A stretch of 64,000 nt of DNA from an uncultured Paracoccaceae bacterium (lineage in GTDB: Bacteria; Pseudomonadota; Alphaproteobacteria; Rhodobacterales; Rhodobacteraceae), in NCBI GenBank assembly GCA_947500135.1, contig CANMQX010000006.1, positions 310,001-374,000 on the forward strand, in the 5' to 3' direction. Below the pieces are notes generated by a model. The model was not told where the DNA came from, made no database searches, and saw only the letters and a program-made list of their open reading frames with translations. Below are positions 1-64,000 of this stretch, piece by piece (position 1 is the stretch's first letter; every line of letters starts with the position of its first letter). The position numbers and the translations under genes were made by a program.

Positions 1-581
1 AACCGCAATCGAAACACTTGCAACAGCAGATCAGGATCATCGCTGGCAGTATACCCAAAGGCGTGCATATTCTGCGCAAACCGGGCCACATCCCCCGCAG
101 CAGCATCCGGCCAGACCACCAACCCCTCCAGCGCGAACCTGCGCCAGTCAAACCGCCGACCGGGATCAATCTTGCGACCCGGGGCCATATCCGAATGGCC
201 GATCACCCGTTCGGGCCGGATATCCCATCGTGCGCGAATGCCGTTCAGCAGATCAGTCAACGCATCCATCTGCGTGGCGGCAAACGGGCTGAACCCGTCA
301 TTGGCCAGCTCAATCCCGATGGAACGACTATTCACATCCGTGACCGCCCCCCAGCGCCCTGCCCCCGCATGCCAGGCGCGCAGCGCCTCTGGCACCAGCG
401 ACATGACCTCACCATCTGCCGCGATCAGATAATGAGCGGACACCTCCGTTTCCGGGTTGCACAGCGTCTTTCGCGCGGCTTCTGCAGTTTCCATCGCAGT
501 GTAATGGATCACCACCATGTCAGGCCGGACACCATCACGGCGCGGCCCGCAATTTGGGGAATTGTAGGTGGTCAGCCTCAG
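1..581 (-). CDS. N-acetylmuramoyl-L-alanine amidase, AmpD/AmiD-like (3' end cut off by window)
   Basis: Amidase_2-type zinc enzyme that cleaves the bond between MurNAc and the stem peptide during murein turnover or recycling. Visible signatures are VVIHYTA (first zinc His), SAHYLI, IGIELAN and IGHSDMAPGRKIDPG (later zinc His plus the catalytic Lys/Asp region). About 193 residues are present and the frame runs off the left edge, so the C-terminus is missing. No in-frame ATG or GTG lies before the conserved core. The first plausible start is a CTG at 581 that overlaps the TGA of the upstream lipoprotein gene, which would fit translational coupling; the start is therefore uncertain. The family call is firm, the cellular location (cytosolic AmpD or exported AmiD) is not. 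Confidence 0.85.
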   Translation of the reverse strand, partial: MRLTTYNSPNCGPRRDGVRPDMVVIHYTAMETAEAARKTLCNPETEVSAHYLIAADGEVMSLVPEALRAWHAGAGRWGAVTDVNSRSIGIELANDGFSPFAATQMDALTDLLNGIRARWDIRPERVIGHSDMAPGRKIDPGRRFDWRRFALEGLVVWPDAAAGDVARFAQNMHAFGYTASDDPDLLLQVFRLR

Positions 582-1345
582 TTGCCAGCGGCCCGTTTGA
601 ACGGGGCCGGATCCCAACCGCAGGCAAACCCATCACCATCGGGGTCGATGCCACGGCGGTCACGCTCCGGACCACCGCGGGCAAGAAAATCACGCTGCGC
701 CTCATCCGCGCTGGAATAGGCCGCGCAATTGCGCTGGAACCGGCCCTGCCCGGACAAAAGCGACCGGCTATACCATTCCTGCCCTTTCACGTTGGGCGCA
801 TTGATCGCGTATTCCACGATATTCGGCCCGGTGGAGCTGGGACGCTGCGGGACGGCAGAGGGCGCAACCTCCACACGGGCAGCAGCCTGCGCGGCACGGC
901 GTTGTGCATCGCTTTCAATCGTCTCGCGGCCCGATACGGCGTCAAAGCTCTGCTCGTCCGAAATACCACCCGGATTATTGGCGATGCGCGGTGCGGCATT
1001 GGTCGGCGATGCATCCAGACCCTGGGTGCGGGTCGGATCATTGCCCGTATTCGCGGGCGGTTGAGCCGGCTGAGTCGCGGTCTGGCCAATTCCTGCGGCT
1101 GCCAGATCGCTTGACGGGATAGCACCGGCAGGCTGTGGAACCGGCGATGACCGGCCAGGGATGGTCGTGACCTGCGGCGGCGGCACGATACCCCCGCGCG
1201 GTGCAGACAATGCGGCCTCACGCCGGGCGCGCTCCAGCTCAAAATCGGCGTAGTCGTTAAAACCGACACCCCGTTGGGGCGGCTGGCTTGATCCGCACGC
1301 GGCCAAGGCCACCATTGATGCCAAAATCACTAAACCCGTTTTCAT
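578..1345 (-). CDS. Lipoprotein with C-terminal Excalibur calcium-binding domain
   Basis: Predicted secreted lipoprotein. The N-terminus starts MKTGLVILASMVALAACG, a short lipoprotein signal with an AAC lipobox; an ATG three codons earlier is possible, but the MKT start gives the normal signal length. The middle (about residues 30-190) is rich in Pro, Ala and Gln and low in complexity. The last 50 residues match the Excalibur pattern: NCAAYSSADEAQ, then a DPDGDGFACGWDP loop with Asp ligands and a paired Cys. Excalibur domains are known extracellular calcium-binding modules. The gene's stop overlaps the start of the downstream amidase, suggesting co-transcription with cell-wall functions. A short motif after the lipid Cys, QRGVGF, recurs in a second lipoprotein of this window. 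Confidence 0.8.
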   Translation of the reverse strand: MKTGLVILASMVALAACGSSQPPQRGVGFNDYADFELERARREAALSAPRGGIVPPPQVTTIPGRSSPVPQPAGAIPSSDLAAAGIGQTATQPAQPPANTGNDPTRTQGLDASPTNAAPRIANNPGGISDEQSFDAVSGRETIESDAQRRAAQAAARVEVAPSAVPQRPSSTGPNIVEYAINAPNVKGQEWYSRSLLSGQGRFQRNCAAYSSADEAQRDFLARGGPERDRRGIDPDGDGFACGWDPAPFKRAAGN

Positions 1346-1383
1346 GGGTATCACCTGTCACACTGCGTTTTCTTTTGTGGAAG

Positions 1384-2865
1384 TTACCACCACTTGGTCG
1401 GTTTGGCTACAAAACCTGCAGCCTGCTCCAATACGTAGGCGGTATTGAGCAGTTCAGCCTCTTCCCATGGCCGTCCGATTAGCTGCAGACCAAGCGGCAG
1501 GCCCTGACTGTCCAGACCCGCAGGCACCGAAATCCCCGGCAGACCGGCAAGGTTCACCGTCACGGTAAACACATCGTTCAGATACATCTGGATCGGGTCC
1601 ATATTCTCGCCCAGCCCAAAGGCGGCTGATGGGGTCGCAGGCGTCAGGATCGCGTCAACACCATCGGCAAACACCTGATCAAAATCACGCTTGATCAGCG
1701 CACGCACACGACGCGCCCGGTTGTAGTAAGCGTCATAGAAACCGGCAGACAGCACATATGTCCCAATCATCACCCGGCGCTGCACCTCAGGGCCAAACCC
1801 CTCGGCGCGGGTCTTTTCATACATCTCGGTGATGCCATCACCCTGCGCCAGCTTGGCCCGGTGGCCAAAGCGGACACCATCATAGCGGGCCAAGTTCGAT
1901 GATGCCTCTGCCGGGGCAATCACGTAGTAGGCCGGCAGCGCGTATTTGGTGTGCGGCAGGGTGATATCGACGATCTTGGCGCCTGCATCCTTCAGCATGG
2001 ACGTGCCATCTGCCCACAGCTTTTCAATCTCTTCGGGCATCCCGTCCATACGGTATTCCTTGGGAATACCAATGGTTTTGCCTTTGATATCGCCGGTCAA
2101 TGCGGCCTCAAAATCCGGCACGGCCAGATCGGCGCTGGTGCTGTCCTTGGAGTCATGACCGCACATCGCTTGCAACATGATGGCACTGTCGCGCACATCC
2201 TTGGTCATTGGTCCCGCCTGATCCAGCGAAGAGGCAAAGGCGACAATGCCCCAACGCGAGACACGGCCATAGGTCGGTTTCAAACCGGTAATGCCAACAA
2301 AGGCGGCAGGCTGGCGGATCGAGCCGCCCGTATCTGTCCCGGTCGCCGCCAGACATAGGTCAGAGGCAACAGCACTGGCCGACCCGCCGGAGGACCCACC
2401 GGGGGTCAGGGCCGTTTCTTCATTACCGCGCCGCCACGGGTTGACAGCATTGCCGTAAACGGAGGTCTCATTTGACGAGCCCATGGCGAATTCATCCATG
2501 TTCAGCTTGCCCAGCATCACAGCACCGGCGTCAAACAGCTGGGTAGTGACGGTGGATTCGTATTCGGGCCTGAAGCCTTCCAGAATACCGGATGCGGCCT
2601 GCGACGGGACGCCCTTGGTGCAGAACAGATCCTTAATACCAAGGGGGATGCCGCACATGGCGGGAGCATCCCCCGCCTTGATCCGGACATCAGCAGCCTT
2701 GGCCTGCGCTTTGGCAATCTCGGGCGTGTGATGCACAAACGCACCCAGCGCACCGGCGCTTTCAATGGCCGACAGGCAAGCATTGGTGATCTCGGCACTT
2801 GTGGTGTCGCCGCTGCGCATCGCGTCGCGGGCCTCGGCGATTGTCAGTTTGGTCAGGTCAGTCAT
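1384..2865 (-). CDS. gatA: Asp-tRNA(Asn)/Glu-tRNA(Gln) amidotransferase subunit A
   Basis: Amidase-signature glutaminase subunit of the GatCAB complex, which converts misacylated Glu-tRNA(Gln) or Asp-tRNA(Asn) to the amide form using glutamine. At 493 residues it has the full family length. The catalytic Lys lies in [14 protein letters not shown], the nucleophile region in [11 protein letters not shown] and the cis-Ser region in [15 protein letters not shown], giving the expected Lys-Ser-Ser triad. The ATG overlaps the last base of gatC (TAATG), so the two are translated together. gatB is not in this window, as is common in alphaproteobacteria. Identification is very secure. Confidence 0.97.
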
Positions 2866-3152
2866 TATTCCACCACCTTCGGCACGGCAAAGAACCCTTC
2901 GCGGGCATCCGGGGCATTCTTCAACACAGCTTCCTGCTGGCTGCCATCGGTGACAACATCGTCGCGGCGTTTCAGGCGCTGCGGGGTGACAGATGTCATC
3001 GGCTCCACTCCCTCGACATCCACCTCGTTAAGCTGTTCGATAAAGCCCAGGATCGCGCTGAACTCTGATGCCAGCGCGGGCAATTGATCGTCTTCCACCT
3101 TGATCCGGGCCAGCTTGGCCACGCGGCGGGCGGTTTCTGTGTCGATGGACAT
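2865..3152 (-). CDS. gatC: Asp-tRNA(Asn)/Glu-tRNA(Gln) amidotransferase subunit C
   Basis: Small 95-residue subunit that stabilises GatA and helps form the ammonia channel interface of GatCAB. The sequence [17 protein letters not shown] is the standard GatC opening, followed by a helical stretch with [19 protein letters not shown] and the VEPMTSVTP linker. A longer reading frame exists upstream, but the MSID start gives the exact family length and conserved N-terminus. It is directly coupled to gatA by a one-base stop/start overlap. Confidence 0.96.
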
Positions 3153-3184
3153 GGCTGTCTCCGCATGTTTGGTCGGGTTCGCGT

Positions 3185-3838
3185 TTAGCGCCCCACGCGG
3201 TGGCCCGCAAGCATATGCCGCGTGTAAACATGGATCATCCAGCCCAACATGACACCATTCAGGCAATGCCACAGGAAATGGGTGCCAATCGGCCAGCCCG
3301 TGCATAGGATTTCATCCATGGACCGCAGGGTGATCGACAGGCTCAGCAAAGCCGCACCAATGACAAAACCGCCGGCAACCCCAGGGCGATGGTGCAAGGC
3401 AACCGCATAAAACAGCAACAACAGCGGCACCGTCCAATAGAAATCCGAAATCATGAAAAACGGCAGGCGGTTCAGTATGGGGACCAGCACGGCGGCATAA
3501 GGTACAAAGCAGATCGTGCCCAGCAATGCCGCCCACCATGGCATCGGCACCATGTCGCGGTTTACCACAAACAAATAGGTCAGGATAAACAGACCAATCG
3601 GGATGACATCGGCAATGGCCGCCCAGGTGGTGGCATGGGTATGAAACAAGTAACTGCCCACCCCGATCACAAACAGGATCGCACATAGAACCCGCGCCAT
3701 CGGCACGCCCGCACTGCGCCGCCACATGATGATCGCAGCAATGATAAAAGCCAGATTGGTAACGGCGTTCACAGGCTCCGACCAATAGGAAAAGTCCGTC
3801 CGCTCGCAATAACCGTCCAACTGCTCGAACCAATCCAT
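3185..3838 (-). CDS. Ceramidase/CREST-family seven-TM membrane protein
   Basis: Integral membrane protein of 217 residues, probably with seven transmembrane helices, resembling the alkaline ceramidase branch (PF05875) of the CREST membrane hydrolase superfamily. Key visible elements are CERTDFSYWSEPVNAVTN near the N-terminus, GSYLFHTHATTWAAIADVIP in the middle and GTHFLWHCLNGVMLGW near the C-terminus, which supply the Glu/Asp/His set that binds zinc in the family. The substrate in a bacterium is unclear: an acylated amine or ornithine-type lipid is conceivable, a true ceramide less so. It lies just upstream of gatC on the same strand, with a 32-base gap. Family assignment is good; function is inferred. 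Confidence 0.75.
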   Translation of the reverse strand: MDWFEQLDGYCERTDFSYWSEPVNAVTNLAFIIAAIIMWRRSAGVPMARVLCAILFVIGVGSYLFHTHATTWAAIADVIPIGLFILTYLFVVNRDMVPMPWWAALLGTICFVPYAAVLVPILNRLPFFMISDFYWTVPLLLLFYAVALHHRPGVAGGFVIGAALLSLSITLRSMDEILCTGWPIGTHFLWHCLNGVMLGWMIHVYTRHMLAGHRVGR

Positions 3839-3891
3839 CTTGTGTCCTTCCCACCCGAAGTTATCCTGTCCCTATAACGATGGAGGGAAAA

Positions 3892-4563
3892 ATGAAAATC
3901 ACTTGGCTAGGTCATGCGAGTTTCCGGATGGAGGTCGCGGATGCCGTCCTTCTGATCGACCCCTGGTTGGCGGGCAACCCGTCTTTCCCCGATGAACAGC
4001 GGGGGGCAGCATTGGCAGGGGCCACACATATCCTGCTGACCCACGGGCATTTCGATCATACATCAGAGGTTGATGAAATTGCCAAAGAAACCAGGGCAAC
4101 GGTCGTGGGCATACCAGAGCTTTGCGCTCTCTTTGATGCGGGCGAAACCATTGATTTTAACAAAGGCGGCACGGTCGATCTGAAAGGGGCGCAAGTCTCC
4201 ATGGTGCAGGCAACGCATTCCTCATCCGTTGGGGCGGGTTATGCCGGGACAGAGGCGGGATACATGATCAAGGGTGACGGCCACATGGTCTATGTCTCGG
4301 GCGATACCGATATCATGGCGGATATGGGCTGGATGGGTGAATTCTATCAACCCGATATCGGCATCCTATGCTGCGGCGGACATTACACGATGGGGATGGA
4401 AGGGGCGGCTTTTGCTGCCCGAAAATACTTTAATTTCAAGACGATCATCCCCTGCCATTACAAGACATTCCCGCTTCTGGCGCAATCGGCGCAGCCGCTT
4501 GTCGATGCACTGCCGGATGTAAACGTCCTGACGCCCGAAGTAATGGATGTGATCGACATCTGA
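3892..4563 (+). CDS. UlaG-like metal-dependent hydrolase (MBL fold, UPF0173 type)
   Basis: Metallo-beta-lactamase-fold hydrolase of 223 residues. MKITWLGHASFRME and LIDPWLAGNPSFP open the UPF0173/UlaG-like family, and the metal motif is intact in LLTHGHFDH. Further ligands lie in QATHSS, SGDTDIMADM and CHYKTFP. I chose the second ATG because GGAGGG sits correctly upstream of it; the first ATG lies inside that ribosome site. The gene stands alone, divergent from the ceramidase-like gene and convergent with tadA. Substrate unknown. Confidence 0.85.
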   Translation: MKITWLGHASFRMEVADAVLLIDPWLAGNPSFPDEQRGAALAGATHILLTHGHFDHTSEVDEIAKETRATVVGIPELCALFDAGETIDFNKGGTVDLKGAQVSMVQATHSSSVGAGYAGTEAGYMIKGDGHMVYVSGDTDIMADMGWMGEFYQPDIGILCCGGHYTMGMEGAAFAARKYFNFKTIIPCHYKTFPLLAQSAQPLVDALPDVNVLTPEVMDVIDI

Positions 4564-4566
4564 GCC

Positions 4567-4612
4567 CAAACTTTCACAGAAAGTTTGAAACAATTCCTGT
4601 GCCAGGAATTGT
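4567..4612. terminator. Two tandem stem-loops between convergent genes
   Basis: Two perfect hairpins stand back to back after the MBL gene. The first has 9-bp arms CAAACTTTC/GAAAGTTTG with a 3-base loop; the second has 10-bp arms ACAATTCCTG/CAGGAATTGT with a 3-base loop. They lie exactly between the stop of the MBL gene and the stop of tadA, so a bidirectional terminator or transcript-end stabiliser is likely. No long U-tract follows either hairpin. Confidence 0.6.
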
Positions 4613-5058
4613 CACCGTCGCGCGCCGAAAAACTGTTTCAGCAGCGCCTCGGACGATGCCGCATCAATTCCATCATAAACCTCCGGGATATGGTGGCATT
4701 GCGGGTGGTTGAAAATACGCGGCCCCTGCCCGATCCCACCGGATTTGGGGTCTGCGGCACCGTAATATAATCGGGCGATACGGGCGTTGCTGATCGCGGC
4801 AGCACACATCGGACAAGGCTCCAGCGTGACATAAAGGTCCAAACCGGTCAGTCTTTCCTGACCCAGCACGGCACACGCCTGACGGATCACCAACATTTCG
4901 GCATGGGCGGTCGGGTCATTCAACGCCCGGGTCTGGTTGCCCGCCTGTGCGATGACCCCATCAGGTCCCGCAATCACCGCACCAACCGGCACCTCACCGC
5001 GCGCGGCAGCGGCACGGGCTTCGGTCATTGCGATATCCATGTAGCTGCGAAATGCCAT
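4612..5058 (-). CDS. tadA: tRNA-specific adenosine deaminase
   Basis: Zinc-dependent deaminase that converts adenosine-34 to inosine in the anticodon of tRNA(Arg)ACG. The product has 148 residues from the MAFRSYM start, the normal TadA length; an upstream in-frame ATG would add an unsupported extension. The zinc and catalytic motifs are NDPTAHAEM and TLEPCPMCAAAISNARI. The C-terminal helix ends LLKQFFGARR. It lies downstream of, and on the same strand as, the HWE kinase gene. Confidence 0.93.
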   Translation of the reverse strand: MAFRSYMDIAMTEARAAAARGEVPVGAVIAGPDGVIAQAGNQTRALNDPTAHAEMLVIRQACAVLGQERLTGLDLYVTLEPCPMCAAAISNARIARLYYGAADPKSGGIGQGPRIFNHPQCHHIPEVYDGIDAASSEALLKQFFGARR

Positions 5059-5107
5059 GACCCTTGATGCCCGTTTCACCATCCCGGGACAAGATCGGCG
5101 CACCGGT

Positions 5108-6127
5108 TCAGGGAATGGCCTGCCCCACGGGCACCGCCACGTTTTCGGGCACAATCAGCATGTAGTGAAACCCGGTCGGTTCAAAGGTCGAAATCGCCTT
5201 ACCACCCAGTTGGCCGGGCAAAAGCCTCCCGATCATTTGCATGCCGAAACCCGTCTTTTCAGGAGGGGTCAGATCGGTCAAACCGCTTTCTTTCCAGATG
5301 AAGTTATAACTGCCATCGCGCGGGTGATCCCAACTAACCCGCACCTCGCCACCCGGGACAGATAGCGCACCATAGGCCGTCGTGTTTGCGATCAGTTCAT
5401 GAACAGCCATCGCAAATGTCTGCGCATGCAACACCGACAGACGCCATTCGGGACCATCAATCCGGATCGACCCAAGCCGATCGACGTTTTCTGCGATGAT
5501 CTGCTGTTCGATGATCTGGCGCACGGTCATGCCGTCCCAATTCACCCCGGACAGAAAGGCATGGGTCTTGCCCAGCGCCCTGATCCTTTTTTCATAAGTG
5601 CGCAGGAATGCATCCAGATCAGTCGAGTTTTGGCCGGTCTTGCGCGCGATGATCTGCACAAGGGTCAGCACATTACCGATCCGGTGCTGTAACTCGGCAG
5701 CAAACTCATCACGGCGCTGTCTGGCGGCGACCTGCGTTGTGATATCATTCACCTGTAGCAGAAAAACCGGGCCATGCGCCGGGTCCTCTGGCATCGGAAC
5801 GCAACCCAGCGACCACCATCGATCCTGCACAGGCGCGTCAGGCCTATTCGGATCGGCAATCGGGTAATGCAGTTCCGGCAAACTGGCCGCTTGCCCGGCC
5901 AATGCCTGACGAAAAGCCGTCGCCACCATGGCCTGGCGTTCTTCGTTTTCGGGAAACAGCGCCAGCAGATCGTACCCGACAAGATCCGCCTGCCTGACCC
6001 CAAGCATGTCGCAATAGGCGTCATTGACCAAAAGCACCTTGAACCCGGCATCAAGAATAGCCTGAGGCGCCGTCGTTAACGCAAAAATTTCCTGAAAATC
6101 AAAGCCGTGGCCGGTATCGCTGTGCAA
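5108..6127 (-). CDS. PAS-domain sensor histidine kinase, HWE/HisKA_2 family
   Basis: Soluble two-component sensor kinase of 339 residues with no transmembrane segment or signal peptide. Residues about 10-145 form a PAS domain (LLVNDAYCDMLGV ... GCVPMP ... VFLLQVNDIT). The dimerisation and phosphoacceptor helix follows with ELQHRIGNVLTLVQ. The ATPase domain has the N-box MAVHELIANTTAYGAL and the WKE motif that gives HWE kinases their name. Such kinases often phosphorylate PhyR in the alphaproteobacterial general stress response. A phyR gene lies at the other end of this window, but a link between the two is only inference. Confidence 0.85.
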   Translation of the reverse strand: MHSDTGHGFDFQEIFALTTAPQAILDAGFKVLLVNDAYCDMLGVRQADLVGYDLLALFPENEERQAMVATAFRQALAGQAASLPELHYPIADPNRPDAPVQDRWWSLGCVPMPEDPAHGPVFLLQVNDITTQVAARQRRDEFAAELQHRIGNVLTLVQIIARKTGQNSTDLDAFLRTYEKRIRALGKTHAFLSGVNWDGMTVRQIIEQQIIAENVDRLGSIRIDGPEWRLSVLHAQTFAMAVHELIANTTAYGALSVPGGEVRVSWDHPRDGSYNFIWKESGLTDLTPPEKTGFGMQMIGRLLPGQLGGKAISTFEPTGFHYMLIVPENVAVPVGQAIP

Positions 6128-6239
6128 TCTTTCGCCCTTGCTCGCCTGACGCCGCAGCGTGTCCTATTGCCGAACAGATGTTGTCACATATCCCGCCCGA
6201 CGCTACAGCAGGATAAGACACCATTGGGTAAATGCAAAT

Positions 6240-7235
6240 ATGGCCAAAGGGACAGGGCAGCCCTTCAACATACTGATCGTCGGACAGGGCGGCCGCCTGC
6301 AATATGAGGCGCTTTTGTTCACGGCATCCCTGCGCCAGAACGCGCCGGATTTCGCAGGCCGTCTGATTGTGGCCGAACCGCAGCCCGGCCCGCTTTGGGA
6401 TGATGACCCGCGCATGTCGGATGCCATCAAGACGGTGCTGGTTGAAAACGGGGCCGAAATCCGGCCCTTTGCCAGCGCGCATTTCGGGCAATCCTATCCG
6501 CCCGGCAACAAGATCGAAGCGCTCAGCATCCTGCCGCCGAATGAGCCCTTTGTCTTTTTTGATACAGACACACTGATCATGGGTGATCTGAACGACGTGG
6601 ATTTCGATTTTTCCCGCCCCGCCGCATCCATGCAGCGCAGCGGCACATGGCCGGTCGAGGAATTGTACTGGCCCGGTTACACCGCCATCTGGAAATCGCT
6701 TTATGACCGGTTTGGACTGGATTTCGAAAGCTCGCTGGATCTGGGCCAACCGGATGAATACTGGGAACGCTACCTTTATTTCAACGCGGGCTGGTTTTTC
6801 GGGGCGGACCCTGCGGAATTTGGCAGGCTCTTTACCGAATACGCCGTGTCCGTGCGCAACAACCCGCCCCCGGAACTGGTGATCCAGCCGCTGGACCCAT
6901 GGCTTGATCAGGTGGTGTTGCCATTGGTCATTCATAGACTGGGTGGCGGGCGTCCGGGGCCGGAACTGGACGGGCTGGATGGCGATATTACCTGCCATTA
7001 CAGGGTCTTGCCAATGTTCTATGCCCGCGAAAGCGACGCAGCCATTGCCGTGCTGGAATCCGTGGCCGCCCCCAACAAGATCAAGAAATGGCTCAAGCAA
7101 TATGACCCGTTCAAGCGGATGATCTATCAAAAGCGCGGCCATAAGGTGCGCGCGCTTTTCGATCAGAACAACCTGCCGCGCCGGGAAAAGGCCCTGCGCA
7201 ACAAAATCAAGTCAGCCGGTTTCTGGATGCGGTAG
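6240..7235 (+). CDS. Glycosyltransferase-like protein with DXD motif
   Basis: Cytosolic protein of 331 residues. FNILIVGQGGRLQYEAL opens a Rossmann-like fold, and FVFFDTDTLIMGDL is a DXD-type nucleotide-sugar and metal site as in GT8-like or similar GT-A enzymes. A later LYFNAGWFFG segment resembles the acceptor-side region of such enzymes. The C-terminal 60 residues are basic (KKWLKQYDPFKRM) and may contact membrane lipid or a polyanion. The ATG opening MAKGTGQ was chosen because the upstream residues look untranslated. No sugar gene lies next to it, so donor and acceptor are unknown. Confidence 0.6.
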   Translation: MAKGTGQPFNILIVGQGGRLQYEALLFTASLRQNAPDFAGRLIVAEPQPGPLWDDDPRMSDAIKTVLVENGAEIRPFASAHFGQSYPPGNKIEALSILPPNEPFVFFDTDTLIMGDLNDVDFDFSRPAASMQRSGTWPVEELYWPGYTAIWKSLYDRFGLDFESSLDLGQPDEYWERYLYFNAGWFFGADPAEFGRLFTEYAVSVRNNPPPELVIQPLDPWLDQVVLPLVIHRLGGGRPGPELDGLDGDITCHYRVLPMFYARESDAAIAVLESVAAPNKIKKWLKQYDPFKRMIYQKRGHKVRALFDQNNLPRREKALRNKIKSAGFWMR

Positions 7236-7331
7236 GATCGGACAAGCGGCATGCAGTTGCCGAGCTGCGCTTATGACCAACCGCCCCGACATTACCCTGC
7301 AGCCGCTGGATCAACGCGAAGGGCAGTTCCC

Positions 7332-7372
7332 GACCGCCGGTGGGGGTGAAGCCCCCGCCCATGGGGGCGGTC
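7332..7372. repeat. Nested GC-rich hairpin in intergenic region
   Basis: The 236-base gap after the glycosyltransferase-like gene holds one structured element. Outer arms GACCGCC/GGCGGTC enclose a GGGGGTGAAGCCCCC stem-loop followed by CCCATGGG. It could end transcription of the upstream gene, though it lies about 100 bases after its stop and has no U-tract. Nothing else was recognised in the gap. Confidence 0.4.
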
Positions 7373-7471
7373 GGGGCTGGCCGATCTATCGACCAGGCGG
7401 TGTAACTGATACTTTGTGAAACAACCCCAGATCGTGCATCATAAACAGGTCCCGACCCTCAGGAGATTTCA

Positions 7472-8755
7472 ATGCGCGCTTTCCCAACAGCCCTCACCCT
7501 TCTTGCGGCAACCGCAGCAAGTGCCGAAAACCGGATTGATGTTGTGCGTCCCGACGCGCCCGCATTGGCCGCGTATGGCGATCACAAGATCGGGGTCACC
7601 ACAATGACCTTCACCAACCCCGACCAGATCGACGTCGTCAATACCGGACCAACCGGCGACATCCCAACCTATGACCGGAACCTGACCGTCGAAATCTGGT
7701 ATCCGGCCGCTGCCGACACAACACCGGGCGGCACGCTGACGGCGTTGGTGCGCGACGGGATCACCCAAGCCACGCTCACCGGTCAGGCCGCCCGCGATGC
7801 AACGCCTGACAGCGGGAACACCTTCCCGCTTGTGATCGTCTCTCACGGCTATCCGGGTAACCGCTTCCTGATGTCACCTTTGGCGGAAAACCTTGCCTCA
7901 AAGGGCTATGTCGTCGCCTCTATCGATCACCCTGACAGCACCTATGACGACCAGACAGCATTTGGGTCGACCCTCGTGAACCGGCCATGGGATCAGCGGT
8001 TTGTGATCGATCAGATGGGCGCGCTGGAGGACGATCTGGGCGCGATTATCCAAGGCGATAACGTCGCCATCATCGGCTATTCCATGGGGGGTTACGGCGC
8101 GCTGATCTATGCAGGCGCCGGGGTCACCAAGGCCAGCACCGAATATGAATGGGGCGCACCGCAGGGGCTGCTGGAACGCAATATGATGGGCACAGATAGC
8201 CACGCGGCACTGGCCGACGCGCGCGTCAAAGCCTTCGTCGCCTTTGGACCGTGGGGGAACAATGCGGGCTTTTGGGATGCGGATGGCTGGGCGGGGATCG
8301 AAAAGCCGCTGATGCTGATCGCGGGAAGCGTCGATGATGTGTCAATGTATGACGCGATCCGGGGGATGTTCGACGACACCGTCAACACCACAAGGCACCT
8401 GCTGACCTTCGAAAACGCCAATCACAATGCAGGAGCGCCGATGCCGGCACCTGTCGAAAGCTATGACCTGCCCGCCGCCGATGGCTGGTTCCCCTTCGGC
8501 CACTATTCAGACGCCGTTTGGGACACGACCAAGATGAACAATGTCAGCCAGCATTTCATCACCGGCTTCATGGACCTGCACCTGAAAGGGGATAGCGACA
8601 AGGCGGCTTTTTTTGATCTTGTCCCATCCGGGAACGATGCCGTCTGGTCAGTCGACGATAACGGCGATCCGGCTGATGATCACAGCTACTGGAAAGGCTT
8701 TCGACCACGCAGTGCCTACGGGCTGATGTTTGAGACGAAAGGAGTCGGGGAGTAG
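7472..8755 (+). CDS. Secreted alpha/beta hydrolase (PAF-acetylhydrolase/dienelactone hydrolase-like)
   Basis: Exported serine hydrolase of 427 residues with an N-terminal signal peptide ending near ATAASAEN. The nucleophile elbow GYSMGGYGAL lies near residue 205, preceded by PLVIVSHGYPGNRFL, which forms the oxyanion side of the fold. Likely acid and base residues are in MLIAGSVDDVSMYD and FENANHNAGAP. The layout resembles predicted dienelactone hydrolases and platelet-activating-factor acetylhydrolase-like proteins, but the substrate is not evident. AGGAG precedes the ATG. It is a monocistronic gene. Confidence 0.75.
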   Translation: MRAFPTALTLLAATAASAENRIDVVRPDAPALAAYGDHKIGVTTMTFTNPDQIDVVNTGPTGDIPTYDRNLTVEIWYPAAADTTPGGTLTALVRDGITQATLTGQAARDATPDSGNTFPLVIVSHGYPGNRFLMSPLAENLASKGYVVASIDHPDSTYDDQTAFGSTLVNRPWDQRFVIDQMGALEDDLGAIIQGDNVAIIGYSMGGYGALIYAGAGVTKASTEYEWGAPQGLLERNMMGTDSHAALADARVKAFVAFGPWGNNAGFWDADGWAGIEKPLMLIAGSVDDVSMYDAIRGMFDDTVNTTRHLLTFENANHNAGAPMPAPVESYDLPAADGWFPFGHYSDAVWDTTKMNNVSQHFITGFMDLHLKGDSDKAAFFDLVPSGNDAVWSVDDNGDPADDHSYWKGFRPRSAYGLMFETKGVGE

Positions 8756-8920
8756 CGGCTGGAGGAGCTTCAGTAGGTTTGAGATAACCGGCGGAATTTA
8801 CCGACCTCACCGATAAAACAGCGTCAGGCAGTTTTGCTCCGGATAAGAAACTGACAATGCGAAGGTCCGACAAGCGGGACTTAGCTGTCGTTCATCTATC
8901 TGGATATCATTTCGCTCTGA

Positions 8921-9292
8921 ATGATGAAATATCCAGAAGTGTTGGTCGAAATTGAAATTCCTTCTGCCTGTCACTATGTACTCGCCATACTCAATGATGA
9001 TGATCAGGGCCGCAAACTAAATGTCCAAACTATCTTCAATTCCACCGCGCCAAGTATGAGTGTTTTTCGACGCATGGCGTTGGGGGCGCAAATAGGGTGG
9101 AGGTTCCTTATTTTCACGGGGGTTGTCTGGTTGGGCAGCATTGCAATGTGGATATTCTTTCCTCAGTTGCTTCTGGACGGGGTAGGTGGCCGGGGAGTAT
9201 TGGCTTTGCTGTTCCCAATCATAATACCTCCCATACTCGTCTACGGATTGTATGCCTTGGGCAAAAGTGCCGAAAATAATAGCGTAGACTAA
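8921..9292 (+). CDS. Hypothetical two-TM membrane protein
   Basis: No family recognised. The 123-residue product has a polar N-terminal third and two predicted hydrophobic helices: one around FLIFTGVVWLGSIAMWIFF and one around LLFPIIIPPILVYGLYAL. Base composition is AT-richer than that of flanking metabolic genes and the upstream 165 bases hold no recognisable gene. Two adjacent ATG codons compete as start. It may be a recently acquired orphan gene; the coding call rests on frame length and hydrophobic pattern alone. Confidence 0.5.
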   Translation: MMKYPEVLVEIEIPSACHYVLAILNDDDQGRKLNVQTIFNSTAPSMSVFRRMALGAQIGWRFLIFTGVVWLGSIAMWIFFPQLLLDGVGGRGVLALLFPIIIPPILVYGLYALGKSAENNSVD

Positions 9293-9460
9293 ACAGATGC
9301 CGCTCTTAGAGAGCACCGACGCAATACAAAGCTAGTCTGCTTTGGGCTCTTAGCGGTCATCTGATGGTTTGACTCGGGTTCAAAGGCGATAAGACCACAC
9401 CAGATGACTGCAATGCGCGACTTTGCCGACCTTCACTTCAATTGCACCAATGTCTGCAAT

Positions 9461-10168
9461 TCAACTATCGTGTAATCGCGTGTGCAATCCTGCGGCGAGA
9501 CAAAGGTCCCAGTCGTCGCTCGGTGCATTTCGCCATTCGCCATCCTCCCACTTACCATCGATCCATCGAGCAAAGAAGCAACGTACGAAATTAGGTGCGT
9601 GGCGACAAAGACGGTCGGAAAGAAACTCCTTTGCGTCGTCGGATATGGCTGCGAGAACTACGTCTACCTCGGATTGTGGCGCAGCCTCAAACTCATGCAA
9701 ATCCCACGCGCCATGACGCACAAGCCAAGGACCAAAGTCGTCGGTCCATTCAAACGCTTTCATAGAAATAGCTTCCATGTATCCGCATTCAGTCATGGCA
9801 ATGCAAACGTCGCGCAACATATCATTTGTTGGCGTAACTGCCTCATCTTGCCGATATAGATCCTTGACGTAGCTAGAATGGCAGGCAAGCCCATCAAGAA
9901 GGTGATCAAGGTCACTGCGCGTGTGTTGGCCTCCAAAACCATTTAGATCTTTATCAGCCTTCTTCACGCGCCAATAGCTGCCCTCAGAGGCAAACATACC
10001 GACGCGCTCTAGTGCGCTACAGCTTATCTCATAGTTGCTCTGTGCCAGATCGTGCAGAAGCTCTGGCGAAGGCGATACGTCAGTAAGTTGCGATACCATT
10101 TCGTCACGTAGCCAGATCGAAACAGTTTGAAGAAGGAGCCTTTCTTTTTCAGTTAATTGTCTGACCAC
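9461..10168 (-). CDS. Hypothetical soluble protein
   Basis: No family recognised. The 235-residue product is predicted soluble, rich in Asp, Trp, Leu and Cys, with no signal peptide or membrane helix. It starts with a helical stretch (QLTEKERLLLQTVSIWLRDE) and ends with a Trp-rich segment (ARWIDGKWEDGEWRNAPSDD). It stands alone between AT-richer intergenic gaps and is less GC-rich than core genes, which fits an accessory gene. No neighbour suggests a role. Confidence 0.5.
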   Translation of the reverse strand: MVRQLTEKERLLLQTVSIWLRDEMVSQLTDVSPSPELLHDLAQSNYEISCSALERVGMFASEGSYWRVKKADKDLNGFGGQHTRSDLDHLLDGLACHSSYVKDLYRQDEAVTPTNDMLRDVCIAMTECGYMEAISMKAFEWTDDFGPWLVRHGAWDLHEFEAAPQSEVDVVLAAISDDAKEFLSDRLCRHAPNFVRCFFARWIDGKWEDGEWRNAPSDDWDLCLAAGLHTRLHDS

Positions 10169-10449
10169 CTGTTTACCCTGAACTTGTATGGAATGTTTCT
10201 AAGCCGACATTGGTTGATCGTGCAGCATTTGACAATCTGGGCTCGAAGCCGACCTTCATCGCACAGGTCGCGCCATCCTGTATGTTGCTGAACAATCCGA
10301 AAGCCAAAGCACTCGGGGCCTCCTCCGGGACTGCGGCGCAGAAGCCGCAGCATACAAGACAACTGACCAGACCCGACTGGTATTCGCCACCGGCTTGGAG
10401 CAGGTTGTCCACATATGCCATTTGTACGGATTATTGGGGACTGCCAGCT

Positions 10450-10740
10450 GTGAAAACCTTACCATTGTTTCTAGGGGCCGCGTTCGTGTTGGCGGCCTGC
10501 GAACCTGTCAACGATGACACAACCAGCACCGACATCGCCTTTATCGCGGAACTGCCCGAACCGGTTCGCGCCATTGCTGCTACCAATCAGAACCTTGAAG
10601 CCGTGGCGGTTGATCCGGTCGACAATTGCTATGTCTATCAACACAGAAACGCTGTTGAAACGACGCTCCTGCCCCTACGCACACGCGAAGGGCGGCCGAT
10701 CTGCATTCAAAAACCGGAACCCGCCGCAGAAACCACCTAG
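10450..10740 (+). CDS. Small lipoprotein (GTG start)
   Basis: Predicted 96-residue lipoprotein. A GTG start gives MKTLPLFLGAAFVLAACEP, a compact signal with an LAAC lipobox; the same frame stays open 80 codons upstream, but that part has no coding character. The mature part contains two Cys (DNCYVYQHRN and GRPICIQ), suggesting a disulfide in a small periplasmic or outer-membrane domain. The 281-base gap before it contains no recognisable gene. Its TAG stop shares a CTAG palindrome with the stop of the convergent transpeptidase gene. Confidence 0.6.
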   Translation: MKTLPLFLGAAFVLAACEPVNDDTTSTDIAFIAELPEPVRAIAATNQNLEAVAVDPVDNCYVYQHRNAVETTLLPLRTREGRPICIQKPEPAAETT

Positions 10741-11402
10741 GACTGGGCGGTAACCGTGCCTTCGGGCGCGTATAGATACGCCGTCGACCCGGTAGCCACC
10801 TGACCATAAAGCCCGATGATATGGGCCATCACCATGCGCACGCAGCCAGAGCTGGCACGACCCCCAATGGAGCGTGGGCTGGGCGTGCCATGGATCCGCA
10901 GATAAGTATCACGACGGCCGACAAACAGATAAAAGGCACGCGATCCCAAAGGGTTGCGCGGGCCGCCATCCATCCCCTCGGCATGCTGTTCATATAGCTG
11001 GGGGTCGCGTTCGATCATCGCATCGGTCGGACGCCACGTCGGCCATTTGGCCTTGCGGCGGATCGTGTAGGTCCCCGGCTCATAAAGACTGCCGCGGGCA
11101 ATCGCCACGCCATAGCGCATCGCCGTGCCATCGCCGCGCACATGATACAGATAGCGCGCCACCGCATCGACATGGATATCGCCCGCCCGCAAACCATCAT
11201 TCGCCTCTACCAGCTGCGGCAGAAAACGACGGTGCAGGCCCCAGGGGTTGGACGTGGCCGGATCATAGCTGGCCGGGGTCACCCGCCTGTCCCAGGCCGC
11301 CCATTGCGACCGGTCCGAAATCGGGTTGGCAAAACCCGGGGTCGCAATCGGCGTCGAAAACAACGCAGCGGACGACATAACAAAATGGCGACGTGTCAAC
11401 AT
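10737..11402 (-). CDS. L,D-transpeptidase (YkuD/ErfK-type), exported
   Basis: Periplasmic cysteine transpeptidase that makes or breaks 3-3 peptidoglycan cross-links or attaches proteins to murein. The N-terminus MLTRRHFVMSSAALFS has a twin-Arg style signal; an ATG 13 codons earlier is less likely because it would bury this signal. The YkuD core is clear: FVGRRDTYLRIHGTPSP, then SIGGRASSGCVRM with the catalytic His and Cys. At 221 residues it has the usual length of the single-domain forms in this group. It is divergent from parE. Confidence 0.88.
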   Translation of the reverse strand: MLTRRHFVMSSAALFSTPIATPGFANPISDRSQWAAWDRRVTPASYDPATSNPWGLHRRFLPQLVEANDGLRAGDIHVDAVARYLYHVRGDGTAMRYGVAIARGSLYEPGTYTIRRKAKWPTWRPTDAMIERDPQLYEQHAEGMDGGPRNPLGSRAFYLFVGRRDTYLRIHGTPSPRSIGGRASSGCVRMVMAHIIGLYGQVATGSTAYLYAPEGTVTAQS

Positions 11403-11590
11403 GGCAGCAGAATCCCTCGCAAAATCAATCTGTTCCGGCAACCATACCGAACTGGCATGGCAATTTGCATCAGCAGATCATCACATATCCGTGCATGAAG
11501 CAAAAATGCGACCCTACGGCCACAACGCCAAAACCGATTTCTGCGCTTCCCCCGGCCCCGTCACTCCCATATCATGTGGCAAAGCAATAA

Positions 11591-13561
11591 ATGAGCAGCA
11601 AAATGGCCGATGATCTCCTCTCCGGGGGCAGCCCCGACGACTACAACGCCGACAGCATCGAGGTGCTTGAGGGGCTGGAACCTGTGCGCAAACGCCCCGG
11701 CATGTATATCGGCGGCACTGATGAACGCGCATTGCACCACCTTGTGGCCGAAGTGCTGGATAACTCCATGGACGAGGCCGTTGCAGGCCATGCCAACCGG
11801 ATCGAGGTGGAACTGCTCGCCGATTATTCCGTCACGATCAAGGATAACGGGCGCGGCATCCCCATCGACCCGCACCCCAAATTCCCCGACAAATCCGCGC
11901 TCGAAGTCATCCTCTGCACCCTGCACGCGGGCGGTAAATTCAGCGGCAAGGCCTACCAGACCTCCGGCGGTCTGCACGGGGTTGGGGCCTCTGTTGTTAA
12001 CGCGCTCTCGGACTCCATGGTCGTGCAGGTCGCGCGGAACAAGGAACTTTATGAACAACGCTTCTCGCGCGGCATCCCCCTTGGCCCCATCGCCAAACTC
12101 GGGCCGACCCAAAACAGACGCGGCACCACCGTCACCTTCCACGCCGATGCCGAAATCTTCGGACATCACAAATTCAAACCCGCCCGCCTCTTCAAATCGA
12201 TCCGGTCCAAGGCCTACCTCTTCTCTGGCGTCGAAATCCGCTGGAAATCCGAAATCGACGATGGGGAAACCCCGACCGAGGCAACATTCCACTTTCCCGG
12301 CGGTCTCTCCGACTACCTCAAGGAAACGCTGGGCACCGCCACCACATATGCCGACAAACCCTTCGCTGGCACCGTTGATTTCACCGAAAAATACGGCGAA
12401 CCGGGCAAGGTTGAATGGGCGATCAACTGGACGCCCGTGCGCGACGGCTTTCTGCAATCCTACTGCAACACCGTGCCCACGCCCGAAGGCGGGACGCATG
12501 TTACCGGCTTCTGGGCCGCGATCCTCAAGGGGATCAAGGGCTATGGCGAGCTGTCGGGCAACAAGAAAGCCGCGCAAATCACCCGCGACGATCTGATGTC
12601 AGGCGGCTGCGCGCTGGTCTCCTGCTTCATTCGCGACCCCGCCTTTGTCGGCCAGACCAAGGACCGGCTCTCAACCGAAGCCGCCGCCAAGATGACCGAA
12701 GGTGCGGTGCGCGACCATTTCGACAACTGGCTGGCCGCTGACACCAAATCGGCAGGCGCGATCCTCGATTTCCTTGTGCTACGGGCCGAGGAACGCCTGC
12801 GCCGCAAGCAGGAAAAAGAAACCGCCCGTAAATCCGCGACCAAGAAACTGCGCCTGCCCGGAAAGCTAACTGATTGCACCTCCAAGGATCGGGCGGGGAC
12901 AGAGCTGTTCATTGTGGAGGGCGACAGCGCGGGCGGCTCCGGCAAGGGCGCGCGGAACCGGGTGAACCAAGCGCTGCTGCCGCTCAAGGGCAAAATCCTC
13001 AACGTGCTGGGGGCCGCCTCGTCCAAACTCACCACCAATGCCGAGATCAACGACCTCTGCGAAGCACTTGGCGTCGGTATGGGCACCAAGTTCAACGTCG
13101 ACGATCTGCGCTATGACAAGATCATCATCATGACCGACGCGGATGTGGACGGGGCACATATCGCCTCGCTGCTGATGACCTTCTTCTTCACCCAAATGCG
13201 GCCGCTGATCGATCAGGGCCATCTGTATTTGGCCTGCCCACCCCTCTACCGGCTGACCCAAGGCGCGCGGCGCGTCTACGTCGCAGACGACGCGGAAAAA
13301 GAGGCCGTTCTGGCCAAAGGTTTGGGAGGCAAAGGCAAAATCGACGTGCAGCGCTTCAAAGGGCTTGGCGAAATGGATGCCAAGGATTTGAAAGAAACCA
13401 CCATGGACCCCGCCACCCGCAAACTGATCCGGGTGACCGTGCATGATGACGAGCCGGGTGACACAGCGGATCTGGTCGAGCGGCTGATGGGGAAGAAGCC
13501 AGAACTGCGGTTCCAGTATATTCAAGAGAATGCGCGGTTTGTGGAGGAGTTGGATGTTTGA
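11591..13561 (+). CDS. parE: DNA topoisomerase IV subunit B
   Basis: ATPase subunit of topoisomerase IV, which decatenates daughter chromosomes. At 656 residues it matches alphaproteobacterial ParE and lacks the longer GyrB insertion. The GHKL ATP site is seen in EVLDNSMDEAVAG, KDNGRGIPID and GGLHGVGASVVNALS. The transducer follows, and the TOPRIM domain shows FIVEGDSAGGSGKGARNR and IIIMTDADVDGAHIA. The C-terminus FKGLGEMDAKDLKETTMDP is the conserved final element. The start MSSKMADDL was taken as the first ATG; an ATG four codons on is also possible. Confidence 0.95.
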   Translation: MSSKMADDLLSGGSPDDYNADSIEVLEGLEPVRKRPGMYIGGTDERALHHLVAEVLDNSMDEAVAGHANRIEVELLADYSVTIKDNGRGIPIDPHPKFPDKSALEVILCTLHAGGKFSGKAYQTSGGLHGVGASVVNALSDSMVVQVARNKELYEQRFSRGIPLGPIAKLGPTQNRRGTTVTFHADAEIFGHHKFKPARLFKSIRSKAYLFSGVEIRWKSEIDDGETPTEATFHFPGGLSDYLKETLGTATTYADKPFAGTVDFTEKYGEPGKVEWAINWTPVRDGFLQSYCNTVPTPEGGTHVTGFWAAILKGIKGYGELSGNKKAAQITRDDLMSGGCALVSCFIRDPAFVGQTKDRLSTEAAAKMTEGAVRDHFDNWLAADTKSAGAILDFLVLRAEERLRRKQEKETARKSATKKLRLPGKLTDCTSKDRAGTELFIVEGDSAGGSGKGARNRVNQALLPLKGKILNVLGAASSKLTTNAEINDLCEALGVGMGTKFNVDDLRYDKIIIMTDADVDGAHIASLLMTFFFTQMRPLIDQGHLYLACPPLYRLTQGARRVYVADDAEKEAVLAKGLGGKGKIDVQRFKGLGEMDAKDLKETTMDPATRKLIRVTVHDDEPGDTADLVERLMGKKPELRFQYIQENARFVEELDV

Positions 13562-13564
13562 GGA

Positions 13565-14341
13565 ATGAGACGTATCTGGCTATCTATCCGCAGCATTAAG
13601 CAACATGAGTTCCGGAAGACGCTCAGATACATTAAGGCTGCTGGGGCTACTTGGCACGATATCTATATCCAATTGGGCAAGTTACAAAACGAGTCCATCG
13701 CGAAATTGGTAAAGAGCTGCACGGGAATCTTCGTCTATTATCTCATACTATCATCGCTTGGCGATGAAGCAGAGGTAAGCATTACATTTCAAGATGTTAC
13801 GGCATCTGTACCTACGGCTTTCATGACTGTAGTGGCAAGCGTTGGTTTCTTCTTCATCATCTTGCAAGCGCAGTCGGTAATGATGATGATTCTACTGCGA
13901 TCACATGAGGGGAGCCGTCTATCTCTTCGTGGCTTCTCCTCCGGAGCTTACGGATTATATAATGAACAGGATGAGATGGAGCTGTCCGCTCCCATAATCC
14001 GCTATGGTTCATTCAGGGAACTGCTACCGATCTCAAAGTTTTTGATAACTCTGTGCTTAATAGTTTTATTGTTCCTGCTGGTGCCTTTGGCTGGACTCTG
14101 GATATACCTGCTGAATTTGCAGATCGACATAGCGACTTCGGTTGCAATTACACCGGTATATAGAGTTAGCGCAGCACTTGGGGTATTTGTTCTGATTGCG
14201 TCGGTGACATACTTGATTTTCTTCAATGTCCCTTTTCCAATCAGAAAAGATGAGTTTGCAGTTCGATGGGGATTTCTAGCTCGACTTTATCCGCCGGGAT
14301 ATCACCCAAGAGTTGAGAAGTGGCTTGATGATGGAGATTAG
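13565..14341 (+). CDS. Hypothetical multi-pass membrane protein
   Basis: No family recognised. The 258-residue product begins with a basic amphipathic region and has about four hydrophobic segments: around KSCTGIFVYYLILSSL, AFMTVVASVGFFFIILQA, FLITLCLIVLLFLLVPLAGL and ALGVFVLIASVTYLIFF. It starts only three bases after the parE stop, yet its AT-rich composition and use of ATA and AGA codons differ sharply from parE. This suggests an inserted accessory gene that may be read through from parE. Confidence 0.55.
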   Translation: MRRIWLSIRSIKQHEFRKTLRYIKAAGATWHDIYIQLGKLQNESIAKLVKSCTGIFVYYLILSSLGDEAEVSITFQDVTASVPTAFMTVVASVGFFFIILQAQSVMMMILLRSHEGSRLSLRGFSSGAYGLYNEQDEMELSAPIIRYGSFRELLPISKFLITLCLIVLLFLLVPLAGLWIYLLNLQIDIATSVAITPVYRVSAALGVFVLIASVTYLIFFNVPFPIRKDEFAVRWGFLARLYPPGYHPRVEKWLDDGD

Positions 14342-14462
14342 TTGCGACGGAAGAAACATCGACATTTTCGAACTCATCACCACCGGCCAACAACATCAAG
14401 GGCAGCGCCCGGACCTCGGGGTGGGCGCACCGACGGGTCCGCTTCGCGGGGCATCGCCATTA

Positions 14463-14832
14463 GCAAGCCGTAGGGTGTGCATTTATGCGCACCACCCCAC
14501 CAACGACCTTGCACAATGGTGCGCATAAATGCGCACCCTACATCACCGCCAAAGCGTCAAGATGAGGGCAACACCTGTCGGCTTTACCAACCCGCCCCGG
14601 ACGTGATCCGGGGCCTCATGGTCAGCCACGAGGTCCCGGGTCAGGCAGCAAGCCGTAGGGTGCGCATTTATGCGCACCACCCCACCAACGACCCTGCACA
14701 ATGGTGCGCATAAATGCGCACCCTACATCACCGCCAAAGCGTCAAGATGAGGGCAGCACCTGTCGGTTTCACACCCGCCCCGGACGCGATCCGGGGCCTC
14801 ATGGTCCGCCACGAGGTCCCGGGTCAGGCCCG
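14463..14832. repeat. 185-bp direct tandem repeat carrying two REPIN-like inverted repeats
   Basis: Two near-identical copies of a 185-base unit lie head to tail, beginning at 14463 and 14648. Each unit starts GCAAGCCGTAGGGTG and holds a 25-base arm (14470-14494; 14655-14679), a 22-base spacer and the inverted arm (14517-14541; 14702-14726). Each arm is itself palindromic around GTGCGCATTTATGCGCAC. The rest of the unit contains a second GC-rich hairpin around CCCCGGAC/GTCCGGGG-like arms (CCGGACGTGATCCGG in copy one). No coding sequence was seen in the 526-base gap that holds this element. Confidence 0.85.
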
Positions 14833-14867
14833 GGACGGGCGGAGGTGTGGGCTGAAACCCACGCCGA

Positions 14868-15410
14868 TCAACACCGCACGGGGATGACCACATAGATCGG
14901 TCTGCTTGGTCCGGTAACTCTGTAAGCATCTTCGCTGACACCGCATTCGGTCAATGTTCTTGCCGCACGCAAGACCGATTCCTTGCTTGGCTGGCGCGCA
15001 AGCCGCCAAAACGTATCAACGCGGTAACCCACAAGGAATGTATGCGTGTCGACCCGCGCCAGATTGAAGCCCAAGCCAAATTCGCCCACCTGAACATTCA
15101 GTGCATCAGGGCCGGAAAAGAGCCCCATGCCCGCATCCGGGGCGACCTTTGCTGCGGCCCGTTCCGTGGCCGGTGTGCCATTCCGGCGATACCGACCTGT
15201 ATCCTTGCGATATGCTGGCAATCCACCCGCACTCCGCGTGATGTTCACAGGCGCGGCAGCGGCTGCGGGCGTGGCTGTCGCGGTGGCAGCTGGGGCAGCA
15301 GCGACATCACCACCGATGCCGCTGAACCCCGCGCCGCGCTGGCCGGGGTTCGGCGCACCACAAGCGGCCAATGCCACCAATGATGCCACCGCAATGGTCA
15401 GTTTTCTCAT
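14868..15410 (-). CDS. Lipoprotein of unknown function, Ala/Pro-rich
   Basis: Predicted 180-residue lipoprotein starting MRKLTIAVASLVALAACG with an LAAC lipobox. After the Cys comes QRGAGFSGIGGD and an Ala-rich linker to about residue 55. The C-terminal 100 residues look like a small folded domain (FGLGFNLARVDTHTFLVGY ... RTLTECGVSEDAYRV) with two Cys that may pair. The post-lipobox motif resembles the QRGVGF of the Excalibur lipoprotein in this window, so the two share an N-terminal design. No family name can be assigned. Confidence 0.6.
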   Translation of the reverse strand: MRKLTIAVASLVALAACGAPNPGQRGAGFSGIGGDVAAAPAATATATPAAAAAPVNITRSAGGLPAYRKDTGRYRRNGTPATERAAAKVAPDAGMGLFSGPDALNVQVGEFGLGFNLARVDTHTFLVGYRVDTFWRLARQPSKESVLRAARTLTECGVSEDAYRVTGPSRPIYVVIPVRC

Positions 15411-15588
15411 TCTCGTATCCTTTGAATTTGACGATCAGAAGTCCCGCGTGGCTTAGCCCGCAACCATGGCGGGAATTTGTTCAAAAGCCCATTTCATCAG
15501 CGCTGACCAAACCCATCACCCGCAAACCTTAACCGCGCATTCACACTCCCACCGCACACCCCGCTAACCCCGCCCCACCGCGCGTTGG

Positions 15589-15629
15589 GGTCCGACGTTT
15601 TGCCGACGCATCGCCGACGCTTTGCCGAC
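15589..15629 (-). repeat. Dispersed intergenic repeat rich in CGTCGGC, copy 1
   Basis: The 321-base gap between the lipoprotein and the reductive dehalogenase gene has no gene. Read on the minus strand, it contains repeated GTCGGC steps: GCGTCGGCGATGCGTCGGC then AAAACGTCGGACC. Almost the same string occurs in the gap upstream of pseB. Flanking sequence also matches loosely over about 100 bases (GTTAATGCCGTTGTTTTCAT here), so this is a diverged dispersed repeat of unknown role. Confidence 0.55.
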
Positions 15630-15731
15630 CGCCCAATTTCCATGAAAACAACGGCATTAACCAATGATTCGGCCCGTCGCGCGAAAACCACCGCACGCAC
15701 CCCCCACCGAACGTTGCGTGCCCTCCGCCAG

Positions 15732-18700
15732 CTACAGGTCAATCGTGACTGTGCCGCCATTTTCTGCCGCGCGGCTTTGGCATAGGATGATCGCATCCTG
15801 CCGTTGTGCCTTGGACAGCACAAAATCCCGGTGCTCCACATCCCCCGCGACCAACCCGCATTTGCAGACCCCGCAAATGCCGTCGCTGCATTTGACGTCC
15901 ACATGCACCCCGTTTTCGGCCAGCACATCAGTGGCGGATTTATCTGCTGGTATATCAAACACTTGGCCGGATCGCGCCAGTTTCAGCTGGAAAGGGTGGT
16001 TCACATAATCCGGCTGTTCGGGCACCGCAAAATATTCCAGATGCTGCGCGTTTTCTGGAAAACCGGCCTCCGTCGCCGCCGCCAATATCGCGGTCATGTA
16101 GCGTTCTGCCCCGCAGGTATAGACATGCCAGCCGGGCTGGTAGCCGCCAAGTATCTGCCCCAGATCGGCCCGGCTGCCTTCATCCGTCACATGCAACTGC
16201 ACCCGGTCCGCCCAGGCAAAGCCTGCAATATCATCTAACAGTCCCATCATGTCCCGACGACGCCCGGAATAATGCATCTCAAACGACTGCCCTTGTGCGT
16301 GCAATTCATGCGCCATCGCCACCAGTGGCGTGATCCCGATCCCACCGCCCATCAGCACGCTATGGCTCGCGTCGGGGTCCAGCGGGAAATGGTTGATCGG
16401 TTTGGAGATGAAAATCCGCCGCCCTTCATTGAAGATCCGGTGCATCAGTTTCGATCCGCCTCGCCCGGCATCTTCGCGCAGCACAGCGATCTGATAGCAG
16501 CTACGATCTGCCGGGTTACCCGACATCGAATATTGCCGCAGGAATTCCGGAGTCACCACGATATCCAGATGCGCGCCCGCCTGCCATGCAGGCAGATCGC
16601 GGCCATCCACGGGCGCAAATTCATATTTCATCACGCCTTGGGCGGTTTCCTCGGCCTTTGTAATCTCAACCTGAATGACAGGACTTTCGCCTTCGACCGT
16701 ATAGGCATGGATGACCTCTTTGTCCCCCTGCGCCAGCCGCGCCTTGTATTCATCCGCCGTGATCATCGCCTGATAGGCCTCGATCCCCGCTTCACGATCC
16801 ATCGGGAACGGGTAAGGATGCGGATGCGGGGCCAGCGGAGCCGGATAAACCGCCAAAGTCTGGTCGGCATATTGCAGGTCCAGATCCCTTTGCAGGGATC
16901 GCTGGTTCACCGGCTGCGGGGTTGGGCGGTAGCCCCCATCCTCCGTGATCTCCAGATCCCACCACCATTTCTTGACGGGGTTCAGCCCTCCATTTCCGAC
17001 CGTATCATCCAGCCGGGCCAATGCTGGGGCAAGCTGTGGGACATTCATCGCCGCCCAGCGAAACGGCTTTTCTTTGAATATCCCTTCCAGGTTCCAGGGG
17101 CAGGTTTTCATGCAGCGCCCGCACATCGCCCCGCCGGGTGTGGTCACTCGATATGTCGCGCATTTCTGGCTGTCGGATTTCCAGATCTCATAGCCGTTGA
17201 ACATCAGCTTGGGGCCTGCGGTGATCGCCCCTGACGGACATTCGCGCGCGCATTTATTGCAAGCCTCACAGAACTTCTGCAGGCCGAAATCAATCGGCTT
17301 GTCATGCGCCATGGGCAGGTCGGTTGTCACCGTCCCCGATTTCAGGCGCGGCCCCAGATAGGGGTTCAGGATCACCTCACCAATCCGGCTAACCTCGCCC
17401 AGACCGCTGAGCAGCAAAAGCGGCGGTTGCAGCACCTCGCCATCCATGACCGTATGGGCTTTGGCGCTATAGCCCAGATTGCGGATTTGCCGGGCGATGA
17501 TCCCACCCAGCAAGGAAAACCGCAAATAGGCCCGCATGGATTGGGCCACGGCGATCCAGTCATCGCCTGATGAGCCTTCCATGGTTTCATAGCCTTGATC
17601 GATGATCATGTTGATCGCCTGATCATGGGGCGGGGCAATCGCCTCTCCGCGCGCATCATGGCTGTACCACGCCCAATCGGGGCAGCGCGAAATGCCCACT
17701 GCATCAGCCCCCAGCCAATAGCTGGTCGCCTTGATCAGGTCAGCGGCTTCAATAGGATCAAGCCTGACTTTTTCATGCGCAGCCTCCCCATCCTGCAACA
17801 GCACAAAGGCGCCCAGCGCCCGCCGTTGCGCCATGGAAGGGGCCGCCTTGCGCACGTAATGCCCGCCCTTGGCCGCATCCTGCATCTTCTTGCCCATATC
17901 GCCAAACTGCGCCCGGGCGAACATATCCGCCCGTTTCGGCACGCGGGCCACATTCGGTTCGTCAATATAGGTGGTTGGTGTCGCCACCCGTTTGAGCCGC
18001 TCAAACGGGTGCGCCCCATCAACAAAGCGGCGTTTGGCGTAAGGCACAGCATTCAATGCGTTCTTGGCGGATGTTGTGCCGAATTTCCACCCTGCCCCAA
18101 AGGCCGATTTCGGTTGATCCGCCATGGGGACAAGCGGTTGATCGGGGGCAATCTCAAAACGGGTCGTTACGGCCGCCAGACCAAAGCGCGTTCCGACATA
18201 AGGATGGCGCAACTGCCCATTTTCGACCGTTGCAAGCCCCGCCGCCACGGCAAGCCGGCTCAAATCAACATCTGCGCTGGACATCATGTGCCCACGCGCC
18301 GGATAGCCCAACAGCCGCAGATAATTGGCCATCACCACAGCCGTTTCAGATGCTAGCAGTCCCGCTCGATGAGCCTGTGCATCGGCGATCCAGCCAGTAC
18401 CCGGTTCATTCGCCCGCGGATCACGCGGGTTTTCATAAAGAAACACCAGCGCATGGCTATGATCATCAATGCCGGTTGGCGGGGCCTCCATCGACTCTTT
18501 CAGATCGGCCATGATCATGTCGATGCCAGACGCCAGCGTCTTGGTCTGTCGTGTCTTCAGGTCATGGGCCAGCCCGCCGATATCGGGGTTCAGATAGGGC
18601 TGATCCAACCGGGCGGCATCAGGCAGCAAACAGGTGCCAACAACGGCCGCATCTGCGAAATAGCCAAAAGCCTTGAGGTGATTGGCCCGTTCCAGCGGAT

Positions 18701-18941
18701 CACCGGGCGCCTCTGCCACCACCCCATTGACCAGCCCATCGCGGATCGCGTCCAGCATCGCCTGATGTTCGCGCATCGCATTGACGATGGATCGCGGATC
18801 GGCGGGCCGGTCAAAGCTTAGTGGGCGGGTTGCGGGCACATCCGCAAGATCGGGCATGGCCGGCAGCCGGGCCAGCCTTTCGCAAGGATATGGGCCCAGA
18901 TGGACAGGGCGGGTTTTGTCGGAAAAGAAACGGATGGTCAT
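15732..18941 (-). CDS. rdhA: Self-sufficient reductive dehalogenase (RdhA fused to flavin reductase and [2Fe-2S] ferredoxin)
   Basis: Predicted cytosolic, corrinoid-dependent reductive dehalogenase of 1069 residues. Residues about 50-550 form two successive B12-fold halves: NYLRLLGYPARGH ... HPYVGTRFGLAAVTT repeats as RQIRNLGYSAKAH ... NPYLGPRLKSGTVTT. Two [4Fe-4S] sites follow, CEACNKCARECPSG (near 560) and CGRCMKTCPWN (near 610, with an upstream Cys). From about 740 comes a phthalate-dioxygenase-reductase type module (RQYSMSGNPADRSCYQ, LMGGGIGITPLVAMAH), and at the end a plant-type [2Fe-2S] ferredoxin (CSDGICGVCKCG plus a distal Cys). This order is known from BhbA and NpRdhA, which debrominate hydroxybenzoates using NAD(P)H. 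There is no Tat signal and no rdhB anchor. It lies directly behind a MarR gene divergent from hmgA. The start MTIRFFSD was chosen over one 10 codons upstream. Confidence 0.9.
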   Translation of the reverse strand: MTIRFFSDKTRPVHLGPYPCERLARLPAMPDLADVPATRPLSFDRPADPRSIVNAMREHQAMLDAIRDGLVNGVVAEAPGDPLERANHLKAFGYFADAAVVGTCLLPDAARLDQPYLNPDIGGLAHDLKTRQTKTLASGIDMIMADLKESMEAPPTGIDDHSHALVFLYENPRDPRANEPGTGWIADAQAHRAGLLASETAVVMANYLRLLGYPARGHMMSSADVDLSRLAVAAGLATVENGQLRHPYVGTRFGLAAVTTRFEIAPDQPLVPMADQPKSAFGAGWKFGTTSAKNALNAVPYAKRRFVDGAHPFERLKRVATPTTYIDEPNVARVPKRADMFARAQFGDMGKKMQDAAKGGHYVRKAAPSMAQRRALGAFVLLQDGEAAHEKVRLDPIEAADLIKATSYWLGADAVGISRCPDWAWYSHDARGEAIAPPHDQAINMIIDQGYETMEGSSGDDWIAVAQSMRAYLRFSLLGGIIARQIRNLGYSAKAHTVMDGEVLQPPLLLLSGLGEVSRIGEVILNPYLGPRLKSGTVTTDLPMAHDKPIDFGLQKFCEACNKCARECPSGAITAGPKLMFNGYEIWKSDSQKCATYRVTTPGGAMCGRCMKTCPWNLEGIFKEKPFRWAAMNVPQLAPALARLDDTVGNGGLNPVKKWWWDLEITEDGGYRPTPQPVNQRSLQRDLDLQYADQTLAVYPAPLAPHPHPYPFPMDREAGIEAYQAMITADEYKARLAQGDKEVIHAYTVEGESPVIQVEITKAEETAQGVMKYEFAPVDGRDLPAWQAGAHLDIVVTPEFLRQYSMSGNPADRSCYQIAVLREDAGRGGSKLMHRIFNEGRRIFISKPINHFPLDPDASHSVLMGGGIGITPLVAMAHELHAQGQSFEMHYSGRRRDMMGLLDDIAGFAWADRVQLHVTDEGSRADLGQILGGYQPGWHVYTCGAERYMTAILAAATEAGFPENAQHLEYFAVPEQPDYVNHPFQLKLARSGQVFDIPADKSATDVLAENGVHVDVKCSDGICGVCKCGLVAGDVEHRDFVLSKAQRQDAIILCQSRAAENGGTVTIDL

Positions 18942-18987
18942 TGGGCGACACCTAAACCCAGCATGGCCCAAACAGCAAGGCCAGCCA

Positions 18988-19434
18988 TCAACTGCCCCGC
19001 CCGGTATCGATGATATGGCGCAGGCAGCGGCGTAGAATATCTCGCTCTGTCACACTAAACGCACCCATCAGCGTATCATCGAAACGCTGCGCTTCTTCGA
19101 CCAGATCGTCAAACGCCGCCTTGCCTGTCCGGGTCAATGACAGCAATTCATGCCGCCGGTCACCCTCAAGCGGTTGGCGGGTCAGAAAGCGCCGTTTTTC
19201 CAACGCCGCGACGGCCCGGCTGACCTTGGTTTTATGAATACTAGCGCGGGTGCAAATCTCTTTCGCGGTCAGATCGCCATAGCGGCCCAGATGAAACACC
19301 ACCCGCCATTCGGTCCGCTGCATCCCGTAACGCGCCTTGTAGTAGCGTTGGAAATCAAGGCTTGATGCCTCTGCCGCGCGGTTCAGCAAATAGGGCATGA
19401 AATGCTGTAAATCGAAATCCGTCTTTTCTGTCAT
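18988..19434 (-). CDS. MarR-family transcriptional regulator
   Basis: Winged-helix regulator of 148 residues. The core is QRTEWRVVFHLGRYGDLTA (helices before the reader), HKTKVSRAVAALEKRRFL (recognition helix) and GDRRHELLSLTRTG (wing). MarR proteins usually respond to aromatic acids. It is divergent from hmgA and is followed 46 bases later by the reductive dehalogenase, so it probably controls both arms of this locus. A start 13 codons earlier exists, but the MTEKTDFDL start leaves the divergent promoter free. Confidence 0.88.
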   Translation of the reverse strand: MTEKTDFDLQHFMPYLLNRAAEASSLDFQRYYKARYGMQRTEWRVVFHLGRYGDLTAKEICTRASIHKTKVSRAVAALEKRRFLTRQPLEGDRRHELLSLTRTGKAAFDDLVEEAQRFDDTLMGAFSVTERDILRRCLRHIIDTGRGS

Positions 19435-19456
19435 ATTGGCAAAATGGCGATTGATA

Positions 19457-19470
19457 GTTACAAATGCAAC
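19457..19470. promoter_or_regulatory. Candidate MarR operator in the divergent hmgA promoter
   Basis: An imperfect palindrome GTTACAAATGCAAC (pattern GTTrCAwwTGyAAC) lies midway between the MarR start and the hmgA start, the usual place for an autoregulatory MarR site. It is nested between distal arms ATATTGG and CCAATAT. The call rests on symmetry and position only. Confidence 0.5.
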
Positions 19471-19508
19471 CAATATCAGGGGCGAAGATAATCAAGGGGA
19501 GCTGCCCA

Positions 19509-20870
19509 ATGAATAAAGTCACTGTGTCCGATGGCCTGACCCGCGCCGCAACAAGCGTTGGGGTGACCGACGGCTATATGCCGGGTTTCGGCAATGATTT
19601 CGAAACAGAAGCCCTGCCCGGTGCCCTGCCCCTTGGCATGAACAGCCCGCAGAAATGCAATTACGGGCTTTATGGTGAACAGCTGTCCGGCACCGCCTTC
19701 ACCGCCCCCAGCCATCAAAACGAACGGACCTGGTGCTATCGCATCCGCCCATCGGTCAAACATTCGCATCGCTACGCCCGGATTGACCTGCCCTATTGGA
19801 AATCGGCCCCACATATCCCGGCAGATGTCACCAGCCTTGGTCAGTACCGCTGGGATCCGGTGCCGCATAGCGATGAAGAGCTGACATGGCTGACGGGCAT
19901 GCGCACCATGACAACCGCCGGTGATGTCAACACGCAGGTCGGCATGGCCAGCCATATCTATCTGGTCACGCAAAGCATGCAGGACGCCTATTTCTATTCT
20001 GCCGATAGCGAAATGCTGGTCATCCCGCAGGAAGGACGTCTGCGCTTTGCCACTGAACTGGGGGTAATCGACCTCGCCCCGCAAGAGGTTGCGATTATCC
20101 CGCGCGGGCTGGTTTACCGGGTCGAAGTGCTGGAAGGGCCTTGCCGAGGCTTTGTTTGCGAAAACTACGGTCAGAAATTCGAACTGCCGGGCCGCGGCCC
20201 GATCGGGGCCAATTGCATGGCCAATCCGCGTGATTTCAAAACCCCGGTGGCTGCCTTTGAAGATCGCGAGACCCCCTCGACGCTCACAATCAAATGGTGC
20301 GGCCAGTTTCACGAAACCAGGATCGGGCACAGCCCGCTGGACGTGGTCGCATGGCACGGCAATTATGCCCCCTGCAAATATGATCTGACGACGTATTGCC
20401 CGGTTGGCGCAATCCTGTTTGACCATCCTGACCCGTCGATCTTTACAGTGCTGACCGCCCCGTCGGGCCAGCCCGGCACGGCCAATATCGACTTCGTCCT
20501 GTTCCGCGAACGCTGGATGGTGGCAGAGGATACTTTCCGCCCCCCATGGTACCACAAGAATGTTATGTCTGAGCTGATGGGCAATATCTATGGCCAGTAT
20601 GACGCCAAGCCCAAGGGGTTCGTCCCCGGGGGCATGTCCCTGCACAACATGATGCTGCCCCATGGGCCGGACAAGAATGCGTTCGAGGGGGCGTCCAATG
20701 CCGATCTGGGGCCTGAAAAGCTGGACAACACCATGTCCTTCATGATCGAAACCCGCTTTCCCCAGCACTTGACCAGTTTTGCGGGCAAAGAGGCCCCGTT
20801 GCAGGATGACTACATCGACTGCTGGGCCGATCTGGAAAAGAAATTTGACGGGACGCCGGGCAAGAAATGA
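19509..20870 (+). CDS. hmgA: Homogentisate 1,2-dioxygenase
   Basis: Non-haem Fe(II) dioxygenase that opens the homogentisate ring to maleylacetoacetate. The 453-residue product contains the family hallmark [18 protein letters not shown] near its start, [20 protein letters not shown], and the C-terminal metal-site region [19 protein letters not shown]. The reading frame extends upstream, but AAGGGGAG lies ahead of the ATG opening MNKVTVSDG. It heads an operon and its TGA overlaps the next ATG. Confidence 0.97.
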
Positions 20871-21826
20871 AGATCGCAACCCTTCAAAACGACGGCCCCG
20901 ATGGCGGGCTTGTCCGGGTCAGCGATGACCTGCGCGCCTACACCACATGCAAAGCACCAACCTTACAACGCGCGCTCGACGGGGCCGGGTTCGCAGCAAA
21001 TGGGCAGGATGAAGATTTCGGGGATGCGCTCTGCCTCTCCCCTCTGCCGCGCGCCTATCAGTTCCTTGATGGATCGGCCTATGTAAACCATGTCGAACTG
21101 GTGCGCAAAGCACGCGGCGCTGCAATGCCCGAAAGCTTCTGGACCGATCCGCTGATGTATCAGGGTGGCTCTGACAGCTTCGTTGGCCCCACCGACCCGA
21201 TCATCGGTGAACCCGACTGGGGGATCGATTTCGAGGGGGAAATCGCCGTGATCACTGGCTCGGTGCGCATGGGGGCAACCCGCGACCAAGCACTAGAAGC
21301 GATCCGTTTTGTCATGCTCTGCAACGATGTGTCCCTGCGCAATCTAATCCCGGGTGAACTGGCCAAAGGGTTCGGCTTTGTCCAATCCAAACCGGCCTGC
21401 GCCTTTTCGCCCGTGGCGGTCAGCCCCGATGCCCTGCCCGGCTGGCAGGATGGCAAACTGCACGGCATCCTGAATATCGACCTGAACGGCGAACCCTTTG
21501 GACGGGTCGATGCGGGTATTGATATGACCTTCGATTTCGGCACGCTAATCGCCCATGCCGCCAAAACCAGACATCTGGCCGCAGGAACCATCATCGGGTC
21601 CGGCACGGTGTCCAACAAACTGGATGGCGGGCCGGGCAAAACGATCAACCAACGCGGGGCCGGCTATGCCTGCATTGCAGAACAGCGCATGGTCGAAACC
21701 ATCCTTGATGGCACGCCCAAAACGCCATTCCTGCAACCGGGCGACCGCGTCCAGATCTGGATGGATGATGCGGATGGCCAAAACATCTTTGGCACGATCG
21801 ACCAAACCGTCGAAGGGTTTGCATGA
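20867..21826 (+). CDS. fahA: Fumarylacetoacetate hydrolase family protein (probable fumarylacetoacetase)
   Basis: Hydrolase of 319 residues of the FAH superfamily, expected to split fumarylacetoacetate to fumarate and acetoacetate as the last homogentisate step. Metal and active-site signatures include [42 protein letters not shown] and [12 protein letters not shown]. It is shorter than the eukaryotic-type fumarylacetoacetase, which is common for bacterial clusters. Start codon overlaps the hmgA stop (ATGA). The family is certain; the specific reaction follows from context. Confidence 0.88.
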
Positions 21827-21905
21827 CAAACGCCACTCTTGCTTATCATTTTGCCAAAAATACTCCCGCCGGAGGCATCTGCCAGCGCAACAAAGGACCG
21901 CATTC

Positions 21906-22856
21906 ATGAGTAAAGCATTCGCATCCCAAGGCGACATGACAGAGAAACAAATCACGTTCGACGAAGTCGGACGTGGCCTTTGGGCGTTCACCGCTGAAGG
22001 CGATCCCAATTCCGGCGTCATCATCGGCGATGACAGCGTGATGATTGTGGAGGCGCAGGCGACCCCCCGTCTGGCCGAAAAGGTGATCGAAAAGGTACGC
22101 AGCGTCACCGACAAGCCGATCAGCCATCTGGTGCTGACCCATTACCACGCCGTGCGGGTGCTGGGCGCATCCGCCTATGGCACCGATCAGATCATCATGT
22201 CAGATGCGGCGCGCGGCATGGTCGCCGAACGCGGGCGGGAAGACTGGGACAGCGAATTTCAACGCTTCCCGCGCCTGTTCGAAGGGCATGAAAGCATCCC
22301 CGGCCTGACATGGCCGACCACAACCTTCAACGACAGCATGACCGTCTATCTGGGCAAACGTCGTGTCGACATCAAACATATCGGCCGGGCGCATACGGCG
22401 GGTGACGCCGTGGTGCATGTGCCCGATCAGAACGTGATGTTTACTGGCGACATCGTCGAATATCACTCTGCCTGCTATTGCGGCGACGGGTATTTTGCCG
22501 ATTGGGGTGACACGCTTGACCGGATCATGGCCTATGATGTTGACGCCATCGCACCGGGGCGCGGTGATGCGCTGGTGGGCAAGGATATGGTCAATACCGC
22601 CATCGAAAACACACGTGATTTCGTCGAAAGCACCTATCGCCCCGCCGCCCGCGTCGCGTCGCGCGGTGGCTCCCTGAAAGAGGCATGGGACGCTGTGCGC
22701 GCGGAATGCGACCCGAAATTCGCCGATTATGCAATCTACGAACATTGCCTGCCCTTCAACGTCGCCCGCGCCTATGACGAGGCGCAAGGCATCGCCCATC
22801 CGCGCATCTGGACCGCCCAGCGCGATCTGGAAATGTGGGCGGCCTTGCAAGGATGA
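21906..22856 (+). CDS. MBL-fold protein with altered metal motif, in homogentisate operon
   Basis: Metallo-beta-lactamase-fold protein of 316 residues. The usual HxHxDH motif reads THYHAVRVLGAS here, so both Asp and the third His are replaced while the first two His remain. Other ligands appear conserved: GRAHTAGDAVVH and MFTGDIVEYHSA. This suggests one metal site or altered chemistry. The true start is MSKAFASQGD, 79 bases after the FAH gene; upstream codons of the open frame overlap that gene. It is followed with an ATGA overlap by the DinB-like gene. Its role in aromatic breakdown is unknown. Confidence 0.8.
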   Translation: MSKAFASQGDMTEKQITFDEVGRGLWAFTAEGDPNSGVIIGDDSVMIVEAQATPRLAEKVIEKVRSVTDKPISHLVLTHYHAVRVLGASAYGTDQIIMSDAARGMVAERGREDWDSEFQRFPRLFEGHESIPGLTWPTTTFNDSMTVYLGKRRVDIKHIGRAHTAGDAVVHVPDQNVMFTGDIVEYHSACYCGDGYFADWGDTLDRIMAYDVDAIAPGRGDALVGKDMVNTAIENTRDFVESTYRPAARVASRGGSLKEAWDAVRAECDPKFADYAIYEHCLPFNVARAYDEAQGIAHPRIWTAQRDLEMWAALQG

Positions 22857-23383
22857 GCCACGCGTTGCAATCCTACCTGTTGGCGGCCCAGAACAACGCC
22901 TGGGCCAATGCCACGCTTTACAACGCGATCAGCGGGATGGGCAGTGCGGCGTTCGCGGCCCCACGTCCGGGGTTTTTCCCATCGCTTAGCCAAACGCTGA
23001 ACCATATTTACGAGGTTGATTTGTATTACCTCGATGCGCTGGAAAATGGCGGTCTCGGGCGCGCCGTTTATGATCGCACAGACATTATGGATGTTGCTGA
23101 ACTGGCGCGAGCACAGGCTGCGGTGGATGCCAGACTGATCGCATTCTGCGCTGACATGACAGAGGATGTGCTTGCCCAGACACGGCTGACCGACCGACGG
23201 GAAGGACCCGTGCAGGAAACGGTGGCCAACCTGCTGCCGCACCTGATCCAGCACCAGATCCATCATCGCGGTCAGGCACATGTGCAGGTGCAAGACGCAG
23301 GCATTGCGCCGCCACAACTGGATGATTTCTATCTGATCTATGGCCGGGTTCCGTCCGCAACCGACTACCGTGGCGAAGGCTGA
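22853..23383 (+). CDS. DinB-like four-helix metalloprotein, possible isomerase of the pathway
   Basis: Protein of 176 residues with the DinB/YfiT-like pattern: an N-terminal helix (SYLLAAQNNAWANATLYNAI), a His in LSQTLNHIYEVDLYYLDAL and HLIQHQIHHRGQAHV near the C-terminus. Together these give the three-His metal site of the superfamily. Some DinB-fold enzymes are thiol-dependent isomerases, for example mycothiol-dependent maleylpyruvate isomerase. The operon has no zeta-class glutathione-transferase maleylacetoacetate isomerase, so this gene is a candidate for that step. That role is inference; the fold assignment is good. Confidence 0.75.
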   Translation: MSHALQSYLLAAQNNAWANATLYNAISGMGSAAFAAPRPGFFPSLSQTLNHIYEVDLYYLDALENGGLGRAVYDRTDIMDVAELARAQAAVDARLIAFCADMTEDVLAQTRLTDRREGPVQETVANLLPHLIQHQIHHRGQAHVQVQDAGIAPPQLDDFYLIYGRVPSATDYRGEG

Positions 23384-23385
23384 CC

Positions 23386-25020
23386 ATGGTTGATATGCGC
23401 TACAGCACCGAATTCACACTCTACCCCTATACCAAGCAGGCCGCACCATCCGACCGGCAGCCTGTTGTGATCATTGGCGCTGGCCCAATTGGTTTGGCCC
23501 TCGCCCTCGACCTTGGTCAAAAAGGAACCCCAGTCCTGGTGCTGGACGATCATGAAGGCCCCGGTCAGGGCAGCAAGGCGATCTGTTTTTCGAAACGGAC
23601 GCTTGATATCGCCCACAGGCTTGGGGCCGCTGCCCCGATGGTGGACAAAGGCGTGGTCTGGCAAGTTGGCAAGGTGTTCCACGGGCAGGATAAGCTTTTT
23701 GAATTCAACCTCCTACCCGAAGAAGGTCACCGCAACCCAGCCTTCATCAATCTGCAACAGCCGCTGTTCGAAAAATACCTGCATGATGCGGTTGTTGCCG
23801 CACAGTCAGGCGGCGCCCCAATTAAAATCCGTGGCCGCAACCGGGTCACGGCAATTACCGATCAGGGCGCGTTTGTGACGCTTGATGTGCAAACCCCCGA
23901 TGGTTCTTATCAGCTAGAGGCCGACTATCTGGTCGCCTGTGACGGCGCCCGTTCGCCCAGCCGCGATATGCTGGGCCTCAGCTTTGATGGCCGTGTATTC
24001 GAGGATAACTTCCTGATCGCCGATGTCCGCATGAAGGCCGATTTCCCGACCGAGCGCTGGTTCTGGTTCCAGCCCCCGTTTGAAGGGGCGGGTCAATCCG
24101 CACTGCTGCACAAGCAACCCGATGATATCTGGCGCATCGATTTTCAACTGGGCTGGGAGATTGACCGTGCGCATGAGCTTGACCCCGCCCGTATCCGCGC
24201 CCGGGTTGATGCGATGCTGTCATCGCAGACCGGCACGATTCCGGATTATGAATTGGCTTGGACCTCGATTTATACGTTCCAGTGCCGCCGCATGCAGGAT
24301 TTCCGCGCCGGGCGGGTTTTCTTTGCCGGGGATGCCGCGCATCAGGTGTCGCCTTTTGGGGCGCGGGGGGCCAATTCGGGGCTACAGGATGCCGAAAACC
24401 TGGCCTGGCGGCTTGATCTGGTGTGCAAGGGTATCGCGGCACCCGATTTGCTGGATCACTACTGCACAGAGCGGGAATTCGCGGCGGATGAAAACATCCT
24501 CAATTCATCACGGGCCACTGATTTCATGACCCCTAAAACGGATGTCAGTCGGCAGTTCCGCGATGCCGTGCTGCATCTGGCGGAGCGTCACGCCTTTGCC
24601 CGCCCATTTGTGAATTCTGGTCGTTTATCAGTACCGTGCATCTATGATGGTTTTACGGGATTTGGGCCGGATGCGCTGAATGGACCTGCAGTGACCCGGC
24701 CCGGTGCGGCCTGCCAGGACGCCCCCGTGGCAGATGGTTTCTTGCTGGATCATGTGCGCGCAGGCTTTAACCTACTGGTACTCGGCGATGGCGTGGCAGA
24801 GCCTGTGACAGCTGCAGGCGTAACGGCGCATATCGCGCATATCCCGACACCGACGCCCGCGCTGGCAGCCCGGTATTTGGGCGATCATCGTCGCGCAGTC
24901 TATCTGATCCGCCCGGATCAACATGTCATTGCCCGTTGGTCCGATTTTGATGCAAACAGCATCGCCAATGCGCTGCGTGCAACAATTCGACAGGAGGCCG
25001 CTCATGGCGCTGATGCTTGA
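23386..25020 (+). CDS. FAD-dependent aromatic hydroxylase (class A flavin monooxygenase)
   Basis: Soluble flavoprotein hydroxylase of 544 residues. FAD is bound at VVIIGAGPIGLALALDL, the DG motif is YLVACDGARSPSRD, and the second FAD contact is FFAGDAAHQVSPFGARGANS. These mark the family containing MhpA, PheA and MobA type phenol and hydroxybenzoate hydroxylases, with the thioredoxin-like C-terminal extension. It lies two bases after the DinB-like gene in the hmg operon. It may hydroxylate a hydroxyphenylacetate to homogentisate, but the substrate cannot be read from the sequence. Confidence 0.85.
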   Translation: MVDMRYSTEFTLYPYTKQAAPSDRQPVVIIGAGPIGLALALDLGQKGTPVLVLDDHEGPGQGSKAICFSKRTLDIAHRLGAAAPMVDKGVVWQVGKVFHGQDKLFEFNLLPEEGHRNPAFINLQQPLFEKYLHDAVVAAQSGGAPIKIRGRNRVTAITDQGAFVTLDVQTPDGSYQLEADYLVACDGARSPSRDMLGLSFDGRVFEDNFLIADVRMKADFPTERWFWFQPPFEGAGQSALLHKQPDDIWRIDFQLGWEIDRAHELDPARIRARVDAMLSSQTGTIPDYELAWTSIYTFQCRRMQDFRAGRVFFAGDAAHQVSPFGARGANSGLQDAENLAWRLDLVCKGIAAPDLLDHYCTEREFAADENILNSSRATDFMTPKTDVSRQFRDAVLHLAERHAFARPFVNSGRLSVPCIYDGFTGFGPDALNGPAVTRPGAACQDAPVADGFLLDHVRAGFNLLVLGDGVAEPVTAAGVTAHIAHIPTPTPALAARYLGDHRRAVYLIRPDQHVIARWSDFDANSIANALRATIRQEAAHGADA

Positions 25021-25189
25021 TCCCAATATCACCGATCCTGACGGGTTCTATGACGAATTGCTGGCCGCCCATGATGGGTTGAGCGCGGCGGAAAGCGCTA
25101 ATTTCAACGCTCGTTTGATCCTGATCCTGGCCAACCATATCGGCGACCGGGAGGTATTGGCTGCGGCACTTGCGGCGGCGAATGACTGA
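25004..25189 (+). CDS. DUF2783 small protein
   Basis: 61-residue protein beginning MALMLDPNITDPDGFYDELL, typical of DUF2783, followed by AHDGLSAAESANFNARLILI and ANHIGDREVLAAALAAA. It is an acidic, helical protein of unknown function often found next to this type of flavin hydroxylase. The ATG lies inside the 3' end of the hydroxylase gene, with a strong GGAGG site ahead of it, so translation is coupled. It may assist hydroxylase assembly; that is speculation. Confidence 0.8.
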   Translation: MALMLDPNITDPDGFYDELLAAHDGLSAAESANFNARLILILANHIGDREVLAAALAAAND

Positions 25190-25256
25190 CTACTGGTCGA
25201 CAAAACGGGTGTCTGGCACCAGTGCTTTGATTCTGAGCCGTGCCGTTCTGACGGTA

Positions 25257-27494
25257 TCAGCGTTGTGTTTCTTTTAACAGCCGCTGGCAAACGACCCGCA
25301 CGTTATCAGCGATGCATTCCTGAGGCGGACGATTGAAATCCCTGTTCTCGGGACCGATGACAATCGCATTTGGCGTCAATTGATCCTGCTCTGTCGTGCC
25401 ACCCAGCGTGCGCAGATTCAGGTTTTCAGGCGAGAAACCCATAAACCAAACAGGAACTCCCAGTGCCGCGGCAAGTTCGGCAGGCACGGTGCTGATACCG
25501 ATCACCAGATCCATCGAAGAGATGTAGGCGGCCATTGCGTCGAAGTCATCATACAGATCAATGCCTTGCGGCACGACTAAACCGTTGGCATCACAAAATG
25601 CCTTCTCTTCCGGCGTTAGGCCATGTTGGATGCAGTGAAACTCCACACCGTCAATCTTGACCAGCGGCTCAAGCGCTTCGACGGAGAGGTACATCAACCG
25701 ACGCGCGCCGCGAAACAGGCTGCTTCGCCAGACCACACCGACACGCAACCCCTTGCCGCCTTTTTTGTATGTTTCTACCTGCGGCGACGTGATGGCAGCG
25801 ATTTTCGTCGGTAGCTTGAGGTTTTCCTCTGCCTCGGCAGCTATGAGAGAGAAGTGGTTGGCGACGTAGTCCACACTGTCGAGCAGCGGGCGAATGTCCT
25901 CGCTCAGGATATTGTACAAAGCACCGCTGAAACCCTTGATACGGTTATCGATACGATGGACACGGTCGGTCAGGCCAAGTCGGGTCCGCCATACGGGATG
26001 AAACGTAATTTCGGGGAAATTGAATTCCAGAAGTTGCTTCAGTCGAGGGTCGCAGGTTGCATGAACCGTCCCAAATACTCTGGTGAGTTCCTTATAGAAA
26101 CGATACTGCCGGATCTCATCACCCACCCCTTGGTCCGCTATGAACAAAAGCGACTTGTCAGCTCTTAAATCTGTCGGCCATGTCCGTATCATTCGCTGTC
26201 CCAGATATTCATCCAAGGCCTTCCACCGTGACCCTTTCCGATAGTGACGACCCAACTCGTCAAAGCTGCCCTGCTCAAAATGCCGCCAAACATTCGCTTC
26301 TGAGTCAACGCGCGGTGTCCCGACCAAATCGACAATACGGTCATAAATCTCGGACATTGACTTTCCACATCGCGCCAATGAGAAACGAAACCCATCCAGG
26401 GCATCTGGCTGTTTTGGTGCTTCAAGCACTATTTTTTCAAACTCAGATGCAGCGCCCGAAAAGTCATAGGCGTAATACCGTTCCCATGCTCGCAAACTGC
26501 GGGCAGACATCAGTGTTTCATTCTTCGGATTATCGGCCCGATTGAGGCATTCAATCGCCTCCTCTTGCAAGCCAAGTTTTGTGAGCAGTTTTAGAATACG
26601 GTGCCTGTTTTTTAGACGCTCATCCGGAAAAGACGCCTGAATCGCCGAGATGATATCCTGAAATATCCCGCGATGTTCTGCGCTCAGACCGGCCATCGAA
26701 AACATAGCAAATAGAAGGTTCACCTGCTCTTTGGCGTTCTTTGGAACCTGTATCTCTGATGAATCGACAAGCCCGGGGAAATTCCGCAGCATTTCATGTA
26801 AATAGCGTTTGCGATCGACAGTTTTGAGCGCGGTCAATATCTCTGTTGCTTCTGCGCTGTAGCCGCAAATTCGTAGCGGTTTGACAAAAGGGTAAAGCTG
26901 CGCCAATCGTTTTGGGTCTTCGGGGAAGGCGGGCAGCAGTTCCAGAATGTCAAAATGAATGTTGACGGATTGTCGAACCGCAACTCTTGCTTTTGAAATC
27001 GCCACGTCGCGCCGAAACGCGCTGCCACCATTTGGAAAGTGCAAAGCGGCGAGCCGTTCAATTGCAGCAAAGCGGTCCGCATCAGGCAATGTCGAATAGT
27101 CGGAGTACCATGACAGCAGTTCACGCCAAACACCAGCTTCCGGGGCATCGCAAACCCGGTCGCAGATGTCTGCCATAAGCTGTTCGACGTCGTCGTCCGG
27201 GCCCATACCGCCGATGATCAGCGCAGCTCTGGTCTGCAGCCGGGCCGGATAACGCGTCAAGGGTATTGCCTTGAGCGCCGCTTTTGCGCTGCGCTGATAG
27301 CCAAATCGATCCAAATGGCGCGCCAGTACAAACCGAACGGTTGCCGGAACCGGAAGAGACGTGATTGCGATCGCCTTTTGAGGTGTCAGTGACACTAGTC
27401 TAAAGAGATGGCCCTTGGCTTTCAGTTTTGTCGCATGCCAAAAGCCGGTCGCCCCTGCACCACCATGATCGCCCTGCTTCAACAAATGCGCCAC
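25257..27494 (-). CDS. TPR-like protein with C-terminal glycosyltransferase domain, pse operon
   Basis: Large cytosolic protein of 745 residues at the end of the pseudaminic-acid operon. The first 450 residues are helical and repeat-like (for example AAKAALKAIP-type hairpins and ASEFEKIVLEAPKQPDALDG, a clear TPR). The C-terminal 280 residues look like a GT-B or SPINDLY-like domain: LLFIADQGVGDEIRQYRF, LRVGVVWRSSLFRGARR, and MDLVIGISTVPAELAAALGV, where a nucleotide sugar normally binds. The start is GTG with AAAGGA upstream. It is a candidate for transferring pseudaminic acid, perhaps to flagellin; this is inferred from context. Confidence 0.7.
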   Translation of the reverse strand: MAHLLKQGDHGGAGATGFWHATKLKAKGHLFRLVSLTPQKAIAITSLPVPATVRFVLARHLDRFGYQRSAKAALKAIPLTRYPARLQTRAALIIGGMGPDDDVEQLMADICDRVCDAPEAGVWRELLSWYSDYSTLPDADRFAAIERLAALHFPNGGSAFRRDVAISKARVAVRQSVNIHFDILELLPAFPEDPKRLAQLYPFVKPLRICGYSAEATEILTALKTVDRKRYLHEMLRNFPGLVDSSEIQVPKNAKEQVNLLFAMFSMAGLSAEHRGIFQDIISAIQASFPDERLKNRHRILKLLTKLGLQEEAIECLNRADNPKNETLMSARSLRAWERYYAYDFSGAASEFEKIVLEAPKQPDALDGFRFSLARCGKSMSEIYDRIVDLVGTPRVDSEANVWRHFEQGSFDELGRHYRKGSRWKALDEYLGQRMIRTWPTDLRADKSLLFIADQGVGDEIRQYRFYKELTRVFGTVHATCDPRLKQLLEFNFPEITFHPVWRTRLGLTDRVHRIDNRIKGFSGALYNILSEDIRPLLDSVDYVANHFSLIAAEAEENLKLPTKIAAITSPQVETYKKGGKGLRVGVVWRSSLFRGARRLMYLSVEALEPLVKIDGVEFHCIQHGLTPEEKAFCDANGLVVPQGIDLYDDFDAMAAYISSMDLVIGISTVPAELAAALGVPVWFMGFSPENLNLRTLGGTTEQDQLTPNAIVIGPENRDFNRPPQECIADNVRVVCQRLLKETQR

Positions 27495-27528
27495 GGCTTG
27501 TCCTTTCTTCCATCGATGGTTTGATGGA

Positions 27529-28581
27529 TCATTTTTCGACCATGTCCCAGCTAAGTGCCGTCGCGGCTTTGATATCCTTGGTACATCGACGCCCTAAGAC
27601 ATCATCGAAATGCTTGGGCGCAAGACCATGGCCTGGCCTCACCGATCTAACGTTCTCGGCAGTGAGCATATCACCTGCTTTCAACGCTTGTGTGACATAG
27701 AGCGACCGCCGAAAACTGACATTGCCCAATTCGCTCGACTTTTGACCAAAATCCGGCTGCCCCAAGGCAGACCATGCCGTTCTTGCATGGGTACACAGAT
27801 GCCCGAACTGATCCGGTTCCAGGGAAAAACTGTCGTCAGGACCATTCGCCGACCGATCCAGGGTGAAGTGTTTTTCGATGACCGATGCGCCCAGCGCAAC
27901 AGATGCTATTGCTGTCGCAATATCCAGTGTATGGTCGGACAGCCCCGAAACAACGTTAAAGCGGCTTTCAATTTCCGGAATGGTGCGCAGGTTATATTGA
28001 TCTGCTGGCGCGGGATAGCCGCTGACGCAATGCAGTACCACCAGTTGATCGCATCCAGCCGAACGCGCCGTTTCCACGGCTTCTTCAATCTCTTGGATAT
28101 TGGCCATACCGGTCGAAATGATCATTGGCTTCCCAGTTTCAGCCGCATACCGAATTAGTGGCAGATCGATCGCTTCAAAACTGGCAATCTTGTAGGCGGG
28201 TGCATTCAAATCCTCCAGCAAATCCACCGCTGTTGTATCAAACGGAGACGAGAATAGCGTCACGCCAATCTCATTTGCCCTTTTGAACAAGGGCTCGTGC
28301 CAATCCCACGGTGTATAGGCTTCTGCGTAGAGGTCATACAGCGTCCGGCCCTTCCACAATCCTTCCTCGATACGAAATTCGGGGGCATCGCTGTTCAACG
28401 TGATCGTGTCGGGCGTGTAGGTCTGCATCTTTATTGCATCAACGCCGGTTGTTGCGGCGACATCCAGAATCTCCAGCGCGCGCTCAAAGCTGCCGTTATG
28501 ATTGGCCGACATCTCGGCGATAACATAGGGCGGAAAATCCCTGCCGATTTTTCTGCCATCAATTTCAATCTGCGCATTCAT
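27529..28581 (-). CDS. pseI: Pseudaminic acid synthase
   Basis: NeuB-family synthase of 350 residues that condenses a 2,4-diacetamido-trideoxyhexose with phosphoenolpyruvate to give pseudaminic acid. The TIM-barrel start VIAEMSANHNGSFERAL and IKMQTYTPDTITL are typical of PseI, as is SGLSDHTLDIATAIASVALG with EKHFTLDRS. The C-terminal 60 residues form the SAF antifreeze-like domain (RRSLYVTQALKAGDMLT). The ATG overlaps the stop of a 54-codon ORF. The Pse rather than Neu or Leg assignment is supported by the pseB-pseC-pseF-pseG neighbours. Confidence 0.92.
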   Translation of the reverse strand: MNAQIEIDGRKIGRDFPPYVIAEMSANHNGSFERALEILDVAATTGVDAIKMQTYTPDTITLNSDAPEFRIEEGLWKGRTLYDLYAEAYTPWDWHEPLFKRANEIGVTLFSSPFDTTAVDLLEDLNAPAYKIASFEAIDLPLIRYAAETGKPMIISTGMANIQEIEEAVETARSAGCDQLVVLHCVSGYPAPADQYNLRTIPEIESRFNVVSGLSDHTLDIATAIASVALGASVIEKHFTLDRSANGPDDSFSLEPDQFGHLCTHARTAWSALGQPDFGQKSSELGNVSFRRSLYVTQALKAGDMLTAENVRSVRPGHGLAPKHFDDVLGRRCTKDIKAATALSWDMVEK

Positions 28582-28742
28582 GCTGCATGCCCCTTTTCGT
28601 ATTTTCGTTTATCCTGCAAGCCAGCCTTCAATGTGGAAACCATAGCTTTGGTGCAACTCGACAATGCGACCGTAAAGTCCAAAGTCTCACAGCACAGCCT
28701 GCGCAAAACGATGCCATCAAATGCGTGGTCCACGGCAACCAT
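28578..28742 (-). CDS. 54-codon ORF between pseG and pseI, possible pseH remnant
   Basis: A short frame exactly fills the gap between pseG and pseI. It begins MVAVDHAFDGIVLRRL two bases after the pseG stop and ends KRKYEKGHAA with its TGA overlapping the pseI ATG. The segment GIVLRRLCCETLDF resembles the first strand and helix of a GNAT fold, which is what PseH would show at this place, but the acetyl-CoA binding region is absent. It may be a residual, internally deleted pseH or a new small coupled gene. Confidence in any function is low. Confidence 0.35.
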   Translation of the reverse strand: MVAVDHAFDGIVLRRLCCETLDFTVALSSCTKAMVSTLKAGLQDKRKYEKGHAA

Positions 28743-28744
28743 TT

Positions 28745-29860
28745 TCACTGGACCGTTCCTGCTGTTTCGATACGTTCAATCAGGCGTTCCAACCCCAGAC
28801 CATCGCTGATTGATGCCGCTGCCGTTGAAAGTCGTCGCTGTATTGTCGGATCGCAAAGCTGTTCTATGGCTTGGGCGAATTCTGCCTGCTGACTTAGCGG
28901 GCTGCCATCAAAACGTATCGCGGCGTTGCGATCATGTAGCTGTTTTGCCTGCTCGATCTGATTGTCTGCCTGCACAATCACAATCGACGGCAATCCCATC
29001 ACGCAGCGCTCAATAGCGGTCAAACCGGCCCCGCCGATTGCAAAATCGGCGTTTAACATCAACTGGGGCATATCGGGCGTGTCTATATGCAATCTGCTGG
29101 CGACCGGCATCTGATGACATAATTCCTGAAGCGCAACGCGGTGCGACGCAAGAAGCCCTACCACGACATCGATATGTTTAATAGCAGCCGGTTTGGCCCC
29201 GGCGATTGTTTGCAGGATGACACCGGTGAGATTTGTTGGGTCATATCCACCAAGGGCCAACAGCAAGCGCCCGGACGCCGCATCTGCGCGGCGCGCCAGA
29301 CTGGCGTCCCGCAACCTGGCGAATTCCGGTTTCATTACCGAATATTGCATCCCGGCCAGCACTTGGCAGGTTTCGTTGACTAAACCGCTGTAGTCGGCAG
29401 CGACCCGTGCAATTCCCTGGTCAAGCAGCAAGTCAGCGTGTTGTTTGCGATCCGCCAGATCATCGATGATCAGATGTTTGTACTGCCCTTGACGTGTCAC
29501 GGACCTGCTCCAATTCGCATCGAAACCGTAATGGTCCAATACAATCCAATCCGGCGCAAATGCGTGCGCGACAGCCGCCGTTTGCGAAACGTCCTGTTGC
29601 CAATCGACACCAGCCCAATGCGCATGAGGGACCTGGTCCGGTTCCGGATTGAATGGGTTCTGCGGTGTTGGAAGCAGTGTCAGTTCGAAGCCTTCGGCAG
29701 GCACCTTTTCTGCGATGGTGCCGGAAAGATCGCGGCACACAAAATGGCAGACATGGCCACGGCTTCGCAAGGCAACCGCAAGCGACAGACACCGCATGAC
29801 GTGGCCACTGCCGATTTCTGTCGAGCTGTCCGCGCGGAAAAGGAACCGCCGTGCATTCAC
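28745..29860 (-). CDS. pseG: UDP-2,4-diacetamido-2,4,6-trideoxy-altropyranose hydrolase
   Basis: PseG removes UDP from the acetylated intermediate before PseI acts. The 371-residue protein has the GT-B-like PseG fold with the catalytic His in STEIGSGHVMRCLSLA, matching the essential His near residue 17 of known PseG. Later motifs LLLALGGYDPTNLTG and AIGGAGLTAIERCVMGLPSI bind the nucleotide. It is somewhat longer than the shortest family members but carries no fused acetyltransferase. It overlaps pseF by four bases (ATGA). Confidence 0.9.
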   Translation of the reverse strand: MNARRFLFRADSSTEIGSGHVMRCLSLAVALRSRGHVCHFVCRDLSGTIAEKVPAEGFELTLLPTPQNPFNPEPDQVPHAHWAGVDWQQDVSQTAAVAHAFAPDWIVLDHYGFDANWSRSVTRQGQYKHLIIDDLADRKQHADLLLDQGIARVAADYSGLVNETCQVLAGMQYSVMKPEFARLRDASLARRADAASGRLLLALGGYDPTNLTGVILQTIAGAKPAAIKHIDVVVGLLASHRVALQELCHQMPVASRLHIDTPDMPQLMLNADFAIGGAGLTAIERCVMGLPSIVIVQADNQIEQAKQLHDRNAAIRFDGSPLSQQAEFAQAIEQLCDPTIQRRLSTAAASISDGLGLERLIERIETAGTVQ

Positions 29861-30564
29861 GGTTGGTCTCCGTCTTTTTGCCGTTGGATCGCCCCAAAAA
29901 TCAGCTCCGCCCTGACCCAGTCATCTGGCGTGTCGATGTCTTGAACCCGGTAGCTGGGTAACACCAGCGCCCGACTTGCCAACCCAAACACATCGCGCTG
30001 CTGCCGCCACGCATCAGTCTTGCCCCAGTAGAACTGCCCTGCGTCGTGATAGGCCGGTTCCAGATCCTGCGATCGGCTGTGACGCGTTTCTGCGTCGAAC
30101 ATGTCGACAGCGTTATCATGATCCAACCGAAGCGCCCGTTGGATTGGTGCAGGAAAAGCGCCAACAGGAAAACAATAATCGACGTCCGGCTGCAGGACCC
30201 GTTGCAGCCCTTCCTGTATATCTTCTGGAGTGACGAATGGCGCGGTCGCATAGATACAGCACACTTCGTCAGGACACTGACCGGACTGGCAGATTTCATC
30301 AATTGCATGCGCGATAACATCGATTGTACCGGTCATGTCATCAGACAGTGCCTGCGGCCTCAGAAACGGAACCTCTGCGCCATGCGCCTTGGCCACATCT
30401 GCGATCTCTTCATCATCTGTTGAAACGATGATCCGGTCAAAGCAACCGCTGTCGATTGCCGTGTTGATCGAATAGCCAATGATCGGTTGCCCCATAAACG
30501 GCTTGATGTTCTTGCGGGGAATACGTTTGCTTCCACCACGGGCTGGGATGACGGCAAGTCTCAT
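29857..30564 (-). CDS. pseF: Pseudaminate cytidylyltransferase
   Basis: Activates pseudaminic acid to its CMP form for transfer. The 235-residue product carries the CMP-sugar synthetase signature VIPARGGSKRIPRKNIKPF at the start, followed by IIVSTDDEEIADVAKAHGAE. The segment DAGQFYWGKTDAW is typical of PseF rather than NeuA. Stop and start codons overlap neighbours on both sides, indicating a single operon. Confidence 0.92.
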   Translation of the reverse strand: MRLAVIPARGGSKRIPRKNIKPFMGQPIIGYSINTAIDSGCFDRIIVSTDDEEIADVAKAHGAEVPFLRPQALSDDMTGTIDVIAHAIDEICQSGQCPDEVCCIYATAPFVTPEDIQEGLQRVLQPDVDYCFPVGAFPAPIQRALRLDHDNAVDMFDAETRHSRSQDLEPAYHDAGQFYWGKTDAWRQQRDVFGLASRALVLPSYRVQDIDTPDDWVRAELIFGAIQRQKDGDQP

Positions 30565-31730
30565 TCGACGAGCGCTTCTTTCAGGACGGCGACAACCCTG
30601 TCTTGATCCTGTGAAGAGAGATCCGGGTACATCGGGATACTGATCGCCTCTTCATAATAAGCCTCGGCTGCCGGATACATCCCAGGACGAAAGCCAAGCT
30701 CTGCGTAATATGGCTGCAGATGCACTGGGATATAGTGAAGGTTTACCCCGATACCGGCGGCGCGCATTTTATCAAATACCTGCTGATGCGCCGCGACCCC
30801 GGCCTTCTTTGGCACCCTGATGATGTAAAGATGAAGCGCGGAATACGCATTCGGGTCGCGACGTGGTGTTGTGACCGGCAAGGATGCCAGCATCTGATCA
30901 TAACGATCCGCAATTTCGTGTCGGCGTTTCAGGAAGTTCGTCAAACGGTCGATCTGGCTTGCGCCCAGCGCCGCCTGAATATCGGTCATCCGGTAGTTCC
31001 AGCCAAGACTAGTTTGCTGATAGTACCAAGCACCATCAGAAGCCTTTGTCATCTTTGTGGGATCCCGGGTAATCCCATGACTACGAAGCATTTGCATCCG
31101 GGACGCAAGGTCCGCATCATTGGTCATCGCCATACCGCCTTCAGCGCTGGTGATGATCTTGACCGGATGAAAGCTGAAAACCGTAATATCGCTATGCGCG
31201 CAAGAGCCAACCGGTTGGCCACTATACTCACCGCCAATCGCGTGTGAAGCATCCTCAATCACCCGCACGCCATATTTTTTGGCAAGACCACCAATGGTTT
31301 CCATATCGCAGGGCTCACCTGACAGATGGACCGGCACGATCACTTTGGGCAGTCGACCACATGCAGCAGCGTCAGTCAGCTTGGCCTCCAGCGCAGCGGG
31401 TGACATGTTGTAGGTTACCGGATCAATATCGACAAAATCAACATCCGCGCCCATGTATAACGCACAGTTGGCCGACGCGACAAAGGTCACCGGCGATGTC
31501 CAAAGCAGGTCTCCCGGCCCCAATTCAAGGGCCGCGCATGCTATATGCAGTGCAGATGTTGCACTATTGGCGGCGATGGCATGTTTGGCCTTCACACGCT
31601 TCCGAATAGCGTCTTCAAACTGTGGCACTGCCGGGCCTTGGGTCAGAAAATCCGATTTGAGCACATCGACAACCGCAGCGATATCATCATCTGAAATCGA
31701 TTGCCGACCGTATGGAATGAATTCCGACAT
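30561..31730 (-). CDS. pseC: UDP-4-amino-4,6-dideoxy-N-acetyl-altrosamine transaminase
   Basis: PLP-dependent DegT/DnrJ/EryC1-family aminotransferase of 389 residues, second step of pseudaminic acid synthesis. It opens IPYGRQSISDDDIAAV, as PseC proteins do. The PLP Lys lies in FSFHPVKIITSAEGG, and the phosphate-binding segment is ANSATSALHIACAAL. VIEDASHAIGGEY supplies the Asp that contacts the pyridine ring. The gap to pseB is 110 bases with no gene. Confidence 0.93.
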   Translation of the reverse strand: MSEFIPYGRQSISDDDIAAVVDVLKSDFLTQGPAVPQFEDAIRKRVKAKHAIAANSATSALHIACAALELGPGDLLWTSPVTFVASANCALYMGADVDFVDIDPVTYNMSPAALEAKLTDAAACGRLPKVIVPVHLSGEPCDMETIGGLAKKYGVRVIEDASHAIGGEYSGQPVGSCAHSDITVFSFHPVKIITSAEGGMAMTNDADLASRMQMLRSHGITRDPTKMTKASDGAWYYQQTSLGWNYRMTDIQAALGASQIDRLTNFLKRRHEIADRYDQMLASLPVTTPRRDPNAYSALHLYIIRVPKKAGVAAHQQVFDKMRAAGIGVNLHYIPVHLQPYYAELGFRPGMYPAAEAYYEEAISIPMYPDLSSQDQDRVVAVLKEALVE

Positions 31731-31840
31731 CTTTGCAGACCTATTTCGTGGCGCTTAGGGATGGTGCGATCGGGCAAGTTCCGTGACACTGTGGACCAGA
31801 ATACCCGATCTGACGTCACACCAACAGCCCAACCCCAGCA

Positions 31841-32839
31841 TCAGATTTTTCCGATCTTTTCGCGGTTCTTGTCGATCCAGGCTTGAAGCGCATCTGTGGT
31901 CATCCAATCGGCATTATTGTCGCTTGAATAAACAAACCCTTCTGGCACCTTAACGCCGTCCTTGATGCGTTCCTGGCTGCTTCCCCAATCATTGATAGAC
32001 GGTAAAATTTTGTAATGCTCGTCGTACTCATAGGTGAAAGGCGCATCCTCGACCCCTACCATTTGTTCATGCAGCTTTTCGCCGGGACGAATGCCAACAA
32101 CTTCAGTTTTTGCAGTCGGGGCGACAGTCTCAGCGATTTCCGTAATCGACATGGAAGGGATCTTCTTTACGTATATTTCGCCGCCAACCATATCGCTGAA
32201 CGCATGCCAAACAAGATCGACGCCCTCCTCAAGCGAGATCATGAAACGCGTCATGCGAGGATCAGTAATGGGCAGAACCCCCTTATCGGCGACCGACAGG
32301 AAAAAAGGTATCACCGACCCACGTGATCCCATTACGTTCCCATAACGCACCACACTGAAACGTGTCTGATGTTCCCCGACATAGGCATTTCCGGCAACGA
32401 ATAGCTTGTCAGAGGCGAGCTTGGACGCACCGTACAGGTTGATCGGGCTAGAGGCTTTATCGGTTGAAAGAGCCACAACTTTTTTGATCCGCTTGTCGAT
32501 ACAGGCATCGATCAGGTTCATGGCGCCATTCACATTCGTCTTGATACACTCGAACGGATTGTATTCGGCGGTTGGCACGATCTTGGTTGCGGCGGCATGC
32601 ACCACGAAATCAACACCATCAAGAGCACGGTAGAGCCGATCGCGATCACGCACATCGCCAATGAAAAAACGTACACGCGGATCGTCTTGATACGTCTTCG
32701 CCATTTCCCATTGCTTCATCTCGTCGCGCGAGAAAATGATGACTTTCTTGGGGTTATATTTCTGCAAAGTGAGCGGAACGAACATCTGCCCGAACGATCC
32801 CGTACCCCCGGTCACAAGAACGGTAGAATTTTCAAGCAA
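31841..32839 (-). CDS. pseB: UDP-N-acetylglucosamine 4,6-dehydratase (inverting)
   Basis: First enzyme of CMP-pseudaminic acid synthesis, an extended SDR. The NAD site is VLVTGGTGSFGQMFV; the catalytic Thr-Asp-Lys and Tyr are in ALSTDKASSPINLYGASKL. RYGNVMGSRGSVIPFF and GIRPGEKLHE are strongly conserved. I chose a TTG start (product LLENSTVLV...), because GAGAGG lies about 8 bases ahead and the resulting 332 residues match the family; an ATG 12 codons upstream would add an atypical tail. It is the promoter-proximal gene of the pse operon. Confidence 0.92.
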   Translation of the reverse strand: MLENSTVLVTGGTGSFGQMFVPLTLQKYNPKKVIIFSRDEMKQWEMAKTYQDDPRVRFFIGDVRDRDRLYRALDGVDFVVHAAATKIVPTAEYNPFECIKTNVNGAMNLIDACIDKRIKKVVALSTDKASSPINLYGASKLASDKLFVAGNAYVGEHQTRFSVVRYGNVMGSRGSVIPFFLSVADKGVLPITDPRMTRFMISLEEGVDLVWHAFSDMVGGEIYVKKIPSMSITEIAETVAPTAKTEVVGIRPGEKLHEQMVGVEDAPFTYEYDEHYKILPSINDWGSSQERIKDGVKVPEGFVYSSDNNADWMTTDALQAWIDKNREKIGKI

Positions 32840-33224
32840 TGTTGACCCTCTCAGTGTAGCTGTGTGTGGATACATCCACTTAAGCCTTCGTTTGCAAGAG
32901 TTCTGACGGGATTTCAAGCGCGTTGTCGTTTGACCTCCGGTTATGAATGCCGACTTGCAAACCATCGCTGATGGCGAAAACCTCGGGCCGTGCGGTTCCT
33001 GCGCGATAAAGAGAAAAGTGTGATGCGGTCATTGTTGGTGACCGATTTGCCCCGCTTTTCAATGTCCAAGACCGACGCTTTCACCAGTCACAAAATATCC
33101 GCAGCCCTAATTGCACAGACAACTGATTGACACACACCGGACGTTGCGCGCGCCCACGGTGCGGCGGGTTTTGGTGATTTGTCACGAAGCGCCGGCTAAC
33201 GGCGTATTTTGTTGATGAATGCGC

Positions 33225-33256
33225 GATCGGCGATGACGTCGGCAAAGCGTCGGACC
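33225..33256 (+). repeat. Dispersed CGTCGGC-rich repeat, copy 2 (pseB upstream region)
   Basis: The 521-base stretch upstream of pseB has no convincing gene. It contains GATCGGCGATGACGTCGGC followed by AAAGCGTCGGACC, nearly the same as the minus-strand repeat beside the reductive dehalogenase gene. Surrounding bases (GCTAACGGCGTATTTTGTTG) also resemble the other copy. The pse promoter should lie between here and pseB, but no clear -35/-10 pair was identified. Confidence 0.55.
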
Positions 33257-33320
33257 TTTGCGCGGCAAATGGCCGGATTAGCGGGCCGTACTTTGGGTGC
33301 GTTAACGACTGTTAGGAAAT

Positions 33321-33344
33321 GATGGGTGAAATCACCCATCCTAC
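33321..33344. repeat. REP-like palindrome
   Basis: Hairpin with 9-bp arms GATGGGTGA/TCACCCATC followed by CTAC. It belongs to the same GTArGATGGG family as elements after dtd and the GNAT gene. It lies 17 bases beyond the stop of the small membrane-protein gene, so it probably terminates that gene's transcript. Confidence 0.65.
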
Positions 33345-33360
33345 GTTTGCGACGATATAG

Positions 33361-33690
33361 CTACGTACCCAACGCAAACTCATCGACCCAGACAGCCAAT
33401 AATAGTAACAGGAGGATCGCAAAAAATGTTCCTGTAATGTGGCGATAGAGTGGGTAATATGGATACTTCTCGATGCCCACAAAGATACCCAGTAACGCTG
33501 CCAACCCTCTTCCTGAAACTGCGACAATCACACAAATTGCGAGAGCTAGCGCTGCTTCAAAGAAGAAACCTAAAGGATCCAAAATCGCAGCATCAATGAA
33601 CGCGCTAAAGCTGTCAAAACGAATATGGTAGAACCACAATAGATGATACAGGACGAAAAGAACCGTCAGGAAAGTTAGTCGGTACAGCAA
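33361..33690 (-). CDS. Hypothetical small membrane protein
   Basis: No family recognised. The 109-residue product is mostly hydrophobic, with about three membrane segments: LTFLTVLFVLYHLLWFYHI at the start, FFEAALALAICVIVAVSG in the middle and TGTFFAILLLLLLAVWVD at the end. AT-rich composition sets it apart from the pse operon and from rluB. A palindromic terminator-like element follows it. It is likely a real but accessory gene. Confidence 0.5.
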   Translation of the reverse strand: MLYRLTFLTVLFVLYHLLWFYHIRFDSFSAFIDAAILDPLGFFFEAALALAICVIVAVSGRGLAALLGIFVGIEKYPYYPLYRHITGTFFAILLLLLLAVWVDEFALGT

Positions 33691-33826
33691 TTTTCCACCA
33701 TCAGTCGGCTAATTGGATGATAGCATTATCCACCAACCGAATACCGTCAATTCGTGCGATCATACATCTCGCCTTTTGCCTTCTGTTCGAGGCGCCATTC
33801 GTAAAGTGTCTAAAAAATCGCCGGTT

Positions 33827-34009
33827 TCATGTAGTTTTACTAGGGTCGATCTCTTCACGGCTGGAAAGATGGCGATCATCCATTTCGAAGCCCTGCCGTT
33901 CCAACAGGTCTTTCGACTTCAGCCCATATGGGCAAATGTGATCTGTCATCACAATTCGATAAAGGGTTGCGGTTTTGGGTACTGCGTCTTTGGGCTTGGC
34001 ATCAACTCC
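33827..34009 (-). pseudogene. Broken glutaredoxin-domain gene remnant
   Basis: On the minus strand a short frame reads KTATLYRIVMTDHICPYGL followed by KSKDLLERQGFEMDDRH, a glutaredoxin-type domain with a single active-site Cys in CPYG, then SSREEIDPSKTT and a TGA. Intact family members continue after KTT with PQ-F-I-GG and GG-DDL motifs, which are missing. The linker before KTT is also shortened. No in-frame start is found before LYRIV, and only an internal ATG remains. It is therefore a truncated relic upstream of cueR. Confidence 0.6.
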
Positions 34010-34031
34010 TTTTGCGGATGAGGATATCGAC

Positions 34032-34067
34032 GAAAACGGCCCTCTTGAAGAAAACGGCCCTCTTGAA
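34032..34067 (+). repeat. Perfect 18-bp tandem duplication
   Basis: The unit GAAAACGGCCCTCTTGAA occurs twice without a gap. It lies between the glutaredoxin remnant and cueR and shifts nothing that is clearly coding. It looks like a simple slippage duplication in decaying sequence. Confidence 0.8.
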
Positions 34068-34123
34068 TCTGGATTGACAGACGCGCAATCTCTCTAGCCA
34101 CAGGAAGGTCAAAGACATATCCA

Positions 34124-34507
34124 ATGAATATCTCGGCGGCATCAAAGGCGACGGGTCTGCCGGTCAAAACCGTGCGTTACTATGCCGATATCAATCTGGT
34201 CGAGGCGCATTCGCGATCTGCGTCCGGGTATCGAACCTATAATGACATAGCAGTCCGTAAGCTGGTATTTGTGCGGCGGTCACGAGAATTTGGATTTAGC
34301 ATCGAGGAGTGCCGGGAGCTTCTGGGACTGTATCAGGATCAGTACCGCACCATTGCAGAGGTCAAGCGCATCGCAGCCAAGCATCTGGAGGAGATCGAGG
34401 TGAAGCAACAGGAACTACAATCGCTGCACGACGCGTTAGCGCATCAAGTCAAGTCGTGCCGTGGAGACCATCACCCTGACTGTCCGATCATCGACTATCT
34501 TGGCTAG
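34124..34507 (+). CDS. cueR: CueR-type copper-responsive MerR regulator
   Basis: MerR-family activator of 127 residues. The DNA-binding head MNISAASKATGLPVKTVRYY and SGYRTYNDIAVRKLVFVRR are typical. The metal loop CRGDHHPDCPIIDYLG has the two Cys spaced as in Cu(I) or Ag(I) sensors. No copper ATPase or CopZ gene lies next to it; its former neighbour, the glutaredoxin gene, is broken. Its targets are probably elsewhere in the genome. Confidence 0.85.
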   Translation: MNISAASKATGLPVKTVRYYADINLVEAHSRSASGYRTYNDIAVRKLVFVRRSREFGFSIEECRELLGLYQDQYRTIAEVKRIAAKHLEEIEVKQQELQSLHDALAHQVKSCRGDHHPDCPIIDYLG

Positions 34508-34578
34508 GTCGTGTCCGGGTCGCTTCATCCGTAACACAAGTTGTTGCGCAGGCCACCAATGCACAATAGAGCAGTCGC

Positions 34579-35373
34579 ATGACCTCCGATCCTTCATCCG
34601 GCGACCGTATCGCCAAGGTTTTGTCCCGCGCGGGCGTCGCCAGTCGTCGTGAGGCTGAGCGGATGATTGCGGCCGGCCGTGTCGCGGTTAATGGTCAGAT
34701 GATTGACAGCCCTGCCCTGAATGTCACCTCGACCGACAAGATCACAGTGGACGGGAAACCCGTTGGAGAGCCAGAGCCGCCGCGCATCTGGCTTTACCAC
34801 AAGCCCGCTGGTCTGGTCACAACCGAACGCGATGAAAAGGACCGCCCGACCGTCTTTTCCGCCTTGCCTGACAACCTGCCCCGGGTGATGTCGGTTGGCC
34901 GACTTGATCTGAATTCCGAAGGTTTGCTGCTTTTGACCAATGATGGCGCGGTCAAACGCCAGCTGGAACTGCCCAGCACCGGTTGGTTGCGCCGCTACCG
35001 GGTGCGCATCAACGGGTCGGTGAGCGAGGCAAAGCTTGATCTTCTGCGCGCGGGGATCACGGTTGAAGGGGTCCGCTATCAACCGATGACCGTCACCTTT
35101 GATCGGCAGCAAGGTGCGAATGCCTGGCTGACCGTTTCGCTGCGCGAAGGCAAAAACCGTGAAATCCGCCGTGCCATGCAGGCACTTGATGTCACGGTGA
35201 ACCGTCTGATCCGCGTCAGCTATGGCCCCTTCCAACTAGGCGCTTTGAAAGCCGGTGACGTCGAGGAACTCAAACAACGGGTGGTGCGCGATCAACTTGG
35301 CCTGTCAGGCAAACCAAAGCCAACAAGGGTCCGCAAGCCTGTCAATCGTCCCAGAAGGGGGAAAAACGCTTAA
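34579..35373 (+). CDS. rluB: 23S rRNA pseudouridine synthase, RsuA/RluB family
   Basis: RNA modification enzyme of 264 residues. An S4 RNA-binding domain fills the first 60 residues (DRIAKVLSRAGVASRREAER). The catalytic Asp is in SVGRLDLNSEGLLLLTND, and EGKNREIRRAMQALDVTVNR is the conserved C-terminal motif. A basic tail (KPKPTRVRKPVNRPRRGK) follows, as in RluB-type proteins. RluB modifies U2605 of 23S rRNA in E. coli; the exact site here is assumed by family. Confidence 0.88.
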   Translation: MTSDPSSGDRIAKVLSRAGVASRREAERMIAAGRVAVNGQMIDSPALNVTSTDKITVDGKPVGEPEPPRIWLYHKPAGLVTTERDEKDRPTVFSALPDNLPRVMSVGRLDLNSEGLLLLTNDGAVKRQLELPSTGWLRRYRVRINGSVSEAKLDLLRAGITVEGVRYQPMTVTFDRQQGANAWLTVSLREGKNREIRRAMQALDVTVNRLIRVSYGPFQLGALKAGDVEELKQRVVRDQLGLSGKPKPTRVRKPVNRPRRGKNA

Positions 35374-35441
35374 TTTTGAACCCTTGCCCTACCAGATGCG
35401 TTGTGCATGTTAGGTAAAAACGGGACTTTGGGGAGACTGCT

Positions 35442-36293
35442 GTGGATTTTGCCAATCTACTGACGCTTGAGAACGCGACAAACTTGATCATGCTGTGCTT
35501 TTTGCAAGCGGTTCTGGGCTTTGACAATCTGCTTTATATATCGATCGAAAGTAAACGCGCGCCAGTGGCCCAACAACAGGCCGTTCGCCGTTGGGGCATC
35601 ATCCTGGCCGTCGCCCTGCGCCTGATCCTGCTTTACGTGATGATCACGCTGATCGGTGCATTGTCAGAACCGTTTTATGTCTTCGATTGGGAAGGCGTGC
35701 TGACCGGTGGCGTCAACTTTGCCACGGTCGTGTTCATCTTTGGCGGTATTTTCATCATGTACACGGCAGTCAAAGAAATCTCTCATATGTTGTCGATGGA
35801 TGATCTGGATCATGATGTCGAAGGAAAATCCGGCAAATCGGCGGCGCAGGTCATTGGTCTGATTGTCTTTATGAACCTGATCTTTTCTTTTGATTCGGTG
35901 CTTTCGGCCATCGCGATCACGGATGTCATCCCCGTTCTGGCGACGGCCATCATCTTGTCTGGATTGGCGATGTTGTTGCTGGCCGACGGTGTCACCCGTT
36001 TTCTGGAAAAGAACCGCATGTACGAGGTTCTGGGCCTGTTCATCTTGTTGATTGTTGGTGTTGTCCTACTGGGCGAGGCTGGGCAGGCTGCGGTCCACGG
36101 GGTTGAGGCGATGGGCATTCCCCATGAAGAGGCCAAGGACCTTGCTTTGAAAGTGTTTGACCGTGAAATCGTGCCGATGTCGAAATCGACTTTCTACTTC
36201 TCTGTGGTTGTCCTGTTTGCCGTCGAAATCCTGCAATCAGGCTATTCACGCAAGCTGAACGCGGAACGTGCCGCCTTGCAGAAACACTCGTAA
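35442..36293 (+). CDS. TerC-family integral membrane protein
   Basis: Multi-pass membrane protein of 283 residues with about eight helices. It carries the TerC hallmark acidic residues in membrane segments: QAVLGFDNLLYISIESK near the N-terminus and NLIFSFDSVLSAIAITDV in the second half, a pattern linked with metal (manganese) export in TerC and Alx proteins. A GTG start preceded by GGGGAG is used. It begins a co-directional run with XpaC-like and TelA-like genes, a combination known from tellurite and membrane-stress systems. Confidence 0.85.
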   Translation: MDFANLLTLENATNLIMLCFLQAVLGFDNLLYISIESKRAPVAQQQAVRRWGIILAVALRLILLYVMITLIGALSEPFYVFDWEGVLTGGVNFATVVFIFGGIFIMYTAVKEISHMLSMDDLDHDVEGKSGKSAAQVIGLIVFMNLIFSFDSVLSAIAITDVIPVLATAIILSGLAMLLLADGVTRFLEKNRMYEVLGLFILLIVGVVLLGEAGQAAVHGVEAMGIPHEEAKDLALKVFDREIVPMSKSTFYFSVVVLFAVEILQSGYSRKLNAERAALQKHS

Positions 36294-36347
36294 TGGCAGC
36301 ATTGCATACCTACCTAGAACGGGAGTGGAACAAAATGCGAGGGACCG

Positions 36348-36551
36348 ATGTTTCGCCTGATCTTGTTGATTTTCTTTGTTGCTGCGATTGTGGTGGTAAC
36401 GACAGCGACGATTGCCGTGGTGCATTCGGCAGCGACGCTGGCACGGCCAACGGGTGAGGATCAGATGCCAAAAACCTTTCAACGGATTGCCTATATCGCC
36501 TTGGTCGTTTTGCTGATCGGCATTACGTCCGGCTGGCTTGGGGCCGTTTGA
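36348..36551 (+). CDS. Small two-TM membrane protein
   Basis: 67-residue protein with one N-terminal hydrophobic helix (LILLIFFVAAIVVVTTATIA) and one C-terminal helix (IAYIALVVLLIGITSGWL). GAGGGA lies before the ATG. The stop overlaps the start of the XpaC-like gene (TGATG), so it is probably a partner of that protein. No named family. Confidence 0.65.
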   Translation: MFRLILLIFFVAAIVVVTTATIAVVHSAATLARPTGEDQMPKTFQRIAYIALVVLLIGITSGWLGAV

Positions 36552-37426
36552 TGGCAAAGCGTTTTGGCGGCAAATTCAGTCCTGATGCGCAAGGATCGGG
36601 CACGGCGGCGCCAGTCGCCCGTGCGCCGGGAGCGACATCAAACCTGCTGTTCGTACCGGCCATTATTCTGCTGTTCACATCGCTGAATGACGGACCGCAA
36701 ACCCTTGTGCTGGCCCTGATCGGTGCTGCTGTGCTGACCCTTGCCGCCTGGCTGCTGCGCGAAGGATTGAAAGCCGAAGCCGCCTATCATGCCCGCAAAG
36801 TTGCGCGGCGTCCCGCAATGCCACGCAAAATGCTTGCTTCCGCCCTGACCGGGCTGGGCGCTGCCATCGCCGCCTATACAGGTGACAGCGGCCTGATCGG
36901 GTCGTGCCTTTATGGGATCGCAGCACTTGGCCTACATGTCGCGGCCTTTGGTATCGATCCGCTGACCGACAAGCGCATGGAAGGCGTCGACATGCGGCAG
37001 CAAGATCGCGTTGCAAGGGTCGTCAACGAGGCCGAAAGCTATCTTGATGTGATGCAGTCCCAGATCGCCGCTATCAATGACCGTAAACTGGAACGCCGGG
37101 TGGCTGATTTCCGGACGGTTGCAGAAAAGATGATCCGCACCGTTGAGGAAGACCCGCGCGACCTGACAGGTGCGCGCAAATTTCTGGGCGTCTATCTGAT
37201 GGGCGCGCGTGATGCGACAGTGAAATTCGTCGATCTTTATGCGCGCAACAACGATGCCGATGCCCGCGAAAGCTACGCCGCGCTGCTGGATGATCTTGAG
37301 GACAACTTTGCCTCCAAGACGGACAAGATGCTGCTGGATGATCGCAGCGATATGGATATCGAAATCAATGTGCTGCGCGACAGATTGCAGCGCGAAGGCG
37401 TCAGCCTGAATAATAAAGGGAGTTAG
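36551..37426 (+). CDS. XpaC-like protein (5-bromo-4-chloroindolyl phosphate hydrolysis family)
   Basis: 291-residue membrane-anchored protein of the XpaC family (PF10112). It has a short polar start, hydrophobic segments around NLLFVPAIILLFTSL and TLVLALIGAAVLTLAAWLL, then a long helical cytosolic part with VVNEAESYLDVMQSQIAAI and VRTVEEDPRDLTGARKFLGV-like features. XpaC and TelA genes are commonly adjacent, as here, and are thought to act together in membrane stress or toxic-anion resistance; the biochemical role is unknown. Start overlaps the small membrane gene. Confidence 0.78.
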   Translation: MAKRFGGKFSPDAQGSGTAAPVARAPGATSNLLFVPAIILLFTSLNDGPQTLVLALIGAAVLTLAAWLLREGLKAEAAYHARKVARRPAMPRKMLASALTGLGAAIAAYTGDSGLIGSCLYGIAALGLHVAAFGIDPLTDKRMEGVDMRQQDRVARVVNEAESYLDVMQSQIAAINDRKLERRVADFRTVAEKMIRTVEEDPRDLTGARKFLGVYLMGARDATVKFVDLYARNNDADARESYAALLDDLEDNFASKTDKMLLDDRSDMDIEINVLRDRLQREGVSLNNKGS

Positions 37427-37429
37427 ACA

Positions 37430-38614
37430 ATGTCCAACACGATCCGCGAACAGGCCCAGGCCACATTGGCTGAGGTGGAAAAGGTCACAGCCGTCGTGCT
37501 GCCCGAACCACAGGGCGAGTTGGTCACGCTAGAGGCCGCCGACGCACCGACAAGCGCTGAAATCACCAAGCGGATGGATGAGCTTGATCTGACCGACACC
37601 AACTCCATCGTGTCCTTTGGGTCTGCCGCCCAAGCTGAATTGCAGGAGATTTCACAATCCATGCTGGCCGGTGTGCGTAACAAGGATGTGGGCCCGGCAG
37701 GCGATAGCCTGCGCAATATTGTCACTACCATTCGCGGCTTTTCGATCTCTGAACTGGATGTCCGCCGTGAACGCAGCTGGTGGGAAAAACTGCTGGGCCG
37801 CGCAGCACCCATGGCGAAATTCGCCGCCCGGTTTGAAGAGGTCCAAGGCCAGATCGACAACATCACCGACGATCTGCTGAAGCATGAACATGTGCTGCTC
37901 AAGGATATTGAAAGCCTTGATGTGCTTTATGACAAAACCCTCAGCTTCTACGACGAACTGGGGCTTTATATCGCGGCTGGCGAGGCGAAAGTCGCCGATT
38001 TGGATGCCAAAACCATCCCCGAAAAGGAAGCCGCCGTTCAGGCTGCCCCCGAAGATCAGGCCGTGATGCAGGCGCAGGAATTGCGCGATCTGCGTTCTGC
38101 CCGTGATGATCTGGAACGCCGGGTGCATGACCTGAAACTGACGCGGCAGGTGACAATGCAGTCCCTGCCCTCAATCCGGCTGGTGCAGGAAAACGATAAA
38201 TCACTGGTGACCAAGATCAATTCGACCCTGGTGAACACGGTTCCCTTGTGGGAAACGCAGTTGGCACAGGCTGTCACGATCCAACGGTCTTCCGAAGCTG
38301 CGGCAGCCGTGCGTGACGCAAACGACCTGACCAATGAACTTCTGACCGCCAATGCCGAAAACCTGCGGCAGGCCAACAGCGCCATCCGGACAGAGATGGA
38401 GCGCGGCGTCTTTGACATCAACGCAGTGAAAGAGGCGAATGCCAACCTGATTGCCACCATCAATGAAAGCCTTGAAATCGCCGATGAAGGCAAGCGCAAG
38501 CGGGCCGAGGCAGAAGCCGAGATGGTCAAGATGGAAGCCGAGTTGAAGCAGACACTGGCATCGGCCAAGGCACGCAGCATTCCAAGTGCCGCACCCGCTG
38601 ACGCCGATATCTGA
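37430..38614 (+). CDS. TelA-like toxic anion resistance protein
   Basis: Soluble, almost fully helical protein of 394 residues, family TelA/KlaA (PF05816). Typical segments are SWWEKLLGRAAPMAKFAARF, LKHEHVLLKDIESLDVLYDK and LELYIAAGEAK-like repeats, then TMQSLPSIRLVQENDKSLVT and TVPLWETQLAQAVTIQRS. Long coiled-coil stretches dominate the C-terminus. It starts three bases after the XpaC-like gene. Members are linked to tellurite resistance, but here no reductive or methylating tellurite gene is present. Confidence 0.85.
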   Translation: MSNTIREQAQATLAEVEKVTAVVLPEPQGELVTLEAADAPTSAEITKRMDELDLTDTNSIVSFGSAAQAELQEISQSMLAGVRNKDVGPAGDSLRNIVTTIRGFSISELDVRRERSWWEKLLGRAAPMAKFAARFEEVQGQIDNITDDLLKHEHVLLKDIESLDVLYDKTLSFYDELGLYIAAGEAKVADLDAKTIPEKEAAVQAAPEDQAVMQAQELRDLRSARDDLERRVHDLKLTRQVTMQSLPSIRLVQENDKSLVTKINSTLVNTVPLWETQLAQAVTIQRSSEAAAAVRDANDLTNELLTANAENLRQANSAIRTEMERGVFDINAVKEANANLIATINESLEIADEGKRKRAEAEAEMVKMEAELKQTLASAKARSIPSAAPADADI

Positions 38615-38641
38615 GCCATAATGTTGCGGCGGGTTTCAACG

Positions 38642-39586
38642 ATGCGTGCGTTTGCTGTCCTCCTTGTGATGGGGCTGGCGGGCTGCGCCGAATTGTTCCC
38701 GCCAGAACCGGTGCCAGAGGCGCCAGAACCACCCCGCCCGGTTGAACCTGCGCCAGCCCCGACACCTGTCCCACCAAGTCAGGCAAGCCGCGATCTGGCC
38801 ATCTATTACCAGCGCCTGCAGAACGATTTGCTGACCCAAGGCCTGCTGCGCGGCGACGGGGGCGGATCGGACACACCCTTTACCGATACGCAGCTGGCCC
38901 GGAACTTCGTGCGTATTGCCCTGTTCAACGAATATCGGGACGACAGCGATTTCAGCAGCCCGCAGGCGACCGTTTCAAAACTGCGTCGCTGGGAAAAGCC
39001 GATCCGCATGTCGGTTGAATTCGGCCCTTCGGTCACGCCAGCACAAATGGCAATGGATCGGGCCAGTGTCGGGGCCTATGCGGCGCGCCTGTCGTGGATT
39101 ACTGGGCTTCAGATTGCCCAAACAGACCGGAACCCGAACTACCACGTTCTGTTTCTGAATGAAGATGACAGGCGGGGCTATATTGACAGGCTGCGCGCCC
39201 TGATCCCCGGGATTAGCGAACGCACTTTGCGTGCCATCATCAACCTGCCCCGTGACCAGCTCTGCGTTGTTGTGGGCACATTTGCCCCGGGCGGCGCCAG
39301 CTACCGTAATGCGGTGGCCATTGTCCGGGCCGAACATCCCAATCTGATGCGCGCGGCCTGCATTCACGAAGAACTTGCGCAGGGTCTGGGCCTTGCCAAT
39401 GACAGCCCACAAGCCCGCCCATCTATCTTCAATGACGACGAAGAATTCGGATTGCTGACAACACATGACGAGTTGCTGTTGCGGATGCTTTATGACCGCC
39501 GCCTGCAAACGGGGATGCCCCCCTCACAGGCAGCCCCGATCGCGCGGCAGATCGCGCGCGAGATTTTGGCCACAGGTGCCAGCTGA
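38642..39586 (+). CDS. DUF2927 lipoprotein with HEE motif
   Basis: Predicted lipoprotein of 314 residues starting MRAFAVLLVMGLAGCAEL; an ATG seven codons upstream is less likely. A Pro/Glu-rich linker follows the lipid Cys (about residues 20-45). The folded part matches DUF2927 and contains RAACIHEELAQGLGLANDS and IFNDDEEFGLLTTHDELLL. The HEExxQ pattern recalls zinc peptidases but lacks the second His, so activity is doubtful. It sits between the TelA-like and SPFH genes in one run. Confidence 0.75.
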   Translation: MRAFAVLLVMGLAGCAELFPPEPVPEAPEPPRPVEPAPAPTPVPPSQASRDLAIYYQRLQNDLLTQGLLRGDGGGSDTPFTDTQLARNFVRIALFNEYRDDSDFSSPQATVSKLRRWEKPIRMSVEFGPSVTPAQMAMDRASVGAYAARLSWITGLQIAQTDRNPNYHVLFLNEDDRRGYIDRLRALIPGISERTLRAIINLPRDQLCVVVGTFAPGGASYRNAVAIVRAEHPNLMRAACIHEELAQGLGLANDSPQARPSIFNDDEEFGLLTTHDELLLRMLYDRRLQTGMPPSQAAPIARQIAREILATGAS

Positions 39587-39608
39587 CATGAACAAGGAGG
39601 CCTGATCC

Positions 39609-40715
39609 ATGGGCATTTTCGATTTTCTGACGGGCGAATTCATCGACGTCATCCATTGGACCGACAGCACCCGCGACACAATGGTCTGGCGGTTCGAACG
39701 CGAAGATCACGAGATTAAATACGGCGCCAAACTGACCGTCCGCGAAGGACAAGCGGCTGTGTTCATTCATGAAGGTCAGCTGGCAGATGTGTTCACACCC
39801 GGCCTTTACATGCTCGAAACCAATAACATGCCGATCCTGACGACTTTGCAGCATTGGGATCACGGTTTCAAAAGCCCGTTCAAGTCCGAGATTTATTTCG
39901 TCAACACAACCCGATTCTCAAATCTCAAATGGGGCACCAAGAACCCGATCATGCTGCGCGATCCTGAGTTCGGTCCTACCCGCCTGCGCGCCTTTGGCAC
40001 ATACACGGTCAAGGTCAGCGACCCGGCCATTTTCATGCGTGAAATCGTGGGCACCGATGGCGAATTCACGATGGATGAAATCAGCTATCATATTCGCAAC
40101 ATCATCCTGCAGGAATTCAGCCGGGTGATCGCCTCTTCCGGTATTCCGGTGTTGGATATGGCGGCAAACACGGCCGATCTGGGCAAGCTGATTGCAGACG
40201 CGATTGATCCCACGATGCAACAATACGGGCTAACCCTGCCCGAACTCTATATCGAAAATATCAGCCTGCCTGACGCGGTTGAAAAAGCACTCGACGCGCG
40301 CACATCGCGCGGCATGGCAGGTAATCTGGATGAACATATGAAATGGAAAGCCGCCGAGGCGATGACCATGGAAGGGTCCGGTGCAGGTCAGGCGATGGGC
40401 ATGGGCATGGGGGCCGGTCTGGGCATGCAAATGGGCGGCCGCGTTGCGGGCCCGTGGGGCGCCCCGGCACCGGCGCCAGCCGTGGCCGCGCCGCCCCCAC
40501 CCCCGCCGGTCGAACATGTCTGGCACATTGCAGCGGGAGGCGACGTCACAGGGCCATTTTCCAAAGCTGCCATGGGGCGCAAGGTGACCGAAGGTACGCT
40601 GACACGCGATAGCATGGTCTGGACCCAGGGCCAGGATGGCTGGATGCGGGCCGAGGATGTGACCGAATTGGCGCATCTGTTCACGGTCATGCCACCGCCG
40701 CCGCCAGGCAGCTGA
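39609..40715 (+). CDS. SPFH-domain protein with C-terminal GYF_2 domain
   Basis: 368-residue protein. Residues 1-240 form an SPFH/virion-core-like domain (IDVIHWTDSTRDTMVWRFER, GQAAVFIHEGQLADVFTPG, ARTSRGMAGNLDEHMKWKAA). A Gly/Met-rich and Pro-rich linker spans about 255-300. The end is a GYF_2 domain with WHIAAGGDVTGPFSKAAM and DSMVWTQGQDGWMRAEDV, which usually binds proline-rich partners. AAGGAGG precedes the ATG. It probably scaffolds membrane-associated partners encoded in this run. Confidence 0.82.
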   Translation: MGIFDFLTGEFIDVIHWTDSTRDTMVWRFEREDHEIKYGAKLTVREGQAAVFIHEGQLADVFTPGLYMLETNNMPILTTLQHWDHGFKSPFKSEIYFVNTTRFSNLKWGTKNPIMLRDPEFGPTRLRAFGTYTVKVSDPAIFMREIVGTDGEFTMDEISYHIRNIILQEFSRVIASSGIPVLDMAANTADLGKLIADAIDPTMQQYGLTLPELYIENISLPDAVEKALDARTSRGMAGNLDEHMKWKAAEAMTMEGSGAGQAMGMGMGAGLGMQMGGRVAGPWGAPAPAPAVAAPPPPPPVEHVWHIAAGGDVTGPFSKAAMGRKVTEGTLTRDSMVWTQGQDGWMRAEDVTELAHLFTVMPPPPPGS

Positions 40716-41041
40716 TGCAGCAGATCACCGGTCAATGTGATTGTGGGTCCGTGACGATCACGATACCGGGCACGCCACGCCGAATGACAGACTGCCCTTG
40801 TGGCTATTGCCAGCGCACAGGCGTCAGATGGGCCTATTTTCCAAAGGATTCCGTCGTCGTGACGGGTACAACCGACAGCTACATGCGCGGCGCGCGGCGG
40901 CTGGCATTTCACCGCTGCGCATCTTGCGGGGTGCTGACCCACTGGACGGCTGTGACCGTTGATTGGGAAAATGCCGGTGTGAACATGCGTAACTTTGACC
41001 CCGCAGTTCTGGTCGATATCCCGATTGGGCCACCGCAATGA
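40715..41041 (+). CDS. GFA/CENP-V family zinc protein
   Basis: 108-residue protein of the glutathione-dependent formaldehyde-activating (GFA) superfamily. Zinc Cys motifs are GQCDCGSVT, DCPCGYCQRTG and CASCGVLTHW. Many members have no proven enzyme activity. The ATG overlaps the stop of the SPFH gene (TGATG), tying it to the membrane-stress run. Its substrate or role is unknown. Confidence 0.82.
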   Translation: MQQITGQCDCGSVTITIPGTPRRMTDCPCGYCQRTGVRWAYFPKDSVVVTGTTDSYMRGARRLAFHRCASCGVLTHWTAVTVDWENAGVNMRNFDPAVLVDIPIGPPQ

Positions 41042-41460
41042 CCCGGCGACGGCTGACAATCATCCTGCACTGGTCCGTACTGTTTTTGGTTCTGACCATG
41101 ATCAAGGGGGGCACATCGGCGCCGTTGATCCGCTGGATCTTTGTCATCACTGGGATTGTCTGGATTGGCATGCCTTTGGCAAAGGGACTGTTATCCAAAC
41201 CCGGGCCAAAGTTGAAAGGCCCGTTGCGCATGGCCTTTCCGTGGATGCATCGGGGCATGTATGCGCTGCTTTGCATCGCCGTCGCGGCCAATGCCGCGGC
41301 ATTACTGGGCCTGACACCGATTAATACCGGATGGACGGCCTTGCTGATCCTGCTTGGTGCTGGCACATTGCATGGGCTTTTTCATTTCTGGCGACATAAC
41401 GTGTTGTTTGATGGCGCCCTGCGCAACATGGCCCCCGGTTTCATGCATAAGATGCTTTAG
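41038..41460 (+). CDS. Cytochrome b561-like four-TM membrane protein
   Basis: 140-residue integral membrane protein with four helices. Candidate haem-ligand His residues lie in ILHWSVLFLVLTM, FPWMHRGMYALLC and LHGLFHFWRHNVL, a pattern like prokaryotic cytochrome b561. Start overlaps the GFA gene by four bases and the stop directly abuts the next ATG. It may shuttle electrons between quinone and a periplasmic acceptor, but this is family-level inference. Confidence 0.7.
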   Translation: MTRRRLTIILHWSVLFLVLTMIKGGTSAPLIRWIFVITGIVWIGMPLAKGLLSKPGPKLKGPLRMAFPWMHRGMYALLCIAVAANAAALLGLTPINTGWTALLILLGAGTLHGLFHFWRHNVLFDGALRNMAPGFMHKML

Positions 41461-42549
41461 ATGTCCAACGCCGAACACCGCTTTCCCTGTGATACTTGTG
41501 GCTCTGATCTGCGTTTTGATCCGGGCGCACATCAACTGACATGTGATCACTGTGGCAATGTCCAGCCAATCACCGCGACAGCCCCATGGACCGGCGCAAT
41601 CCAGGAACTGGATTTCAGGCGTGCGGTGGATGAACAGCTATCTGAAGAAGAGATAGAGGAAACCCGGGTCACAACCTGCCCAAATTGTGGCGCACAGACG
41701 GAATTTGACGCCGATATCCACGCCGCCGAATGCCCGTTCTGTGCCACACCCGTGGTCACCGATACCGGCACCCATCGCCATATCAAACCGCGGGGTCTGC
41801 TGCCATTCGATCTGGACGAAGGCACCGCGCGCAGCGCCCTGACCGACTGGTTGGGCAGCCTGTGGTTTGCCCCTAACGGGCTGACGGAATACGCCCGCAA
41901 AGGGCGGCGGATGAATGGCATTTATGTCCCCTATTGGACATTCGATGCTGACACCAAAAGCCGTTATAGTGGTCAACGCGGCACCCACTATTATGAAACC
42001 AAGACGGTGATGCGCGATGGCAAGCGTCGTCAGGTCCGGGTGCGCAAGACGCGGTGGCGTAACGTCTCCGGCCGGGTGGCGCGCTTCTTTGACGATGTGC
42101 TGGTCTTGGCCTCGCGGTCCTTGCCCAAGAAATACACCGACGGGCTGGAACCGTGGGATCTATCCGCATTGGAACCTTACAAACCTGAATACCTGGCCGG
42201 TTTCCGGGCGGAAGGCTATCAGGTGGAACTGACAGATGGTTTCAGCGAGGCGCGTGACTATATGGACCGGATGATCCGACGCGATGTCAAATATGATATT
42301 GGCGGCGACGATCAGCGCATCAGCGATGTCCAGACCCAGATCAGCGACGTCACTTTCAAACACATCCTGCTACCGGTCTGGCTCGCCGCGTATAAATACC
42401 GTGGGCGCACCTATCGCTTTGTCGTGAATGGCAGGACGGGTCGCGTTCAGGGCGAACGCCCCTACTCCGCCTGGAAGATCGCGTTTGCGGTGCTGATTGG
42501 TATGATCCTTGCGCTTATTGCTGGATTTGTTATCGCTAACAGCCAATGA
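41461..42549 (+). CDS. Zinc-ribbon protein with C-terminal membrane anchor
   Basis: 362-residue protein. Two zinc ribbons open it: FPCDTCGSDLRF with TCDHCGNVQ, and TTCPNCGAQTEFD with CPFCATPVV. The middle part (about 120-330) has the conserved YVPYWTFDADTKSRYSGQRG and HILLPVWLAAYKYRGRTYRF segments seen in proteins loosely annotated as PriA-like or TFIIB-type zinc ribbons. A single helix (IAFAVLIGMILALIAGFVI) ends the protein, so it is membrane anchored with a cytosolic ribbon. It directly follows the b561-like gene. Similar proteins often sit beside SPFH/GYF genes. Confidence 0.72.
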   Translation: MSNAEHRFPCDTCGSDLRFDPGAHQLTCDHCGNVQPITATAPWTGAIQELDFRRAVDEQLSEEEIEETRVTTCPNCGAQTEFDADIHAAECPFCATPVVTDTGTHRHIKPRGLLPFDLDEGTARSALTDWLGSLWFAPNGLTEYARKGRRMNGIYVPYWTFDADTKSRYSGQRGTHYYETKTVMRDGKRRQVRVRKTRWRNVSGRVARFFDDVLVLASRSLPKKYTDGLEPWDLSALEPYKPEYLAGFRAEGYQVELTDGFSEARDYMDRMIRRDVKYDIGGDDQRISDVQTQISDVTFKHILLPVWLAAYKYRGRTYRFVVNGRTGRVQGERPYSAWKIAFAVLIGMILALIAGFVIANSQ

Positions 42550-42565
42550 TTTCAGGAGTAATGCG

Positions 42566-43471
42566 ATGATCCTTTGTTGTGGTGAAGCCTTGATTGACAT
42601 GCTGCCCCGGCAGACGACCGACGGGGGTGACGCTTTTGCGCCCCACGCTGGCGGGTCGGTGTTCAATACATCCATCGCATTGGGCAGACTGGGCACGCCG
42701 GTTCAGTTCTTTTCCGGCCTGTCATCAGACCTGTTTGGCGACATTTTGCGGGCCGAACTTGCCGCCTCCGGCGTTGACAGCACGCCCGCCGCAATCAGCG
42801 ACCGCCCAACGACGCTGGCCTTCGTTAAGCTGACGGACGGGCACGCCTCTTACGCCTTTTACGACGAAAATACCGCAGGCCGGATGCTGGCCCTGGGAGA
42901 CTTGCCCAAAACGGATGCGGATGCGCTGTTTTTCGGGGGCATCAGCCTGGTGGTCGAACCCTGCGGCAGCATCTATGAGGCGTTGATGCTGCGCGAGGCA
43001 TCGCAAAAGCTGACAATGATCGACCCCAATATCCGGCCATCCTTCATCACTGATGAACCTGCCTACCGAGCACGTCTGGACCGGATGCTTCGGGTCGCCG
43101 ATATCATCAAAACCTCGGATGAAGACCTGACATGGATCCGCGGTGACGCAGATGCCAAGCGGCTATTCGAAACGACAAAGGCGCAGGTTATCTTGCTGAC
43201 CCGTGGTAGCGAAGGGGTGACGGTCCTGACCCGCAAGGGGAAGGTCAACGTGCCTGCCGAACGCGCGGAGGTTGTTGATACGGTTGGGGCGGGTGACACA
43301 TTTAGCGCCGGTTTCATGGCGCATCTGGACAGATCTGGACAGCTGACAAAAACTGGATTGGCGAACGCGACCCTAAATGATCTGGCGGCTGCGGCCCGTT
43401 TCGGCGCAAAAACCGCCGCCATCACGGTCAGCCGCGCCGGGGCCAATCCGCCTTGGGCATCTGAACTGTGA
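42566..43471 (+). CDS. PfkB-family sugar kinase, fructokinase-like
   Basis: 301-residue ribokinase-family kinase. The substrate motif is [16 protein letters not shown], and the ATP/anion-hole motif is [20 protein letters not shown] with the catalytic Asp. [11 protein letters not shown] is the conserved preceding strand. CAGGAG precedes the ATG opening [11 protein letters not shown]. Fructose is the usual substrate for this subgroup, but other ketoses are possible. It overlaps dtd by four bases. Confidence 0.85.
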
Positions 43472-43905
43472 GGGCGCTGATCCAACGGGTTTCCGATGCC
43501 AGCGTGCGGGTGGATGGAGAGGTTATCGGTCAGATTGGCCCGGGCCTGTTGATATTGATCTGCGCGATGGAAGATGACGATCCAGCAGTCTGCACCGCCC
43601 TCGCCACAAAAATCAGCAAACTGCGTATCTTTGCCGATAATGCAGGCAAGATGAACAAATCACTGCTTGATATTGGTGGCGCTGCTTTGGTCGTCAGCCA
43701 ATTCACGTTGGCTGCGGATACGTCGCGTGGCAACCGACCCGGCTTTTCTACTGCAGCCAAGCCAGAAACTGGCCGGGCACTTTATGAGCAGTTCGTCGCG
43801 GATATGCGCGACCTTGGTGTTGCGACGGAAACCGGAAGATTCGGGGCTGACATGGCGGTAAGCCTGACCAATGATGGCCCCGTGACGATCTGGGTCGAGC
43901 TGTGA
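43468..43905 (+). CDS. dtd: D-aminoacyl-tRNA deacylase
   Basis: Proofreading enzyme of 145 residues that frees tRNA from mischarged D-amino acids. Family motifs are visible: [37 protein letters not shown] and the cross-subunit [17 protein letters not shown] start overlaps the stop of the kinase gene (GTGA). A REPIN-like terminator follows directly. Confidence 0.93.
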
Positions 43906-43979
43906 GATGGGTTAAAACCCATCTTACATTGACTATCTGTTGGACCATTACCGCACCGTAAGATGGGTTTTAACCCATC
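43906..43979. repeat. REPIN-like pair of palindromes between convergent genes
   Basis: Two inverted 22-base elements flank a 30-base spacer. Left element: GATGGGTTAAAACCCATC plus TTAC; right element: GTAA plus GATGGGTTTTAACCCATC. Each is a hairpin alone, and the pair forms a larger one. They fill the gap between the dtd stop and the CAP-protein stop, so a two-way terminator role is likely. Confidence 0.8.
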
Positions 43980-43983
43980 CCCG

Positions 43984-44460
43984 TTAACAGCTTTTGCCGA
44001 CCACCAGCACCCAGTAAGGGCCTTTAGGACCCTGTGTAATGCCCACGCCGAATTCTTCGATCCGGGGGTGCAGCATGTTGCGCCGGTGCCCGGGTGAATT
44101 CATCCAACCATCGATGATCTGTTTGGACTGTGGATAGCCCCAGGCCAGGTTTTCAGCCACGATGCAATCGCGATATCCCGTCGCCTGCACCCGGCGTTGC
44201 GACGTTGATCCGTCTGAACCACGATGATCAAAAAAGTTATTGGTCAGCATGTCGCAGGCGTGGCTCATTGCGGCCTGCCCCAGACGACGGTTGAACTGCA
44301 GTGGCGACTGGCCATGTGCCCTGCGGCTGGCGTTCACACCGGCTGCGATTTCGGTGGCCATTGCATTCGCATTTGCAGGCGTCACACAGTTTCCGGCCGC
44401 CGCTTGCGACCCCATAACGGCCATCGTCGCACCTGCTATCAAAACTGCCAGTCGCTTCAT
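43984..44460 (-). CDS. Secreted CAP/SCP-domain protein
   Basis: 158-residue exported protein with signal MKRLAVLIAGATMAVMGSQA. The CAP (cysteine-rich secretory, SCP-like) domain shows HACDMLTNNFFDHRGSDGS, IVAENLAWGY and MNSPGHRRNMLHPRIEEFGV, including the His/Glu cavity residues. The start 9 codons earlier was rejected because it would precede the signal. Bacterial CAP proteins are extracytoplasmic and of unclear activity, sometimes lipid binding. Confidence 0.87.
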   Translation of the reverse strand: MKRLAVLIAGATMAVMGSQAAAGNCVTPANANAMATEIAAGVNASRRAHGQSPLQFNRRLGQAAMSHACDMLTNNFFDHRGSDGSTSQRRVQATGYRDCIVAENLAWGYPQSKQIIDGWMNSPGHRRNMLHPRIEEFGVGITQGPKGPYWVLVVGKSC

Positions 44461-44727
44461 ATCCTCAGTCCCTTCTTCCCTACTCACGGGTTAATAAATG
44501 CAAAGGGAACAGGGCAATGCTGAGGCGGCCCATGGGCAGCCTGGCGGCAATTAGGTGCCTATTTTCACAAATTGTTGCCCAATTGTGGTCAAAGCGAACG
44601 TAAACGCTGCAATATGAATGATTGAAAGACGAACTGGTTTATCAGGCATTAACGGCTGCGCGGCCCAAACTTACCACCAAGCGGCCAACTCCGATTGAAA
44701 TTAGCACTTCTTAGCGACTAGAGTCAG

Positions 44728-44751
44728 GTAGGATGGAGGCTTGCATCCATC
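44728..44751. repeat. REP-like palindrome GTAGGATGG type
   Basis: Sequence GTAG followed by GATGGAGGCTTGCATCCATC forms a hairpin with 6-bp outer arms GATGGA/TCCATC. It lies just after the stop of the MttB-family gene in a 299-base gap that otherwise holds nothing recognisable beyond the expected CAP-gene promoter. Confidence 0.6.
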
Positions 44752-44759
44752 ATTGGCCG

Positions 44760-46316
44760 TCAGAAATCCGTCGGCGCGCCGCCCTCGGCTTTGCGGCGCT
44801 CCACAAAATCACCCAATGCCTCCTTGACGCCCACATCAATTGGCGGCGCTTCGAAATCGTTCAGGATGTCTTTGTAGGTCCGGTGTGCCCGCTCTGCTGT
44901 CCAGATTCCGCCGGCGGCCTCCCACGCTTCGAAGTTCTGCCAGTTTGATACAAACGGCTGATAGAAGGCCCTTTCATATCTTTCTTGCGTATGATCGATC
45001 CCAAAGTAGTGGCCATTCGGACCAACCTCCTTAATCGCGTCGAACGCGATATCCTCTGGGCCGGTCGCCACGATTTCGGGTTCCATATAGCGCTGGATCA
45101 TTTGCAGGATCTCGCAATCCATCACGAATTTTTCCGGACAGGCCACCAGCCCCCCCTCAAGCCAGCCCGCTGCGTGGTAGACGATATTCGTGCCCGATTG
45201 GACCGCAGACCACAGCGCGTTTGACGTCTCCCACATCGCTTGCCCGTCGGGGACATTAGCCGCACAAGACCCGGACGCACGCATCGGCACCCCATAAAAC
45301 CGCGCCATCTGCCCGGTCATCTGGGTCGCACGCATGTATTCTGGCGTGCCAAAGGCGGGCGCACCGGATTTCATGTCCACATTGCTGGTGAAGGTCCCGA
45401 TTACACAAGGCGCACCGGGGCGCACATATTGGAACAGCGCAATGGCGCTGACCGCTTCGGCAATGGAAAGGGTCACCGCACCTGACATGGTCACCGGTGC
45501 CATCGCTCCGGCCAGTGTAAATGGGGTCACCATGATCGCCTGACCACGGCGCGCACAACGCAGGCAGCCATCAATCATCAGATCATCATGCTTAAGCGGC
45601 GAGGTCGAGTTGATGTTGGTATACATATGCGGCTTGGCGGCAAAATCACCTTCGCCGAGCTGGCCTGCGATCTTGACCATCTCCATGACATCTTCGACCC
45701 GTTCTTTGCCAAGCGAATAGGCGTGAACCACCTTATCGGTCAGCATCATCTTGTCGTACATGATGTCGAGATGACGCACCGATGGATGCAAATCGACCGC
45801 CTCGACCGGGTACCCCCCCGCGAAATGGATGCAGTTGAAATACTGGGTCAATCGCAAAAGGTTGGCACATTGCGCCCGGGTGCCCGAGACCTTCTTGCCG
45901 ATCTCAAGGTCAAAATAATTGGGCGGGGAAGACACATTGCCAAACAGGATATGTTTGCCCCCAAGGGTAATCTTGTGATCCGGGTTACGCGGGGTGATGT
46001 CGAATTGTGGAGGCGCGTGGCCCAACATCTCCATCACCCAATCACGGCCCATACGGACATTGGTGCCGTTGACGGTGCACCCCGCCTCTTTGAACAGGGC
46101 CAGCGCTTCGTCGTGCAGAAACTCGATCCCGACCTCTTCAAGGATACGCATCGCGCCGTCATGGATCGCCTGCACACCATCTTCGGTCAGCGGCTCGGTC
46201 GGCCGGTCCGTATTAACCGGGATGCGCCAAGGCATCTGTTCGATCGCGGCACTGCCGCGCCTATTGGCTGCCCCTGCCCGACCACCACCACGCCGTCTTG
46301 GTTTTTCACTAGCCAT
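44760..46316 (-). CDS. Trimethylamine methyltransferase (MttB) family protein, non-pyrrolysine type
   Basis: 518-residue corrinoid-methyltransferase superfamily protein. Conserved parts include EILEEVGIEFL-like segment RILEEVGIEFLHDEALALF, GTFTSNVDMKSGAPAFGTPE and YHAAGWLEGGLVACPEKF. The frame has no internal amber codon, so it is not the pyrrolysine trimethylamine enzyme but one of the many homologues, some of which (MtgB) demethylate glycine betaine. A basic Arg/Gly-rich N-terminal tail (KPRRRGGGRAGAANRRG) is present. No corrinoid protein or reactivase lies beside it. The start MASEKPR was chosen over one eight codons earlier. Confidence 0.85.
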   Translation of the reverse strand: MASEKPRRRGGGRAGAANRRGSAAIEQMPWRIPVNTDRPTEPLTEDGVQAIHDGAMRILEEVGIEFLHDEALALFKEAGCTVNGTNVRMGRDWVMEMLGHAPPQFDITPRNPDHKITLGGKHILFGNVSSPPNYFDLEIGKKVSGTRAQCANLLRLTQYFNCIHFAGGYPVEAVDLHPSVRHLDIMYDKMMLTDKVVHAYSLGKERVEDVMEMVKIAGQLGEGDFAAKPHMYTNINSTSPLKHDDLMIDGCLRCARRGQAIMVTPFTLAGAMAPVTMSGAVTLSIAEAVSAIALFQYVRPGAPCVIGTFTSNVDMKSGAPAFGTPEYMRATQMTGQMARFYGVPMRASGSCAANVPDGQAMWETSNALWSAVQSGTNIVYHAAGWLEGGLVACPEKFVMDCEILQMIQRYMEPEIVATGPEDIAFDAIKEVGPNGHYFGIDHTQERYERAFYQPFVSNWQNFEAWEAAGGIWTAERAHRTYKDILNDFEAPPIDVGVKEALGDFVERRKAEGGAPTDF

Positions 46317-46400
46317 CTGCGCATTCCTTCTCCCTGCCAATTCAGAATGCCAAGGGAGCAGAAATCGTGATGACGAAAATGCGACATAACCTGTCGGTTT

Positions 46401-47129
46401 TCAGGGCTGTGCGGCCAGCCAATCGGGCATCTCCGCGATAGAGGCCAAAACAACATCCGCCGCGGGGGCCAGTTCTGCCCGGGATGCAGGGCCGGTCAGC
46501 ACCCCGATTGTGCGCATCTGTGCGGCCTGCCCGGCATGCAAATCATGCAAACTGTCCCCCACCATGACGCATTCTGACGGGGCCAGCCCGGTTGCGGCAC
46601 AAAACGCCAAAAGCTGACCGGGCGCTGGTTTTCCCCCATGACCGCTGTCAAAGCCTGCCACAAATGAAAACGCATCAATCACACCCGCCGCCTGCAGATG
46701 CGCACGCGCTGGCATTTCTGCATCATTGGTCGCAATGCCAAGCGTAAACCCGCGCGCAGCAAGCATTTGGCAGAAGGGGATCAGCGGGGCCGCTTCGACC
46801 TGCGGAACCTTGCTGGCGGCAGCGTTCATCCGGGTGATCAACTGCGCCGCATCAGTGTCCGGCAAATGCGGCAACATGGCCTGCGCGACCACATCAACCG
46901 TTTCCGCAATCACAATACTGCCGGGCAGGAATCGCGACTGCGTCAGATCATAGCCCAACACCTCAGCCAATGTCGCAAGGCGCAGCTCATCTCCACCTGC
47001 CTCTTCACGCAGCATATGCTGTGCCCACACGCCCCATGTGGCGTTAAAGTCAAAAAGGGTGCCATCTTTGTCAAAGATAATTCCTTTTATTTCAGCATGT
47101 TCGCCAGAGGAGTGCATATTCATGTCCAC
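46401..47129 (-). CDS. HAD-family phosphatase (phosphoglycolate phosphatase-like)
   Basis: 242-residue haloacid-dehalogenase hydrolase. Motif I IIFDKDGTLFDFNATW has the nucleophile Asp, motif II is LGIATNDAEM, motif III Lys in GFDSGHGGKPAPGQLL, and motif IV ECVMVGDSLHDLHAG. A C1 cap lies between motifs I and II. Lys in place of the usual second residue (FDKDGT) is common in Gph-like enzymes. It overlaps the end of the DUF3572 gene by ten bases. Substrate not certain. Confidence 0.82.
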   Translation of the reverse strand: MDMNMHSSGEHAEIKGIIFDKDGTLFDFNATWGVWAQHMLREEAGGDELRLATLAEVLGYDLTQSRFLPGSIVIAETVDVVAQAMLPHLPDTDAAQLITRMNAAASKVPQVEAAPLIPFCQMLAARGFTLGIATNDAEMPARAHLQAAGVIDAFSFVAGFDSGHGGKPAPGQLLAFCAATGLAPSECVMVGDSLHDLHAGQAAQMRTIGVLTGPASRAELAPAADVVLASIAEMPDWLAAQP

Positions 47130-47398
47130 TGCACATTCTCCGCCCCTGGCAGAGCATAGCGCGCGCGCAACGGTTGATCATAGGCCAGATTTACAGTGTC
47201 GCAGAATGCAATCACCCACGCATCATCCATGGTGATGAACTCCAAAACGGAGGCAAGAAAGGCAGGATCAGTCGCATTCTGCTGCATCTCTTCGGCAGTT
47301 CCGCCTGTGGCCCCTAGAAAAACCGGGCAAAGTTCTTCATTGCCCACCAGCCAGCCCAAGGCCTGGTAAGCGATTGTTTGCGCATCGTCACGGTGCAT
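47120..47398 (-). CDS. DUF3572 family small protein
   Basis: 92-residue acidic helical protein matching DUF3572, with AQTIAYQALGWLVGNEELCP near the start, FLGATGGTAEEMQQNATDP and VLEFITMDDAWVIAFCDTV. The family is restricted to alphaproteobacteria and has no known function. Start is the first ATG. It is co-transcribed with the HAD phosphatase and divergent from the PleD-like gene. Confidence 0.8.
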   Translation of the reverse strand: MHRDDAQTIAYQALGWLVGNEELCPVFLGATGGTAEEMQQNATDPAFLASVLEFITMDDAWVIAFCDTVNLAYDQPLRARYALPGAENVQWT

Positions 47399-47495
47399 TA
47401 AAATTCCTTACATCAACAGAAACTGTTTCTTAACCATTCGGACAGAAATTGGGCCTCACCACGAAACGTGGATATGACTACCAGAGGATACAGAA

Positions 47496-48887
47496 ATGTC
47501 CGGCCGAATCTTGATCATTGATACCGTTGCTACAAACCGCATTGTGTTGAAAGTAAAAATGTTGGCGGCGCAGTTCAGTGTAGATGCATGTTCCAGCCGG
47601 ATCGAGGCTGAGGCGATCATTTCCACCAATCGGCCCGACCTTATCCTGATTAATCTGTCTGACCCGGTGGAAGACCGGCATGACTTTTGCCGGGTCCTTA
47701 AAAATGACCCTGAAACATCGAATGTCGCTGTCATCGCCGTGGGGGTGGCAGACACGTCAAAGGCCCGTTTTGCGGCCCTTGATGTGGGTGCTGATGATGT
47801 GCTGCCCAACCCGATGAATGATACACTACTTCTGGCGCGTATCCGCAGCCTGCTACGTGTTCGCAGTGCCAGTCAGGAACTTTTGCTGCGCGACAGCACC
47901 AGCCGTGCGCTTGGTTTTGAAGAGGCGAATGCGCTGTTTGAAACAGCCGCCCATGTTGCCCTGATTTCGCAAGAAGATGCTTGCGACGCCAGTCTGAACC
48001 AGATGTTGCTGAACGGTTTGGGCCAGCCGGTGCGTGCGCTTGCATCCAATTGCGTCCTGAAACAAACGGCAGTGACACCTGTACCGGATCTCTTTGTCAT
48101 CGACGGCGCGCATCCCGACTGTGATCGCAAGGCGCTTTACCGGCTCGTTTCTGACCTGCGTTCGCGGGCCGAAACGCGATTGTCGACCCAACTGATCGTC
48201 GTGCCCCATAACGAACCCGAAATGGCGGCGATGTTTCTAGATCTGGGCGCCGACGACATTGTCAGCAGCGGCACATCTGAGGGCGAATTGACCCTACGTG
48301 CCAAGGCCCTGATCCGACGCAAATTATTGCATGATCGGCTGCGCGACACGGTACGCAACGGTCTGCATGCTGCAGTCACTGACCCGCTGACCGGGCTTTA
48401 CAACCGGCGCTATGTGCAGGCGCATCTGACACGTTTGGCCGAACAATCGCGCGGCTCTGGCCGGGAACTGGCCGTGATGATGCTGGATATCGATCACTTC
48501 AAACAGGTGAATGACACGCATGGTCATGCTGCGGGTGATCAGGTGCTTGTGCAACTGGCCGACCGCCTGCGTGAAAACCTGCGCGCCATCGATCTTGTCG
48601 CCCGTGTCGGGGGCGAGGAATTTTTGGTCGCGATGCCGCGCACCAGTGCGGCCCAGGCACATCTGGCCGCTGACCGCTTACGCCGTTTGGTGAATGAACG
48701 CCCCTTTGATCTGGGCAATGGCGGTCGAAAGCTGAAAGTCACCGCGTCTGTTGGGGTGGCCACAAGTGGACGGCGCGACATCGAAAAAAGCCATCTGAAC
48801 AAGATATGCGATCAGGCTGATGCCGCCCTTTATGCGGCCAAATCAGCGGGCCGCAATCAGGTCGCGATGAGCAAGTCAGCCGCCTGA
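47496..48887 (+). CDS. pleD: PleD-like response regulator with GGDEF diguanylate cyclase domain
   Basis: 463-residue protein with REC-REC-GGDEF order that should make cyclic di-GMP. The first receiver (1-120) starts RILIIDTVATNRIVL, but its phosphoacceptor position reads DLILINLSDP, with Asn where PleD has Asp. The second receiver (about 150-280) has PDLFVIDGAHPDCD and ends VSSGTSEGELTLRAKALI. The cyclase domain has TDPLTGLYNRRYV, DIDHFKQVNDTHGHAAGD and the active site ARVGGEEFLVAMP. An RxxD inhibitory site (RAID) stands five residues ahead of GGEEF. The gene stands alone. Confidence 0.88.
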   Translation: MSGRILIIDTVATNRIVLKVKMLAAQFSVDACSSRIEAEAIISTNRPDLILINLSDPVEDRHDFCRVLKNDPETSNVAVIAVGVADTSKARFAALDVGADDVLPNPMNDTLLLARIRSLLRVRSASQELLLRDSTSRALGFEEANALFETAAHVALISQEDACDASLNQMLLNGLGQPVRALASNCVLKQTAVTPVPDLFVIDGAHPDCDRKALYRLVSDLRSRAETRLSTQLIVVPHNEPEMAAMFLDLGADDIVSSGTSEGELTLRAKALIRRKLLHDRLRDTVRNGLHAAVTDPLTGLYNRRYVQAHLTRLAEQSRGSGRELAVMMLDIDHFKQVNDTHGHAAGDQVLVQLADRLRENLRAIDLVARVGGEEFLVAMPRTSAAQAHLAADRLRRLVNERPFDLGNGGRKLKVTASVGVATSGRRDIEKSHLNKICDQADAALYAAKSAGRNQVAMSKSAA

Positions 48888-49361
48888 GCGATCATCGCGG
48901 GACTTGCGCGGGCGGCGCATTTCATTCTCTAACCGATCCGCGAATGCTGCGCGCTCATCCGGCGTCATGGCAACAATCTGTGCGACCAGCGCTTCACTCG
49001 ATTTTGCCTGAATGGCGGCGAAACGTTCGCCTTGCATCGCCATCAGGTCTTGCAATGCGGCTGGGTCGAACGGCTCTTGCCGTAGGCTCGACACGATCTG
49101 TACAAATTGTCCGCGCAAATTCATGCCACGCACATCGCGGTCCTCGCGCAATGCCCGGCCAATCGCCCTGCGATCTTGTGGTTCAAGTGCGCGTGCCATC
49201 GGCCCCGGCCCGAACTCAAAAGATCGCGGCGGCCCGTTCCCTAATCGCCCTGACAAACCCGCACCGGCGACAATGCCAACCACGATCAGATTCAACGTAA
49301 GCGACAAGACCAATATGGTCCGCCACATGCGCGAGGGTTTACTCTTTGCGACCTCAACCAT
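48876..49361 (-). CDS. Periplasmic Spy/CpxP-like (heavy-metal resistance type) protein
   Basis: 161-residue protein with one N-terminal membrane anchor (TILVLSLTLNLIVVGIVAGAGL). The rest is helical and charged and fits the metal-resistance/Spy-like family (PF13801), with LEPQDRRAIGRALREDR and MTPDERAAFADRLENEMRR. It is the last gene of an ECF sigma-factor module; its start overlaps the stop of the putative anti-sigma gene. The start MVEVAKSK was chosen at this overlap. It may sense or chaperone envelope damage. Confidence 0.72.
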   Translation of the reverse strand: MVEVAKSKPSRMWRTILVLSLTLNLIVVGIVAGAGLSGRLGNGPPRSFEFGPGPMARALEPQDRRAIGRALREDRDVRGMNLRGQFVQIVSSLRQEPFDPAALQDLMAMQGERFAAIQAKSSEALVAQIVAMTPDERAAFADRLENEMRRPRKSRDDRSGG

Positions 49362-49695
49362 CTCCCAACTCTCCGAAATCCGCGAACCCACTGGCACTGC
49401 CAAGATGAACGGTAACCGTTTCGCCCAGTAGTCCGGCGGTCAATTCCTCGACGGCTAAAGGTGGCGCAATACCGATCCAAAGACCCGCCAGCGTGGCCGT
49501 GGCCAAACCACCCATCGCAAACCAGCCGCCAACCGCATCCAGCAAACCGGCCCATATCCCCGGCGCATCAACGGACGTCTCTGGCGGTCTGGCATCGGCC
49601 AGAACGCGCGCCAAAAGGTCGTCACTAACGGGCGGTTTGACGCGCCTTGCCTGCGCAAACAGATCGTCCAGCATATCCTCATTTGGGTCAGTCAT
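49354..49695 (-). CDS. Putative anti-sigma factor, small membrane protein
   Basis: 113-residue protein starting MTDPNEDMLDDLFAQARR, with a cytosolic acidic helix and one membrane segment (WFAMGGLATATLAGLWIGIA). The start overlaps the stop of the sigma-factor gene. Position and single-TM layout suggest an anti-sigma factor, but no His-Cys zinc motif is present, so the assignment is inferred. It overlaps the Spy-like gene downstream. Confidence 0.6.
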   Translation of the reverse strand: MTDPNEDMLDDLFAQARRVKPPVSDDLLARVLADARPPETSVDAPGIWAGLLDAVGGWFAMGGLATATLAGLWIGIAPPLAVEELTAGLLGETVTVHLGSASGFADFGELGDG

Positions 49696-50275
49696 CCTCA
49701 TACCCCAATTCTGCTTTGCGGCCCGCCATGATGTCGGCAAGCGCGCGTTTTCCACGCGCCGTCAGACTTTCCACCGACCGCACACTGATGTCCATGATCT
49801 CTGCGATCTCGGGGTTGGACAGCCCCTCAAGATGGCGCAGTGCAACCGCCTGCGCCTGCCGCTCGGGCAGTTGCGCCAAACCTTCTGACAGGGCGCGCAT
49901 CCGGGCCGCTGTCTGCATCTGCGCGCCCACGCTCGGCGTGTCATCAGCCGGTTCAGCCACCTGATCAAGCGAAACGCCACCGCGTCTTTTACGCAGCCGG
50001 TCGGTACACAGGTTCGCCACAACCCGGTAGAGCCACGTGCCAACCTGCGCCTCGCCCTGCCGCCAATCAGGCGCCACTTTCCACAGACGCATCATCGCAT
50101 CCTGTGCCACATCTTCGGCCTCTGTCCGGTCAAACAGCATACGCGTGGCCTGCGCCAGAACGCGCGGCAATAGCCGGGACGCCAACAGGCGCGCCGCCAG
50201 CTGGTCGCCATTGGCAAAGGCCACCAGCAACGCCTCGTCGGGGATCGTTACATCTGGATCGGGTGCAATGCTCAT
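49688..50275 (-). CDS. ECF-type RNA polymerase sigma factor
   Basis: 195-residue sigma-70 family protein of the extracytoplasmic-function class. Region 2 shows LFDRTEAEDVAQDAMMRLWK and VGTWLYRVVANLCTDRLRKR; region 4 shows LPERQAQAVALRHLEGLSNP and MDISVRSVESLTARGKRALA. It is encoded upstream of a small membrane protein and a Spy-like protein, with an EF-hand protein gene 74 bases before it. Together these look like an envelope-stress or metal-response module. Confidence 0.9.
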   Translation of the reverse strand: MSIAPDPDVTIPDEALLVAFANGDQLAARLLASRLLPRVLAQATRMLFDRTEAEDVAQDAMMRLWKVAPDWRQGEAQVGTWLYRVVANLCTDRLRKRRGGVSLDQVAEPADDTPSVGAQMQTAARMRALSEGLAQLPERQAQAVALRHLEGLSNPEIAEIMDISVRSVESLTARGKRALADIMAGRKAELGYEDD

Positions 50276-50349
50276 CTATCGCCTTGCTAATCGGGCGTTG
50301 AGGCCAAGGCAATCGGCAGGGGCAGAAACGACCCCCGCCGACGTGACAA

Positions 50350-50802
50350 TCATCCGCGACCACGGCGACCATGGCCCCGGCCACCACCGCGACGTTCCTT
50401 GATGGCCTCAAACTCTTCGACGCTGATCGCACCGTCGTCATCTGCATCAAGGCGGTCAAACATCCGTTCTGTCCGGTCAGTCCGGGGCTCAAGCTCGGCC
50501 TGCTGCAAAAGCCCGTCACCATTGGCGTCACGCTGTTCCAGCATCTTGGCGGCCCGCTCAGCGGCTTTTTCGGCCGACGCCGCTGTCAATTCTTCCACCG
50601 ACAGCGCACCATCACCATTGGTATCACGTTCGGCAAAGCGGGCGTCGCGATGTGCGGTCAGTTCCTGCTGGGTCACCGCACCGTCACCATCTGCATCAAG
50701 TGTCGCAAAATCAGGCCGATCAGCTCCGCCTTGGGCCTGGGCTGCACCGGCCGTCATTGTTCCGCCTGCCATCAAGACCACCATCAAGATTTTCTTTGTC
50801 AT
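50350..50802 (-). CDS. Secreted EF-hand calcium-binding protein
   Basis: 150-residue exported protein with signal MTKKILMVVLMAGGTMTAGA. Four EF-hand loops are visible: DADGDGAVTQQE, DTNGDGALSVEE, DANGDGLLQQAE and DADDDGAISVEE. A Gly/Arg-rich tail (RRGGGRGHGRRGRG) ends the protein. The ATG after AGGAAAATGAC was chosen; the open frame upstream is not coding-like. It precedes the ECF sigma gene on the same strand, so it may be controlled by, or signal to, that module. Confidence 0.85.
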   Translation of the reverse strand: MTKKILMVVLMAGGTMTAGAAQAQGGADRPDFATLDADGDGAVTQQELTAHRDARFAERDTNGDGALSVEELTAASAEKAAERAAKMLEQRDANGDGLLQQAELEPRTDRTERMFDRLDADDDGAISVEEFEAIKERRGGGRGHGRRGRG

Positions 50803-50992
50803 GTCATTTTCCTGTTTTTCTCGGTTACGCCGCGACTTTCTGCGTCGCTGACCATTCTTGAACGGGCAGCCGACGCAATTCCGTCGCAACCGGATCAAAA
50901 AACTTGTGACATCGCGCCACATGATGGCGCAGCCCCTTCCAAAAGCCCGCCGGATACGCCATGTGATATTGCAACAAAGCCGGAGCAAACAA

Positions 50993-51382
50993 ATGTCCCA
51001 CGCAGACACAGAACTTTCCGAACGGCCCATGAAACCAGCGATCTGGCACGGGCTACGTCGTCGTTGCCCCAATTGCGGTGATGGCGCCATGTTCGAAGGG
51101 TATTTGAAAGTGGCCGACCGCTGCCCGGTCTGTCAGGAAGAACTGTTGCATCACCGCGCGGATGATGGGCCTGCCTATCTGACGATCCTGCTGGTCGCAC
51201 ATATCCTTGGCTTTGGCATGCATTTCATGTGGGTTCAGTTCCGGCCTGACCCCTTTGTCATGGGCACAATCTTGGCTATTGGCGCGGTCGGCTTATCGCT
51301 TTACCTTTTGCCAAGGCTGAAAGGGATGGTCGTGGGCATCCAATGGGCAAAGCGCATGCATGGGTTCGGGCAATCTGTCTGA
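50993..51382 (+). CDS. DUF983 family membrane protein
   Basis: 129-residue protein with two zinc-binding Cys pairs (RRCPNCGDGAMFEGYLKVAD and RCPVCQEELLHHRADDGP) followed by two transmembrane helices (YLTILLVAHILGFGMHFMW; MGTILAIGAVGLSLYLLP). This is the DUF983 pattern; such genes sometimes sit near cytochrome oxidase or RNase genes, but here near a NUDIX gene. CGGAG precedes the ATG. Confidence 0.83.
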   Translation: MSHADTELSERPMKPAIWHGLRRRCPNCGDGAMFEGYLKVADRCPVCQEELLHHRADDGPAYLTILLVAHILGFGMHFMWVQFRPDPFVMGTILAIGAVGLSLYLLPRLKGMVVGIQWAKRMHGFGQSV

Positions 51383-51400
51383 CCCGACAAAGGGACAGAG

Positions 51401-52078
51401 ATGGACAAAACCCAAATCCGCGATGCCGCCACGATTATCGTGTTGCGGGATGCCGGTACAAACCCCTCGGTTTTGATGGGCCAGCGCGGCCGTGATGCCG
51501 CCTTCATGCCGGGTAAATTCGTGTTCCCCGGCGGTGCGGTCGATGACAATGACGCGCGCGTTCCCGTCATTCCCGCAGATGAATTGAATAGAACACGCCT
51601 GACCGAAGAAAGCAGCCTAAGTCCCGATACGCTGATCGCCGCCGCCATTCGCGAATTGTGGGAGGAAACCGGCCAAATCATCGGAACGCCCGGCACTTGG
51701 ACCCATCCACCGCGTGGTTGGCGTGGCTTCGCCCGGACCGGCAACAAACCCAACGGGGCCGCGCTGGAATTCTTTTTCCGGGCCGTGACGCCCAAGGGCC
51801 GCCCACGCCGCTTTGACGCCCGGTTCTTTCTGACCCACGCCACCAACCTCGTGACAGACCCCGATGATTTTGCGAATGCAGAGGATGAACTGGCCTATCT
51901 GCAATGGGTGCCTTTGGCCGATGCCCGATCCTTCGACCTACCTTTCATCACAGAGGTGGTGCTGGCCGAACTGGTCACCCGCATCAAACGCGAGGACCCG
52001 CCATCCAGCGTGCCGTTTTTCCGCAATGATGACGAGGTGCATCTGATCGCCCGCCTGGGCCGTGGGCCGCTTCTTTAG
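51401..52078 (+). CDS. NUDIX hydrolase
   Basis: 225-residue NUDIX-fold pyrophosphatase. The Nudix box is spread around KFVFPGGAVDDND and AAAIRELWEETGQIIG, giving the REWEE core; the spacing between its halves is lengthened by an insert, as in the eukaryote-like NUDT19-type group. It overlaps the convergent EamA gene by four bases. Substrate may be a CoA derivative or nucleotide, unresolved. Confidence 0.85.
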   Translation: MDKTQIRDAATIIVLRDAGTNPSVLMGQRGRDAAFMPGKFVFPGGAVDDNDARVPVIPADELNRTRLTEESSLSPDTLIAAAIRELWEETGQIIGTPGTWTHPPRGWRGFARTGNKPNGAALEFFFRAVTPKGRPRRFDARFFLTHATNLVTDPDDFANAEDELAYLQWVPLADARSFDLPFITEVVLAELVTRIKREDPPSSVPFFRNDDEVHLIARLGRGPLL

Positions 52079-52977
52079 GTGACAAGTACCAGCATCACGA
52101 TGCTACCCGTCAAGAACAACAGGCCCTGCCATTCGCGGGCAGTGACCTTTTCACCAAAGACAAACGCCCCGATGATCAATGAAAACAAGAGCTCAATCTG
52201 ACCAACTGCGTTCACATAGGCCGCATTCTGCAAGGTGAACGCGGTGAACCAGCAGATCGATCCCGCCATGCTGGTCAACCCGACCAGCCCGGCGACCCGC
52301 CAGACCCGCAGAACCCGGGTGATCTCCCCCCGTTCGCGCCAGACCAACCAAGCTGCCATTGCAACGGTCTGAAACGCAGTCACACAGGCCAGCGTGATGA
52401 TGGCGCGATAGAATACGTCACCATCCGCCAGTGACAGCGATGCACCCCGATAGCCATTGCCGGAAATCCCGAACAGGATACCGGCCCCCAACCCCAATGC
52501 AGTGGCCCGGTTAAAGATACGCTTGCGCCACGGGCCATCACCTGCGGGGTTGTCAGCCAGCAGCAATACACCTGCAAAACCTATGCAAATCGCCATGATG
52601 GCAGGCCAGGTAAAGACATCACCAAGGATCAAAAACCCAAAGACCGCACTTAACAGCACTTCGGTTTTCTTGAATGTGATCCCGACTGCAAAATTGCGAT
52701 GCGCGAACAGGGCAACGACACACATCGTCGCCAGGATCTGTGACGTGCCGCCTGCCAGCATGTAAGGCCAGAAAGCTGCCGGAATGTTGGGGGCACCCTG
52801 CCCGCTTGCACTGGCATAGATCGTTGCGATCACAGCGACCAACGGCGCGGAATAGATGAACCGTGCAAAGGTGGCCCCCGCCGTCGAAAGCCGCGTTGTC
52901 TTCAAATGCTTTTGCAGCATAAAGCGTAGGGTTTGCGCAAAAGCAGCACCCAGCGTGATCAGAATCCAAAGTTCCAT
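52075..52977 (-). CDS. EamA/DMT-superfamily transporter
   Basis: 300-residue transporter with ten predicted helices in two EamA repeats, for example VLCAILF-free segments such as AGGTSQILATMCVVALFAHR, FGFLILGDVFTWPAIMAICI and LLFSLIIGAFVFGEKVTARE. The last corresponds to the conserved end of the second repeat. Start MELWILITLGAAFAQ was chosen. Substrate unknown; DMT proteins usually export metabolites. Confidence 0.82.
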   Translation of the reverse strand: MELWILITLGAAFAQTLRFMLQKHLKTTRLSTAGATFARFIYSAPLVAVIATIYASASGQGAPNIPAAFWPYMLAGGTSQILATMCVVALFAHRNFAVGITFKKTEVLLSAVFGFLILGDVFTWPAIMAICIGFAGVLLLADNPAGDGPWRKRIFNRATALGLGAGILFGISGNGYRGASLSLADGDVFYRAIITLACVTAFQTVAMAAWLVWRERGEITRVLRVWRVAGLVGLTSMAGSICWFTAFTLQNAAYVNAVGQIELLFSLIIGAFVFGEKVTAREWQGLLFLTGSIVMLVLVT

Positions 52978-53151
52978 GCGCAAGCTATGCACCTGAAATC
53001 ACTGAAATACGAGGTGTGAAAACCGTTCGTTGCACTTGGGCAACTGCTTTTTTAAGTCTATTTTATGTCGCATTAACAGCAACTTTGACGATTAACCCAG
53101 TAGCGACAACGTCAAGTCGAATTCACTGCGATCTATCGAAAGTACAAATGC

Positions 53152-53781
53152 ATGAAAACAAACCTCATCATCAGTTGCGCGGCTTTTTCACTCATGGCCG
53201 CCTGCGGCGGCTCAAGCTCTGGGTCATCAGCCGACGCCACGAATAGTGTCACGCTCCCTGAACTTCAGACGCGGTTCGCGTCATTCGAAGCGGCCATCGG
53301 AACAGCCAACATTGAAGATGCCGAACCTACGGTTTTCGCAAATCTGCCTGCATCCGGTTCGGTGAACTACACTGGGGTTGCCGCTGTTGGCGTGGTGGAA
53401 GACGACGGGATGTCAGAAACCAACTTCAGCTTTCTTGCAGTCGGTTCAGCCACCGTGGTTGCAGATTTTGACGATCAACAGATCACGGGCACTGCCAACA
53501 ACTTCTTTCAGGTTGATGATCCCAATTCAGAAGAGTTTAGCGGCCTTACTGGTACGCGAATTGATGGTTCTTTGACATACCAGTTTGATCAGGTCTCGGC
53601 AGGATTAAATGAATACGAAGGCCAGATAACCGGCTCCTTAACCCCAACTGATCAAGCAACAGTCAATGTGAATATGACTGGCGGCGCAGGCTTTGCTGGT
53701 GAAGATGGGGATGCATTCATTGCTGAAGCATTCAGCGACACCGATGACGAAGTCGTGGCGATTTTCGCAACAAAAGACTGA
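53152..53781 (+). CDS. Lipoprotein with beta-barrel-like (TbpB-like) domain
   Basis: 209-residue predicted lipoprotein with lipobox in MKTNLIISCAAFSLMAACGG and a Ser/Gly linker. The remainder is rich in Gly, Asp, Thr and alternating beta pattern (GSVNYTGVAAVGVVEDDGMS, GSLTYQFDQVSAGLNEYEGQ), resembling the barrel domain of transferrin-binding-protein-B-like or Slam-type surface lipoproteins in Rhodobacterales. No receptor gene is adjacent. The upstream 174 bases hold only its promoter region. Confidence 0.6.
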   Translation: MKTNLIISCAAFSLMAACGGSSSGSSADATNSVTLPELQTRFASFEAAIGTANIEDAEPTVFANLPASGSVNYTGVAAVGVVEDDGMSETNFSFLAVGSATVVADFDDQQITGTANNFFQVDDPNSEEFSGLTGTRIDGSLTYQFDQVSAGLNEYEGQITGSLTPTDQATVNVNMTGGAGFAGEDGDAFIAEAFSDTDDEVVAIFATKD

Positions 53782-53815
53782 ACCATTCAGCCCCAAACCT
53801 AAGGCATCCCAACGC

Positions 53816-54559
53816 CTAGGGTTTGGGGTCCGGGTTTTCTGTGTGTCCGTCCACGGCGATCACCTGACCCGACACGCGGCCTGCCGCGTCGGATCCCAGA
53901 AACACAGCCATATCCGCGATGTCCTGTGCCGTCACAAAACGTCGCATCGATGTGCCCGCCGCGTAGCCATCGTAAACCTGATCACGCGTCATACCTTTGG
54001 CCACTGCTTCGCGTTCCAGGACACCGTCCATGCGTGGCCCTTCAACCGCGCCGGGGCAAATCGCGTTCGCCCGAATACCAAATGGGCCCAACTCCATCGC
54101 CATGGTCTTCATCAGCCCTATGATCCCCCATTTCGCCGCCGCATAGGGCGCACGGTTGGGATAGCCATAGATACCAGCGGTCGAGGATGTGAAAATCAAC
54201 GCACCGCTGCCCTGTGCTTTCAACAAGGGGGCTGCGTGTTTGGCCGCCAGAAACGCCCCTTCCAGGTTAACCGATACGCATTTTTGCCAATCGGCAAGCT
54301 CCACCTCCTCGACCCGCGCTGTCGGCCCCGCAATGCCCGCATTGGCGCAAACGACGTCAACACCATCCCAGACCTGCGCGATATCGGCAAAAACCGCTGC
54401 AACCTGCGCCTCATCGGACGCATCCGCCTGACTGCTGCGCCAAGGGGCATCGTCTGCCACGATATCGGTGGTCCAAACCTGATGGCCTGCGGCATGAAAC
54501 GCCTCTGCCATGGCCCAGCCAATGCCAGAGGCACCAGCCGTGATCAAAACCCGGCTCAA
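53816..54559 (-). CDS. SDR-family oxidoreductase, carnitine operon
   Basis: 247-residue short-chain dehydrogenase. NAD(P) site LITAGASGIGWAMAEAF, structural VCANAGIAG, catalytic Ser in TSSTAGIYGYPNRAPYAAAK with the Tyr-x3-Lys. The C-terminus VSGQVIAVDGHTENPDPK is typical. It overlaps the fused carnitine dehydrogenase gene (ATGA), so it belongs to the same operon. Its substrate is not known; a related hydroxyacid or aldehyde is plausible. Confidence 0.83.
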   Translation of the reverse strand: MSRVLITAGASGIGWAMAEAFHAAGHQVWTTDIVADDAPWRSSQADASDEAQVAAVFADIAQVWDGVDVVCANAGIAGPTARVEEVELADWQKCVSVNLEGAFLAAKHAAPLLKAQGSGALIFTSSTAGIYGYPNRAPYAAAKWGIIGLMKTMAMELGPFGIRANAICPGAVEGPRMDGVLEREAVAKGMTRDQVYDGYAAGTSMRRFVTAQDIADMAVFLGSDAAGRVSGQVIAVDGHTENPDPKP

Positions 54560-56013
54560 CGCACCCCCACCGCCGCACCGGCCCCGTCCGGGCGCGGCAG
54601 CGCTGCATGGGCGGTCGCAACCTTTGCCAATGGAACCGCAACCCGGTCATCAGGATCACAGGCCTTGCGGGTTTCCAAGCTGACATGCAGCAGGAAATGT
54701 TCACCCGTTGCCAATTCGCGATCCCCTTCGAACATCCGGTGGAACAGATGAAGTTTCTTACCTTCACCGCGCAACACCTGGGTTTCAACGCGGATCACGG
54801 CACCGGCATGCACCTCGTCAAGATGACGAATATGGGTTTCTGCTGTGAAATAGCTGGACCCGCTTGCGATGTAATCGGCATCGCAACCCACCAACCACAT
54901 CAATCGATCTGTCGCGTCGCCAAAGGCTTGCAGATATTTCGCCTCGTTCATGTGGCCGTTGTAATCGGTCCAATCCAACGGGACGGCGCGTTCCACGGTC
55001 ACAATCGGCACGTCCAGATCATCGGGCAGCGTAACAGGACCAGCCAAGCGGTGATCCTGCGCATTCAACAAGGCACCAGCCCCCCAATCCAGCGCTTTCA
55101 GGCCACGCAAAATGATCACAAGGTTATTGTCACGCGCACGTTCCAGCGCGCGAATGCTGTATTGCCCTGACTGGTCATCGGATTGATCAGCGACCTTGTC
55201 GATCAATTCATCCGTCAGCTCTGGGACATCCATCAGCTTGGTCCAGGGCCATTCCAGGCAGGGGCCAAACTGTTCGATGAAATGGCGCATGCCCGCCTCG
55301 CCGCCCGCAATGCGGTAGGTTTCAAACAGACCCATCTGGGCCCAGCGCAGACCAAAGCCATAGCGGATCGCATTGTCGATTTCCTCGGTCGTGGCAATAC
55401 CATCCTTGATCAGCCACAAGGCCTCGCGCCAAACTGCCTCTAGGAACCGGTCGGCGATATGGGCGTCAATCTCGGCCCGGACATGCAAGGGGTACATGCC
55501 GATGGCGGTTAGAATCCCTTTCGCTTTTTCGAGCAATCCCGCGTCATTGTCCGCCGTGGGCACCAACTCCACTAACGGCAACAGATAAACGGGATTGAAC
55601 GGATGGGCGACGACAATCTGCCCCGGACGGGTGGCACAGCCCTGCAATTGGGACGGTTTGAACCCGCTGGTCGAGGATGCAATCACCGCCGCAGGGTCAC
55701 AGTGTTCCTGCAATGTCTGATAGACCTTACGCTTCAGGTCCAACCGTTCGGGAACACTTTCCTGTATCCAGTCTGCGCCGACAACAGCATCAGACATCGT
55801 GTCATGAAAGCTTAGGCTGCCTTCCGCAGGCAGTGCCACATCGGACAGACCCGGCAATGACCGGCGTGCATTGGCAATCACCTCACCTATCTTGCGCTCT
55901 GCCTCGGGATCAGGATCAAAGACCCGCACATCCCAGCCCATCAACAAAAACCGGGCTGCCCAACCGCCACCAATTACACCACCACCAACGATGGCCGCTA
56001 TCGCGCGCGTCAT
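54556..56013 (-). CDS. L-carnitine dehydrogenase fused to betainyl-CoA thioesterase
   Basis: 485-residue bifunctional enzyme. Residues 1-310 are a 3-hydroxyacyl-CoA-dehydrogenase-like L-carnitine dehydrogenase (AAIVGGGVIGGGWAARFLL, IASSTSGFKPSQL, VAHPFNPVYLLPLVEL) that oxidises carnitine to 3-dehydrocarnitine. Residues about 335-470 form a hotdog thioesterase (VPLDWTDYNGHMNEAKYLQA), matching the separate betainyl-CoA thioesterase of Pseudomonas. With cdhC upstream, both ends of the route to glycine betaine are present. Fusion is known in several alphaproteobacteria. Confidence 0.9.
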   Translation of the reverse strand: MTRAIAAIVGGGVIGGGWAARFLLMGWDVRVFDPDPEAERKIGEVIANARRSLPGLSDVALPAEGSLSFHDTMSDAVVGADWIQESVPERLDLKRKVYQTLQEHCDPAAVIASSTSGFKPSQLQGCATRPGQIVVAHPFNPVYLLPLVELVPTADNDAGLLEKAKGILTAIGMYPLHVRAEIDAHIADRFLEAVWREALWLIKDGIATTEEIDNAIRYGFGLRWAQMGLFETYRIAGGEAGMRHFIEQFGPCLEWPWTKLMDVPELTDELIDKVADQSDDQSGQYSIRALERARDNNLVIILRGLKALDWGAGALLNAQDHRLAGPVTLPDDLDVPIVTVERAVPLDWTDYNGHMNEAKYLQAFGDATDRLMWLVGCDADYIASGSSYFTAETHIRHLDEVHAGAVIRVETQVLRGEGKKLHLFHRMFEGDRELATGEHFLLHVSLETRKACDPDDRVAVPLAKVATAHAALPRPDGAGAAVGVR

Positions 56014-56019
56014 GTCAGG

Positions 56020-56280
56020 TCAGCCCGCAGGATTGGATGCAGGATTGTTGAATTCATCCACCGGTTGCGGTTCACCACGCACCGACGGGTCGCAGGCAAT
56101 CATCGCCGTATTCGCATCACGAATGATCAGCCCGCCGCGCGCCCGGCATTGCTCAAACGTCATCCGATTGCCGATCACCATGAACTCACGCACCGTGCTC
56201 GCGCCACCGCCGCCGCCAAAACCAGCACCACCTTCGCAAGCGGCCAGCAGCATCACTGCGCCCAGGGCAAATCGTTTCAT
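56020..56280 (-). CDS. Small Gly-rich lipoprotein in carnitine operon
   Basis: 86-residue predicted lipoprotein with signal MKRFALGAVMLLAACEGG, then a Gly-rich linker and a short domain FMVIGNRMTFEQCRARGGLI with two Cys that may pair (MIACDPSVRG). It lies between the lipocalin and carnitine dehydrogenase genes with an ATGA overlap, so it is translated as part of that operon. No family name. Confidence 0.65.
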   Translation of the reverse strand: MKRFALGAVMLLAACEGGAGFGGGGGASTVREFMVIGNRMTFEQCRARGGLIIRDANTAMIACDPSVRGEPQPVDEFNNPASNPAG

Positions 56281-56810
56281 TGGGTAACCTCCATCAGTCG
56301 GCTCAGATCATAGCCGTTGAATTCCAAAATATCACGCGCGGCGTCAAACCTGTCTGCGCGGATATCCGGCGTCCGGTTTAAAACCCAGCCGGATCGACCA
56401 TTCGGCGCACCCACGACGGCGGTGCGATAGTCATCATCCGTCCACAAGACCCAATAATCCGCCGCAACAAATGGCACATTGTCAAAACGGACCTTTAGCC
56501 GGCCAGGGCCAACAATCTCTGCTGTGCCAGCGATCCGGGATTTTTCACTGCCATCGGGGTTGCGGCAGATATTGAGTACGGACAAAAGCCCATCCTCACG
56601 CAATCCATATGTGGCAGTGACACCAACACAGCCCGCCTCGAACGGCACCGGATAGCGGGCAACCTCGTACCAGGTGCCCAGATAACGCTCCGGCTCAAAA
56701 ACCGCCTTGGATGAAATCGGTACGTCCGTGTCGCGATAAACCGCAAAGAACCCGCCGCTATCAGCCGTCGCACAGCCGGCAAGCAGCAGGCTCAGGACAA
56801 GCGCCCTCAT
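56277..56810 (-). CDS. Lipocalin-family lipoprotein (Blc-like)
   Basis: 177-residue outer-membrane lipocalin. Lipobox in MRALVLSLLLAGCATA; the lipocalin motif is RYLGTWYEVARYPVPFEAGC, and later strands include DYWVLWTDDDYRTAVVGAPN and SGWVLNRTPDI. Blc proteins bind lipids or lysophospholipids. The gene overlaps cdhC at its start and the small lipoprotein at its end, which is an unusual setting inside a carnitine catabolic operon. Confidence 0.87.
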   Translation of the reverse strand: MRALVLSLLLAGCATADSGGFFAVYRDTDVPISSKAVFEPERYLGTWYEVARYPVPFEAGCVGVTATYGLREDGLLSVLNICRNPDGSEKSRIAGTAEIVGPGRLKVRFDNVPFVAADYWVLWTDDDYRTAVVGAPNGRSGWVLNRTPDIRADRFDAARDILEFNGYDLSRLMEVTQ

Positions 56811-57715
56811 ACAGGGGTCTGCTTGGTTAGACCCAGCTTTTCGCGCACCTGATCGGGGCCAATCACCTTGGCACCAAGGTTTTCGATGATCCCAACGGCG
56901 CGTTCCACCAGTTGCGCGTTGGTGGCCAACACGCCTTTGTCCAACATCAGGTTATCTTCCAAACCGACCCGCACATTGCCCCCGGCCAGCACTGACGCGG
57001 CCACATAAGGCATCTGCGACCGGCCCAACCCAAAGGCCGAGAATGTCCAGTCATCAGGCACGTTGTTGACCATCGCCATAAACGTATTCAGATCATCGGG
57101 CGCGCCCCACGGCACACCCATGCACAGCTGCACCAGCGCGGGGCTGTCCAGCACGCCATCCTTGACCAGCTGTTTGGCATACCAAAGATGGCCGGTGTCA
57201 AAGGCCTCAATCTCTGGTTTCACCCCAAGTTCGGTCATCATGCGACCCATCGCCACCAGCATGCCGGGGGTGTTGGTCATGACATAATCAGCTTCGGCGA
57301 AATTCATCGTGCCGCAATCCAGCGTGCAAATCTCGGGGCGGCAGGCGGCCACATGGGCGACACGTTCAGTAGCACCCACCATGTCGGTGCCATCAACGGT
57401 GGGCAATGGGGCCTCTACCCCGCCAAAAACCATGTCACCACCCATACCCGCTGTCAGGTTCAAAACCACATCAACATCTGCGGCACGAATGCGGTCGGTG
57501 ACTTCACGATATAGATCCAACCGGCGCGATGGCGCCCCAGTCTCGGGATCGCGTACATGGCAATGGACGACTGCGGCACCAGCCTTGGCCGCGTCAATAG
57601 CACTATCGGCAATTTGCTGCGGCGAACGGGGGACGTGGAGGCTGCGATCCTGGGTGGATCCGGACCCGGTTACGGCACAGGTGATAAACACCTCGCGGTT
57701 CATCTCCAACGGCAT
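56807..57715 (-). CDS. 3-dehydrocarnitine cleavage enzyme (BKACE family)
   Basis: 302-residue beta-keto acid cleavage enzyme (formerly DUF849). It should convert 3-dehydrocarnitine and acetyl-CoA to betainyl-CoA and acetoacetate. Zinc His residues lie in AAVVHCHVRDPETGAPSR; other conserved parts are LNLTAGMGGDMVF, PEICTLDCGTMNFAE and GVPWGAPDDLNTFMAMV. The start MPLEMNREVFIT gives GGGAG seven bases upstream; two earlier ATGs are closer to or before that site. The carnitine role rests on the fused dehydrogenase-thioesterase in the same operon. Confidence 0.88.
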   Translation of the reverse strand: MPLEMNREVFITCAVTGSGSTQDRSLHVPRSPQQIADSAIDAAKAGAAVVHCHVRDPETGAPSRRLDLYREVTDRIRAADVDVVLNLTAGMGGDMVFGGVEAPLPTVDGTDMVGATERVAHVAACRPEICTLDCGTMNFAEADYVMTNTPGMLVAMGRMMTELGVKPEIEAFDTGHLWYAKQLVKDGVLDSPALVQLCMGVPWGAPDDLNTFMAMVNNVPDDWTFSAFGLGRSQMPYVAASVLAGGNVRVGLEDNLMLDKGVLATNAQLVERAVGIIENLGAKVIGPDQVREKLGLTKQTPV

Positions 57716-57972
57716 CGGCATTCTCCCTATTGCCAGTATTTTCCGCGACATTCCCCGAAATCAGCCCAGCACACAAGCAGCAATACTTGACAGGGCAGCA
57801 GCGGGTCTGGCAGGTCAGTGGCATGACAGACCTGACACATATCGCAGCCGTCTATTTTACCAGCGCCATATAGCGGCGGCTGGGTTTCTTTTCTGACATC
57901 TGACAACACCAACCGCCCGCAAGGGCCGGATGATGATGCGTGTTCTTGTGGGATCGCACCAAAGGACACGAC

Positions 57973-58443
57973 ATGACACAATGTTCCATCAGCCTCGCCA
58001 CGCCGCGTGACCTACCACGCGTCCAGCAATTGATCCGTGAATTATCAGCATTCCACAATGACACAGCAGAGGTCACTCTTGAACAGTTGCAGACTATCTT
58101 CTGTGGTGAAGCGGCCCCTGCACTGGCTTTTCTGGCCCGCGACGGTGACACAATCATCGGTTACGCCGGGGTACAACGAAAAATCAAGATCCATGCGGCC
58201 CAACCGATGTTCGACATTCAGCACCTTTATGTTTGCCAACAGCACCGCGCAAAGGGTGTCGGGCGGGCCTTGATCGCGGCGGTCAGGGCACATGCCGGTG
58301 CGTCGGGTGCGAAGGGGGTTACCATTGGCACGGCACCCAACAACATGACCGCCCAGGCCGCCTACCGTGCCATGGGGCTGGAAGAAATAACAGATGCCGG
58401 GCCACGGTTCTGGATTGAAATCGCTGAGGACAGCGCCCGGTAA
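57973..58443 (+). CDS. GNAT-family N-acetyltransferase
   Basis: 156-residue acetyltransferase. The acetyl-CoA loop is QQHRAKGVGRALIAAV and the conserved C-terminal part is NNMTAQAAYRAMGLEE. DIQHLYVCQQHR marks strand 4. AAAGGA precedes the ATG opening MTQCSISL; an in-frame ATG 11 codons earlier has no such site. Divergent from cdhC, it lies after a 257-base gap with no other feature recognised. Substrate unknown. Confidence 0.85.
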   Translation: MTQCSISLATPRDLPRVQQLIRELSAFHNDTAEVTLEQLQTIFCGEAAPALAFLARDGDTIIGYAGVQRKIKIHAAQPMFDIQHLYVCQQHRAKGVGRALIAAVRAHAGASGAKGVTIGTAPNNMTAQAAYRAMGLEEITDAGPRFWIEIAEDSAR

Positions 58444-58465
58444 GATGGGTTTAAACCCATCTTAC
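58440..58465. repeat. 26-bp perfect palindrome (REP-like terminator)
   Basis: A perfect palindrome with arms GTAAGATGGGTTT and AAACCCATCTTAC and no loop. It includes the stop of the GNAT gene and ends two bases before the stop of the convergent aldo-keto reductase. It belongs to the same family as the pair after dtd. Confidence 0.8.
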
Positions 58466-58466
58466 G

Positions 58467-59510
58467 TCAGTAGGGCATCGGGTGCGCCTTATGCAGGGCG
58501 TCGATTTCGGCAGCGACATCATCAGACAGGACCACATCTTTGCCTTTCAGAATACGGGTCAGCTGGTCCGAACTGGTTGCCCCGAAAATTGCCGAAACCG
58601 GAAAGGGCCGGGTCCGCTGCCAAGCCAACGCCATATGCACCGGGTCCAACCCATGCCGGGCCGCCAGATCAAGATAGCGCTGCGTGATCGGCAACACCCT
58701 GTCGTTCATCCGGCCACCCAGATCGGCATTGATCGACATGCGGCTACCATCAGGAACGGTGTTGCCCTGATACTTGCCCGTCAGCAAACCACAAGCCAGC
58801 GGGGAGAATGACAGCAAGGTCACATCCTCGTTCACCGCCATCTCGGCCATGTCGGTGTCATAAAGACGGCAAAGCAGCGAGTATTCATTCTGCACAGACG
58901 CCATACGGGGCAGACCCGCAGTCTCGGCCTGATCAATCCACTTTGTCATACCCCAAGCGCTTTCGTTGGACATGCCAATGGCACGGATCTTTCCGGCCTT
59001 CACGGCCTCGCCCAATGCCTCAAGCACATCCACCATATGATCCATGGTCTGCTGGCGGTTCTGCCCAGACGGGTCATAAGTCCAATTCTGCCGGAACATA
59101 TAGGACCCCCGTATCGGCCAATGCATCTGATAAAGGTCGATCACATCGGTTTGCAAACGCTTGAGCGAGCTATCAACCGCCTCACGGATCACCGCGCCAT
59201 CATAGCCGCGCCCGTCACGAACCCAGCCGGGATTATTGCCGGACACCTTTGTCGCCACAATCACATCGTCACGGCGCCCGGTCTTGGCGATCCAGTTGCC
59301 AATCACCTGTTCGGACAGGCCGACGGTCTCAGGCCTGATCGGATTGACCGGATACATCTCAGCGGTATCCAAAAAATTGATCCCGGCATCGACCGCCATA
59401 TCAATCTGGGTATGGGCATCAGCCTGAGGCGTCTGATTGCCAAAGGTCATGGTGCCCAGACACCAGTCGCTGACCATAATGTCCGTGCGGCCAAGGGGGA
59501 GTTTATTCAT
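58467..59510 (-). CDS. Aldo/keto reductase, Tas-like
   Basis: 347-residue NADPH-dependent aldo/keto reductase. MNKLPLGRTDIMVSDWCLG and FLDTAEMYPVNP (catalytic Asp and Tyr) open the barrel; VATKVSGNNPGW carries the Lys and LYQMHWPIRGSY the His. The C-terminal AIFGATSSDQLTRILKG contacts the cofactor. It is most similar in layout to E. coli Tas. The start seven codons downstream of the first ATG was preferred for the conserved N-terminus. Confidence 0.87.
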   Translation of the reverse strand: MNKLPLGRTDIMVSDWCLGTMTFGNQTPQADAHTQIDMAVDAGINFLDTAEMYPVNPIRPETVGLSEQVIGNWIAKTGRRDDVIVATKVSGNNPGWVRDGRGYDGAVIREAVDSSLKRLQTDVIDLYQMHWPIRGSYMFRQNWTYDPSGQNRQQTMDHMVDVLEALGEAVKAGKIRAIGMSNESAWGMTKWIDQAETAGLPRMASVQNEYSLLCRLYDTDMAEMAVNEDVTLLSFSPLACGLLTGKYQGNTVPDGSRMSINADLGGRMNDRVLPITQRYLDLAARHGLDPVHMALAWQRTRPFPVSAIFGATSSDQLTRILKGKDVVLSDDVAAEIDALHKAHPMPY

Positions 59511-59641
59511 ATCATCTGCCTCGTATTCCAAGTTGCCGCAGACCCTAATGCGCGGCGCGGCAAGGGCAAGGGCACAAAGACGACATCCATTTGTCGATTA
59601 TGACCTAGCCCGTGGATGGCCCAAGGCGCAGGGTCCGCCAT

Positions 59642-60865
59642 ATGCGTATGCTCATTTCATTTGCCGCCCTGTTCCTATCTGTCGGCCTGTTGCAGCTTTC
59701 CTCTGGTGGTGTCGGCCCTCTGGACGTGCTGACCGGGCTGGAGGCGGGGTTCAGCCAGCCGCAGGTTGGTTTTCTGGGGTCAGCGCATTTCTTTGGGTTT
59801 TTCATCGGGTGCTGGTGGGCACCACGCCTGATGGGCAGCGTGGGCCATAGCCGGGCCTTTGCGACATTCACCGCCATGGGGGCAATCGGGCTGGCCGCAC
59901 ATGTGATCATTGTTGACCCGTGGTTCTGGGCATTCTTTCGGATCGGGTCCGGCATATGCGTCGCCGGATGCTACACCGTGATCGAGGCATGGCTACAAGC
60001 CAAGGTCACCAACGAAACCCGTGGGCGGGCAATGGGCAGCTACCGGATCGCCGACATGGGGGCATCTTTCGCGGCACAATTTATGATCGGGGCGCTGGCC
60101 AATCTGGAAACCTACATCGCCTATAATATCCTGACGATCCTGTGCTGTGCGTCGCTGCTCCCATTGGCCCTGACCCGCGTCCCCCAACCCGACACGCCCA
60201 GCGCCACGCGGCTGCGACCAAAACTGGCCTGGGCCTGCTCACCATTGGCCGTGGCGGCAGTCATCGTCGCCGCGCTGACCAGCGCATCTTTCCGCATGGT
60301 CGGGCCGATCTATGGGCAAGAGGTCGGATTATCCGCCAATCAGATCGGGACCTTCCTGGCCGCTTTTGTGGCTGGCGGGGCGCTGGCGCAATATCCGATG
60401 GGCTGGCTTGCGGATAAATATGACCGGCGCTGGGTCATGATCTGGCTGTCCGTGGCGGCGGTTTTGTCATGTGCCGTGACGGTCTGGGCATCAGGGAATG
60501 GCAGGACAAGCGTTATGGTCGCCGCAGTGCTGTTTGGTCTGACAACATTCCCAATCTACTCTGTGGCCACGGCACATGCCCATGATTTTGCAACGTCAGA
60601 ACAACGGGTCGAATTGTCTGCGGCGCTGATGTTCTTCTACGCCATCGGGGCTATCGCCGCACCCTATACGACATCCACCCTGATCGGGCTTTATGGACCG
60701 GCGGCGCTGTTTTACTTCATCTCAGCCGGGCATGTGCTGCTGGTTGTCTTTGGACTTAGCCGGATGAAGGTGCGCAAGGCACCTGATGATCGCACGCGAT
60801 ACGTTTATGCACCGCGCACGTCATTTGGCATCGGGCGGCTGCTGGGACGCAGCCGGGACCGTTAG
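59642..60865 (+). CDS. MFS transporter (YcaD-like)
   Basis: 407-residue major facilitator with about 12 helices. Signature parts are GCWWAPRLMGSVGHSRAFAT in the first half, a long loop rich in Arg and Thr, and QYPMGWLADKYDRRWVMIWL, the conserved loop-8/9 motif. It resembles YcaD and related sugar or drug exporters. Start MRMLISF was chosen as the first Met before the membrane segment. It overlaps the convergent outer-membrane gene by four bases. Confidence 0.85.
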   Translation: MRMLISFAALFLSVGLLQLSSGGVGPLDVLTGLEAGFSQPQVGFLGSAHFFGFFIGCWWAPRLMGSVGHSRAFATFTAMGAIGLAAHVIIVDPWFWAFFRIGSGICVAGCYTVIEAWLQAKVTNETRGRAMGSYRIADMGASFAAQFMIGALANLETYIAYNILTILCCASLLPLALTRVPQPDTPSATRLRPKLAWACSPLAVAAVIVAALTSASFRMVGPIYGQEVGLSANQIGTFLAAFVAGGALAQYPMGWLADKYDRRWVMIWLSVAAVLSCAVTVWASGNGRTSVMVAAVLFGLTTFPIYSVATAHAHDFATSEQRVELSAALMFFYAIGAIAAPYTTSTLIGLYGPAALFYFISAGHVLLVVFGLSRMKVRKAPDDRTRYVYAPRTSFGIGRLLGRSRDR

Positions 60866-61332
60866 AATTTGTACAACACCCCGATACGGGTGGTCGTCAC
60901 GGCAGCGGTGAAGTTGTCATCCATGAAATCACGAATGAACTCGCCACGTACAGCGATCCGGGGTGAAAAGTCGCGCTGCACACCCACGCCCAGATTGTAC
61001 CCTTCTGGATCAGTGCCATCAAAGCTGTACTGGGTCACGCCGCCTGCCACGCGAATAGCGACCTCACCCAGATCATAGGCACCCCACAACCGATAACGCT
61101 GGGTGTCATAGTCATTGTCGCCCGCAATCTGCGTGCCAAATTCCAGCTCGGCGCCGAAATTGTAATTGGGTGCGGCACCCAGCGTGACACCGCCGATAAA
61201 GGCGGCTGACGTCTGACTGTCACCGGAATGCGGATACATGTAATCCAGCGTCCCACCGGCATAGAATTCCTGCGCTGCTGCACCGCTGCCGATCAATACT
61301 GCAACGATGCCTGATACCAACTGCTTTTTCAT
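60862..61332 (-). CDS. Outer-membrane beta-barrel protein
   Basis: 156-residue exported protein with signal MKKQLVSGIVAVLIGSGAAA. The mature part alternates polar and hydrophobic residues in strands (NFGAELEFGTQIAGDNDYD, YRLWGAYDLGEVAIRVAGG) and ends TRIGVLYKF, an aromatic terminal residue needed for BAM insertion. It fits the small OmpA-like/porin-like barrel family. Function unknown. Confidence 0.75.
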   Translation of the reverse strand: MKKQLVSGIVAVLIGSGAAAQEFYAGGTLDYMYPHSGDSQTSAAFIGGVTLGAAPNYNFGAELEFGTQIAGDNDYDTQRYRLWGAYDLGEVAIRVAGGVTQYSFDGTDPEGYNLGVGVQRDFSPRIAVRGEFIRDFMDDNFTAAVTTTRIGVLYKF

Positions 61333-61468
61333 GTGATTGCCCACCTCTTTTGTTGATTTGCGCGCAACCTAGCGGCCATCGCAGCGAAACGCCAGCGATC
61401 CCTGTTTGATCTGCCCGCAAAGGAAGGCTAGAGGGAAGGTCACGCGTTACTAACCCCGCAGGAACACC

Positions 61469-63181
61469 ATGGCCCGCCACCTGATCACCTCCGCCATTCC
61501 CTATATCAACGGGATCAAGCATCTGGGAAACCTTGTCGGCAGCCAGCTGCCCGCCGACCTTTATGCCCGCTACTTGCGGCAGCGCGGGCACGAGGTGCTG
61601 TTTCTCTGCGCAACCGATGAACATGGCACGCCAGCCGAACTGGCCGCTACCAAAGCGGGCAAGCCAGTGACCGATTACTGCGCCGAAATGCATCAGGTGC
61701 AATCAGATATCGCCGACGGGTTCCGGCTGTCTTTCGATCATTTCGGGCGTTCCTCCAGCCCGCAGAACCACAAGCTGACCCAAGCCTTTGCAGGCAGGCT
61801 GGCCGAAATGGGGTTGATCCGCGAGGTGACCGAAGAACAGGTTTACTCCAAGGCCGATGGCCGGTTCCTGCCGGATCGCTATATCGAAGGCACCTGCCCC
61901 AATTGCGGTTTCGAAAGCGCGCGCGGCGATCAATGCGACAACTGCACCAAGCAGTTGGACCCGACCGACCTGATCAACCCGCATTCCACCATCTCTGGTT
62001 CGACGGAATTGGAAGTACGCGAAACCAAGCACCTCTATCTGCGCCAGTCAGAATTGAAGGGCGATCTAGCGGAATGGATCGACAGCAAGAAAGACTGGCC
62101 AATCCTGACCACATCCATCGCCAAGAAATGGTTGAACGACGGCGACGGGTTGCAAGACCGGGGGATCACCCGTGATCTCGACTGGGGTATCCCGGTCAAA
62201 CAAGGCGACCAGACGTGGCCTGGCATGGAAGGCAAAGTCTTCTATGTCTGGTTCGACGCCCCCATCGAGTACATCGCCTGTGCGCAGGAATGGGAAGACG
62301 CGGGCAAAGGCAACGATTGGGCGCGCTGGTGGCGGACCGATAAAGGGGCGGATGACGTGACCTACACCCAGTTCATGGGCAAGGATAACGTGCCCTTCCA
62401 CACATTGTCATTCCCGGCCACGATCATGGGCACCCAAGAGCCGTGGAAGCTGGTCGATTACATCAAATCCTTCAACTACCTCAACTACGACGGGGGGCAG
62501 TTCAGTACCTCGCGCGGGCGGGGGGTGTTCATGGATCAGGCGCTTGAGATTCTGCCCGCAGACTATTGGCGTTGGTGGCTTTTGTCGCACGCGCCGGAAT
62601 CGTCTGACGCGGAATTCACATGGGAAACCTTCCAAACAGACGTGAACAAGGACCTTGCCGATGTCTTGGGTAATTTTGTTAGCCGTATCACTAAGTTTTG
62701 TCGATCAAAGTTCAGCGAAGCGGTCCCCGAAGGCGGGTCTTACAGCGCGGCAGAGGAACAACTGGTCGCTGACCTGACAACCCGCGTCCGGACTTACGAA
62801 AAGCACATGGATGCAATCGAGGTGCGCAAAGCCGCAACCGAATTGCGGGCGATCTGGGCGCTGGGCAATGAATACCTGCAAGCCAACGCACCATGGACGA
62901 CCTTCAAAACCGAACCCGAAACAGCAGCGATGCAGGTGCGGTTGGCGCTGAACCTGATCCGGATTTACGCGGTACTATCTGCGCCCTTCATTCCCGATGC
63001 CAGCGCGACCCTGCTTGCGGCCATGCAAACCGATGATGACAGCTGGCCGCAGGATGTCGGTAGCGCACTAACCGCCCTCCCCGCGGGCCGCGCATTTACG
63101 GTGCCGGACAACCTGTTCCGCAAACTGACAGATGAAGAACGTGAAGGTTGGGCAGAACGGTTCGCAGGAACACGCGATTAG
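61469..63181 (+). CDS. metG: Methionine-tRNA ligase
   Basis: 570-residue class I synthetase. The HIGH-equivalent is in [19 protein letters not shown], the KMSKS-equivalent [12 protein letters not shown], and the zinc knuckle [17 protein letters not shown] lies near residue 150. [11 protein letters not shown] shapes the methionine pocket. No C-terminal dimerisation extension is present, typical for this class. Stop overlaps the convergent phyR gene by four bases. Confidence 0.96.
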
Positions 63182-63993
63182 ACGCTAATCGCGCTACTGC
63201 TGCGAAAGAACATCGCCTGACTGACGGCCGATTGCACCTGTTCCTGACTATAGGGTTTGGTAATCACAAATGCCGGTTCTTCCCGGTCGCCAGTCAATAA
63301 GCGCTCTGGAAACGCGGTGATAAAGATCACCGGCGTGTCGGCTGCGGCCTGCATGATGTCATTGACCGCATCGATCCCTGACGAACCATCGGCCAGTTGA
63401 ATGTCGGACAAGATCAGGTCCGGTTTCTCTCGCTCTGCCATAACGACGGCCTGATCACGGGTGGCGGCGGCACCAACAACAGCGTGGCCCATCTCCGTCA
63501 CGATATCTTCTAGGTCCATGGCGATCATCGCTTCATCCTCGATCACCATGATCCGGCCCTTGATCGCGTCTTTCATTTCCCGACGGGCAGAGTTGATCAG
63601 CTTTTCGACATCAACCAGCGGCTTGTCCATAATCTCGGAAATCTGGCGCAAGGAAAACTCTTCGATGGCGTGCAACAGCAACGCCTGCCGGGAATGAGGG
63701 GTCAGCTCGCGCAGATATGCCTGCGCCTGCCCTACCAATCCATCATCGTCAGCGCCGGTGCCGCCAGAGCCGCCACCCTGCCAGACGATAAAGAACAACC
63801 GAAACAGACCAACCTTCACCGACGAGGCGGAGGTCACCTTGGCCGGATCATCGCGCACCATTTCCAATGCGCCCAGCGCATAATCATCACCGGCTGATTG
63901 ATTACCTGTCAGCGCACGGGCATGACGCCGCAGATAAGGCAATGCATCGGTCAGGCCGGACGAAAGAGACCGTACAACTTCGGTGTTAGACAT
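63178..63993 (-). CDS. phyR: General stress response regulator PhyR
   Basis: 271-residue regulator with an N-terminal sigma-factor-like domain (about 1-140: [40 protein letters not shown]) and a C-terminal receiver ([20 protein letters not shown], phospho-Asp in [25 protein letters not shown]). Phosphorylated PhyR binds the anti-sigma factor NepR and frees EcfG. nepR and ecfG should lie just beyond the right edge of the window. The start is the first ATG. Confidence 0.95.
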
Positions 63994-64000
63994 TTTTTGG

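Follow-up and report, generated by a model that had tools for sequence, protein, structure and literature searches.

Self-sufficient catabolic reductive dehalogenases are an enzyme class that is already known, and several described systems resemble parts of the locus presented here. According to the available part of its description (PMC10463259), JtRdhA of Jhaorihella thermophila is self-sufficient, with a fused domain resembling phthalate dioxygenase reductase, no Tat signal and a conserved Y-K-R set, all as in our RdhA, and it dehalogenates ortho-bromophenols, 3-bromo-4-hydroxyphenylacetate included; that part names no hmg or hpa gene context and contains no match to 'homogentis'. BhbA of Comamonas sp. 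7D-2 (plasmid NC_021077) is 50.7% identical to our RdhA over 99% of the length and also has ring-cleavage genes adjoining, but these are linked to protocatechuate, not homogentisate, and the aligned pocket residues differ. NpRdhA of Nitratireductor pacificus (PDB 6zxu) shares the corrinoid core and the catalytic residues, but it has no fused reductase, and our RdhA has about 40 extra residues between two N-terminal alignment blocks. Ros_A3X954 of Roseobacter sp. MED193 (PMC13101508), a catabolic enzyme from a marine member of the Rhodobacteraceae, debrominates 2,6-dibromophenol but has other cluster-binding motifs (a separate protein of 391 residues in the genome analysed here carries exactly these motifs). 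On the pathway side, the hmg operon with MhaAB of Pseudomonas putida U and Burkholderia xenovorans LB400 encodes a flavoprotein hydroxylase and a 60-residue coupling protein; the available part of its report (PMC3053370) mentions no dehalogenase, and our locus adds a DinB gene in the operon and a MarR regulator. No published account was found of a link between rdhA and the homogentisate pathway.

In the window (the whole stretch of 64,000 nucleotides that was analysed), marR-rdhA is divergent from a homogentisate operon in the order hmgA-fah-MBL-DinB-mhaA-like-mhaB-like:

15732 to 18941, minus strand: rdhA, predicted self-sufficient catabolic reductive dehalogenase (longest open reading frame 15732 to 18971)
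18988 to 19434, minus strand: marR, MarR-family regulator of the type found divergent from hmgA in relatives
19450 to 19475, no strand: conserved inverted repeat in the marR-hmgA intergenic region, with the core GTTACAAATGCAAC at 19457 to 19470; presumed MarR operator
19509 to 20870, plus strand: hmgA, homogentisate 1,2-dioxygenase (TIGR01015, 641.4 bits, cut-off 510.75)
20867 to 21826, plus strand: fah, fumarylacetoacetate-hydrolase-fold protein, short form of 319 residues (FAA_hydrolase over cut-off)
21906 to 22856, plus strand: metallo-beta-lactamase-fold protein, also in the hmg operons of relatives, from which its start was taken
22853 to 23383, plus strand: DinB-superfamily protein; several relatives have a GST-type gene in this place of the operon
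23386 to 25020, plus strand: FAD monooxygenase (PRK08132 subfamily), possible mhaA (3-hydroxyphenylacetate 6-hydroxylase flavoprotein)
25004 to 25189, plus strand: open reading frame of 61 residues, possible mhaB coupling protein

Every gene named in an earlier, sequence-only reading of this DNA is present: the RdhA with fused reductase and ferredoxin, marR, hmgA and the five further genes behind it (FAH-fold, metallo-beta-lactamase, DinB, FAD monooxygenase and the 61-residue frame, which stops exactly where that reading ended the locus).

The RdhA protein scores 206.6 bits against the reductive dehalogenase profile TIGR02486 (cut-off 160.35). Its core resembles NpRdhA (E 1.2e-159; 45.6% identity over the alignment blocks), and residues 762-1069 resemble phthalate dioxygenase reductase (2pia, E 1.5e-53), with a Fer2 match as well. 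Two cysteine motifs are of the 4Fe-4S type and one is of the 2Fe-2S type. A stretch RQYSM is present, which we take to be the flavin motif. By motif inspection, no RR of a Tat signal occurs up to residue 45, counted from the ATG. Residues Y482, K544 and R608 correspond to the catalytic Y426, K488 and R552 of NpRdhA, and the catalytic Y, K, R, S and M are invariant in all 179 aligned RdhAs. The likely start, the ATG at 18941 (MTIRFF), is kept in three close relatives; given the open frames and a dN/dS (NG86) of 0.067-0.080 against three close relatives, rdhA is under purifying selection and is no chance reading frame. CobN was found above cut-off in all four close genomes. Profile, residues, fused domains and the absent RR together identify a predicted self-sufficient catabolic reductive dehalogenase. 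QueG is matched weakly (25.8 bits against a cut-off of 200), and we know of no assay of this protein, which might favour a related corrinoid reductase for another aromatic substrate instead; with the dehalogenase cut-off exceeded and the Y-K-R of NpRdhA present throughout, we regard this as highly improbable.

Since hmgA and the fumarylacetoacetate hydrolase both exceed their cut-offs, the plus-strand unit qualifies as a homogentisate operon. A maleylacetoacetate isomerase (maiA) above cut-off was not found genome-wide (13 weaker matches). The two genes adjoining the hmg genes fit MhaAB in size and position, the comparison being one of size and place. HPD is present above cut-off in the window's genome; HpaD above cut-off was not found there, nor in the genomes G294 and G302.

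The marR//hmgA pair with its operator is widespread: of the 30 hmgA loci that score highest in the family, 28 have it. The operator 26-mer was found at 28 of 29 hmgA loci besides the window's own; the exact core has a single place in the window's genome. Downstream of marR, rdhA starts after 46 nt, and it is probably a later addition behind this pair. Among 112 other rdhAs of the family that were tested (the linked loci from named genomes described below lie outside this set), the hmg operator was not found upstream. Scans for sigma-70 promoters and terminators yielded nothing clearly above chance, neither in the shared promoter region nor after rdhA, where one terminator-like site was seen (0.4 expected). 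Perhaps MarR switches marR-rdhA and the hmg genes jointly, as the arrangement suggests.

Conservation of the exact gene order is narrow. The order marR-rdhA//hmgA was seen only in the window's genome, G294 and G343 (three species of one genus, in which 40 of 56 genomes have rdhA), and is maintained among them at a dS of about 0.5; being limited to these three, it is no widely conserved unit. Across the family, rdhA occurs in 115 of 295 sampled genomes (three as fragments), and hmgA in 101 of these 115 against 98 of the 180 genomes without rdhA. With flanks of up to 8 kb, hmgA was near rdhA in only one of 113 family loci (G294). The sequence-only reading had made co-conservation of rdhA with hmgA elsewhere its test, and taken literally this mostly fails. 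A reading of the arrangement as a local accident, drawn from strict synteny alone, was revised after a scan of named genomes, with flanks from the best 80 of 573 relatives.

Of the 188 distinct rdhA loci in that scan, 11 have hmgA inside the fetched flanks, in four different layouts, which gives new life to the proposed rdhA-hmgA association beyond the exact order. Genes for homoprotocatechuate (hpa), including hpaD, are beside rdhA at four loci, as hpaR//hpaFEDGH-rdhA (L254, L265, L272) or hpaE-D-G-H-rdhA (L291). About 0.7 matches per single-copy gene are expected by chance among the 188 loci, in which close relatives of the window are over-represented; at 176 of them the fetched flanks lack both hmgA and hpaD. 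The linked rdhAs belong to one branch (12 of 43 members inside, 0 of 136 outside), and hmg linkage requires six changes on the rdhA tree. This branch was delimited post hoc around the linked genes, and tests within it are therefore descriptive only. In Yoonia sp. SS1-5 (G302) one contig carries hmg and, at a distance of 11.5 kb, the genes TRAP-rdhA-AraC-nitrilase-like-PPOX in this order. When near neighbours of the unlinked branch members (87 of 158 open reading frames scanned, at 27 of 31 loci) were ranked by family, the top 25 of 262 families, led by TRAP permeases (3 of 87), included none for aromatic catabolism. At least 26 of the 188 loci have a MarR gene upstream of rdhA within 1.4 kb, a lower bound because the intact marR of L278 was missed. 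At L319, excluded from the linked count, an hmg-type MarR (60%) stands directly behind rdhA in flanks without hmgA.

As a control, 74 genes from the window and two other stretches of its own genome were compared with the same loci: 45 had zero matches, 24 had 1 to 3 and five had 5 to 10, the highest (10 loci) equalling hmgA's 10 in that comparison. All five belong to one inherited block at about window 44.7-53 kb, near which a group of RdhAs with about 60-66% identity holds rdhA at similar distances. Linkage was therefore judged from the layouts rather than from raw counts, and common transfer may lie behind it as well as common function. It might be argued that rdhA is an accessory gene that moves about and serves general bromophenol detoxification, that its arrival behind the hmg marR is neutral or brings no more than convenient transcription, and that there is no route for bromo-hydroxyphenyl acids: rdhA neighbourhoods are very diverse, the exact order is confined to three species, some copies lie on plasmids, and JtRdhA accepts many bromophenols. 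We consider this unlikely, given the repeated linkage to two hydroxyphenylacetate-type pathways, in varied layouts, above chance and within one branch, and the retention of marR-rdhA//hmgA across the three species at the dS given above.

For the substrate, the available part of the JtRdhA report (PMC10463259) gives the closest indications. Among the commercially available compounds assayed, the best substrate was 3,5-dibromo-4-hydroxybenzoate; 3-bromo-4-hydroxyphenylacetate reached 99.3% of that rate and iodinated phenols 66-84%, and no activity was seen with 3-chloro-4-hydroxyphenylacetate or the other chlorinated compounds tested. Bromobenzoates, bromophenols and iodophenols are also turned over, so that JtRdhA is non-specific. 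The report also describes growth of E. coli W on 3-bromo-4-hydroxyphenylacetate. The earlier proposal of a bromo- or chlorohydroxyphenylacetate thus gains support in its bromo form, and the chloro form is disfavoured. Related compounds occur in marine organisms: a red alga is reported to contain 3,5-dibromo-4-hydroxyphenylacetic and -pyruvic acids (PMC13057425), and a sponge 3-bromo-4-hydroxyphenylacetonitrile (PMC8347048). A tyrosine derivative carrying iodine or chlorine, such as the iodotyrosine of marine algae, would suit the rates on iodinated phenols, but in view of the inactive chlorinated compounds and the documented brominated acids of a marine alga we find it decidedly improbable as the true substrate.

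Rather improbable, too, is that RdhA acts like BhbA on bromo-4-hydroxybenzoates, the product going to protocatechuate and the hmg neighbours being irrelevant. The preferred substrate of JtRdhA, the protocatechuate genes beside BhbA and a Nitratireductor relative beside pobA all fit such a role, and pobA-like genes are near 8 of the 188 loci, the Comamonas and Nitratireductor ones included. However, the pathways linked to the window's branch are of the hydroxyphenylacetate type, and pobA occurs there only at L291. The aligned pocket positions (NpRdhA 290, 307, 310, 419 and 452) are unlike BhbA; these are largely constant in the remaining RdhAs (154-175 of 179), with 307 and 310 near alignment gaps. 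Our best reading is that the substrates would be bromotyrosine-derived hydroxyphenyl acids, debrominated ahead of homogentisate cleavage.

Overall, an oxygen-tolerant debrominase that feeds the homogentisate pathway under common MarR control is the best explanation of the locus, and we hold it to be reasonably probable. As judged from JtRdhA and NpRdhA, NAD(P)H would supply electrons that reach the corrinoid by way of FMN, the 2Fe-2S and two 4Fe-4S clusters, and the corrinoid would strip bromine ortho to the phenolic OH, with the latter held by Ser478, Lys544 and Arg608 and Tyr482 as the putative proton donor. Likely substrates are 3-bromo- or 3,5-dibromo-4-hydroxyphenylpyruvate or -acetate, arising from bromotyrosine. 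The debrominated 4-hydroxyphenylpyruvate would be converted to homogentisate by HPD, encoded elsewhere, and hydroxyphenylacetates may enter via the MhaAB-like pair. Because rdhA follows the homogentisate operon's marR in this lineage, MarR and the shared region of 74 bp could govern both divergent units: an acid of the pathway would relieve MarR, opening the hmgA operon and, in the opposite direction, marR-rdhA. In some relatives the same debromination step would be joined to the hpa ring-cleavage route instead.

More broadly, we tentatively propose, at somewhat less than even confidence, that a B12-dependent debrominase serves as a plug-in first step of aerobic bromotyrosine mineralisation in marine Rhodobacteraceae, attached repeatedly and independently to homogentisate, homoprotocatechuate and (via nitrilase) nitrile branches, and captured by the homogentisate MarR in one Yoonia-like lineage, thereby putting debromination and ring cleavage under one switch. 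As to what the self-sufficient dehalogenases, common in this family, do in nature, the repeated hydroxyphenylacetate and homogentisate neighbours point to a concrete substrate class, brominated derivatives of tyrosine from algae and sponges, and the recurrent linkage makes the substrate question directly testable in named strains. Similar pairs of rdhA and pathway genes in several other marine bacteria suggest a route by which brominated natural compounds could be consumed; if true, this would tie the supply of B12 to aerobic bromine cycling in the sea.

Gene calls, NCBIfam profiles and PDB matches bear out the arrangement proposed from sequence only, in which a MarR gene and an RdhA with fused reductase lie divergent from hmgA and five further genes. 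The ATG start codon of rdhA at 18941 is kept in three close relatives.

15732-18971, minus strand: rdhA open reading frame, 1079 codons
18988-19434: marR, 46 nt upstream of rdhA

Divergent from marR run hmgA and genes for a short FAH-fold protein, an MBL-fold protein, a DinB-fold protein, a PRK08132 flavin monooxygenase and a 61-residue ORF. By size and place only, the last two can be likened to MhaA and MhaB, described for 3-hydroxyphenylacetate 6-hydroxylase and adjoining hmg genes (PMC3053370). Among all fetched loci, only the hmg operons of the window's genome and of genus members G294 and G343 contain the DinB-superfamily gene (22853-23383 in the window); in several relatives (L252, L256, L257, L262, L265, L291, L297, L311) a GST-type gene takes its place. 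No maleylacetoacetate isomerase scored over the cut-off in the window's genome, and the DinB protein may be a candidate non-GST isomerase of this kind.

RdhA itself scores over the NCBIfam cut-off as a reductive dehalogenase; the N-terminal two thirds match NpRdhA (PDB 6zxu), and the C-terminal third matches phthalate dioxygenase reductase. Mapped through the alignment with NpRdhA (residue numbers from PMC7565698), S478, M479, Y482, K544 and R608 correspond to S422, M423, Y426, K488 and R552, and the catalytic residues show no variation in all 179 aligned RdhAs. The pocket differs from that of BhbA: at NpRdhA positions 290, 307, 310, 419 and 452, BhbA and a Nitratireductor relative carry F, S, S, S and A, whereas the window's enzyme and most others carry M, A, Y, V and V (154, 155, 170, 157 and 175 of 179, respectively). 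These aligned positions hint that the window's enzyme takes a different class of substrate from BhbA.

The exact rdhA-marR-hmgA order is not widely conserved. With the limit used, 146 of 295 family genomes were hit, many through the reductase part only; our own tally retained 115 with a true RdhA match, three being fragments. Among 113 family loci with flanks of up to 8 kb (G139 counted twice; G033, matching at 42%, is not among the 115), hmgA was near rdhA only in G294, besides the window. Within the genus, where loci were covered by 1.5-kb flanks or coordinates only, rdhA occurs in 40 of 56 genomes and hmgA in 31; the exact order is found only in the window's genome, G294 and G343, and coordinates revealed one further close pair (G302, 11.5 kb). 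Since a plasmid stretch of G302 is 99.98% identical to a stretch of Yoonia sp. SS1-5, the genus can be placed at or near Yoonia. The arrangement has persisted: between the window's rdhA and those of L263, L278 and L267, dN/dS is 0.067-0.080 at dS 0.50-0.67, and L263 and L278 share the window's order (L267, from G341, has hpa genes in its stead).

A looser linkage is recurrent. A scan of named genomes turned up 573 relatives; the best 80 were taken with flanks of up to 10 kb. Together with the loci fetched before, they make up 203 loci, which at 99% DNA identity represent 188 distinct ones, close relatives of the window being over-represented. Counting matches of at least 50% identity across 60% of the query, 11 of these 188 (window included) have hmgA in their flanks, in four layouts, and at four loci rdhA is the last gene after hpa genes.

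Layouts of rdhA loci linked to hmg or hpa genes
rdhA behind marR: window, L263, L278
hmg operon convergent with rdhA: L264, L265, L272, L291, L297
rdhA downstream of the hmg operon, same direction: L270
rdhA ahead of marR//hmgA: L311, and L274 with four ORFs between
hpaR//hpaFEDGH, then rdhA: L254 (=L267), L265, L272
hpaE-D-G-H, then rdhA: L291 (short contig)

At L254 the NCBIfam cut-offs are exceeded by HpaD, HpaE, HpaH and HpaR and not by HpaF or the HpaG-like protein. By chance, about 0.70 matches per single-copy gene are expected (2852 kb of flank, assumed 4.1-Mb genome); if loci were independent, P would be 4e-9 for at least 10 and 8e-4 for at least 5, or 7e-7 for at least 8 once the two loci with the window's order are dropped. 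The linked loci are not fully independent, since a tree of 179 RdhA proteins (9 of the 188 omitted for stops or shortness) requires 6 changes to explain hmg linkage and 5 when hpa linkage is counted with it. All 12 linked loci fall in one 43-member branch, picked after seeing the linkage, against 0 of 136 outside. In the family, hmgA is present in 101 of 115 genomes with rdhA versus 98 of 180 without (odds 6.0, uncorrected for relatedness and completeness). Neither hmgA nor hpaD was found in the flanks of 176 of the 188 loci, in some through an early contig end.

Other contexts are varied. In Yoonia sp. SS1-5 (G302), the chromosomal rdhA comes after TRAP-type genes and before AraC-type, nitrilase-like and PPOX-type flavoprotein genes (these last three matching NCBIfam under cut-off); further along, marR//hmgA is preceded by a second nitrilase-like and PPOX-like pair with ABC-transporter-like genes (identified by eye and similarity). 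Its plasmid carries similar modules, with an rdhA (L258:5732-8998) that is broken by a stop codon; the two chromosomal matches of this copy are open. An rdhA adjoins a MarR gene on a Jannaschia plasmid and MarR and TRAP genes on an Aminobacter plasmid, while BhbA-type rdhA on plasmids accompanies protocatechuate genes. At least 26 of 188 loci have some MarR gene no more than 1.4 kb upstream of rdhA. Elsewhere in the window, genes of the 44760-52992 block are found in other species on either side of a marR-rdhA pair belonging to a more distant RdhA group; in the window the gap contains a diguanylate-cyclase-like gene (by eye) and no rdhA. Close rdhA relatives also occur in Granulosicoccaceae or Granulosicoccus records (L275, L276, L282, L285, L312, L341; mostly metagenome bins). 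These taxa belong to the Gammaproteobacteria, and the copies may reflect between-class transfer or mis-binning.

A MarR gene of the same kind is divergent from hmgA at 28 of the 30 best-scoring family hmgA loci (window included), and 28 of the 29 loci besides the window's own have the inverted repeat TTGTTAGTTACAAAATCAACTATTA or a variant of it. The window's core palindrome has an exact copy at a single place in its genome. A matrix scan did not find the repeat within 500 nt upstream of 112 other family rdhA loci (best score 8.9, versus 33.9-52 for the matrix-building sites). Judged from these patterns, rdhA was therefore probably joined behind a pre-existing hmg regulator in the window's lineage.

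The presence of the enzyme is already known, as bhbA homologs occur widely across the Roseobacter clade (PMC13101508). For the Roseobacter 2,6-dibromophenol debrominase Ros_A3X954 the same source gives the motifs CDICTKCADACP and CAICMRVCP; both are shared by a 391-aa protein on the window's own contig (L001:979-2154, outside the window), so the genome seems to carry two different dehalogenases. RdhA is thus of a known type; for its pathway and regulatory setting, the link between reductive dehalogenase and homogentisate, we found no account in the titles and abstract openings of a literature collection that includes only a minority of subscription papers.

JtRdhA, a self-sufficient, NADPH-driven enzyme from marine Jhaorihella thermophila produced in E. 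coli, converts 3-bromo-4-hydroxyphenylacetate at 99.3% of its top rate and is inactive on all chlorinated compounds tried; E. coli W with JtRdhA grows on this substrate (PMC10463259). Brominated acids of this class have been reported in nature: the red alga Halopithys incurva contains 3,5-dibromo-4-hydroxyphenylacetic and 3,5-dibromo-4-hydroxyphenylpyruvic acid (PMC13057425), and a Pseudoceratina sponge yielded 3-bromo-4-hydroxyphenylacetonitrile (PMC8347048). The window's genome has HPD and CobN over cut-off and no HpaD over cut-off; G343, with the same gene order, has HpaD over cut-off elsewhere in its genome. HPD leads by an established path from 4-hydroxyphenylpyruvate to homogentisate, which makes brominated 4-hydroxyphenylpyruvate or tyrosine the most economical putative substrate for the window's enzyme, and in the hpa-linked relatives the most economical one would be bromo-4-hydroxyphenylacetate.
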